Of a stretch of 36,010 nucleotides of DNA, positions 1 through 36,010 are shown in pieces. The notes beneath the pieces were generated by a model. The model saw only the letters and a program-made list of their open reading frames with translations. It was not told where the DNA came from and searched no databases. The stretch is from NCBI GenBank assembly GCA_903905655.1, contig CAIVHG010000092.1:1-36010 (forward strand), read 5' to 3'. Position numbers and translations under genes: made by a program. The stretch's first letter is position 1. Each line of letters begins with the position of its first letter. This DNA comes from an uncultured beta proteobacterium (GTDB lineage Bacteria > Pseudomonadota > Gammaproteobacteria > Burkholderiales > SG8-41).

Positions 1-2
1 AC

Positions 3-1547
3 GCCGAAGCCCACTGCAATTGCGGCGTCGTGCTTGCCGACCTCAAGCGCTATGAGGCGGCGTGCGCCTGCTGCGAGCGGGCGCTCGCGCTCGCGCCGGA
101 CCTTGCCGATGCCTACAACAATCTCGGCAATGCGCTGCGCGAATTCAGGCGCCAGCAGAAGGCGCTCGCGAGCTGCGAGCGCGCGCTGACGCTGAATCCG
201 CATCACGCCGCAGCCCACAGCAATCGCGGCCACGCACTGCGCGAACTCAGGCGACCCGCGGAGGCGCTCGCGAGCTACCAGCAGGCGCTGGCGCTGGCGC
301 CCGCCGCTGCGCAGGCGTACAACGATCTCGGCAATGCGCTGCGCGAACTCAGGCGCCCGGCAGAGGCGCTCGCGAGCTACCAGCGGGCGCTGGCACTGGC
401 GCCCGCCGCTGCAGGCGCGTATGTCAATCGCGGCAATGCACTGCTCGAGCTGGAGCATTACGTAGCGGCACTGGATAGCTACGAGCACGCGCTCGCGACC
501 GACCCCGGTTCGGCAGAAGCGCACTGCAATCGCGGCGTCCTGCTGGCTCAGCTCAGGCGCTACGATGCGGCGCTGGAAAGTTATGCGCGCGCGATCGCGA
601 TCGTCCCCGACTATGCCTCCGCGCATCACAATCTGGCGCTGTGCTGTATGCAGCATGGCGATTGGGCGCGCGGCTGGAAGGAATACGAATGGCGCTGGGT
701 GGAAGAGCAGCTCGAGCACAAGCACCGCGGCTTCTCCCAGCCGCTGTGGCTGGGCGCACAGCCGTTGCAAGGCAAGACGCTGCTTCTGCATAGCGAACAG
801 GGCCTGGGCGACACGCTGCAGTTCTGCCGCTACGTCCCGCTGCTCGCCGACAGAGGAGCGCGCGTGGTGCTGGAAGTGCAGCCGCCGCTGCTGCCGCTGC
901 TCGCCGGCCTGGTGGGAGCGGCGCAGGTGCTGGAGCGGGGCGTGCCGCTGCCGGCCTTCGATTACCACTGTCCGCTGCTCAGCCTGCCGCTCGCGTTCAA
1001 CACGCAACTCAACGACATTCCGCTGGGCATTCCGTATGTGCAGAGCAATCCCCCACGGGTCAGCGCCTGGCAGCGCACGCTGGGGGCGCAGGCGAAGCCG
1101 CGGGTCGGGCTCGTCTGGAGCGGCAGCCTCATACATCGGAACGACCGCAATCGCAGCATCGCGCTCGCGCAGTTGCTGCAGGTGTTATCCGCGAACATCG
1201 AGTGGATCAGTTTGCAGCAGCAGTTGCGGCAAGCGGACGCGCAGCTGCTCGCCTTGCACCCTGAGATCCGCAACTATGCGGATCAGCTCGTCGACTTCGC
1301 GGACACGGCGGCGCTGGTGGAACTGATGGATCTGGTGGTGACGGTGGATACCGCGGTCGCGCACCTCGCCGGCGCGATGGGCAAGCCGGTGTGGATCCTG
1401 CTGCCGCACAACAGCGACTGGCGCTGGCTGCTCGATTGCGTAGACAGTGGATGGTATCCAACGGCGCGGTTATTCAGGCAGCCTGCGATGGGCGACTGGG
1501 CGAGCGTGATACAGCAGGTGGGCGCGGAACTCGCGCGGTGCTACTGA
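3..1547 (+). CDS. TPR protein with C-terminal GT9-like glycosyltransferase domain (5' partial)
   Basis: The reading frame is open from the first bases of the window and already encodes a TPR unit, so the true start lies upstream; the GTG at 30 is inside a repeat and is not a credible start. The first ~205 visible residues are about six 34-residue TPR units, with helix-pair signatures such as NNLGNALRE and YNDLGNALRE. A linker with WKEYEWRW follows, then a domain of ~255 residues starting near HSEQGLGDTLQFCRY (residue ~250) and ending with VTVDTAVAHLAGAMGKPVW. This resembles ADP-heptose/GT9-type glycosyltransferases and is typically found C-terminal to TPRs. Adjacent 102-bp units (241-342 and 343-444) are nearly identical in DNA. 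It is the first of five related genes on this strand, and 72 bp separate it from the next. Activity and acceptor are unknown; a soluble cytoplasmic protein is likely because no membrane segment is seen. Confidence 0.85.
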   Translation, partial: AEAHCNCGVVLADLKRYEAACACCERALALAPDLADAYNNLGNALREFRRQQKALASCERALTLNPHHAAAHSNRGHALRELRRPAEALASYQQALALAPAAAQAYNDLGNALRELRRPAEALASYQRALALAPAAAGAYVNRGNALLELEHYVAALDSYEHALATDPGSAEAHCNRGVLLAQLRRYDAALESYARAIAIVPDYASAHHNLALCCMQHGDWARGWKEYEWRWVEEQLEHKHRGFSQPLWLGAQPLQGKTLLLHSEQGLGDTLQFCRYVPLLADRGARVVLEVQPPLLPLLAGLVGAAQVLERGVPLPAFDYHCPLLSLPLAFNTQLNDIPLGIPYVQSNPPRVSAWQRTLGAQAKPRVGLVWSGSLIHRNDRNRSIALAQLLQVLSANIEWISLQQQLRQADAQLLALHPEIRNYADQLVDFADTAALVELMDLVVTVDTAVAHLAGAMGKPVWILLPHNSDWRWLLDCVDSGWYPTARLFRQPAMGDWASVIQQVGAELARCY

Positions 1548-1619
1548 CGCTGCGACCTGCGCACCGGAGCTCCACACAGAGGCGGCAAGCGCTGGCTGCA
1601 CAGTGTTATGGAGTAGACT

Positions 1620-4070
1620 TTGGGCATGCCCCGCACTTCCAGCAAACCGCGGACTTCCAATCGCACTTCACCTGACGTAACTACAACGCAGGCGCAGCAG
1701 CGCTTCGCGCAGGCTTTTGCCCTGCACCAGCAGGGCCGGCTCGCGCAGGCGCAGGCGCTATACGAGCAGGTGCTTGCCATGCTTCCTGGTCATTCCGATG
1801 CGCTGCACATGACCGGGGTGATCGCATTGCAGACCGGAAAATGCGAGCGCGCCGCGGCAGTCATTAGTCAGGCCCTGCAGATCGATCCCGGCAATGCGGA
1901 TGCCCATTACAACCGCGGGATTGCACTGGAGTCGCTTGGTCGGCAGGTGGCGGCGATCGCGAGCTACGAGCAGGCGCTCGTGTTGAAGCCCAGCTATGCG
2001 GCAGCCTACAATAACTGCGCGATCGCGCTCAAAGATCTGGACCCACCCGCGGCCCTGCGCTGCTTCGGACGGGCGATCGCGCTCCTGCCGGATTTTGCCG
2101 AAGCCCTCAACAACTGCGGCAATGTGCTGAGAGACCTGCAGCGGCATGCGGCGGCACTGCACAGCTACGAGCGCGCCATCGCGCTTGCTCCAGGCTATGT
2201 GCAAGCGTACTGCAATCGCGGCCTTGCGCTCACGGATCTGGGGCGGAACGAGGCGGCCTTGAGCAGTTACCGGCGCGCGCTTGCGCTGAAGCCCGGGGAT
2301 GCAGATGCGCATGACGGCTGCGGTATCGCTCTCGACCATCAGCAGCAGCCCGGCGCTGCGCTGCAATGCTTTGAGCTTGCGATCGCGCTCAGGCCGGATT
2401 ACGCGGACGCCTACAACAATCGCGGCAGCGCGCTGCGCGGACTTCGGCGCCATGCGGCGGCACTCGCGAGCATCGAGCGGGCGCTCGCGTTGCAATGCGA
2501 CCATGCCGCGGCCCACAACAATCGCGGAGTCACGCTGCGCGAGCTCGCACAGTCCGCAGCAGCGCTGACCAGCTTCGAGCATGCGATTGCACTCGATCCG
2601 CGCTTTGCGGATGCGTACTACAACCACGGCAATGCATTGCGCGATTTCACGCAGCTGGAAGCGGCCCTGCACAGCCTGGCCCGCGCCCTCGCGCTGCGGC
2701 CCGATTGTCCCTATCTGTACGGACTGCTCCTGCACACCAAGATGCACCTGTGTGACTGGACCGACCAGGAGCCGGAATTCCTGGAACTGACAGCAAAGAT
2801 CGAACGCGGCGAGCAGGCGTCGATCCCGTTTGCTGTGCTCGCGATCAGCGATGCTCCTGCGTTGCAACGCAAGGCTGCGGAGATCTGGATGCAGGCGCAA
2901 TATCCGCCCCGCCGCTCGCTGCCTGAACTGCGTGCTCATGCCCGGCACGACAAGATCCGCGTCGGCTACTATTCCGCGGACTTTCACGATCATCCCACTG
3001 CGTATCTGATCGCGGAGCTGTTCGAGAGGCACGACCGGACGAAGTTCGAGCTGACTGCGTTCTCGTTCGGCCCGCAGCGCAACGACGCCATGCGCCGCCG
3101 GCTCGCCGCAGCCTTTGACCGCTTCATCGACGTGAGCGGCAATGATGACACACAGGTGGCGGCGCTCTCCAGGGAGCTGGCGATAGACATTGCGATCGAC
3201 CTCAAGGGCTACACTCATGGCAGCAGGCCGGGGATTTTCGCCGCGCGGGCGGCGCCGCTGCAGGTCGGTTATCTGGGCTATCCCGGAACCATGGGTGCCT
3301 CGTACATCGACTATCTGATTGCGGATCGCACGCTGATACCGCCGGAGAGCCAGCGCCATTACTGCGAGCAGATCATCTATCTGCCCGACAGCTATCAGGT
3401 CAACGATGGCCAGCGCGCGATCGCGGAGCGGTCGCTGACGCGGGAGCAGGCGGGGCTGCCGCCGACCGGTTTCGTCTACTGCTGCTTCAACAACAATTAC
3501 AAGATCACGCGCGCTGCGTTTGATGGCTGGATGCGCATCCTCGAGCGCGTCGATGGCAGCGTGCTGTGGCTGCTGGAAGGCAGCGCCGCGGCTGCCGGCA
3601 ACCTGCTCAGGGAAGCGCAGGCGCGGGGCATCTCTCCTGAACGGCTGGTGTTCGCCAAGCGCATGCCCATGCCGGAGCATCTGGCGCGGCAGCGGCTGGC
3701 GGATATCCTGCTCGATACGCTGCCCTGCAATGCGCATACGACGGCGAGCGATGCGCTGTGGGCGGGGCTACCGGTGCTGACGCGCGCGGGCGAGTCGTTC
3801 GCCGGCAGAGTGGCGGCCAGCCTGCTCAACGCCATCGGCCTGCCGGAGCTTGTCACGAAGACGCAGGAGCAATACGAGGCGCTGGCGGTGGAACTTGCGG
3901 AGCATCCGCAGCGCCTGCTGGATCTCAGGCTCAGGCTGGAGCGGAACCGGCGGACGGCGCCGCTGTTCGACACGCGGCGATTCGCGGAAAATTGCGAAGC
4001 GGCCTATGCGGAGATCTACGAGCGGCAGCAGGCGGATTTGCCGCCGGATCACATTTACATCGGGGACTGA
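1620..4070 (+). CDS. TPR-SPINDLY-type O-GlcNAc transferase (GT41 family)
   Basis: A protein of 816 aa. Residues ~25-370 are about ten TPR units. The C-terminal half, from KIRVGYYSADF (residue ~445), is the SPINDLY/OGT catalytic region: SADFHDHPTAYL carries the His of the GT41 N-lobe motif, followed by DIAIDLKGYTHGSRPGIF, LGYPGTMGASYIDYLIAD, FNNNYKI and the nucleotide-sugar-binding stretch HTTASDALWAGLP (~705). Family members transfer GlcNAc or another sugar from a nucleotide donor to Ser/Thr of proteins; the substrate here is unknown. The start is taken as TTG at 1620 because GGAG at 1610-1613 is six bases upstream; ATG at 1626 is the alternative, with longer spacing. The gene at 9219 has the same arrangement (AGGG, then TAAACT, then TTG), which supports the TTG. 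Its N-terminus matches the 9219 product, not the other GT41 protein. Confidence 0.88.
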   Translation: MGMPRTSSKPRTSNRTSPDVTTTQAQQRFAQAFALHQQGRLAQAQALYEQVLAMLPGHSDALHMTGVIALQTGKCERAAAVISQALQIDPGNADAHYNRGIALESLGRQVAAIASYEQALVLKPSYAAAYNNCAIALKDLDPPAALRCFGRAIALLPDFAEALNNCGNVLRDLQRHAAALHSYERAIALAPGYVQAYCNRGLALTDLGRNEAALSSYRRALALKPGDADAHDGCGIALDHQQQPGAALQCFELAIALRPDYADAYNNRGSALRGLRRHAAALASIERALALQCDHAAAHNNRGVTLRELAQSAAALTSFEHAIALDPRFADAYYNHGNALRDFTQLEAALHSLARALALRPDCPYLYGLLLHTKMHLCDWTDQEPEFLELTAKIERGEQASIPFAVLAISDAPALQRKAAEIWMQAQYPPRRSLPELRAHARHDKIRVGYYSADFHDHPTAYLIAELFERHDRTKFELTAFSFGPQRNDAMRRRLAAAFDRFIDVSGNDDTQVAALSRELAIDIAIDLKGYTHGSRPGIFAARAAPLQVGYLGYPGTMGASYIDYLIADRTLIPPESQRHYCEQIIYLPDSYQVNDGQRAIAERSLTREQAGLPPTGFVYCCFNNNYKITRAAFDGWMRILERVDGSVLWLLEGSAAAAGNLLREAQARGISPERLVFAKRMPMPEHLARQRLADILLDTLPCNAHTTASDALWAGLPVLTRAGESFAGRVAASLLNAIGLPELVTKTQEQYEALAVELAEHPQRLLDLRLRLERNRRTAPLFDTRRFAENCEAAYAEIYERQQADLPPDHIYIGD

Positions 4071-4150
4071 CGCATGCGCACCATTCCATCAGCACCAAGT
4101 ATCATGGGCAGAGGTTTCTATGTTGACGCTTTGCAATGGTGTGGTGTGCG

Positions 4151-4936
4151 ATGATGACGACTGATGAGCGGATATCGTATGCGGGCTGTCCCTTGTGCGA
4201 GCATGCGGTGGCGAAAGATCTGCGCAGCGGCGATTGCTCCAAGCATCCGCTCTATCAGCCTTCACTGTCGCCGGATATCCGCTGGAAGCAGTGCGCCGGC
4301 TGCGGGCACATCTATACCGAGGGCTATTACACGGCCGCGGCCTGCAGCCTGATCTTCGGCAAGACCAACCCGAATCAGATGTTCGGCCATGACGTCGAGG
4401 GGCAGCGGCAGGTCTCGGCGCGCATCATCGAAAAGGTGCTGCCGTACGCCGCCGGCGGCCATTGGCTGGACGTCGGTTTCGGCAGCGGATCGCTGCTGTT
4501 CACCGCCCGCGAATACGGCTATCTGCCGGTCGGCACCGATTTGCGCACACAGAACGTCGCTGCCATGTCGGCGCTGGGCATACCGGCATATCAGGTTGAG
4601 TTGGGCGAGTTGTCGATCGCCGAGAAATGCGCGGTCGTCAGCATGGCGGACGTGCTGGAGCACATGCCGTTTCCCAAGGTGGGCCTGCGCGCGGCGCACG
4701 GCCTGCTGGAAGACGGCGGCGTCCTGTTCGTCTCGATGCCCAACATGGAGAGCGTCGTGTGGTCCGCGCTCGATCAGCACGCAGCGAATCCCTACTGGGG
4801 GGAACTCGAGCACTATCACAACTTCAGCCGCAGCCGGCTCTACGCGCTGCTGCGAGAATGCGGCTTCGAGCCGCTGCGCTATGGCATCAGCGAACGCTAT
4901 CGGGTGTGCATGGAGGTGATTGCTCGCAAGCGCTGA
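4151..4936 (+). CDS. zinc-ribbon class I SAM-dependent methyltransferase
   Basis: About 261 aa. The N-terminus holds a probable zinc ribbon (CPLC, then CAGC about 36 residues later). A Rossmann methyltransferase fold follows: motif I is WLDVGFGSGSLL, the acidic residue after strand 2 is in VGTDLRT, and the post-I region is VVSMADVLEHMPFP, typical of Methyltransf_11/23 proteins. The motif VLEHMPFP and the C-terminal HYHNFSRSRL suggest a sugar- or lipid-modifying type of methyltransferase, but the substrate cannot be read. The frame is open from ATG 4136; ATG 4151 or 4154 gives MTTDERISY, a more typical N-terminus directly before the zinc ribbon. No start has a strong Shine-Dalgarno. A 14-codon ORF (4120-4164) behind AGAGG overlaps the start and could couple translation. 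It lies 80 bp after a GT41 gene, so methylation of a glycan or glycoprotein is a plausible role. Confidence 0.8.
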   Translation: MMTTDERISYAGCPLCEHAVAKDLRSGDCSKHPLYQPSLSPDIRWKQCAGCGHIYTEGYYTAAACSLIFGKTNPNQMFGHDVEGQRQVSARIIEKVLPYAAGGHWLDVGFGSGSLLFTAREYGYLPVGTDLRTQNVAAMSALGIPAYQVELGELSIAEKCAVVSMADVLEHMPFPKVGLRAAHGLLEDGGVLFVSMPNMESVVWSALDQHAANPYWGELEHYHNFSRSRLYALLRECGFEPLRYGISERYRVCMEVIARKR

Positions 4937-4937
4937 G

Positions 4938-4981
4938 CCATGCGTAGCGGCAGCGAAGTTGTTACACCCATGATTGCGTGC
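4938..4981 (+). repeat. direct repeat flanking the tctC island, left copy
   Basis: This ~44-bp stretch is about 80% identical to 6782-6825, including the shared 16-mer GCAGCGAAGTTGTTAC (4949-4964). The two copies are in direct orientation and bracket the tctC-type gene, its upstream region and the structured element, about 1.84 kb in all. Whether it is an insertion footprint or the remains of a duplicated intergenic region cannot be decided from sequence alone. Confidence 0.6.
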
Positions 4982-5012
4982 CGGCGATCGGCGAGTCCAG
5001 TCGCGTGTGGTT

Positions 5013-5990
5013 TTACTTCTTGAACACCTTCTGCCACTTCGCGATTTCGGTCGTGATGAACGTCCCGAAGTCCTGCGGCGTCGTGGGATTGGGCTGGCTT
5101 CCGCGCTGCAGGAGCCACGTCCGCACCTCCGCGTCGGCCAGCACATCGCGCGCCGCCTTGTTCAGCGTCGCGACGACATCCGGCGGCAAGCCGCGCGGAC
5201 CGGACAGTCCATAGAAGCCCGTGACGGAATAGCCCGGCAGCGTCTCCGCGATCGTCGGCACGTCCGGCAGCAACTCGAAACGCCGCAAATCGGTCACTGC
5301 GAGCACGCGGAGCGTACCGGCCTTCATCGCCGGCAGGACGACGTTCACGGTGGCGAAAGTGTAATCGACCTTGTCCGCGAGGACCTCCTTGACCGACTGC
5401 GGATTGCCCTCCGACGGCACCCGCTTCACGTCGATCCCGGTCTGCGATATCAGGAGTTCCGAGGCCATGTGAGTGACGCTGCCGTTCACGACGGCGGTCG
5501 AGAGGCCGCCGGGCTTTTTGCGTGCCAGCGCGATGAGATCGGCAACCGACTTCGCCGGCGAGTCTGCTTTGACCGCAAGCGTTGTGACGTTGGCGGCGAG
5601 CATCGTGATCGGCGTGAAATCTTTTAACGGGTCGTAAGGCTGCGAGGGCTGCAGGGCCGGATTGAGGATGTGAAACGTGAAATCGAGCAGCAGCGTGTAT
5701 CCGTCGGGCTTCGCCCGCACGACCGCCAGCGCGGCCTCGTTGCCGTCGCCGCTCGCCGTGTTCTGGATTTCGATGGGTTGACCGAGCCGTTTCGAAAGAG
5801 CACCGGCAATGAAGCGGCCCAATACGTCAGAGCCGCCGCCGGCTTCGCCCACGACCACGAGCCGGATCGGCTGGCTCGGATAGCTGGCGGCTGCAGCCAT
5901 GGCGTCAGCGGCGGCGCCGGCCAGGACGGACATCAACAGGAAAGCACCCAGATGTAATGCTGGCTGGCGTAGCCAGCGTAATGGCCTCAT
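5013..5990 (-). CDS. Bug/TctC-type tripartite tricarboxylate transporter substrate-binding protein
   Basis: A protein of 325 aa, the family's usual length. ATG at 5990 is preceded by GAGGAG six bases away. The N-terminus is a signal peptide (RWLRQPALHLGAFLLMSVLAG with cleavage near AMAAA), followed by the family's first strand YPSQPIRLVVVGEAGGGSD and the conserved DGYTLLL. Such proteins bind small carboxylates in the periplasm and usually feed TctA/TctB permeases. No tctA or tctB is present, so this is an orphan receptor, as is common in Burkholderiales. It is the only minus-strand gene inside the plus-strand TPR-glycosyltransferase cluster, and it is flanked by direct repeats (4938-4981 and 6782-6825), suggesting it was inserted. 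The ligand is unknown. Confidence 0.9.
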   Translation of the reverse strand: MRPLRWLRQPALHLGAFLLMSVLAGAAADAMAAAASYPSQPIRLVVVGEAGGGSDVLGRFIAGALSKRLGQPIEIQNTASGDGNEAALAVVRAKPDGYTLLLDFTFHILNPALQPSQPYDPLKDFTPITMLAANVTTLAVKADSPAKSVADLIALARKKPGGLSTAVVNGSVTHMASELLISQTGIDVKRVPSEGNPQSVKEVLADKVDYTFATVNVVLPAMKAGTLRVLAVTDLRRFELLPDVPTIAETLPGYSVTGFYGLSGPRGLPPDVVATLNKAARDVLADAEVRTWLLQRGSQPNPTTPQDFGTFITTEIAKWQKVFKK

Positions 5991-6232
5991 TGAAGCTCCT
6001 CAGGTCGTGCAAATGATTCATTCGTGGTGCGCGGCGACGCGCGGACGGTGTCGGTCAACGCGCATATTGCCCCTGTATTCGCGCCTCGTGGGTGATTTTG
6101 CTCTTCGTCGCGACGTCGGAGAGTAACGTAGCCGCAGGTGGTAGGAGATCTAACCCTTAACTTAACCCTTAACCCGCCTTTCCCGCTACGCGCGACTATA
6201 TCGATCGCCCGGCAAGCGGTCAATCGCACCAT

Positions 6233-6304
6233 GTCTGGTGAAAATTTCGCCACATTTGTCCCGCACACGTCCTCACGACAGTAAACTATTCTTCAACGAA
6301 CTAA
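6233..6304 (+). repeat. intergenic repeat, copy A (interrupted)
   Basis: This stretch matches the reverse complement of about 17732-17806 at roughly 80-85% identity, including AATTTCGCCAC, GCACACG, CCTCACGA and AACGAACTAA. In the other copy the sequence continues straight into AGACTCAGGGC. Here it breaks at 6304 and resumes after the structured element as AAGACTCAGGACACTA (6720-6735). The comparison therefore shows that the element between them is an insertion. Confidence 0.7.
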
Positions 6305-6718
6305 GGAACCTCTGATTGACTCCCACGCGGATTGCGTTGTGGCAAAATGCGGATGGATGCGAGACGCGCGACGAAGGTCGTAGCTGGACTACGATGCCGA
6401 GGAGCGCGGCGAAGCAGACGGTGCGCCGAAGCGCGGAGCAGGGACCCATTTATGGGATGCGACCGCGAAGGCGGACGTGGGCAGCGAAATGCGGCGCACT
6501 CGGCCCGCTGCCGGGTCGCATCTACGCACTTAGGTGCGTAGAAACTGCTCCGCCGTTCGCGGTCCATTTTGCCACAACCCGCTAGGGACGGGGGCTTTGC
6601 GGGCGATCTGCTTTGTCGCTCGGCTTGCTAAGGGGATGGCCATTAGCTGCGCCGCGCTTCGCGCATCTCATCCCGCAAAGCCCCCGTCGCAACCGTGCGG
6701 GACTTAATCAGAGGTTCC
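6305..6718. mobile_element. 414-bp structured MITE-like element with terminal inverted repeats
   Basis: Ends GGAACCTCTGATT (6305-6317) and AATCAGAGGTTCC (6706-6718) are perfect inverse complements; counting flanks, 20 of 24 positions match. No transposase or other gene is inside. The interior is packed with inverted repeats: TTGTGGCAAAATG 6337-6349 with 6565-6577; 6461-6475 with 6549-6564; GGCAGCG near 6480-6486 with 6506-6512; CTACGCAC-TTAG-GTGCGTAG 6522-6541; CCCAT-TT-ATGGG 6445-6456; TCGTAG with CTACGA 6378-6394; and a perfect 16-bp pair 6588-6603 with 6672-6687. It interrupts an intergenic repeat whose uninterrupted copy lies near 17.7 kb. A target-site duplication is unclear. It is probably a non-autonomous element mobilised in trans, and a structured transcript is also possible. 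Confidence 0.65.
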
Positions 6719-6781
6719 CAAGACTCAGGACACTAATGCCGTCCGCAGGTCCGTCGACCGCGCGAGGCATACCCGGAAAGC

Positions 6782-6825
6782 CCATGACCAGCCGCAGCGA
6801 AGTTGTTACCCACATGATCGCGCGT
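6782..6825 (+). repeat. direct repeat flanking the tctC island, right copy
   Basis: Partner of 4938-4981. The identical core GCAGCGAAGTTGTTAC is at 6794-6809. It lies immediately upstream of the second GT41-type gene. Confidence 0.6.
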
Positions 6826-6866
6826 GTGCGATCGCCGCGTCGCGCCAACCGTGCGCGGATCGCGCG

Positions 6867-9167
6867 GTGGTAGCGTCCACCGTCACCCTGGCGCAGGCGG
6901 TCGAACTCGCGGCGGCCGCCTATCAGCACGGGGATTGGCCGGAGGCAGAGCGGCTGTGCAGGCTCATGCTCGAGGCGCATCCGCACTATTTCGACGCGCT
7001 CTACCTGCTGGGCATCATCGCGGCGCAGACCGGGCGCACGGCTGAGGCGGCCGCACTGCTGATGCAGGCGGTCGCGCTCGATGCCGCGCACGCCGACGCC
7101 CGCAACAATCTCGGCGTCGTGCTGCGCGCGCTCAGGCGCTACCCGGAGGCGCTGGACAGCTACGAGCGTGCGATCGCGCTCGAGCCCGCGGTGGCGGAGC
7201 CGTACGCAAATCGCGGCAATGCGCTGCAGGATCTAAAACGTTACGACGCGGCGCTCACCAGTCAGAAGCGGGCGCTCGCGCTGGCGCCCGCATACGCGGA
7301 AGCCTGGATCAACCGCGGCAACGTACTGCGCGACCTCAGGCGCCTGGACGATGCGCTCGCGAGCTACGAGCGGGCGCTGGCGCTTGCGCCACAGCACGCG
7401 GGGGCCCACAGCAATTGCGGCGTCGTGCTGACAGAACTCAAGCGCTACCCGGAGGCGCTCGCAAGCTGCGAATGTGCGATCGCGCTGGCGCCTGACGGCG
7501 CGGACGTTTACGGGCATCGCGGCAATGTGCTGCGCGAAATGCGCCGCTACGATGCAGCGCTCGCGAGCTGCGGGCGTGCGCTCGCGCTCGATCGCGAATT
7601 CGCGGAAGTACACAGTGCGCACGGCAACGCGCTGCGTGATCTCAGGCGCGACGATGAGGCGCGCGTGAGCTTTGAGCGGTCGATTGCGCTTGCGCCTGAC
7701 CATGCTGATGCGTACGTCAATTGCGGCAATGTGCTGCTGGATCTCAGGCGACAGCTTGAGGCATTGGAGCGCCTGCAGCGCGCCCTGCAGATCAGGCCGG
7801 ACTACGACTACCTGTACGGCGCCTGGCTGCACACCAAGCAGGGAATCTGTGACTGGCGCGGCATCGAAAGCGATCTGCTGCATCTGACCGCGCAAATCGG
7901 GCGCGGCGTAAAGGCGGCCAATCCTTTTGCCGTGGTCACTGCGATCGACTCCCCTGGCCTGCAGAGAACGGCTGCAGATATTCTTGCACAGGACCGCTAT
8001 CCTCCCGATGATGCGCTGCCAGCGCTGCTGAGGTATCCCCGGCGCGCGAAGATCAGCATCGGCTATTACTCCGCAGACTTTCACGATCACGCGACCTCTT
8101 ATCTGATGGCGGGGCTGTTCGAGGCGCACGACCGCAGCCGGTTCGAGATCATCGGATTTTCTTTCGGCGCGGAAACGCAGGGGCCGATGCGGCAGCGGCT
8201 GAGCGCGGCTATCGATGAGTTCATGGACGTGCGGGCGCTGAGCGACCAGGAGGTGGCGAAGCTCTCGCGCGAGCGCGCGATCGACATCGCGGTCGATCTG
8301 AAGGGCTATACCCAACACGGCAGGCCCGGCATATTTGCCGAGCGCGCGGCGCCGATCCAGGTGAACTACCTCGGTTATCCGGGCACCATGGCTGCGCCGT
8401 ATATGGATTATCTGATCGCCGACCCGGTGCTCATACCAGAGGAAAGCCGGTGGCACTATGCCGAGAAGATCGTCTATCTGCCCCACAGCTATCAGGTCAA
8501 CGACTCACAGCGCGTGATCGCGGAGGTCGCGTTCAGGCGCGAGCAGCTCGGCTTGCCGCCCACGGGCTTCGTCTACTGCTGCTTTAACAACGATTACAAG
8601 ATCGCGCCCGCCGTGTTCGATAGCTGGATGCGCATCCTCGACAGCGTCGAAGGCAGCGTGCTGTGGCTGCTTGAAGATAACGCCGGCGCTGCCTTCAACT
8701 TGCGGCGCGAGGCCGAGCTGCGGGGAATCGCTGGCGGGCGGCTGGTGTTTGCCGGGCGCATGACCCAGGCCGAGCACCTGGCGCGGCACCGGCTGGCCGA
8801 TCTGTTTCTGGACACGCTGCCGTGCAATGCGCACACCACCGCGAGCGACGCGCTGTGGGCCGGACTGCCGGTGCTGACATGCGTGGGGCAGAGCTTTGCG
8901 GCGCGGGTCGCGGCGAGCCTGCTGAACGCCATCAGTTTGCCGGAACTGATCGTATCCACTGCGCAGCAATACGTGGCGCGCGCCATTGAGCTCGCGACTC
9001 ACCCGCGGCGACTGCAGGACATCAGGACGAAGCTCGCCGCGAACCGGCTGACGGCGCCGCTGTTCGACACCCGGCTTTATGCGCAACACATCGAAGCGGC
9101 ATACGCGCAGATCTATGAGCGCTACCATGCCGGCCTGCCGCCCGATCACATCCACGTGGCAGCGTGA
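6867..9167 (+). CDS. TPR-SPINDLY-type O-GlcNAc transferase (GT41 family), second copy
   Basis: A protein of 766 aa. Residues ~5-330 are TPR units. The catalytic region begins at KISIGYYSADFHDHATSYL (~395) and contains DLKGYTQHGRPGIF, LGYPGTMAAPYMDYLIAD, FNNDYKI and HTTASDALWAGLP (~656). The C-terminal domain closely matches that of the 1620 protein, down to the final PPDHI. The N-terminus (AYQHGDWPEAERLCRLML), in contrast, matches the GT9-like protein starting at 11039. The start is GTG at 6867, chosen because it puts the N-terminus level with the 11039 homologue; the ribosome-binding site is weak. The probable role is transfer of a sugar from a nucleotide donor to Ser/Thr of a protein in the cytoplasm. 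The next gene follows after 51 bp, so these are probably co-transcribed. Confidence 0.87.
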   Translation: MVASTVTLAQAVELAAAAYQHGDWPEAERLCRLMLEAHPHYFDALYLLGIIAAQTGRTAEAAALLMQAVALDAAHADARNNLGVVLRALRRYPEALDSYERAIALEPAVAEPYANRGNALQDLKRYDAALTSQKRALALAPAYAEAWINRGNVLRDLRRLDDALASYERALALAPQHAGAHSNCGVVLTELKRYPEALASCECAIALAPDGADVYGHRGNVLREMRRYDAALASCGRALALDREFAEVHSAHGNALRDLRRDDEARVSFERSIALAPDHADAYVNCGNVLLDLRRQLEALERLQRALQIRPDYDYLYGAWLHTKQGICDWRGIESDLLHLTAQIGRGVKAANPFAVVTAIDSPGLQRTAADILAQDRYPPDDALPALLRYPRRAKISIGYYSADFHDHATSYLMAGLFEAHDRSRFEIIGFSFGAETQGPMRQRLSAAIDEFMDVRALSDQEVAKLSRERAIDIAVDLKGYTQHGRPGIFAERAAPIQVNYLGYPGTMAAPYMDYLIADPVLIPEESRWHYAEKIVYLPHSYQVNDSQRVIAEVAFRREQLGLPPTGFVYCCFNNDYKIAPAVFDSWMRILDSVEGSVLWLLEDNAGAAFNLRREAELRGIAGGRLVFAGRMTQAEHLARHRLADLFLDTLPCNAHTTASDALWAGLPVLTCVGQSFAARVAASLLNAISLPELIVSTAQQYVARAIELATHPRRLQDIRTKLAANRLTAPLFDTRLYAQHIEAAYAQIYERYHAGLPPDHIHVAA

Positions 9168-9218
9168 TGCGTGTAGCCGCAGAGGGCGCGTTTAGATCGC
9201 GGAATCATAGGGTAAACT

Positions 9219-11042
9219 TTGTCGGTGGTTACCAAGCTCGATCACATGCACGACGGCGCTGTCGCCGGTAATGCGGCGCAGCGGCTGTTCGACGCAGGCT
9301 ACGCGTTGCACGGGGAGGGCCGGCTCGCGCAGGCGCTGGCGCTGTATGAGCAGGTGCTGGCGATCGAGCCCGGGCATTTCGATGCCCTGCACATGACGGG
9401 CGTGATCGCATATCAGTCCAAAGACCCTCAACGCTCAGTAGATCTGATCGGCAGGGCGCTGGAAAACAATTCCCGCGATGCGGCCGCCTACTACAACCAC
9501 GGCGTTGCGCTGCAGGCGCTGGGGCAGCACACTGCGGCTGCAGTCAGCTACGAACGCGCCATTGCGCTCAAGGCCGGCTATGCGGACGCCCACAACAACC
9601 TCGGCATCGCGCTGCAGGAACTCGGCCGGGTCGATGCCGCCCTGCAGAGCTTCGAGCGCGCGCTTGCGCTGCAGCCCGATCATGTGCACGGCCACAACAA
9701 TCTCGGCAATGCGCGGCGGGCGCTCAATCACCCTCAGGCGGCGGTCGAATGTTATGAACGGGCGCTCGCGCTGGCGCCCGCGTACGCGGAGGCGCACGAC
9801 AACCGCGGCGTCGCGCTCGCCGACCTCGACAGCTGCGCGGCGGCGCTCGCAAGCCATGAACGGGCGCTCGCGCTTGACCCCGGACGCGGCGGGGCCTATT
9901 ACAACCGCGGCAATGCGCTGCGCGATCTCAGGCGCCACGAGTGCGCACTGCAATGCTACGAGCGGGCGTTCGCGCTGGCGCCCGGTGACATCCTGGTCCA
10001 CATCAATCGCGGCAACGCGTTGCGCGAATTGAAGCGCTACGAGGCAGCGCTCGCGGCCTACCAACAGGCGCTGGCACTCGACGCGCAGCATCCAGGGGCG
10101 CATCTCAACAGCGCCCTGTGTCTGCTGCAAATGGGGGACTATGCGCGCGGCTGGAAGGAATACGAATGGCGCTGGCGGGAAGCGCAAACCGACACGGACC
10201 GGCGCGACTACCCGCAGGCGCTGTGGCTGGGCACGCCATCGTTGGAAGCCAGGACGCTGCTGCTGCACAGCGAACAGGGCCTGGGCGACACGCTGCAGTT
10301 CTGCCGCTACCTGCCGCTGCTCGCAAGAGCAGGAGCGCATGTGCTGCTGGAAGTGCAGCCGCCGCTCGCGCCGCTGTTCGCGGGATTCGAGGGCGCGGCG
10401 CTCGTGCTGGCGCGAGGCACGCCGCTGCCGGCCTTCGATTACCACTGCCCGCTGCTGAGCCTGCCGCTTGCGTTCAGGACGGAGCTCGACGACATACCGC
10501 TGGGCATTCCCTATATCAGGAGCGATGCAGAGCGCGTTAGCGCCTGGAGCAGCACGCTGGGAGCAAAGGTGCGGCCGCGCATCGGGCTGGCGTGGAGCGG
10601 CAGCGCCAAACACACCAACGACCGCAACCGCAGCATCGCGCTCGCGCACTTGCTGCCCATGTTATCCGAAGACATCGAGTGGATCAGCCTGCAGCAGGAA
10701 GTGCGGGCGGCGGACGCGTCGGTGCTCGCTGCGCATCCTGAGATCCGTCACTACGGTGAGCAGCTCGTGAACTTTGCGGAGACGGCAGCATTGCTGGAAC
10801 TGCTGGACCTGGTGGTGACGGTGGACACGGTGGTCGCGCATCTGGCCGGCGCGATGGGCAAGCCGGTGTGGATCCTGCTGCCCTACAACAGCGACTGGCG
10901 CTGGCTCGTGGAGCGCGAGGACAGCGCCTGGTATCCAACGGCGCGCCTGTTCCGGCAACCCGAAATCGGTGATTGGGCGAGCGTGATGCTGCGGGTCAGT
11001 GAGGAACTCGACCGCAGGTACTGTACAGCGGGCGCGCCATGA
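9219..11042 (+). CDS. TPR protein with C-terminal GT9-like glycosyltransferase domain
   Basis: A protein of 607 aa. Residues ~10-310 are about nine TPR units and a GT9-like domain begins near HSEQGLGDTLQFCRY (~350). The conserved tail VTVDTVVAHLAGAMGKPVW and WYPTARLFRQPEIGDWASV are shared with the genes ending at 1547 and 12709. The start is TTG at 9219 with AGGG six bases upstream, in the same context as the 1620 gene. The N-terminal 100 residues (GRLAQALALYEQVLAIEPGH, DALHMTGVIA) match the GT41 protein at 1620, although the C-terminal domain is different. The stop overlaps the next start in ATGA, implying translational coupling. Sugar donor and acceptor are unknown. Confidence 0.87.
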   Translation: MSVVTKLDHMHDGAVAGNAAQRLFDAGYALHGEGRLAQALALYEQVLAIEPGHFDALHMTGVIAYQSKDPQRSVDLIGRALENNSRDAAAYYNHGVALQALGQHTAAAVSYERAIALKAGYADAHNNLGIALQELGRVDAALQSFERALALQPDHVHGHNNLGNARRALNHPQAAVECYERALALAPAYAEAHDNRGVALADLDSCAAALASHERALALDPGRGGAYYNRGNALRDLRRHECALQCYERAFALAPGDILVHINRGNALRELKRYEAALAAYQQALALDAQHPGAHLNSALCLLQMGDYARGWKEYEWRWREAQTDTDRRDYPQALWLGTPSLEARTLLLHSEQGLGDTLQFCRYLPLLARAGAHVLLEVQPPLAPLFAGFEGAALVLARGTPLPAFDYHCPLLSLPLAFRTELDDIPLGIPYIRSDAERVSAWSSTLGAKVRPRIGLAWSGSAKHTNDRNRSIALAHLLPMLSEDIEWISLQQEVRAADASVLAAHPEIRHYGEQLVNFAETAALLELLDLVVTVDTVVAHLAGAMGKPVWILLPYNSDWRWLVEREDSAWYPTARLFRQPEIGDWASVMLRVSEELDRRYCTAGAP

Positions 11043-12709
11043 CAGCTTCCAGCCCGACCCTGATGCAAGACGCCGGACTGGCGGTCGCCGCTTACCAACG
11101 AGGCGATTGGGCGGAGGCGGAGCGCTTGTGCCGTCTGATTCTTGGCAGCAACGCAGACCATTTCGAAGCGCTCTACCTCATGGGCATGATCGCAGGCCAG
11201 ACGCAGCGCGCGCCAGAAGCCGCTCAACTGCTGGCGCGGGCGGCTGCGCTCAATCCGCTGCGCGCCGATGTCTGCAACTATCTGGGCATCGTGCTCAGAG
11301 AACTAGGGCGCCTGGATGAGGCGCTCGCGAGCCACGAGCGGGTCGTCGTGCTCGCGCCGGAGTTTGCGCAAGCCTACAACAACTGCGGGGTGCTGCTCGC
11401 CGAGCTGCACCGTCCCGAAGCAGCGTTGCGGCGCTTCGACAGCGCGCTTGTGCAGGCGCCCACTGATGCACAAGCACACAACAACCGCGCCAATGCGCTG
11501 CGCGCGTTGCGGCGTCCCGAAGCGGCGCTGGAAGGCTATGCGCAGGCGATCTCGCTGCGGCCCGCTTATGCAGAAGCCCATAGCAATCGCGGCGTCGCGC
11601 TCGCCGAACTCGGACGCTGCGAGGAGGCGATCGCTAGCCACGATCTAGCGATTGCGCTCGAGCCTGGCTATGCGGACGCCTACAGCAATCGCGGTCTGGT
11701 GCTAGCCGACTTGAAGCGCCACGCTGCGGCGCTCGCGAGCTATGGCCGCGCGCTTGCGCTCAAGCCGGACGCTGCACCCGCGCACTCGAACCGCGCGCTA
11801 TGCCTACTGCAACTCGGGGACTATACGCGCGGCTGGGAGGAATACGAATGGCGCTGGCATACCGGCTATATGGAGCAGGACCGGCGCGATTATGTACAGC
11901 CGCTGTGGCTGGGTTCACCGTCGCTCAAAGGCAAGACCATCTTGCTGCACAGCGAGCAGGGCCTGGGCGACACGCTGCAGTTCTGCCGCTATGCGCCGCT
12001 GCTCGCGGCGATGGGCGCGCGGGTGGTGCTCGAAGTGCAGACGCCGCTCGTGCTCCTGCTCGCCGGCCTCAAGGGGGCGGCGCAGGTGCTGGCGCGCGGC
12101 GCAGCGCTGCCGGCCTGCGATTACCACTGTCCGCTGCTGAGCCTGCCGCTCGCATTTAAAACTGAACTGAATGACATTCCTCTGGGCATTCCCTATGTGG
12201 CGAGCGACGCGGCTCACCATGCCGCGTGGCAAAGCGCATTGGGAGCAAAGGCCAAGCCGCGCATCGGGCTCGCGTGGAGCGGTCGGGCCACGCACACCAA
12301 TGACCGCAATCGCAGCATGGCGCTTGCGCAGCTGCTGCCTTTGCTATCCGCGGACATGGAGTGGATCAGCCTGCAGCAGGAGGTGCGGGCAGCGGACGCA
12401 CCGGCGCTCGCCGCGCACCCTGAGATCCGTCACTACGGAGATCGGTTGATAGATTTCGCTGACACCGCGGCGTTGGTGGAGCAGACGGATCTCGTGATCA
12501 CTGTGGACAGCGTGGTCGCGCACCTCGCGGGCGCAATGGGCAAGCCGGTGTGGGTCCTGCTGCCGTACAACAGCGACTGGCGCTGGCTCGCGGAGCGCGA
12601 AGACAGCCCGTGGTATCCAACGGCGCGCTTGTTTCGTCAGCAGGCGATCGGCGACTGGGCAGGCGTGATACGACGCATCGGCGCTGAACTCGCGCGTTGG
12701 CGGTCGTGA
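11039..12709 (+). CDS. TPR protein with C-terminal GT9-like glycosyltransferase domain, third copy
   Basis: A protein of 556 aa. ATG at 11039 overlaps the preceding stop (ATGA), so it is probably translated by coupling. TPR units fill residues ~10-265, and the GT9-like domain starts near HSEQGLGDTLQFCRYAPLL (~303), with VITVDSVVAHLAGAMGKPVW near the end. The N-terminus (AYQRGDWAEAERLCRLIL) is like the GT41 protein at 6867, whereas the catalytic domain is like the 9219 product. It ends the plus-strand cluster; about 50 bp downstream begins a long imperfect palindrome. Function is inferred only from fold and context. Confidence 0.87.
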   Translation: MTASSPTLMQDAGLAVAAYQRGDWAEAERLCRLILGSNADHFEALYLMGMIAGQTQRAPEAAQLLARAAALNPLRADVCNYLGIVLRELGRLDEALASHERVVVLAPEFAQAYNNCGVLLAELHRPEAALRRFDSALVQAPTDAQAHNNRANALRALRRPEAALEGYAQAISLRPAYAEAHSNRGVALAELGRCEEAIASHDLAIALEPGYADAYSNRGLVLADLKRHAAALASYGRALALKPDAAPAHSNRALCLLQLGDYTRGWEEYEWRWHTGYMEQDRRDYVQPLWLGSPSLKGKTILLHSEQGLGDTLQFCRYAPLLAAMGARVVLEVQTPLVLLLAGLKGAAQVLARGAALPACDYHCPLLSLPLAFKTELNDIPLGIPYVASDAAHHAAWQSALGAKAKPRIGLAWSGRATHTNDRNRSMALAQLLPLLSADMEWISLQQEVRAADAPALAAHPEIRHYGDRLIDFADTAALVEQTDLVITVDSVVAHLAGAMGKPVWVLLPYNSDWRWLAEREDSPWYPTARLFRQQAIGDWAGVIRRIGAELARWRS

Positions 12710-12760
12710 GCGGGTTCGATGCCAATGTAGATCGTGATACTCATCCCGACAGAACGTATC

Positions 12761-12952
12761 TCACCCTCACGCCAGCCCTCTCCCGCACGCGGGCGAGGGA
12801 GCAAGATTAGAAGGTTCCCTCGCCCCTCCGGGGAGAGGGCACTCGCGACACGGCGTTCGCGAAGCGATCAGGGGCGGGAGCGAGTGCAAAGGCGCGCTCC
12901 CCGCAAACGGCTGACTTTGTCAGTAACGAGTCCGCGCGCCAGGGTGAGGGGG
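12761..12952. repeat. interrupted palindromic (REP/BIME-like) element
   Basis: The ends CACCCTCAC (12762-12770) and AGGGTGAGG (12941-12949) are nearly complementary. Inside are C-rich/G-rich hairpins such as CCCTCTCCCGC with GCGGGCGAGGG and CCTCGCCCC with GGGGAGAGG, plus a small CTGAC-TTT-GTCAG hairpin. This CCTCTCCC/GGGAGAGGG pattern is common in dispersed intergenic palindromes of proteobacteria. Confidence 0.5.
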
Positions 12953-12977
12953 AAGCTCACAAGCGCACTGCAGTTCA

Positions 12978-13014
12978 ATAAAAAATCACGGCGCTGCAGT
13001 TCTTGCAGCGCCGT
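12978..13014 (-). terminator. rho-independent terminator for the minus-strand DUF6295-like gene
   Basis: A perfect 11-bp stem (12988-12998 with 13004-13014, ACGGCGCTGCA) has a 5-nt loop. Read on the minus strand it is followed by GATTTTTTATT. It lies 36 bp past the stop of the 13050-13322 gene. Confidence 0.85.
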
Positions 13015-13049
13015 ATGAGGCGGATCTTGCCGGAGCAATACTCAGAAGA

Positions 13050-13322
13050 CTAAGCGCTCTGCTCGGCCTCGAGTTTCTCGACCGCGGCGATCGCCCGCGT
13101 CAGCGCGGCCGCGAGATCTTTGGCTGACTGCAGCGTGATCTCAACGGCGGCGCGTGCGCCGGGCCCGAGCGCGGGGTTTACGAAGTCTATGCACATGGCT
13201 TCTTCGAGCCAGGCGTGGTGCGGGTGGTCGTACGAAACGACCGCACGCGTCACCTCGAACCAGCCGTCGCTGCTCTTGCCCGAGCCTTCGGCAGCGGTTA
13301 TTTCAACGATCGATGTGCACAT
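13050..13322 (-). CDS. small DUF6295-like protein
   Basis: A protein of 90 aa beginning MCTSIVEITAAEGSGKSSDG, with WFEVTRAVVSYDHPHHA and IDFVNPALGPGARAAVEIT. This pattern recalls the uncharacterised DUF6295 family; the name is given from memory of that family's consensus and is less certain than the gene itself. There is no signal peptide or membrane segment. The start lies 8 bp after the stop of the dienelactone hydrolase reading frame, has no strong ribosome-binding site of its own and is followed by a clear terminator, so it is the last gene of that transcript. Its function is unknown. The neighbouring hydrolase is interrupted by a stop codon, while this frame is intact. Confidence 0.7.
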   Translation of the reverse strand: MCTSIVEITAAEGSGKSSDGWFEVTRAVVSYDHPHHAWLEEAMCIDFVNPALGPGARAAVEITLQSAKDLAAALTRAIAAVEKLEAEQSA

Positions 13323-13330
13323 GCAGTGGC

Positions 13331-14077
13331 CTAGGCCGCCAGGTGCTTGCCGAAGAAGTCGAACACCTTCTGCCAGCCGTCCAGCGCCTGCTCCAAACGG
13401 TACATCGGGCGGTCATAGTAGAAGAAGCCGTGACCGGCGCCGTCGTAGCGGTGGAACTGATAATCCTTGCCCAGCCTCTTCAGCTCGGCTTCGTGCTTGT
13501 CCACCTGTTCCGGAGTCGGGTTCTTGTCGTCGTTGCCGAACAGGCCGAGCAGCGGGCACGCCAAGTTCTTGGTGTAGTCGATCGGCGCCACCGGGTTCTT
13601 CGCGTTCAGATCTTCCTTGGCCATTACCACGCGTCCGCCCCACAGTTCGGCTACAGCAGCGATGCGCTTGGTGTGGCATGCGGTGAGGAAGGTGTGGCGG
13701 CCGCCGGAGCAGGTGCCGATCAGGCCGACCTTGCCGTTGAGGTAGGGCTGCGCGTGCAGCCACTCGATGGCGCCGATGGTGTCGCCGATCGCCTGCGAAT
13801 CGGGCACACCGCCTTCGGCGCGTACCTTGGCCGCGACATCCTCGGGCTTGCCGTCGCCAGCGCGGGACTACAGATTATGGCTGATGGCTGCGTATCCGTG
13901 ATGCGCGAACTTGCGGGTCGCTTCGTGGTACCACTCGTCCCAGCCGGGTGCGTGATGGACCAGCACGACACCGGGGAACGGGCCGGGCCCCAAAGGACGC
14001 GCGGCATAGGCGGAAATCCAGTCGCCTTTGTCGCCTTGAATCGATACGTTTTCTGCGATCATGCCTTGATAACTCAT
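13331..14077 (-). pseudogene. dienelactone hydrolase family protein interrupted by an in-frame TAG
   Basis: A single uninterrupted frame apart from one TAG (plus-strand 13868-13870) at codon 70. Upstream it reads MSYQGMIAENVSIQGDKGDW to AAISHNL; downstream it continues SRAGDGKPEDVAAKV. The expected residue is Tyr (NLYSRAG), so TAC or TAT to TAG explains the break. The downstream part has the alpha/beta-hydrolase nucleophile GTCSGG, the acid in GNDDKNPTP and the His in GAGHGFFYYDRP, i.e. the Cys-Asp-His triad of dienelactone hydrolases. Full length would be 248 aa, normal for the family. ATG 14077 follows GGGGGA. The cause may be a true nonsense mutation or a sequencing error; reinitiation would give an N-terminally truncated protein from within the second part. 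Confidence 0.8.
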
Positions 14078-14325
14078 GAATTCCCCCTTCTGATGTATGC
14101 GAAATTGCCTGACTGAGATGGACGAAATGCTGCGGCGGCAAGGATATCATGCCGCCGTTTTTCCTGCAGTGTGACGGGTGAGCGCAGCGGCCCCCGCATG
14201 ACTTCAGGTTATGCCGACCGCCGCGATCTTTATCCGCCGCCACACGAACGTCCTGCTCAAATCCGTGGGATTGCAGGTTTGGATCTCTGTGCGCCCGGTT
14301 GCCCGGGCCTGCCGCGCGACCTGTT

Positions 14326-15288
14326 TTATTCGACGCGGATGTTGTTGTCCTTGATGATCTTGCCCAGCGAGGTCATTTCAGCCTTGACTGCGGTGGCGAG
14401 TTCTTCCGGACTGCTGGCGACGACTTCGAGACCCGCAGCGGCCAGGCGCTCCTTCACCTGCTGCTGGTTCAGCGCTGCCGCGAATTCCTGGTGCAGACGT
14501 CTGATGACCGCCGCCGGCGTGCCGCGCGGAGCGAACACCCCGTACATGGTCGCAAACGTATAACCGGGCAGGCCGGATTCCGTGACCGTCGGGAAATCTG
14601 GCAACAGCTGGGAACGCTTGGCGGTGGTGACCGCCAATCCCTTGATGCGGCCGGACTTGATGTGCGGCAGCGACGCGGCGACATTCGGGAACATCACCTG
14701 GATCTCGTTGCCGATCAGCGCGGTGAGCCCGGGCCCGGTTCCTTTGTAGGGTATGTGCACGATCTTCACGCCCGCCATCGCGTTGAACAATTCCGCCGCG
14801 AGATGAGAAACGCCGCCGACCGTGCTCGAACCGTAGTTGAGCGTGCCCGGCTTGGTCTTGGCCAGCGCGATCAGCTCCTTGACGGTATTCACACCGAGCG
14901 TCGGATTCACATCCAGCACATTGGGCGCGCTCGCCGCGATAGCGATGGTCGCAAAACTTTTCAGCGGATCGTACGGCGACTTTTGCGTCAGCGGGTTGAG
15001 CCACATGTCGGTGCCGGCGAGCAGCAGCGTGTAACCATCGGCCGCTGCATTGGCGACGATTTGTCCCGGGATGACGCCGCTCGGCCGGTTGTCGACGATC
15101 ACCTGCTTGCCAAGGCTCGCCGTGAGGCCGGGCGCGACCAGCCGCGACACCAGATCGTTGCCGCCCCCGGGGGCGCTGGTGACGACGCGGATCGGCTTTT
15201 GCGGATACTCCTGCGCGGCGTATGCGCCCGCACAGAGCAAGGCCGAGGCAGTCGTTGCGAGCCACATGGTTATGAATTTATTCTGCAT
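14326..15288 (-). CDS. Bug/TctC-type tripartite tricarboxylate transporter substrate-binding protein
   Basis: About 320 aa. The start at 15288 (MQNKFITMWLATTASALLCA) follows GGGAGAG with good spacing; an in-frame ATG at 15318 would add ten residues ahead of the signal peptide and is less likely. The signal peptide is cleaved near AGAYA-AQEYPQ. Family hallmarks are YPQKPIRVVTSAPGGGNDL, DGYTLLLAG, the PYDPLKSF stretch, HIPYKGTGPG and GLPGYTFATMYGVFAPRGTP. It binds a carboxylate in the periplasm, ligand unknown. It sits 97 bp downstream of the racemase-fold gene, in an apparent LysR-flavoprotein-racemase-receptor series on the minus strand. No TctA/TctB genes are nearby. Confidence 0.9.
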   Translation of the reverse strand: MQNKFITMWLATTASALLCAGAYAAQEYPQKPIRVVTSAPGGGNDLVSRLVAPGLTASLGKQVIVDNRPSGVIPGQIVANAAADGYTLLLAGTDMWLNPLTQKSPYDPLKSFATIAIAASAPNVLDVNPTLGVNTVKELIALAKTKPGTLNYGSSTVGGVSHLAAELFNAMAGVKIVHIPYKGTGPGLTALIGNEIQVMFPNVAASLPHIKSGRIKGLAVTTAKRSQLLPDFPTVTESGLPGYTFATMYGVFAPRGTPAAVIRRLHQEFAAALNQQQVKERLAAAGLEVVASSPEELATAVKAEMTSLGKIIKDNNIRVE

Positions 15289-15385
15289 GATCTCTCCCGT
15301 AGGTACACGCGCCCTCATGAGCGCGATGCAAATCTGATCGCAAGGTGGCGGCTAGGGTAGCGCGCCTGCATCCCGAGATCAACCG

Positions 15386-16186
15386 CTATTTCCCGCGGCC
15401 GTAAAACTTGAGAATCTCAGCGATGCGGTCTGCCGCCGGCGGCTCATGAAAATATCCTTTGCGGCACGCCGTGATATTGCTCTGGCGCTTGAGGTCGACC
15501 AGCATCTCGGCGTGCTTGATCCAGCATGATAACGAATCGAGCACCGGCACGCCGTCGACGCTGGACACGCCGTGCTTCGCAAGCAGCACGCACAGCGGCG
15601 CCTCGCCGGGAATGATGACGTGTGCGCCCTGCGCGATCTGTGTGCGCGCCGCAGTGCGAAAGCGCTCGATCAGCGGCGCCGGATCACTAAAGCCGGAAAG
15701 GACATCGGCGAATCTAAAGCCCACGTCCGCCACGCCTGCCAGACGTTCGCGCAGTCCATAGCGCCGCACGTTCTCCTCCAGCAGCTCGGCGAGCTCGCTG
15801 ATGAACACCAGCACCGAGAAGCGCATGCCGAGCAGGCATGCGGTGAGCATCGCCGACTCGCCGTAGCCTACCACCGGGATCGTAAGCAGCGAGCGGATCT
15901 CGCGCAGCGCGGGATCCGGCAGCGAGCTGATGGCGTAGGCATCGAAACCGTCGCGCTGCGCCTCGAGGCCGGCCTCCACGAACTGGATGCCGTGCAGGTA
16001 TTGAATCCCCACGTGGCGAATGTCGTTGCCCGGGTAATTCGTGCGATAGGTGCCCTCGCGCATGCCGTGCATGACGATCTCGGTTTCCGGGCGGCTGACG
16101 CGCTTGAAATGCTCCTTCAGCGCCGCGTCGTACGCGCCCAGATCGGACAGGACGGTGAAGCTCTGGTGCCAGATGCGGATCGTCAT
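15386..16186 (-). CDS. Asp/Glu/hydantoin racemase-fold protein with atypical active site
   Basis: A protein of 266 aa, the usual length for the Asp/Glu/hydantoin racemase superfamily, with matching landmarks: IRIWHQSF at the N-terminus, DAYAISSLPDPALREIRSL, IPVVGYGESAML and GAHVIIPGEAPLCVLL. In active racemases of this superfamily the first catalytic Cys lies where SSLPDPAL is found here, and the second in a GC-A-type motif where PGEA is found. Both Cys appear replaced, by Ser and Glu respectively. It may therefore be a lyase, isomerase or decarboxylase relative, or have lost activity. The start is 10 bp from the stop of the flavoprotein gene, indicating an operon. The substrate is unknown but probably a small carboxylate. 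Confidence 0.75.
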   Translation of the reverse strand: MTIRIWHQSFTVLSDLGAYDAALKEHFKRVSRPETEIVMHGMREGTYRTNYPGNDIRHVGIQYLHGIQFVEAGLEAQRDGFDAYAISSLPDPALREIRSLLTIPVVGYGESAMLTACLLGMRFSVLVFISELAELLEENVRRYGLRERLAGVADVGFRFADVLSGFSDPAPLIERFRTAARTQIAQGAHVIIPGEAPLCVLLAKHGVSSVDGVPVLDSLSCWIKHAEMLVDLKRQSNITACRKGYFHEPPAADRIAEILKFYGRGK

Positions 16187-16196
16187 CTTCTTATGC

Positions 16197-17660
16197 TCAG
16201 TTAGATTTTTGAGTTGTAGTCGTGCCCGCCGCTACCGCACCTGCGATGCGCCCGAACACCATGCCCTTGAGCACCGAGGTGGCCCCGGTGTAGGTGCCGT
16301 AGTACATGCCGATGGTTTCGCCCGCCGCATACAGCCCCGGTATGGCATCGCCGTCGCGGTTGAGCACGCGCGCCTGCGCGTCGACCTTGAGGCCGCCGAA
16401 AGTGAAGACGTTGGAGGAGATCACCGGATAAGCGTGAAACGGAGGCTCGTTCAGAGGCGTAGCCCAGTTCGACTTCGGCGGATTGAGCCCGCGCGTCGCC
16501 AGCGCGTCGAGTTCCAGCGAGCGCGAAACTCCCTCGGGGCAGGCGGCGTTGTACTCGTTCACCGTGCGCGCCAGCGCGTTGGCCGGCAGCCCGATCAGCT
16601 TCGCGAGCTCGGCGATCGTGTTGGCGACGAACGGCGGCTGATCGCTTTGGATCGCCAGCTTGTAATTCGGAATGCGCGTATGGCGCGCATCGAGAATGGC
16701 ATGCGCCAGTCCGTTCCTTTGTTCGAAAATGCGGCGCGTGATGTTTTCGTAATGGGCGTCGATGGTGCCCGGCGCCTCGTCGGTAAAGCGCAGGCCTTCG
16801 TGATTGACGAGGATGCCGTACGGGAAGATGAACACCGAGGGCTCGGCGCGGCCGGAGCGCGGGTCGACCGGCTCGGCGTGATAGCTGCCGAAGTCTCCGC
16901 ATGGGCAGGCGCCGATGGCTAGCGCCATCTGGATGCCTTCGCCGCGATTGTAATAGCCGCCCTTGCATACCGGCCGCAGATAAACGGCACGCGGCCCGAT
17001 GTAGCGCGTCAGCATTTCGGCATTACCCTCGAAGCCGCCGCAGGCGAGCACCACCTGGCCGCTCAGAGTGAGCGGCCGGTTGCCGCTTTGCACTGCACGC
17101 AATCCGGCAACGCTGCCGTCGTCGTTCATCAGCAGGCTCGCTGCCGTCGTCTCATAGTGAAATGTCACGCCGAGTTTTTCGGCGCGTGCCGCCAGCGCCT
17201 CGACCAGGGCCTGGCCGCCGCCTACAGGCAGCAGGCGCGGCTGCGACTTGGTGAGGAACTGCGTCGGCAGAAAATCGAAACGCACCCCGAAGCCCTCGAA
17301 CCACGCGACGGTTGCGCCCGCCGCATTCGCGAACTGCTCGATGATGTCGGGATCGGAAAAACTCAGAGCCTTCACGAGCGGCGGCCATTGGCTGCGCGGG
17401 CCCGCGGATTCCTGCACCAGGTCGGGATCGACATAGCCGGAGCCGTTGCGGGCGAGATGCAGTTCGAAATCGTCGGTGACTTCGCTGTGGCTCTTCATGC
17501 GCAGATACGCTTCGGTGTATCTGCTCTGTCCACCGCGCTCTGCGCGCGTTGCTCGTTCGAGCACGGCAACGCGGGCGCCGCTTTCCGCAGCCGACACCGC
17601 GGCCGACAGTCCGGCCACGCCGCAGCCCGCCACGATCACGTCGAATTGCAAATCTGTCAT
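16197..17660 (-). CDS. FAD-dependent oxidoreductase, fumarate reductase/TcuA-like flavoprotein
   Basis: A protein of 487 aa. The N-terminal FAD-binding motif is DVIVAGCGVAGLSAA with the ribose-binding Glu in VAVLERA. GGQSRYTEAYLRM and the C-terminal IPGLYAAGETIGMYYGTYTG plus ATSVLKGMVFGRIAG are typical of the FAD_binding_2 family that includes fumarate reductase flavoproteins and tricarballylate dehydrogenase TcuA. Members dehydrogenate or reduce carboxylates at an alpha-beta carbon pair. No secretion signal is visible, so it is probably cytoplasmic, and no TcuB-like partner is in the window. ATG at 17660 follows AGGG. It lies downstream of a LysR gene on the same strand and 10 bp before the racemase-fold gene. 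Tricarballylate itself as substrate is only a guess. Confidence 0.85.
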   Translation of the reverse strand: MTDLQFDVIVAGCGVAGLSAAVSAAESGARVAVLERATRAERGGQSRYTEAYLRMKSHSEVTDDFELHLARNGSGYVDPDLVQESAGPRSQWPPLVKALSFSDPDIIEQFANAAGATVAWFEGFGVRFDFLPTQFLTKSQPRLLPVGGGQALVEALAARAEKLGVTFHYETTAASLLMNDDGSVAGLRAVQSGNRPLTLSGQVVLACGGFEGNAEMLTRYIGPRAVYLRPVCKGGYYNRGEGIQMALAIGACPCGDFGSYHAEPVDPRSGRAEPSVFIFPYGILVNHEGLRFTDEAPGTIDAHYENITRRIFEQRNGLAHAILDARHTRIPNYKLAIQSDQPPFVANTIAELAKLIGLPANALARTVNEYNAACPEGVSRSLELDALATRGLNPPKSNWATPLNEPPFHAYPVISSNVFTFGGLKVDAQARVLNRDGDAIPGLYAAGETIGMYYGTYTGATSVLKGMVFGRIAGAVAAGTTTTQKSN

Positions 17661-17893
17661 TTGATCGACCCTCTAGTCCCGTTGTCAGAAGGGTTTGTGT
17701 TTTTCTTATGCGTTAGCGCTAGCGCCCTGAGTCTTTAGTTCGTTAAGGCATGTTTTACTTTCGTGAGGCCGTGTGCAGGACAAAAGTGGCGAAATTGGCG
17801 CCAGACGCGAAGCAAACCACAGCCGGGTTGGGCACCCGGCGCGGATTTGCGACAAAGTATGGCGTCAATTCTCGTCATCTTTTGTTCAGCGAA
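17661..17893 (-). promoter_or_regulatory. LysR-flavoprotein intergenic region with long inverted repeat, copy B
   Basis: The 233-bp gap carries an imperfect inverted repeat of about 27 bp. CTAGCGCCCTGAGTC at 17719-17733 continues for ~12 further bases, and its inverse partner, GACTCAGGGCACTAG (17899-17913), overlaps the last LysR codons. Between the arms, 17732-17806 (minus strand) is homologous to 6233-6304. It should contain the promoter of the flavoprotein operon and possibly a LysR operator, but no clear -35/-10 pair was identified. Confidence 0.5.
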
Positions 17894-18868
17894 TTAAGGA
17901 CTCAGGGCACTAGATGAGCCAGCACTCGCGGCATCCTGGTTGGTGCTTGCTACCTCTTCGAGGCATTTCATCATCAGCCGGGCGCTGGCGGACAGCGGCC
18001 GCTGCTGGCTCCAGATCATGCCCATCGGCCGCATCAAACCCAGGATCTCGAGCGGCAGCACCGCGATGAGCCCCAGCGCTTGGTGATGATTGGCCAAATC
18101 CTTGCCCAAAAAGGCGAGGGCGTTGGTCTCCTTGAGACAGAAGCACATCAGCAGCACGGAGTCGGTTTCGATGCGGTCGGTCGGCATGGGAATGCCGTGG
18201 CGCTCCAGCGCGTGTTCGATGGGGCCGCGCAGCAGCGAGCCCACCGGCGACAGCACCCAGGGGCATCCCTTGAGGTCGCTCCATTTCAGATTCTTGCGGC
18301 GGGTGAGGGGATGATTGACGCCCGACACCAGCGTCACTCCATCTTCCGAGAGCACGCGTTCTTCCAGGCCGAGCGTGGAGCGGTCGCGGGTGAGCCGGCC
18401 CACGACCAGGTCGAGCTTGCCCGACCATAGATCGAGCAACAGCGGATCCAGGCCGCCATCGCGTATCAGCACCGTGGTGCGCGGCGAGCGCTGCTTGAGC
18501 AGCGTCAGGGCCTTGGGCAGCAGGCTATGGATGGCGGTCGGTGTCGCGCCGACGCGCACGTGCTCTGACACTCCCGATCTGAGCACGCTGAGTTCCTCAT
18601 GTGCCTGGGTCAGATCGGTGAGGATGGTGCGCGCATGCCGGATCAGGCACTCGCCGTACATCGTGGGATGCACGCCCTGCGCGCTGCGCTCGAACAGCTT
18701 GAGCCCCAATGCCCGTTCCAGTTCGGCGAGCGATTTGGATGCCGCGGGCTGCGTGATGTTGAGGATGGAGGCGACTTTGCCGATGCTGCGGAAATCATCC
18801 AGCGCCACCATCAGCTGCAGGTGCCGCGGTTTGATGTTCGCGCGCGTATACCAATCCAGTGTTGCCAT
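17894..18868 (-). CDS. LysR-family transcriptional regulator
   Basis: A protein of 324 aa starting MATLDWYTRANIKPRHLQL. The frame stays open upstream to 19141, but that stretch is repeat-like and is not LysR sequence, so ATG 18868 is taken. The helix-turn-helix covers residues ~10-70, with SIGKVASILNITQPAASKSL and LGLKLFERSAQGVHPT, the standard LysR signature. The rest is the substrate-binding co-inducer domain (VRVGATPTAIHSLLPKAL, DLVVGRL, ALAFLGKDLANHH). Such proteins are usually activators responding to a small ligand. It precedes the TcuA-like flavoprotein operon on the same strand and is divergent from the isocitrate-lyase-family gene at 19245, so either could be its target. A TATAAT hexamer lies at 18896-18901 on the minus strand. 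Confidence 0.9.
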   Translation of the reverse strand: MATLDWYTRANIKPRHLQLMVALDDFRSIGKVASILNITQPAASKSLAELERALGLKLFERSAQGVHPTMYGECLIRHARTILTDLTQAHEELSVLRSGVSEHVRVGATPTAIHSLLPKALTLLKQRSPRTTVLIRDGGLDPLLLDLWSGKLDLVVGRLTRDRSTLGLEERVLSEDGVTLVSGVNHPLTRRKNLKWSDLKGCPWVLSPVGSLLRGPIEHALERHGIPMPTDRIETDSVLLMCFCLKETNALAFLGKDLANHHQALGLIAVLPLEILGLMRPMGMIWSQQRPLSASARLMMKCLEEVASTNQDAASAGSSSALSP

Positions 18869-18895
18869 AGCGATTGCCGATGGTGGGGAGCCGCC

Positions 18896-18901
18896 ATTAT
18901 A
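18896..18901 (-). promoter_or_regulatory. possible -10 box for the LysR gene
   Basis: A perfect TATAAT on the minus strand lies 27 bases before the ATG at 18868. No matching -35 is visible at 17-bp spacing, so this is weak evidence. Confidence 0.3.
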
Positions 18902-19120
18902 TTCCCGGCCGGCAGATGCGCATGCGCCGCTGAAAATCCAGTCCGTCGCGAAATATTCTACAATCGCATCATTGCGCGCCTGCATCGAGCGAAATGAAAC
19001 CGTAGGGCGGAATTCCCATTCCGCCATTATGTCGGCAAGGGCGCGCGGACTCGTTAGTGGCGAAGCCACGCGTTTGCGGGAAGCGCGCCATGCTTCTGCT
19101 CCCGCAAGCCGGCGCTTCGC

Positions 19121-19171
19121 GCTAACGTGTCGCAGGAGCATTGCCGATCTACGTTGCTAACGTGTCGCAGG
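19121..19171 (+). repeat. short direct repeat, period 35 bp
   Basis: GCTAACGTGTCGCAGG occurs exactly at 19121-19136 and again at 19156-19171, upstream of the lyase gene. Confidence 0.8.
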
Positions 19172-19172
19172 G

Positions 19173-19195
19173 AGTAGGGCGGGTCACACCCGCCA
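19173..19195. repeat. dispersed palindromic repeat (GGCGGGTCACACCCGCC core)
   Basis: The GTAGGGCGGGTCACACCCGC form of the repeat that recurs throughout 19-35 kb. It lies just upstream of the lyase gene. Confidence 0.85.
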
Positions 19196-19244
19196 TTCAG
19201 CAGCCGGATTTCGCGAGCGTATTTACAACCTCTAAGGGAATGCC

Positions 19245-20111
19245 ATGTTGAACCAAGCTGCAAAGTTGCGCCAAATGATCGCCGCCAAACAAATGGTGGT
19301 CGCCCCCGGCGCCTATGACTGCCTCACCGCAAAGCTGATCGAGCACGCCGCTTTCCCGGCGGTATACATGACCGGCGGCGGGACTGCGGCGGCGTTGCTT
19401 GGCTATCCCGATTACGGCCTGCCGACGATGAGCGAGATGGCGGACAACGCGGGGCGCATCGCGACGGCGGTCAAGGTGCCGGTGATCGCCGACGCCGACA
19501 CCGGATTCGGCAACGAGCTCAACGTGGTGCGCACGGTGCGTTCCTACGAGCAGCACGGCGTGGCGGCGCTGCACATCGAAGACCAGGTGTTTCCCAAACG
19601 CTGCGGGCACTTCGAGGGCAAGGAAGTGGTTGCGATCGACGAGTTCATCGCCAAGATCCGCGCCGCCGTCGCAGCGCGCCAGAATCCGGACACCATCATC
19701 ATCGCGCGCACCGATGCGCTCGCCGTCGAAGGCTTCGACTCTGCGGTCGCGCGCATGAGCGCCGCGCTTGCCGCCGGAGCAGATGTTGCGTTTCTGGAAG
19801 CGGTGCAGACCGTCGAACAGATGGCGCAGGTGCCCAAGTTACTCAAGGGCCCGTGCATGCTCAACATCCCGCCGGTCGGCGGCAAGACCCCGCGCGTAAC
19901 GCTCGATCAGGCGGCCGCCATGGGCTACAAGATCACCATCCTGCCCGGACTGCTGTCGCGCCACGTGATGGCGTCGTGCGAGATGGTGCTGAAGGAACTC
20001 GCGCAGACGCGTGAATATCCGAAGTCGGCCATGGAGCCGCCCAGCATGCAGGCCTTCGCGCAGCGCATGGGTTCCGACGAGTGGGACCAATACCGGACGC
20101 AGTTCCGCTAA
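19245..20111 (+). CDS. isocitrate lyase/PEP mutase family lyase (methylisocitrate lyase-like)
   Basis: A protein of 288 aa. It carries the family catalytic signature KRCGH (in VFPKRCGHFEGK) with the nucleophile-base Cys, metal-binding DADTGFG, and IIIARTDALAVEGFDSA. Length and layout fit the PrpB/carboxyphosphoenolpyruvate-mutase branch. These enzymes cleave a C-C bond of a 2-hydroxy-dicarboxylate or tricarboxylate to pyruvate or an oxoacid. The C-terminal half (MLNIPPVGGKTPRVTLDQA) differs from E. coli PrpB, so the substrate may instead be a dimethylmalate- or citramalate-like compound. ATG 19245 follows AAGGGA. It is divergent from the LysR gene. It is the only lyase in the window that could complete the methylcitrate cycle of the prp genes at 27-32 kb, but that link is inference. 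Confidence 0.85.
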   Translation: MLNQAAKLRQMIAAKQMVVAPGAYDCLTAKLIEHAAFPAVYMTGGGTAAALLGYPDYGLPTMSEMADNAGRIATAVKVPVIADADTGFGNELNVVRTVRSYEQHGVAALHIEDQVFPKRCGHFEGKEVVAIDEFIAKIRAAVAARQNPDTIIIARTDALAVEGFDSAVARMSAALAAGADVAFLEAVQTVEQMAQVPKLLKGPCMLNIPPVGGKTPRVTLDQAAAMGYKITILPGLLSRHVMASCEMVLKELAQTREYPKSAMEPPSMQAFAQRMGSDEWDQYRTQFR

Positions 20112-20150
20112 CGCACTGTCCCGTCCCCTTCTCGTCACACCAAAAACACT

Positions 20151-20254
20151 CGTCGTTCCGGGGCTGCCCTGACGGGCAGAACCCGGAATCCAGAGGTTTT
20201 GCGATTTCGATTCCTGGATTCCGGGTTCCGCTACGCGGCCCCGGAATAATGACG
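20151..20254. repeat. nested palindromic intergenic element
   Basis: A perfect 15-bp inverted pair, GAACCCGGAATCCAG (20179-20193) with 20214-20228, is enclosed by an outer pair TTCCGGGGC (20156-20164) with GCCCCGGAA (20238-20246). It is about 100 bp, has no coding content and lies just after the lyase stop, so it could fold in the 3' end of that transcript. This CCGGAATCCAG type of palindrome is widespread in bacterial intergenic DNA. Confidence 0.75.
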
Positions 20255-20271
20255 AACTGAATTCAGACGTC

Positions 20272-20363
20272 GTAGGGCGGGTCACACCCGCCATTCAAAC
20301 GTCAAAAGGGTGAGACTCCTCTTCTGATTGGCAATGCATGATGGCGGGTGTGACCCGCCCTAC
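20272..20363. repeat. inverted pair of the dispersed palindromic repeat
   Basis: GTAGGGCGGGTCACACCCGC form at 20272-20294 and its reverse complement at 20341-20363, separated by about 45 bp, between convergent genes. Confidence 0.85.
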
Positions 20364-20407
20364 AAGTTCTGCGGGCAGTTGCGCAGGACCTAATCAGCTA
20401 ACGGATC

Positions 20408-21433
20408 TCAGGCTGCGAGCTTGAGCAATCGCCGCGCATTGCCGCCGAGGATCATGTCGCGCTGCGCCTGAGACAGCTGCGTCAGGCGCTCCACCACTTC
20501 CACTGGTTTCTTGTAGCCCATGTCTGCGGGGTAATCGTCGCCGAGCACGATGCGGTCGGCACCGATCTCCTGGATCATGTACATCAGGAAGTGATCGTTG
20601 TGGGCGATGGTGTCGTAGTAGAAGCGCGACAGGTACGCTTCCGGCGGCTTCGGCATGTGCTTCAGCTCGTGGCGAATGGTCGCGCCGTGGTTGATGCGCC
20701 CGATGAGCCCGGGGAAAGTGCCGCCCGCGTGCGGCAGCATCACGTCGAGCTTGGGGAACGCGTCCATCACGCCGCCGAACATCAGCGATGCCGCGGCGAT
20801 CCCGGTGTCGTACGGATTGCCGAGCAGGTTGACCAGGAAATGGCGGCTGGTGCGCGCGCCGCCGATCGGGTTGCCCGGGTGCAGGAACACCGGCCAGCCC
20901 AGCTCCTCGCACTTGGCGTAGATGGGGAAGAATTCCTTGGCATCGAGGTTCGTGCCGTTGATGTGCGTGGCGAGATAGATGCCGCGGATGCCGGGCAGCT
21001 TCGATGCGCGCTCGACTTCCTTGAGTGCCAACTCGGGCGCCTGCATCGGCACCGTCGCCATCGCAAGAAAACGCTCCGGGTGCTTGAGGTGCACCGCAGA
21101 GCAGGCATCGTTGTAAGCCTGCGAGAGTTTCAGCCCGAATGCGGGCGGCGCCCAGTAGACCATCGGCGTGGTGAGCGAGAGCACCTGCACGTCGACGCGC
21201 TGCGCGTCCATCGTCTTCAGACGCTCATTGATGTCGATCTGGTCAACGCGAAACACGATCTTGCCGCGGCCGGCCTCCTCATCGGCGCCCCGGAACTGCG
21301 TGCCCGCGAAGTTGAAGCTCACTTCGCCGCGCGCATTCCTGCCCATCTCGGCGCCGTTGGCGGGGCCTTCCTTCTCGAGGAGATCAACCCATTCCTGCGG
21401 GTACCAGTGGGCGTGCGTGTTGATGATTTTCAT
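20408..21433 (-). CDS. metal-dependent amidohydrolase (amidohydrolase_2/ACMSD-like)
   Basis: A protein of 341 aa. The N-terminal metal motif is INTHAHWYP (HxH), followed by FLHPGNP, LPHAGGTFPG (metal or catalytic His) and the catalytic Asp in VLGDDYPADMG. This order is that of the amidohydrolase_2 family, which includes ACMSD, gamma-resorcylate decarboxylase and 5-carboxyvanillate decarboxylase. It would thus be a Zn- or Mn-dependent hydrolase or nonoxidative decarboxylase in the cytoplasm. ATG 21433 follows GGAG at 8 bases. It lies 129 bp downstream of a Bug receptor gene on the same strand, suggesting joint use of an imported acid. The substrate cannot be assigned. Confidence 0.88.
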   Translation of the reverse strand: MKIINTHAHWYPQEWVDLLEKEGPANGAEMGRNARGEVSFNFAGTQFRGADEEAGRGKIVFRVDQIDINERLKTMDAQRVDVQVLSLTTPMVYWAPPAFGLKLSQAYNDACSAVHLKHPERFLAMATVPMQAPELALKEVERASKLPGIRGIYLATHINGTNLDAKEFFPIYAKCEELGWPVFLHPGNPIGGARTSRHFLVNLLGNPYDTGIAAASLMFGGVMDAFPKLDVMLPHAGGTFPGLIGRINHGATIRHELKHMPKPPEAYLSRFYYDTIAHNDHFLMYMIQEIGADRIVLGDDYPADMGYKKPVEVVERLTQLSQAQRDMILGGNARRLLKLAA

Positions 21434-21515
21434 ATTGCGGCTCCAGTTTTGGTTTTGTACGTTGCGGGCCGCAGTGTGGCTGCGGCCCGCAGGCCCTACA
21501 CTTGGCGCAAGGTCT

Positions 21516-21575
21516 TAGCGCCTTGAGATTATTCGGCGCACGGTTCTAGCGCCTTAATATAACTACTCGGCGCTC
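21516..21575. repeat. 31-bp tandem repeat overlapping a gene end
   Basis: Two copies of a TAGCGCCTT...CGGCGC...GGTTC unit start at 21516 and 21547. The second runs through the stop codon of the 21563-22537 gene. Copies differ at several positions, including a short insertion. No regulatory role can be read. Confidence 0.55.
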
Positions 21576-22537
21576 AGGTTCAGCGCCTTGATGATCTTCG
21601 CCAGCTTGTCGATCTCCGATTTCATGTACGCTGCAAACTGCTCGGGTTCGCTGGTGACCGTGATGTACCCCAGGTCCGCCAGGCGCGTAATCACCGACTG
21701 ATTGTTGGTCGCGGCGATGGTCGCTTCGCGTATCGCGTTGATGGTCTCGCGCGGCGTCTTGGCCGGCGCCATCAATCCATACCAGTTGCCGAATTCGTAG
21801 CCCGGATATCCGCTCTCCGCGATGGTCGGCACCGCAGGCAGCAGCGCCAGGCGCTTGGCGCTGGTCACCGCGAGCCCGTGCACCCGTCCCTGCCGGATGA
21901 ACGGCAGCGCGGTCGCGAGCGGCGCGAAGTGCACCGAGACTTCGCCACCGACCGTCGCAGTGATCGCCTCGGCGCCGGACTTGTACGGTATGTGCATCAG
22001 GTTCACGCCAGCCTGCGCCTTGAACAATTCCGCCGCCAGGAAAGTGGCGGTGCCGGTGCCCCCTGAGGAATAGAGGATCGCGCCGGGCTTGGCTTTGGCC
22101 AGCCGCGCGAAATCGGTAAACGTTTTCACCGGCAGCGACGGATGCACGCTCACCACATAGGGGCCGGTGGCGAACTGGGTGATGGCGGCGAAATCACGCA
22201 GCAGATCGTAGGGCAGGGTGCGGAACAGGCTCGCGTTGGCCGCGTACGAGATGTTGGCCAGGAACAGCGTGTAGCCGTCGGGCGCCGACTTGGCAGCGGT
22301 TTCCGCGCCGATGTTGCCGGAAGCGCCGGCGCGGTTGTCGACGATCACCTGCTGGCCGAAGGATTCGCCGATCCCATTGGCGATGATGCGGCCCACGATG
22401 TCGGTGCCGCTGCCCGCGGAGAAGGACACGATCAACCGCACCGGCTTCGCCGGATACTTCTGCGCCCAGGCGCCGGCCGCGCACACACCGACCACAAAGA
22501 TCAGCAGCAACTTCAAGCTCGGGCGCAGAAACGACAT
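21563..22537 (-). CDS. Bug/TctC-type tripartite tricarboxylate transporter substrate-binding protein
   Basis: A protein of 324 aa. The start MSFLRPSLKLLLIFVVGVCA is at 22537, nine bases after AGAGGAGG; the ATG directly abutting that site (22546) and the one at 22588 are less likely. The signal peptide ends at AGAWA-QKYPAKP. Family stretches are PVRLIVSFSAGSGTDIVGR, DGYTLFLANIS, HIPYKSGAEA, GYPGYEFGNWYGLMAPAKTP and a C-terminal DKLAKIIKALNL. It is the third orphan receptor in the window, again without TctA/B. The amidohydrolase gene lies downstream and the SDR genes lie upstream on the same strand, so the ligand may be the substrate of one of these enzymes. Confidence 0.9.
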   Translation of the reverse strand: MSFLRPSLKLLLIFVVGVCAAGAWAQKYPAKPVRLIVSFSAGSGTDIVGRIIANGIGESFGQQVIVDNRAGASGNIGAETAAKSAPDGYTLFLANISYAANASLFRTLPYDLLRDFAAITQFATGPYVVSVHPSLPVKTFTDFARLAKAKPGAILYSSGGTGTATFLAAELFKAQAGVNLMHIPYKSGAEAITATVGGEVSVHFAPLATALPFIRQGRVHGLAVTSAKRLALLPAVPTIAESGYPGYEFGNWYGLMAPAKTPRETINAIREATIAATNNQSVITRLADLGYITVTSEPEQFAAYMKSEIDKLAKIIKALNLSAE

Positions 22538-22645
22538 CACGGTCATCCTCCTCTGAGATCCGGGGCCGCCGGGCGCTGCCCGGTGCACGGACCCGAATCA
22601 TAGGCATAGTGGCACTAGGCCGTCAAACGCAGCCGCCTGCTGCGC

Positions 22646-23419
22646 TCACAGCACTCCCGAAACCCCGCCGTCGAGATTGATGCTGGTTCCCGTCACGTAG
22701 CTCGCGGCGTCCGAAGCGAGAAAGGCGATGACGTTGGCGACTTCTTCGGCTTCGCCGACGCGGCCGAGCGGGATGTTCTTGCCGGCATCGGCGTAGTGCT
22801 GCTCGAGCGTTTTGCCGATGCGCTCCCGGTGGTATTCATGCTGGCCGGCCTTGACTCTGCCGATGCACACCGTGTTGACGAGGATGTTGTCGGGCGCTAG
22901 ATCTTTGGATAGCGCCTTGGTAAGGGCGAGGCCCGCGGCGCGCGTCACCGAAGTCGGCACCGAATTCGCGCGGGGCTGTTTGCCGGCGATGGCGGTGAGG
23001 TTGATGATGCGCCCGCCGCCCTGCTTTTTCATGTGCGGGATGGCAAGCCGGGACAGCCTGATCGCCGCGAACAGCTTGAGGTCGATGTCCTCCTGCCACG
23101 CAGCATCGTCGAGTTCGAGGAAGGAGTGCGCTGCCCTGGTGCCGGCATTGTTGATCAGGATGTCGAGCCGGCCCCACTTATCGATGATCGCTTTCACGAA
23201 ACGCTCGAGCGCCGGCACTTGCGTCACGTCGGCCTGGATGCCGATCGCAGCGCCGCCCGCTGCTTCGATTTCCGCGACGGTCTCTGCGATGCGTTGCGTG
23301 TCGCGTGCGCAGATCGCCACTTTCACGCCTTCGCGTGCGAGCAGCAGCGCGGTCGCCTTGCCTATGCCCTGCGTGCCGCCCGAGATCGCCGCAACCTTGC
23401 CCTTGAGTCCCAGCTCCAT
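22646..23419 (-). CDS. short-chain dehydrogenase/reductase-like protein lacking YxxxK (copy 1)
   Basis: A protein of 257 aa. Rossmann glycine motif GGTQGIGKA (TGxxxGxG type), ADVTQ, INNAG and C-terminal YVTGTSINLDGGVSGVL are classical SDR features. At the active site, however, the usual Ser...YxxxK reads INLTAIAGK...PTSVTRAAG, so Tyr and Lys are replaced by Thr and Arg. The start is the second of two adjacent ATGs (23419), which leaves six bases after GGAG and matches the start of the paralogue; 23422 is the alternative. It is highly similar to the next gene (23603-24376), evidently a tandem duplication. The substrate and even redox activity are uncertain. Confidence 0.85.
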   Translation of the reverse strand: MELGLKGKVAAISGGTQGIGKATALLLAREGVKVAICARDTQRIAETVAEIEAAGGAAIGIQADVTQVPALERFVKAIIDKWGRLDILINNAGTRAAHSFLELDDAAWQEDIDLKLFAAIRLSRLAIPHMKKQGGGRIINLTAIAGKQPRANSVPTSVTRAAGLALTKALSKDLAPDNILVNTVCIGRVKAGQHEYHRERIGKTLEQHYADAGKNIPLGRVGEAEEVANVIAFLASDAASYVTGTSINLDGGVSGVL

Positions 23420-23471
23420 CATTCGCTCCTTGCAGTCAACCCGCTTTCAGTTTGCGGACCTTCTGCGTGAT

Positions 23472-23599
23472 AGCAAAGTTGCGAGAGGTTATGGCGGGAT
23501 CGCAATTCTGCCCTGCTGATTGTTGAAATGGCGGGTGTGACCCGCCCGTGCGCTGTTCGCGATCTATTTTGCGCTGCCGAAACCATCAGAGCAACTTTG
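23472..23599. repeat. inverted repeat enclosing a dispersed palindrome between the SDR copies
   Basis: GCAAAGTTGC (23473-23482) and GCAACTTTGC (23591-23600) are inverse complements. Between them at 23528-23548 sits one copy of the GGCGGGTGTGACCCGCC repeat. Confidence 0.6.
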
Positions 23600-23602
23600 C
23601 GC

Positions 23603-24376
23603 TCACAACACTCCCGAAATACCGCCGTCCAGATTGATGCTGGTTCCGGTCACGTAGCTCGCGGCGTCCGAGGCGAGGAAAGCGATTACATTGGCGACTT
23701 CTTCGGCTTCGCCGACGCGGCCCAGCGGGATGCCCTTGCCGGCATCGGCGTAGTGCTGCTCGAGCGTCTTGCCCAGGCGCGCCGCGTGCTGCACGTGCTG
23801 GCCGGCCTTGATCCTGCCGACGCAAACGGTATTGACGAGGATGTTGTCGGGCGCGACATCTTTGGACAGCGCCTTGGTGAGGGCGAGGCCCGCGGCGCGC
23901 GTCACCGAGGACGGCATGGAATTCGCGCCGGGCTGCTTGCCGGCAATGGCGGTGAGGTTGATGATGCGCCCTCCGCCTTGTTTTTTCATGTGCGGGATGG
24001 CGAGCCGGGAGAGGCGGATCGTCGCAAGCAGCTTGAGGTTCATGTCATCCTGCCACCCGGCATCGTCGATCTTGAGGAAGGGGGCCGCGGCGCTGGTGCC
24101 GGCGTTGTTGACCAGGATGTCGAGCCGGCCCCATTGTTCGATGATCGCTTGCACGAAGTGCTCGATCGCCGGCGCCTGCGTCACGTCGGCCTGGATGCCG
24201 ATGACATCACCGCCTGCTGCCTTGATCTCGGCCACCGTTTCTTCGAGGCGTTGCACGTTGCGCGCGCAGATCGCCACCTTCGCGCCTTCGAGCGCGAGCC
24301 GCAGCGCCGTTGCCTTGCCTATGCCCTGCGTGGCGCCTGAGATTGCCGCTACTTTGCCCTTGAGGCCCAGTTCCAT
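23603..24376 (-). CDS. short-chain dehydrogenase/reductase-like protein lacking YxxxK (copy 2)
   Basis: A protein of 257 aa starting MELGLKGKVAAISGATQGIG at 24376, with GGAG five bases before the ATG; the frame extends upstream to 24481, but those residues have no counterpart in copy 1. Cofactor motif GATQGIGKA, ADVTQ, VNNAG and the terminal GTSINLDGGISGVL are all present. The catalytic segment is INLTAIAGK...MPSSVTRAAGLALTKAL, again without YxxxK. Differences from copy 1 are scattered (for example ALEGAKVAICARNVQRLEE), so the duplication is not recent. Divergent from the GMC oxidoreductase gene, with which it shares a 139-bp intergenic region. Confidence 0.85.
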   Translation of the reverse strand: MELGLKGKVAAISGATQGIGKATALRLALEGAKVAICARNVQRLEETVAEIKAAGGDVIGIQADVTQAPAIEHFVQAIIEQWGRLDILVNNAGTSAAAPFLKIDDAGWQDDMNLKLLATIRLSRLAIPHMKKQGGGRIINLTAIAGKQPGANSMPSSVTRAAGLALTKALSKDVAPDNILVNTVCVGRIKAGQHVQHAARLGKTLEQHYADAGKGIPLGRVGEAEEVANVIAFLASDAASYVTGTSINLDGGISGVL

Positions 24377-24515
24377 TTTTGCTCCGTGTGCTGGTCGTCG
24401 ATGTTCCGTAATGCTACGCGATATCAGAGGCGAGGTGTACAGCGCGAGTGTGGCGGCAGGGCGTGCTGCACATGTTAGCATTCGCTATGCGAAATGAAAG
24501 TAGAGAGAACGGCAG

Positions 24516-26279
24516 GTGACATCGGTTAGACGCAAGGCGGTGGACGTGGTGGTCGTGGGCATCGGAGTGGCCGGCACGATCGTGTGCAAGGAGCTGGCCG
24601 AAGCGGGCCTCAGCGTGGTCGGGCTCGAGCGCGGGCGCATGGTCGATGCCACGAGCGAGTTCGCGATGCCCTATGCGCACGACGAGCTCAAGTACGAGCG
24701 CAGCAACGATTACACGCAGAACCTCGCGCGCGAAACCCTCACCTTCCGCAACACGATCGCCGAGACCGCGCTGCCGATGCGCGAGCTGGGCTCGTTCAAG
24801 CTGGGCGAGGGCGTGGGCGGCGCGGGCACGCTGTGGGGCGGCAAGACCTGGCGCTTCCTGCCGTGGGACTTCGAGACGCGCAGCCGTACCATCGCGCGCT
24901 ATGGCAAACCGCACATACCCGAAGGCTGCACCAGCCAGGACTGGGGTCTCAGCTACGAAGACCTGGAGCCGTACTACGACCAGTTCGAGCACCTCTACGG
25001 CATTGGCGGCAAGGCCGGCAATCTGAACGGAGAGCTCCAGCCCGGCGGCAATCCCTTCGAGGGTCCGCGCTCGCGCGAATATCCGAATCCGCCGCCGGCG
25101 CCCAACTACGCGGGCGCGCTGTTCATCGACGCTGCGAAGTCGCTCGGCTACCAGCCCTTCCCCTCGCCCACGGCGGCGATGACCCAGGCCTACACCAATC
25201 CCTATCGCCTGGTGCTCGGAGCTTGCGTCTCCGGCGGCTATTGCGGCGGCTTCACCTGCGCCATGGGTGCGCGCGCGACCCCGCACACCACGGTGCTGCC
25301 GGCGCTGCTCAAGCACCAGAACTTCGAGCTGCGCACGCATGCGAACGTGATCCGCGTGAACCTCGATTCGGAAAAGAAGCACGCGATCGGCGTGACCTAC
25401 ATCGATGCGCGGGGCAATGAAATCGAGCAGCCGGCGGAACTGGTGATCCTCACTTCGTACACGTTCAACAACACGCGGCTGATGCTGCTCTCCGGCATCG
25501 GCAAGCCCTACGATCCGGTCACCAACCAGGGCGTGGTCGGCCGGAATTATTCGTATCAGTGCAACGGCAAGGTCACGCTATTCTTCGAAGATAAAACGTT
25601 CACGCCGTTCATGGGCAATGGCGCGCTCGGCCCCGCCATCGACGAGTATAACGGCGACAATTTCGACCACTCGGGCCTGGGCTTCATCGGCGGCGCTTCA
25701 GTGTGCGTCAACGTGCAGGGCGCGCTGCCCATTCGCTACCATCCGGTGCCCGCGGGCACGCCGCGCTGGGGTTCGCAGTGGAAGCAGACGCTCACGCACT
25801 ACTACCAGCGCACGATGGCGCTCTCGGTGAGCGGCGGCTGCCAGAGTTATCGCACGAATTATCTCGACCTGGACCCGACCTATCGCGATGCGTATGGGCT
25901 GCCGTTGATCCGCATGACTTTCGATTACGGCGAGAACGACCGCAAGATGTCGGCATACGTCGCGAGCAAGGCAGCCGGGATCGCCCAGGCCATGGGCTGC
26001 GCGAAGATGAACGTCACCCCGGTGCCCGACAAATACAGCATCGTGCCCTATCAGAGCACGCACAACAACGGCGGCGCGGTGATGGGTGATGATCCCGCGA
26101 CCAGCGCGGTCAACCCGTACCTGCAGTCGTGGGACGTGCCGAACGTGTTCGTGATCGGCGCCAGCGCCTTTCCGCAGAACAGCGCCTTCAACCCGACCGG
26201 AACCGTGGGCGCGCTTACCTGCCGCACCGTCGACGCGATCAAAGACCAGTACTTAAAGCGGCCTGGCGTGTTGATGTGA
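24516..26279 (+). CDS. GMC-family FAD-dependent oxidoreductase
   Basis: A protein of 587 aa. The N-terminal FAD motif is VVVGIGVAGTIVCKEL with the Glu in GLERG. The segment GEGVGGAGTLWGGKTWRF is the GMC signature region, and the C-terminal half has STHNNGGAVMGDDP (active-site His) and FVIGASAFPQNSAFNPTGTV (second catalytic Asn), typical of the gluconate-2-dehydrogenase large-subunit branch. Such enzymes oxidise an alcohol or hydroxy-acid and often pass electrons to a cytochrome, but no small subunit or cytochrome gene is adjacent. No signal peptide is apparent. The start is GTG at 24516, with a weak GAGAG-type site. The cysteine-rich stretch GACVSGGYCGGFTC is notable. Confidence 0.87.
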   Translation: MTSVRRKAVDVVVVGIGVAGTIVCKELAEAGLSVVGLERGRMVDATSEFAMPYAHDELKYERSNDYTQNLARETLTFRNTIAETALPMRELGSFKLGEGVGGAGTLWGGKTWRFLPWDFETRSRTIARYGKPHIPEGCTSQDWGLSYEDLEPYYDQFEHLYGIGGKAGNLNGELQPGGNPFEGPRSREYPNPPPAPNYAGALFIDAAKSLGYQPFPSPTAAMTQAYTNPYRLVLGACVSGGYCGGFTCAMGARATPHTTVLPALLKHQNFELRTHANVIRVNLDSEKKHAIGVTYIDARGNEIEQPAELVILTSYTFNNTRLMLLSGIGKPYDPVTNQGVVGRNYSYQCNGKVTLFFEDKTFTPFMGNGALGPAIDEYNGDNFDHSGLGFIGGASVCVNVQGALPIRYHPVPAGTPRWGSQWKQTLTHYYQRTMALSVSGGCQSYRTNYLDLDPTYRDAYGLPLIRMTFDYGENDRKMSAYVASKAAGIAQAMGCAKMNVTPVPDKYSIVPYQSTHNNGGAVMGDDPATSAVNPYLQSWDVPNVFVIGASAFPQNSAFNPTGTVGALTCRTVDAIKDQYLKRPGVLM

Positions 26280-26318
26280 ATGGCCGATCCCTCGCCCCAC
26301 AAGCGGAGCGAGGTTGGC

Positions 26319-26410
26319 GTAGGGCGGGTCACACCCGCCATCCTGCAGTGCCAATTAGAACAAGAGTCTCGCCCGCGTAACGACTGCATGGCGGGTGTGA
26401 CCCGCCCTAC
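26319..26410. repeat. inverted pair of the dispersed palindromic repeat
   Basis: GTAGGGCGGGTCACACCCGC form at 26319-26341 and the opposite orientation at 26388-26410, about 46 bp apart, plus a partial GGAATGGCGGGGGTGAGG just after. It fills most of the 276-bp gap between the GMC and crotonase genes. Confidence 0.85.
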
Positions 26411-26555
26411 GAACTGCGCAGTTTTGGAATGGCGGGGGTGAGGAGCAAATTCGTTATACTCCGCACCAGCACGAATCATCATTTCGGCAAGATCCAGAAG
26501 TTTGAACTGCGCGCGCGGGCGCAGAGCGCCGCCGCCTTCGATTAGGAACGAGACC

Positions 26556-27332
26556 ATGAGCGACGAACCCCTGGTGCTGCACGAAAAGGACGCGCGCGGC
26601 GTCGTGACGCTGAAGCTGAACCGGCCGCAGGCCTTCAACTCGCTGTCCGAAGGCATGCTCGAAGCGCTGCAGTCGGCGCTGGACGGCGTCGCCGCCGACG
26701 CCACGGCGCGCGCCATCGTCATTGCCGCTGCGGGCAAGGCCTTCTGCGCCGGGCACGACCTGAAGGAGATGCGCGCCGAGCCGTCGCTGGACTACTACGA
26801 GCGCCTGTTCGCGCAATGCGCGCGCGTGATGCTCACGATCCAGAAGCTGCCCGTGCCGGTGATTGCGCGCGTGCACGGCATCGCCACCGCGGCCGGCTGC
26901 CAGCTGGTAGCGATGTGCGACCTGGCGGTGGCGGCGCGCGAGGCGCGCTTCGCGGTCAGCGGGGTCAACCTGGGCTTGTTCTGCAGCACGCCCAGCGTCG
27001 CGCTCTCGCGCAACCTGTCGCGCAAGTTCGCCTTCGAGATGCTCGTCACGGGCGACTTCATCAGTGCCGACGAAGCGCGCGAGCAGGGGCTGGTGAACCG
27101 CGTCGTCGACGCTGCCGAGCTCGACGCCGAAGTCGAACGCCTGCTCGCGCGCATCGTCGGCAAGCCGCATGTGGCCATCGCGATGGGCAAGGCGCTGTTC
27201 TACCGCCAGCTCGAGACCGGCATTGCTGCCGCCTACGACGATGCGGCCAGCACGATGGCCTGCAACATGATGGACGAGGCCGCGCTCGAAGGTGTGCAGG
27301 CCTTCATCGACAAGCGGCCGCCGCGCCGGTAG
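26556..27332 (+). CDS. enoyl-CoA hydratase/isomerase family protein, ECHDC3-like
   Basis: A protein of 258 aa with the crotonase fold: LNRPQAFNSLS, oxyanion-hole stretch AFCAGHDLKEM, then HGIATAAGCQLVAMCDLAVA and VNLGLFCSTPSVALSR. The latter two resemble the ECHDC3 branch. The glutamates used by true enoyl-CoA hydratases are replaced (Gln in CQLVA, Gly in NLGLF), so hydratase activity is doubtful. The start is ATG 26556 (MSDEPLVLHE) behind AGGAAC; an in-frame ATG at 26502 would add 18 non-conserved residues. It is convergent with prpE, with stops 42 bp apart. It likely acts on an acyl-CoA, reaction unknown. Confidence 0.87.
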   Translation: MSDEPLVLHEKDARGVVTLKLNRPQAFNSLSEGMLEALQSALDGVAADATARAIVIAAAGKAFCAGHDLKEMRAEPSLDYYERLFAQCARVMLTIQKLPVPVIARVHGIATAAGCQLVAMCDLAVAAREARFAVSGVNLGLFCSTPSVALSRNLSRKFAFEMLVTGDFISADEAREQGLVNRVVDAAELDAEVERLLARIVGKPHVAIAMGKALFYRQLETGIAAAYDDAASTMACNMMDEAALEGVQAFIDKRPPRR

Positions 27333-27374
27333 CCCTGAGGCGCGGGGGCGCAGGATGCGGCTTCCCCGCGTGAG

Positions 27375-29276
27375 TCATGACGCGGCGGCGACCGCAGCCT
27401 GTATCTGCTCGATGCCGGCCGCATCGTCGAGCGTGGTCAGATCGCCCGGGTCGCGCCCTTCGGCTATCGCCTGGATGCTGCGGCGGAGCACTTTGCCGGA
27501 ACGGGTCTTTGGCAACTGGGTGACGAAGTGCACCCGTGCCGGCCGCCCGACCGCGCCGAGCGCCTTGTTGACGACGTCAAACACTTCTTTTTCCATGGCG
27601 CGCCGCCCCGCGGCATCTGCCACCCTGCTTGCGTCTTTCACGATGGCGAACGCCATCGGCACCTGGCCCTTGATTTCATCGTGGATACCGACCACGGCGA
27701 CTTCCGCGATGTTCGGGTGATCGCTGACCGCTTCCTCGATCTCGCGCGTTCCCAGGCGATGACCGGCGATATTGATCACATCGTCGGTACGGCCGAGGAT
27801 GAAGTAATAGCCGTCTTCATCGCGGATGCCCCAGTCAAACGTCGTGTAGATCAGCTGATCCCCGAAGCTCGTAAAATACGTATTCACGAATCTCTCGTCC
27901 TGTTGCCATACCGTCGTCATGCAGCCCGGCGGCAGCGGCGGCACGACCGCGACCACGCCTTTTTCATTGGCGCCGATTTCCTTGCCAGAGCCTTCGTCCA
28001 GTAGCTTTACGTTGTAACCATACGCCGGAAAGCTCGGGCTTCCGTACTTGAGAGGCGTCGCCTCGACGCCCGGCATGGCCGACAGCAACGCCCAGCCGGT
28101 TTCGGTCTGCCAGTAATGATCGATCACCTGTACCCCGAGCGCTTCTGAGATCCAGCGCGCCGTCGGTTCGTCGAGCGGTTCACCGGCGAGAAAGAGATGC
28201 CGCAGCGTGCTTGGGCCATATTTGGTGAGATAGGCGGGGTCCTGTTTTTTCAGCACGCGGATGGCGGTCGGCGACGAAAACATCACCGTCACTTTGTGAT
28301 CGGCGACGATTTTCCACCAAATGCCCGGATCGGGTCGGACCGGCAGACCTTCGTACATGACGCTCGCCATGCCATGAATCAGAGGTCCGTAAACGATATA
28401 GGAATGCCCGACCACCCAACCGATATCGGAGGTCGTGAACATCGTCTCACCGGGTTTGCCGCAATAGATATGCTGCATACTGGCCGCCAGCGCGACCGCA
28501 TAACCGCCGGTGTCGCGCTGCACGCCTTTAGGTTTGCCGGTCGTGCCCGAGGTATAGAGAATGTACGAAGGCTCACTGGCTTCCAGCCATTGCACCGGCA
28601 CCTGCGCCGACATATGCTTTTCGCGCAGCTGCGCATAATCGAGGTCGCGTCCATCAACCCGCCTGAGATCTGTGTCGATGCCGCGGTCGACAATCACGAC
28701 ATGCTGCGGCGGATGCTGCGACAGGCCGATCGCCTCGTCGACAATGCCTTTGTACAAAAGCGCTTTGCCGCCGCGCATGCCGGCATCAGCGGTAAACATG
28801 AGCTTGGGTTTCGCATCGTCGATGCGCGATGCGAGACTGTGTGCCGCAAAGCCTCCAAACACCACTGAATGTATCGCGCCCAGCCGCACGCAGGCGAGCA
28901 TCGCGAACACCGCCTCCGGTATCATCGGCATGTAGATCAGGATGCGGTCGCCTTTGCCCAGGCCCAGTTCGCGCAGCACGGCAGCACAGCGGTTGACCTC
29001 GGCGTGCAGTTCGCGGAACGTGTAAGTTCGGTCTTGAGCGGTCTCGGTCGAGACGAAGATCAGCGCGTTTTGGTCCGCACGATCTTTGAGGTGGCGGTCA
29101 ACCGCGTTGTAGCAAAGATTGGTCTCGCCGCCGACAAACCATCTGGCGAACGGCGGCCGGCTATAGTCGAGCACTTTGCCGAACGGCTGGTGCCAGTCGA
29201 TCAATTTCGCCTGCTCGCCCCAGAATGCGTCGGGCTGCTCGATCGAACGGCGGTGGAAATCCTTGCAGGTAGCCAT
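27375..29276 (-). CDS. prpE: propionyl-CoA synthetase PrpE
   Basis: A protein of 633 aa, close to the ~630 of PrpE and longer than most acyl-CoA ligases. The AMP-binding motif is YTSGTTGKPKGVQRDTGG; the QRDTGG form is characteristic of PrpE. Also present are VFGGFAAHSLASRIDDA, DHYWQTETGW and the C-terminal catalytic Lys in PKTRSGKVLRR. The enzyme activates propionate to propionyl-CoA through propionyl-AMP in the cytoplasm. ATG 29276 (MATCKDFHRRSIEQ) follows AGAGGAG; the longer frame to 29336 has no support. It is divergent from prpC across 263 bp, which presumably holds both promoters. A general acetyl/propionyl-CoA ligase remains possible but context favours PrpE. Confidence 0.9.
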   Translation of the reverse strand: MATCKDFHRRSIEQPDAFWGEQAKLIDWHQPFGKVLDYSRPPFARWFVGGETNLCYNAVDRHLKDRADQNALIFVSTETAQDRTYTFRELHAEVNRCAAVLRELGLGKGDRILIYMPMIPEAVFAMLACVRLGAIHSVVFGGFAAHSLASRIDDAKPKLMFTADAGMRGGKALLYKGIVDEAIGLSQHPPQHVVIVDRGIDTDLRRVDGRDLDYAQLREKHMSAQVPVQWLEASEPSYILYTSGTTGKPKGVQRDTGGYAVALAASMQHIYCGKPGETMFTTSDIGWVVGHSYIVYGPLIHGMASVMYEGLPVRPDPGIWWKIVADHKVTVMFSSPTAIRVLKKQDPAYLTKYGPSTLRHLFLAGEPLDEPTARWISEALGVQVIDHYWQTETGWALLSAMPGVEATPLKYGSPSFPAYGYNVKLLDEGSGKEIGANEKGVVAVVPPLPPGCMTTVWQQDERFVNTYFTSFGDQLIYTTFDWGIRDEDGYYFILGRTDDVINIAGHRLGTREIEEAVSDHPNIAEVAVVGIHDEIKGQVPMAFAIVKDASRVADAAGRRAMEKEVFDVVNKALGAVGRPARVHFVTQLPKTRSGKVLRRSIQAIAEGRDPGDLTTLDDAAGIEQIQAAVAAAS

Positions 29277-29539
29277 GCACGTCTCCTCTACCCGCCCGTC
29301 GCCTTGCGCCGGTAACGCGTGCGCTGGCAGGTTCAATTCAATCGGTGTACAAGCTGATCCTATGCGATCCCGGCCACAATTCTACCCCGGGTCGGCCTTC
29401 AGGCAATGGCGCGCGCGGCACACCAGAATCGCGCATGCGGCGGTAGAGCGGAATTTGGTTTGAAATGGTTATACTACGCATGCACACACTAGAGGCGGCA
29501 CGCCCACAGGCGGCGCGCCCCGGCACATAGGAGGGGCTT

Positions 29540-30715
29540 ATGAGCAGCAGCACGACGAGCGGCGGATTCAAACCCAAGAAGTCGGTGGCTTTGTCCGGAG
29601 TGGAGGCGGGGAACACGGCGCTGTGCACCGTGGGGCGCAGCGGCAACGATCTGCACTACCGCGGCTACGACATTCTCGACATCGCGACGCAGTGCGAATT
29701 CGAGGAGATTGCTTACCTGCTGCTGCACGAGCGGTTGCCGAACGCGCACGAGCTCGCGGCCTACAAGGCGAAGCTCAGGTCGATGCGCGGCCTGCCGCAG
29801 GCGCTGAAGAACGCGCTCGAATGTTTGCCCGCCGCGGCGCATCCGATGGACGTGATGCGCGCCGGCTGTGCGGTGCTCGGCACCGTGCTGCCGGAGAAGG
29901 AAGACCACAACCTGCCGGACGCGCGCGAGATCGGCGACCGTCTGATCGCGTGCTTCGGCTCGATGCTGCTCTACTGGTACCACTACAGCCACAACGGCCG
30001 CCGCATCGAGGTCGAGACCGAGGACGACAGCGTAGGCGGGCACTTCCTGCATTTGCTGCACGGGCGTGCGCCGTCGGCGAGCTGGGTGCGCGCGATGCAC
30101 ACATCGCTCAACCTCTACGCGGAGCACGAGTTCAACGCCTCGACCTTCACCTGCCGCGTCATCACCGGCACCGGCTCCGACATGTACTCGGCGATCACCG
30201 GCGGCATCGGCGCGCTGCGCGGGCCCAAGCACGGCGGCGCCAACGAAGTCGCCTTCGAGATCATGAACCGCTACCGCAGCGCAGACGAGGCCGAGCAGGA
30301 CATCGTCAAGCGGGTGGCGAACAAGGAGGTCGTGATCGGCTTCGGCCATCCGGTCTACACCATCGCCGATCCGCGCAACAAGGTGATCAAGGAAGTGGCG
30401 CGCACGCTGTCGGCCGAAAGCAAGGACATGGCGATGTTCGAAATCGCCGACCGCATCGAATCCGTGATGGCGCGCGAGAAGAAGATGTTTGCCAATCTCG
30501 ACTGGTTTTCCGCGGTTTCGTATTACAAGCTCGGCGTGCCCACTGCGATGTTCACGCCGCTATTCGTAATCTCGCGCACCAGCGGCTGGGCGGCGCACGT
30601 GATCGAGCAGAGGATCGACGGCAAGATCATACGGCCGACGGCGAACTACACCGGTCCCGAGCCGCGGGCGTTCACGCCCATCGGCAGGCGCGGGAAGAGC
30701 GCAAAGAATAAATGA
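29540..30715 (+). CDS. prpC: 2-methylcitrate synthase PrpC
   Basis: A protein of 391 aa (E. coli PrpC is of similar length). Citrate-synthase-family active-site residues are visible: His in [13 protein letters not shown], His in [10 protein letters not shown] and Asp in [19 protein letters not shown]-like [17 protein letters not shown] and [10 protein letters not shown] near the N-terminus are typical of the methylcitrate synthase branch. It condenses propionyl-CoA with oxaloacetate to 2-methylcitrate. ATG 29540 is preceded by a strong AGGAGG. It is followed 104 bp later by prpD on the same strand, and prpE is divergent upstream. No prpR regulator gene is present in the window. Confidence 0.92.
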
Positions 30716-30723
30716 CGTTTCAC

Positions 30724-30750
30724 GGGCGGGCTTCCGTAAGGCGCCCGCCC
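30724..30750. terminator. hairpin between prpC and prpD
   Basis: GGGCGGGC (30724-30731) pairs with GCCCGCCC (30743-30750) across an 11-nt loop, 9 bp after the prpC stop. It has no T-run, so it may act as a transcript-stabilising or attenuating hairpin, not a full terminator. Confidence 0.4.
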
Positions 30751-30819
30751 TGCGCCCCGCGCTGAGCGCAGCGCACTCACTGCATTTTTCAATTACTTAA
30801 CGGTCATCACATACTCATC

Positions 30820-32262
30820 ATGTCCAGCGCCATCTCCAACGAACGTCCCGCACCTGACCAGGTTCTCACCGATATCGCCGATTACGCGCTCAAGTACGAG
30901 ATCAAGAGCGCGACCGCTTACGAGACGGCGCGGCTGTGCCTGATGGATACCTTGGGCTGCGGCTTCGAGGCGCTGTCCTATCCCGCGTGCACCAAGCTCC
31001 TGGGGCCGGTGGTGCCTGGGATTGCGGTGACGAATGGGGCGCGCGTGCCCGGCACCTCGTACGAGCTCGATCCGGTGTCGGCCGCGTTCAATCTGGGCAC
31101 CATCATTCGCTGGCTCGATTTCAATGACTGCTGGCTCGCCGCCGAATGGGGGCATCCTTCGGACAACCTCGGCGGCATCCTCGCCACCGCGGATTATCTG
31201 TCGCGCACCCGCGTCGCCGATGGCAAGCCGCCGCTCGTGATGCGTGACGTGCTCAACGCGATGATCAAGGCGCACGAAATTCAGGGCGTGCTCGCGCTCG
31301 AAAACAGCTTCAACCGCGTGGGGCTCGATCACGTGCTGCTGGTGAAGGTGGCGACCACGGCGGTGGCCACCGCGATGATGGGCGGCAAGCGCGAGCAGGT
31401 CGTCAACGCATTGTCGAACGCCTGGATCGACGGCCAGTCGCTGCGCACTTATCGCCATGCGCCCAACACCGGCTCGCGCAAGTCGTGGGCGGCGGGGGAC
31501 GCGACTGCGCGCGGCGTGTGGCTCGCGCTGCTCGCGCTCAAAGGCGAGATGGGCTACCCGTCGGCGCTGACCGCGTCCACCTGGGGCTTTCAGGACGTCA
31601 GCTTCAAGGGCAAGCCGCTGAAGATCTCACGACCCTACGAGTCGTATGTGATGGAGAACGTGCTGTTCAAGATATCGTTCCCCGCCGAGTTCCACGCCCA
31701 GACCGCCATCGAGTGCGCGGTCAAGCTGCACCCCGAGGTCAAGGACCGGCTGGCGGAGGTGAAGGAGATCGTGATCACCACCCACGAGTCGGCGTTGCGC
31801 ATCATCGACAAGCAGGGTCCGCTTGCCAATCCCGCGGACCGCGACCACTGCATCCAGTACATGACCGCCATCGGGCTCATCAAAGGCACTCTCACCGCCG
31901 CCGATTACGAGGATGGAGTGGCTGCGGACCCGCGCATCGACGAGCTGCGCGCCAAGATGAAGTGCGTGGAACATAAAGCGTGGAGCCGCGACTACCTCGA
32001 TCCCAACAAGCGCTCGATCGCCAATGCCGTGCAGATATTCTTCGAGGACGGCAGCTCGACCAGCAAGGTGGAGGTCGAGTATCCAATCGGTCACCGCCGC
32101 CGTCGTCCCGACGGCATCCCGCTGCTCATCGCCAAGTACAAGACCAACCTCAAGCGCCGTTACACCCCGGAACAGCAGGAGCAGATCCTCAAGGTGTGCC
32201 TGAATCAGGCGCAGCTCGAAGCGACCCCGGTCCACGAGTTCGTCGATCTGTTCGTGGTATAG
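30820..32262 (+). CDS. prpD: 2-methylcitrate dehydratase PrpD
   Basis: A protein of 480 aa, matching E. coli PrpD (483) closely across its length: [92 protein letters not shown] and [16 protein letters not shown]. It belongs to the MmgE/PrpD family; it dehydrates 2-methylcitrate to 2-methylaconitate or directly to the cis form used by aconitase. The ATG at 30820 has no clear ribosome-binding site, which is odd for a presumably co-transcribed gene. Together with prpC and prpE it gives the upper part of the methylcitrate cycle; aconitase and a certain methylisocitrate lyase are not adjacent. Confidence 0.93.
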
Positions 32263-32338
32263 GACTTGCCGGAGAAGCTACCGGCGGCACCGCTTGGTAG
32301 ATACCGTTATCAGCGGCAAGCGTGATGCGTTCGTTGAA

Positions 32339-32411
32339 CGGCGGGTGTGACCCGCCCTTCACGACGATGCGCGCGGCCCACCAGCCGCCGTAGGGCGGGT
32401 CACACCCGCCG
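32339..32411. repeat. inverted pair of the dispersed palindromic repeat
   Basis: GGCGGGTGTGACCCGCCC (32340-32357) and the opposite-strand form at 32390-32411, about 30 bp apart. Confidence 0.85.
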
Positions 32412-32587
32412 TCACACAATTGCATACGGTTTGCGCTGGATCAGATCCGCCCCGGTTGTCTCAAATAGCATAGTTAGCGCATTGGACTCCCATCGCAGCC
32501 TGATCGCGATGAGGCAGTCCGTTGCGCGTCCGTTGCAACCGTTGGCGCCGCGGCCTTTCTCAGTGTCAAGCGTAATGCGGCTGCTGA

Positions 32588-32610
32588 ATGGCGGGTGTGA
32601 CCCGCCTTAC
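32588..32610. repeat. dispersed palindromic repeat in the 5' region of the lysine-rich protein gene
   Basis: ATGGCGGGTGTGACCCGCCT, ending only about 20 bp before the ATG at 32631, so it probably lies in the leader of that transcript or across its promoter. Confidence 0.8.
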
Positions 32611-32630
32611 AACTTGGGAGGTAAAGGAAG

Positions 32631-32846
32631 ATGAAGAAAGTTCTGATCGCCTTGGCCAGTGTTTTGATTTATGGCGTGACAAGTTTTGGCGCCGTGGCGG
32701 TAGCTGGGCCGGTGCAGTTACCGCAGGCGTCGCTGATTAAAGTCCAGGACGACGCGCCGAAGAAGGGGAAGAAAGCGGACAAGAAGAAGACCGAGAAAAA
32801 GACCGAGAAAAAGGCGGCGAAGAAAGCCAAGAAGGACGAAGACTAA
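32631..32846 (+). CDS. small secreted lysine-rich protein
   Basis: A protein of 71 aa. ATG 32631 is preceded by GGGAGG and AAGGAAG, a strong site. Residues 1-25 (MKKVLIALASVLIYGVTSF to AVA) are a signal peptide with probable cleavage near VAVA-GPV. The mature part is ~45 residues, with a C-terminal stretch of about 30 residues built almost only of Lys, Glu, Asp and Ala (PKKGKKADKKKTEKK). It should be a highly basic, disordered periplasmic peptide. Such tails occur in proteins of unknown function and in some nucleic-acid or envelope-binding peptides; no family was recognised. A 9-bp hairpin follows the stop. Confidence 0.75.
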   Translation: MKKVLIALASVLIYGVTSFGAVAVAGPVQLPQASLIKVQDDAPKKGKKADKKKTEKKTEKKAAKKAKKDED

Positions 32847-32855
32847 CCTGCTGCG

Positions 32856-32880
32856 CGATCGTCGCTCTGAACGACGATCG
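32856..32880 (+). terminator. hairpin after the lysine-rich protein gene
   Basis: A perfect 9-bp stem, CGATCGTCG (32856-32864) with 32872-32880, has a 7-nt loop and lies 10 bp after the stop. The following ATTTCC is a weak T-tract. Confidence 0.55.
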
Positions 32881-33085
32881 ATTTCCTATCAGGCGGCCGG
32901 AGGCGTTACTTCGGCCGCTTTCTTCTGCAGCGTCGCTGTGACTTCATAGTCTGGTCCATCGGGAAAAATCGCAGTCGTCTCGGCAAGAGTGCATGGGCGC
33001 GCTGCGCGCCGCAAAAATTCCAGCCCATGAACCTGCGCTTACCCGCTAGAATCACGGCTTTCCCGGTACAACGAAGGTCGTCGCG

Positions 33086-35116
33086 ATGATTTTGTACGCA
33101 CTGCCCATATTCCTCGGCGCGTTCCTGCTGTTCCTGGTCCAGCCCATCATCGCCAAGCAGATCCTGCCGTGGTTCGGCGGTTCCGCCGCGGTGTGGGCGA
33201 TCTGCATGGTGTTCTTTCAGGTGGCGCTGCTGCTCGGCTACGCGTACGCGGATTGGACCACGCGGCGGTTGACGCGCCGGCGCCAGGTGGTGGTGCACTG
33301 CGTGCTGCTGGCGCTGAGCCTGCTGCTGCTTCCGATCATTCCCGGAGTGAGCTGGAAGCCGACCGGAGCCGAAGACCCCGCGTGGCGCATCATCGGATTG
33401 CTGGCGGTCACCATCGGGCTGCCGTACTTCCTGCTGTCGACCACCAGCCCGCTGCTGCAGGCGTGGTATGCGCGGCGCTTTCATCACGCCATTCCGTACC
33501 GATTGTTCGCGCTGTCGAACCTGGCATCGCTGCTCGCACTGCTCGCCTATCCAGTGGCGATCGAGCCGTGGGTATCGACGGTCGCGCAGTCGGCTTCGTG
33601 GTCAGTGTTCTACGGGCTGTTCGTGCTGATGTGCGGCTGGGCGGCGATTTCTACTCTCAAAGGCGCCACGCTGAACGGCGGGTCAGATACGCCTGAAGCG
33701 GCGCCGGTGGATGCGGCGTCTGCAGTTGCCGAAGCCGCGCCCGGTGCCCGGCGCCAGCTGACTTGGCTCGCTCTCGCGGCGATGGCATCCTTCCTGCTGC
33801 TCGCAGTGACCAACCACATCTGCCAGAACGTGGCCTCGTTGCCGTTCCTGTGGATCATGCCGCTGTCCCTTTATCTGGCGACCTTCATCTTCTGCTTCGA
33901 TCATCCGCGCTGGTACCGGCGCAATATTTTTCTGGTACTCACCGCCATCGCATTGCCGCTGATGGCGTGGTATTCGCATTCGCTCGATCTGAAGGTGGTG
34001 ATCCCGATCTATCTCGCGGGGTTGTTCGTGTGCTGCATGTTCTGCCACGGCGAGCTCTCGCATTTGAAGCCCGCTCCGCGTTATCTGACGACCTATTACC
34101 TGATGATTTCACTCGGCGGTGCGAGCGGCGGGCTGCTGGTCGGCCTGGCGGCGCCGTATCTGCTGCCCGGATATTTCGAGCTCGGCATCGGGCTCGTCGC
34201 CTGCACGCTGTTGCTGATGTACCGCAGTTTCCGCATCGGCTGGTGGACGCTGCTGGTGTCGGGCGCCGTGTGCGTCGGAACCGCGTGGGGCGCTGCGCAA
34301 AAGACGATCGAACAGATCTCCGATTCGCGGGTGATGGAGCGCAATTTCTACGGCGTGTTGCGCACCATCGAGAGCGACGAACCGGTGCCGTTCCGCTCGA
34401 TGCTGCACGGATCCATCGTGCATGGCGGCCAACTGCTCGACCCGGCGATGCGCATGCTGCCGAGCAGCTATTTCGGTCCCAGCAGCGGCTTCGGGCGCAT
34501 GTTCGCGAGCCTGCCCGAGGCCCCGCGCAATATCGGAGTCATCGGCCTCGGTTGCGGCGCCATCATCGCGCATGGCCGCAAGGGCGATCACATGCGCTTC
34601 TACGAGCTCGACCCGCAGATGGTGGCGCTCGCGCGCAGCGAGTTCACGTTTCTGAACGATAGCCCGGCGCAGATCGACATCGTGCTCGGAGACGGGCGCC
34701 TGAGCCTGGAGCGCGAGGCGAGCCAGCAATTCGACGTGCTCGTGATGGACGCGTTTTCGGGCGACTCGATCCCGCTGCATCTGCTGACGCGGGGCGCGAT
34801 GGACATTTACATGAAGCACCTGAAGCCCGGCGGCGTGATCGCATTCCAGGCGACCAACCGGTATATCGATATCGCGCCGGTGGTGGCGAGCCTCGCCGCC
34901 GAGCGCGGCATGACGGCGGTGATGATCTCCGATTCTCCGGCAAATGAGGACGGCGCCAACTACTGGCTGTCGCGGACCGATCAGATACTGGTCACCGCGA
35001 ACCGCGCGCTGCTCGACTCCGAAAAGATCAAGTCGGTCGGCAAGGTGATCACCGCGCCTGCGGGCTTTCGCGTCTGGACCGACGATTTCAACAACCTGAT
35101 GACCGTGCTGAAGTAG
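33086..35116 (+). CDS. membrane protein fused to a spermidine-synthase-like methyltransferase-fold domain
   Basis: A protein of 676 aa. Residues 1-200 and ~220-420 are hydrophobic, with roughly ten to twelve predicted membrane segments (for example LPIFLGAFLLFLVQPIIAKQ and VVVHCVLLALSLLLLPII). The first segment, ending in FLVQPIIAKQILPWFGGSAA, is typical of the fused transporter-like/spermidine synthase family. The C-terminal part from NIGVIGLGCGAIIAHG (~485) is a Rossmann domain with FYELDPQMVALAR, GDGRLSLE and DVLVMDAFSGDSIPLHLLT, the polyamine-synthase signature region. The true reaction is unknown; aminopropyl transfer is possible but not established for this fusion family. ATG 33086 has a modest AAGG site. 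Confidence 0.85.
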   Translation: MILYALPIFLGAFLLFLVQPIIAKQILPWFGGSAAVWAICMVFFQVALLLGYAYADWTTRRLTRRRQVVVHCVLLALSLLLLPIIPGVSWKPTGAEDPAWRIIGLLAVTIGLPYFLLSTTSPLLQAWYARRFHHAIPYRLFALSNLASLLALLAYPVAIEPWVSTVAQSASWSVFYGLFVLMCGWAAISTLKGATLNGGSDTPEAAPVDAASAVAEAAPGARRQLTWLALAAMASFLLLAVTNHICQNVASLPFLWIMPLSLYLATFIFCFDHPRWYRRNIFLVLTAIALPLMAWYSHSLDLKVVIPIYLAGLFVCCMFCHGELSHLKPAPRYLTTYYLMISLGGASGGLLVGLAAPYLLPGYFELGIGLVACTLLLMYRSFRIGWWTLLVSGAVCVGTAWGAAQKTIEQISDSRVMERNFYGVLRTIESDEPVPFRSMLHGSIVHGGQLLDPAMRMLPSSYFGPSSGFGRMFASLPEAPRNIGVIGLGCGAIIAHGRKGDHMRFYELDPQMVALARSEFTFLNDSPAQIDIVLGDGRLSLEREASQQFDVLVMDAFSGDSIPLHLLTRGAMDIYMKHLKPGGVIAFQATNRYIDIAPVVASLAAERGMTAVMISDSPANEDGANYWLSRTDQILVTANRALLDSEKIKSVGKVITAPAGFRVWTDDFNNLMTVLK

Positions 35117-35153
35117 AAACCGTTATCAGTGTCATGCGTAATGCGGCGGCTGA

Positions 35154-35222
35154 ATGGCGGGTGTAATCCGCCCTACGCCGACTGCGTGTGCGGGTGTTGT
35201 AGGGCGGGTCACACCCGCCATG
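35154..35222. repeat. inverted pair of the dispersed palindromic repeat
   Basis: A variant copy, GGCGGGTGTAATCCGCCC (35156-35173), and a standard inverted copy (35199-35222). A leader-like stretch at 35119-35153 matches those at 32302-32338 and before 32588. Confidence 0.8.
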
Positions 35223-35291
35223 GCAGATAGTCTGCGCAGGGTGGAACCAAGCAGTAGCAGATCAGTCCGGAGATTCCGGCAGGGGAGCGGC

Positions 35292-35870
35292 ATGGACGAC
35301 AAGATACGCGGTCTGCTGGGGCAGATCACCGCGCTGGAAGAAGAGCTGCGCAGTGCGTTGCACGAGAGCGAGACGCGCCTTTACTATCACGTTCGCGGCA
35401 AGAAGGTCGAGTTCGAGCAAAGTTCGAGCAAACCATCCGGCGACGCACCTGAAGCTCAAGCGCGGCATCTGGCGCTGGATCATCACCGATCGCCCGCAAA
35501 ACCTCATCACGGGGCCGGTCATCTACGCCATGGCCATTCCGATGCTTCTGTTGTATCTGTGCGTCAGCTTTTGCCAGCTCACGTGCTTTCCGATCTACGG
35601 CATCGCCAGGGTCCGGCGCGCCGATTACATCGTGTTCGACCGCCAGCATCTGAGCTACCTGAACTGGTTCGAGCGGATTCATTGCAGCTATTGCGCATAT
35701 GGCAATGGTTTAATCGCCTATGCTGCGGAGATCATTGGGCGCACCGAGCAGTATTTCTGTCCGATCAAGCACGCACGCAAAGTGCTGGGCACGCCTGCGC
35801 GATTCGCCGCTTTCTGCCCTATGGAGAGGCGCAGGACTACCACGTGCGCCTGGAGGAGTATCGCGCCGCG
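35292..35870 (+). pseudogene. conserved membrane-protein family gene with two frameshifts
   Basis: Begins at ATG 35292 behind AGGGGAG as MDDKIRGLLGQITALEEELR with a coiled-coil-like start, up to GKKVEFEQ. The frame then shifts by one near 35405-35450, beside an 11-bp tandem duplication of AGTTCGAGCAA. The second frame reads THLKLKRGIWRWIITDRPQN, a hydrophobic segment (VIYAMAIPMLLLYLCVSF), CFPIYGIARVRRADYIVFDR, HCSYCAYGNGLIAYAAEI and RTEQYFCPIKHARKVLG. It shifts back near 35808 to finish FLPYGEAQDYHVRLEEYRAA. The parts match one family of proteobacterial proteins with a YCxYxNGL motif and unknown role. The 3' end meets the IS630-type sequence. Two compensating shifts could be sequencing errors, but decay is also plausible. 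Confidence 0.7.
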
Positions 35871-36010
35871 CTAGTGCAGTGCTTCGTTCTGTTTGGAACT
35901 TAAACGGCTGTTGGCGCGGATGACCTTGGCAAGGATGTCATTGGCCTTGGCAGTCCAGACGAAAGGCTTGGGATCTTTATTGTGCAAACTGATGTACTCT
36001 TTGATTGCAG
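35871..36010 (-). mobile_element. IS630-family insertion sequence, C-terminal end of transposase (partial)
   Basis: On the minus strand, from the window edge to a TAG at 35871-35873, a 46-codon frame reads AIKEYISLHNKDPKPFVWTA, then KANDILAKVIRANSRLSSKQ and NEALH. The LHNKDPKPFVWTAKANDIL segment is the standard end of IS630-type (Tc1/mariner-like) DDE transposases. The gene continues outside the window. The stop codon lies within a few bases of where the preceding gene's homology ends, so the element's end is probably near 35870 and it may have truncated that gene. A TA target would be expected and CTAG at 35871-35874 is present. Confidence 0.8.

What the first reader, a model, noticed from the sequence alone, without database searches (positions are those of the whole stretch)
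1620..12709. All four combinations of two N-terminal and two C-terminal modules in one TPR-glycosyltransferase cluster
The four complete TPR fusions show a matrix. N-type A (GRLAQA, LYEQVL, DALHMTGVIA) is in the proteins at 1620 and 9219; N-type B (GDW.EAERLCRL.L) is in those at 6867 and 11039. C-type GT41/SPINDLY is in 1620 and 6867; C-type GT9-like is in 9219 and 11039. So A-GT41, B-GT41, A-GT9 and B-GT9 all exist side by side. The repetitive TPR DNA in the middle is an obvious place for recombination that swaps target-recognition ends between two enzyme types. A system in which the same scaffold recruits both an O-GlcNAc-transferase-type and a GT9-type enzyme to shared targets would be new to me.
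Basis: partly seen in the sequence, partly recalled or inferred. Interest (0 to 1): 0.75.

Follow-up and report, generated by a model that had tools for sequence, protein, structure and literature searches.

The report
Shuffled TPR ends on two glycosyltransferases
In this bacterium a family of repeat-protein sugar-transferring enzymes has swapped its front ends between two unrelated kinds of catalytic domain, so all four combinations sit side by side; this suggests that recombination in the repeats re-pairs recognition parts with enzyme parts.

Summary
Observation confirmed. Four complete TPR enzymes form the 2 x 2 matrix: A-GT41 (1620-4070), B-GT41 (6867-9167), A-GT9-like (9219-11042), B-GT9-like (11039-12709); a fifth TPR-GT9 (3-1547) is cut by the contig start. 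Cap and catalytic trees conflict with strong support, and within the A and B caps enzyme type changes as often as with shuffled labels. Mis-assembly is unlikely (longest exact match between a GT41-type and a GT9-type gene of the window: 23 nt). A same-genus genome shows the likely mechanism: adjacent TPR-GT41 and TPR-GT9 genes share a bounded 514-nt tract with 14 mismatches, and the middle gene has its left neighbour's head type and its right neighbour's TPR end. In another same-genus genome a B cap sits on a methyltransferase. Shuffling is well supported; that caps choose protein targets, or that the two enzymes share targets, is inferred and untested. TPR-GT41 and other TPR-GT fusions are known; near-free assortment between enzyme classes is the new part.

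The parts
3..1547 (+). P0005: TPR-GT9-like protein cut by the contig start; cap not visible; GT9-like domain about 669-1544
   Evidence: GT9 tree groups it with P0003 and P0004 100/98
1620..4070 (+). P0001: A cap + TPR + GT41 (816 aa)
1689..1991 (+). A cap of P0001 (first TPR units)
   Evidence: A-cap model match E 2.9e-48; the model was built from this row among others
2754..4064 (+). GT41 catalytic region of P0001
   Evidence: aligns over 435 residues with X. campestris OGT, 2jlb
4136..4936 (+). P0006: SAM methyltransferase without TPR, 65 nt behind P0001, probably same operon
6867..9167 (+). P0002: B cap + TPR + GT41 (766 aa)
6885..7187 (+). B cap of P0002
   Evidence: B-cap model match E 2.6e-45 (model built from this row among others)
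7851..9161 (+). GT41 catalytic region of P0002
   Evidence: sister of P0001's GT41, support 98/95
9219..11042 (+). P0003: A cap + TPR + GT9-like (607 aa)
9270..9575 (+). A cap of P0003
   Evidence: A-cap model match E 3.6e-50 (model built from this row among others)
10146..11018 (+). GT9-like catalytic domain of P0003
   Evidence: PF01075 24.8 bits
11039..12709 (+). P0004: B cap + TPR + GT9-like (556 aa), overlaps P0003 by 4 nt
11057..11359 (+). B cap of P0004
   Evidence: B-cap model match E 2.6e-43 (model built from this row among others)
11828..12700 (+). GT9-like catalytic domain of P0004; model resembles heptosyltransferase II, a GT9 structure, WaaG and TibC

Best explanation
This is a paralogous family of probably cytoplasmic TPR-scaffolded glycosyltransferases in which the N-terminal cap plus TPR superhelix and the C-terminal catalytic domain (OGT/GT41 type or heptosyltransferase/GT9 type) behave as exchangeable modules. 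Shown: two cap types, two catalytic types, all four pairings, and conflicting trees. Supported by a same-genus genome: homologous recombination in the TPR DNA between tandem copies (unequal crossing-over and gene conversion) makes new pairings; two neighbours [cap1-GT41][cap2-GT9] would give [cap1-GT41][cap2-GT41][cap2-GT9]. Inferred from FlmG and OGT: the TPR part binds a protein target, GT41 puts a sugar on Ser/Thr, and the GT9-like head transfers a different (heptose-like) sugar to the protein or onto the first sugar, so re-pairing gives a target a new sugar or a sugar a new target.
For: Cap tree of 26 rows: the 5 own A caps (4 GT41, 1 GT9) are a clade 99/96; P0002, P0004, C42_41 and C77_9 (2 GT41, 2 GT9) are a clade 97/91. 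C42_41 with C77_9: 100/84 in the 86-row tree, 97/77 in the 26-row tree; their caps are 79% identical over 68 residues. Catalytic trees: P0001 (A) and P0002 (B) sisters 98/95; P0003 (A), P0004 (B), P0005 a clade 100/98. AU test rejects the 9 GT9-carrying caps as one clade, log-likelihood loss 131, p 1.4e-87. Enzyme-type changes on the cap tree: 9, shuffled mean 8.6 (26 rows); own genome 5 against 5.6 (16 rows). L151 (G004, same genus): TPR-GT41 frame 1353-3794 and next TPR-GT9 frame 3692-5539 share the TPR part at 79% aa over 295 residues; 1582-2095 has 14 mismatches in 514 nt, about 68% identity in the 94 nt 5' of it, falling identity after 2126; the middle gene's GT41 is the sister of the upstream gene's (62% aa, 95/89). 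B cap (124 bits against 69 for the A model) on a methyltransferase in G001, same genus. The GT9-like head folds nearest WaaF (1psw) and a GT9 structure (3tov), with TibC also high (that TibC acts on a protein is recalled).
Against: The window's own genes are too diverged (cap-and-TPR DNA about 65%) to show breakpoints; inner TPRs are near consensus, so the switch cannot be placed better than between about unit 3 and the catalytic domain. Cap trees rest on about 100 columns, many forks open. Only one clean recombination tract was found among 157 TPR frames compared for shared 30-mers, and it lies in a draft genome of 330 contigs; the first 94 coding bases there are only about 68% alike. The A/B matrix as such was not found in a relative. 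Function is inferred; no substrate or activity was shown.
Confidence: 0.7

Rival explanations
1. Gene conversion alone: caps and TPRs are overwritten between genes whose catalytic domains stay in place, so no new fusions arise; the matrix is concerted evolution of N-ends.
For: The L151 tract (1582-2095) is bounded on both sides like a conversion tract, with a less similar start of the gene 5' of it. Inner TPRs are alike between genes (49.6% at best register).
Against: In L151 the homology also covers the upstream GT41 domain (301-2215 against 2634-4563, 77%), i.e. a duplicated unit of catalytic domain plus next gene's TPR, which conversion alone does not make. A double fusion, TPR-GT9-TPR-GT9 in one 1381-aa frame, points to unequal exchange too.
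Confidence: 0.3
2. The caps are not target-recognition parts; they set dimerisation or partner choice, or are neutral N-cap variants, and the swaps have little effect on targets.
For: Caps are simply the first two TPR units in the model (helices within residues 6-71); within the A and B caps the type is nearly independent of enzyme type, as neutral variation would be.
Against: Ten positions differ without overlap between types irrespective of enzyme, and the B cap is kept on GT41 in all 6 of the 9 named loci whose head is visible, which speaks for constraint; FlmG's TPR part alone binds flagellin (PMC7591256, passages).
Confidence: 0.35
3. The enzymes build a surface glycan (LPS, exopolysaccharide) and do not modify proteins.
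For: GT9 is the LPS heptosyltransferase family; in relatives, arrays of a more distant TPR-GT9 type are interleaved with GT2 and FkbM methyltransferase frames (5 of 7 non-TPR array neighbours scanned had such a match). WaaG, an LPS enzyme (recalled), is among the fold matches.
Against: GT41 heads align with X. campestris and other OGTs; TibC, a protein heptosyltransferase (recalled), is among the nearest folds; FlmG and OGT are protein modifiers; 4 of 31 flagellin stretches hold a TPR-GT gene.
Confidence: 0.2
4. Mis-assembly of repetitive TPR DNA in a draft genome joined wrong halves.
For: The genome is a 113-contig draft at 69.7% completeness; TPR DNA is repetitive, and genes of one and the same enzyme type share exact stretches up to 42 nt in the window.
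Against: A-GT9 and B-GT41 need joins across enzyme types; the longest exact match between a GT41-type and a GT9-type gene of the window is 23 nt, and none of the 12 longest of 136 own-genome pairs (28-51 nt) is across types. Both caps occur on GT41, and the B cap on GT9, on other contigs too; A-GT9 is seen only in the window.
Confidence: 0.03
5. Plain vertical descent: cap types and enzyme types diverged together; the motif matrix is chance similarity of TPR units.
For: Inner TPR units of these proteins are about 50% identical anyway.
Against: Strong tree conflict and AU test; caps match inner units at only 27-31%.
Confidence: 0.02

Closest known systems
FlmG, the TPR-glycosyltransferase of Caulobacter flagellin (PMC7591256; passages read)
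   Same: N-terminal TPR part and C-terminal GT-B domain, similar size (596 aa; TPR construct 1-313, GT construct 309-596); P0003 is 607 aa with the GT9-like domain from about residue 310; modular organisation with the TPR part as substrate binder.
   Different: One gene for the flagellins; no paralogous matrix in the passages read. Its catalytic domain was not compared here by sequence. The window holds no Flagellin_N match.
Bacterial TPR-GT41 / O-GlcNAc transferase homologues (X. campestris OGT 2jlb; T. terrenum OGT, PMC4683255, passages; human OGT; SPINDLY)
   Same: TPR superhelix fused to GT41; P0001 aligns with 2jlb over residues 253-795.
   Different: Here a multigene family, whose TPR ends are shared with another enzyme class.
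GT9 heptosyltransferases (WaaF 1psw, WaaC, 3tov) and TibC (4rap; protein role recalled)
   Same: Fold of the P0004 head: 1psw E 2.0e-7, 3tov 1.3e-6, then WaaG 8b62 5.6e-6, TibC 4rap 7.1e-6; PF01075 just over cut-off.
   Different: TPR fusion; sequence identity 11-14% in these fold matches; TM-score by query length 0.37 (WaaG) to 0.58, so a family-level likeness only.
Polymorphic toxins (PMC3482391; start of abstract seen in the listing)
   Same: C-terminal domain diversity made by recombination.
   Different: Here transferases, with the TPR repeats themselves as recombination site, and N-ends mixing as well.

Membership tests
GT41 (OGT/SPINDLY family), P0001 and P0002 | GT41 domain match | tested here: met
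   PF13844 304.9 and 296.0 bits, cut-off 25
GT41 (OGT/SPINDLY family), P0001 and P0002 | conserved lysine after CCFNN-Y and HTT nucleotide-sugar motif | tested here: met
   alignment of P0001 with 2jlb: the CCFNN-YK and P-NAHTTASDALW strings match; P0002 has them too; the roles of the residues are recalled, except that PMC4683255 marks a catalytic lysine
GT41 (OGT/SPINDLY family), P0001 and P0002 | transfer of GlcNAc, fucose or another sugar to Ser/Thr | not testable with these tools
   needs enzyme assay
GT9 (heptosyltransferase family), P0003 and P0004 | GT9 profile match | tested here: met
   PF01075 24.8 and 23.4 bits, cut-off 22, best stretch 33 residues of the C-lobe
GT9 (heptosyltransferase family), P0003 and P0004 | GT-B fold like WaaF/WaaC | tested here: met
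   Foldseek of the P0004 head: 1psw first, then 3tov; model pLDDT 80.3; moderate TM-scores; P0003 not folded
GT9 (heptosyltransferase family), P0003 and P0004 | heptose donor | not testable with these tools
   needs assay
FlmG-type modular flagellin glycosyltransferase | TPR N-part plus GT C-part in one protein | tested here: met
FlmG-type modular flagellin glycosyltransferase | TPR binds flagellin | not testable with these tools
   needs two-hybrid or pull-down
FlmG-type modular flagellin glycosyltransferase | linkage with flagellin gene (not a strict criterion) | tested here: not met
   Both own Flagellin_N matches lie on contig C15, not in the window; one of them has a different, divergent TPR-GT41 double protein about 1.5 kb away.
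FlmG-type modular flagellin glycosyltransferase | sequence kinship of the catalytic domain with FlmG | not tested
   FlmG's sequence was not on hand

The most novel reading that the evidence does not exclude
A combinatorial protein-modification system: recombination in the TPR core keeps re-pairing a small set of recognition caps with at least three kinds of catalytic head (GT41, GT9-like, methyltransferase), so that targets and modifications assort almost freely within one lineage, a repeat-driven counterpart of domain shuffling that could diversify surface or flagellar protein glycosylation quickly.
Probability: 0.3. Interest if true: 0.78.

Novelty: new variant of a known kind. Interest (0 to 1): 0.55.

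Why it matters
If the TPR end chooses the protein and the head chooses the sugar, nature has already made the cap-swap experiment: four natural chimeras in one cluster allow a direct test of which part of a TPR glycosyltransferase sets target and which sets sugar, an open question for OGT-type enzymes. It also gives a mechanism, recombination in TPR DNA, by which bacteria could re-wire protein glycosylation.

Tried and rejected
Mis-assembly was tested by exact-match length and thought unlikely for the window. Chance TPR similarity was tested with best-register internal blocks; an earlier control without register search mixed in out-of-register blocks and was replaced, and a first identity table had A and B caps one residue out of step, put right. 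A motif search for heads was too strict and missed P0004; BLAST with the heads replaced it. Flagellin as general substrate: 31 stretches around 31 of the 66 Flagellin_N matches (30 in 26 relatives, one own; several cut short by contig ends) were scanned, and 4 hold a TPR-GT (own C15, G036, G037, G032), so there is no general link. A seeming second tract in L134 turned out to be the overlap of two stop-to-stop frames, and L138/L139 are two contig ends of one genome, so neither was counted as proof. Block-wise identity to place breakpoints inside the window failed because P0001 loses register after about four units. The fold search of full-length P0004 was dominated by TPRs, so the head was folded alone. 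Rfam and tRNA scans of the window were empty. Literature: searches listed no paper whose title or abstract start tells of shuffling of TPR ends between GT41 and GT9; only open-licence PMC papers are held; passages of PMC7591256 and PMC4683255 were read, everything else was seen as a listing.
Full report
What is there. The window is the stretch 1-36010 of contig C92 of an unnamed draft genome of 2.55 Mb, 113 contigs, 69.7% complete, 0.21% contamination, probably a metagenome bin (inference). On the + strand lie five TPR-glycosyltransferase genes: P0005 (3-1547, TPR-GT9-like, cut at the contig start), P0001 (1620-4070, TPR-GT41), P0002 (6867-9167, TPR-GT41), P0003 (9219-11042) and P0004 (11039-12709), both TPR-GT9-like. 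With the start codons as listed, P0005, P0001 and a SAM methyltransferase P0006 (4136-4936) are 72 and 65 nt apart, P0002 and P0003 51 nt, and P0003 and P0004 overlap by 4 nt; so two probable operons, divided by a TctC-family gene on the other strand (5013-5990). The nine other frames of the window that were scanned look like metabolism (TctC, FAD-binding, LysR, PEP mutase, SDR, GMC, acyl-CoA synthetase, MmgE/PrpD) except one without a match.

The matrix. Caps were classed in the own genome by profile models built from the caps themselves: 5 A caps at E 3.0e-50 to 2.9e-48 and 11 B caps at E 2.0e-48 to 1.2e-42, with the next own hits of each model at 4.6e-26 and 1.4e-24; the models were trained on these rows, so the gap, not the score, is the evidence. 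A cap: GT41 at W1620, C26, C77, C20; GT9 at W9219. B cap: GT41 at W6867, C42, C70, C101 (C101 has an in-frame TAG between cap and head); GT9 at W11039, C77, C72, C38, C79a (two caps in one frame), C79b. Neither A nor B: C58 (GT41) and C15 (a divergent GT41 double protein); P0005's cap is missing. Cap and enzyme are not significantly associated by gene (A 4/1, B 4/6, Fisher p 0.28), though the numbers are small.

More than chance. In the own genome A-A identity is 40-59%, B-B 38-79%, A-B 25-41% over 68 residues. In the model of P0004 (pLDDT 86.8) the cap is the first two TPR helix pairs (residues 6-71) of an eight-pair superhelix that leads into the catalytic domain.

Trees. Cap tree of 26 rows (101 columns): own A caps 99/96, set of P0002, P0004, C42_41, C77_9 97/91; holding the 9 GT9 carriers together costs 131 log units, p 1.4e-87. 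Catalytic trees: in GT41 (29 rows, 437 columns) P0001 and P0002 pair at 98/95; A carriers as one clade are rejected (p 5.5e-11; this set includes two A-like genes of another genus, so part of the signal is species distance); the A/B label changes at least 5 times. In GT9 (19 rows, 291 columns) P0003, P0004, P0005 are a clade 100/98. This is a four-gamete conflict: no single tree fits both ends. Many forks are open, so counts are rough.

Mechanism from a relative. In L151 (G004:C132; same genus, 98% complete, 330 contigs) three genes stand in a row: gene 1 with GT41 (cut at the contig start), gene 2 TPR-GT41 (frame 1353-3794), gene 3 TPR-GT9 (3692-5539; 146 bits to the own GT9 model against 526-540 for the own heads, so a more distant GT9 type). 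Gene 2 and gene 3 share their TPR part at 79% over 295 residues, while their heads show no significant match (E 4.4); gene 2's GT41 is 62% identical to gene 1's and its sister in the tree (95/89). At DNA level 301-2215 matches 2634-4563 at 77%, 2333 nt or about one gene length apart. Inside lies a tract, 1582-2095, with 14 mismatches in 514 nt; the 94 nt before it, back to the likely start codon at 1488, are about 68% identical, and identity falls off after 2126, BLASTN ending at 2215. The position of gene 2 between its two likely parents is what unequal crossing-over in the TPR repeats predicts, and the tract looks like a later conversion (inference). The longest exact match there is 133 nt, so a short-read artefact inside the tract cannot be wholly excluded, but that this TPR occurs on both heads does not depend on it. 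Among 157 TPR frames of the fetched stretches compared for shared 30-mers (52 GT41, 93 GT9, 12 other) three pairs of different head type shared any: this one, L134 (a frame overlap) and L138/L139 (two contig ends of G002; 75% aa over 130 residues). In the window the longest exact match between a GT41-type and a GT9-type gene is 23 nt, so its swaps are older and hardly assembly joins.

Wider picture. One scan of named genomes with the B cap gave 9 loci, by title mostly betaproteobacterial bins; 6 of the 9 show a head and all 6 are GT41, 2 are cut by contig ends, 1 was too weak to class. So B-GT41 may be older than B-GT9 (inference). In relatives the A/B matrix itself was not seen: a same-genus gene carries a B cap on a methyltransferase (L133; B 124 bits, A 69), G022 has a B-like cap on GT9 (86 against 64), G024 two A-like caps on GT41 (121 against 90, 94 against 85), and most other caps fit both models about equally. 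All 41 genomes have a P0004 match at E <= 0.001, but such a match can be TPR alone. Seven fetched stretches from seven same-genus genomes (L153-L158, L160) hold 5 or 6 frames each of a more distant TPR-GT9 type (161-224 bits), and 5 of 7 non-TPR neighbours scanned there match GT2 or FkbM methyltransferase. Seven of 29 close-family GT41 genes (over 300 bits) have a GT9 neighbour of either type on the same strand within 300 nt.

What it does. GT41 heads align with X. campestris OGT including the lysine and HTT motifs. The GT9-like head, only weakly matched by Pfam, folds nearest to E. coli heptosyltransferase II and a Veillonella GT9, then WaaG and TibC, a heptosyltransferase that I recall to act on a protein. 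FlmG's TPR part binds flagellin and its GT part alone does not (PMC7591256, passages). By analogy the TPR end selects a protein and the head the sugar. That is the best reading, not a result: no substrate is known, and a TPR-GT gene is near flagellin in only 4 of 31 stretches.

Verdict. Observation confirmed; recombination reading well supported; shared targets untested. The parts are known kinds; their near-free assortment between two transferase families within one genome, with a bounded tract in a relative, was not met in the listings.

Noticed in passing
L062:2042-6184 (+), own contig C79: One 1381-aa frame holds TPR-GT9 followed by a second B cap, TPR and GT9: a head-to-tail double enzyme.
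   Followed up: partly
L053:7906-12027 (+), own contig C15; flagellin frame L053:4911-6401 (-): A 1374-aa frame with two divergent GT41 domains and a cysteine-rich start that resembles a SEC-C motif (not scanned) lies about 1.5 kb from one of the two Flagellin_N matches of this genome; candidate flagellin glycosyltransferase.
   Followed up: partly
L063:5590-8175 (+), own contig C101: B-cap TPR-GT41 gene with an in-frame TAG between the 336-aa and 525-aa parts; pseudogene or assembly error.
   Followed up: no
L187:8977-10692 (-), G037:C1 near 1038419-1040692: A TPR-GT9 frame lies about 150 bases from a flagellin match, on the same strand; a natural FlmG-like arrangement to test.
   Followed up: no
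window 22641-23432 and 23598-24388: Two neighbouring stretches are 86% identical over 792 nt (an SDR gene and its neighbour): a tandem duplication outside the TPR cluster.
   Followed up: no
window 33086-35116 (+): 676-aa frame without any Pfam match at E 1e-8.
   Followed up: no
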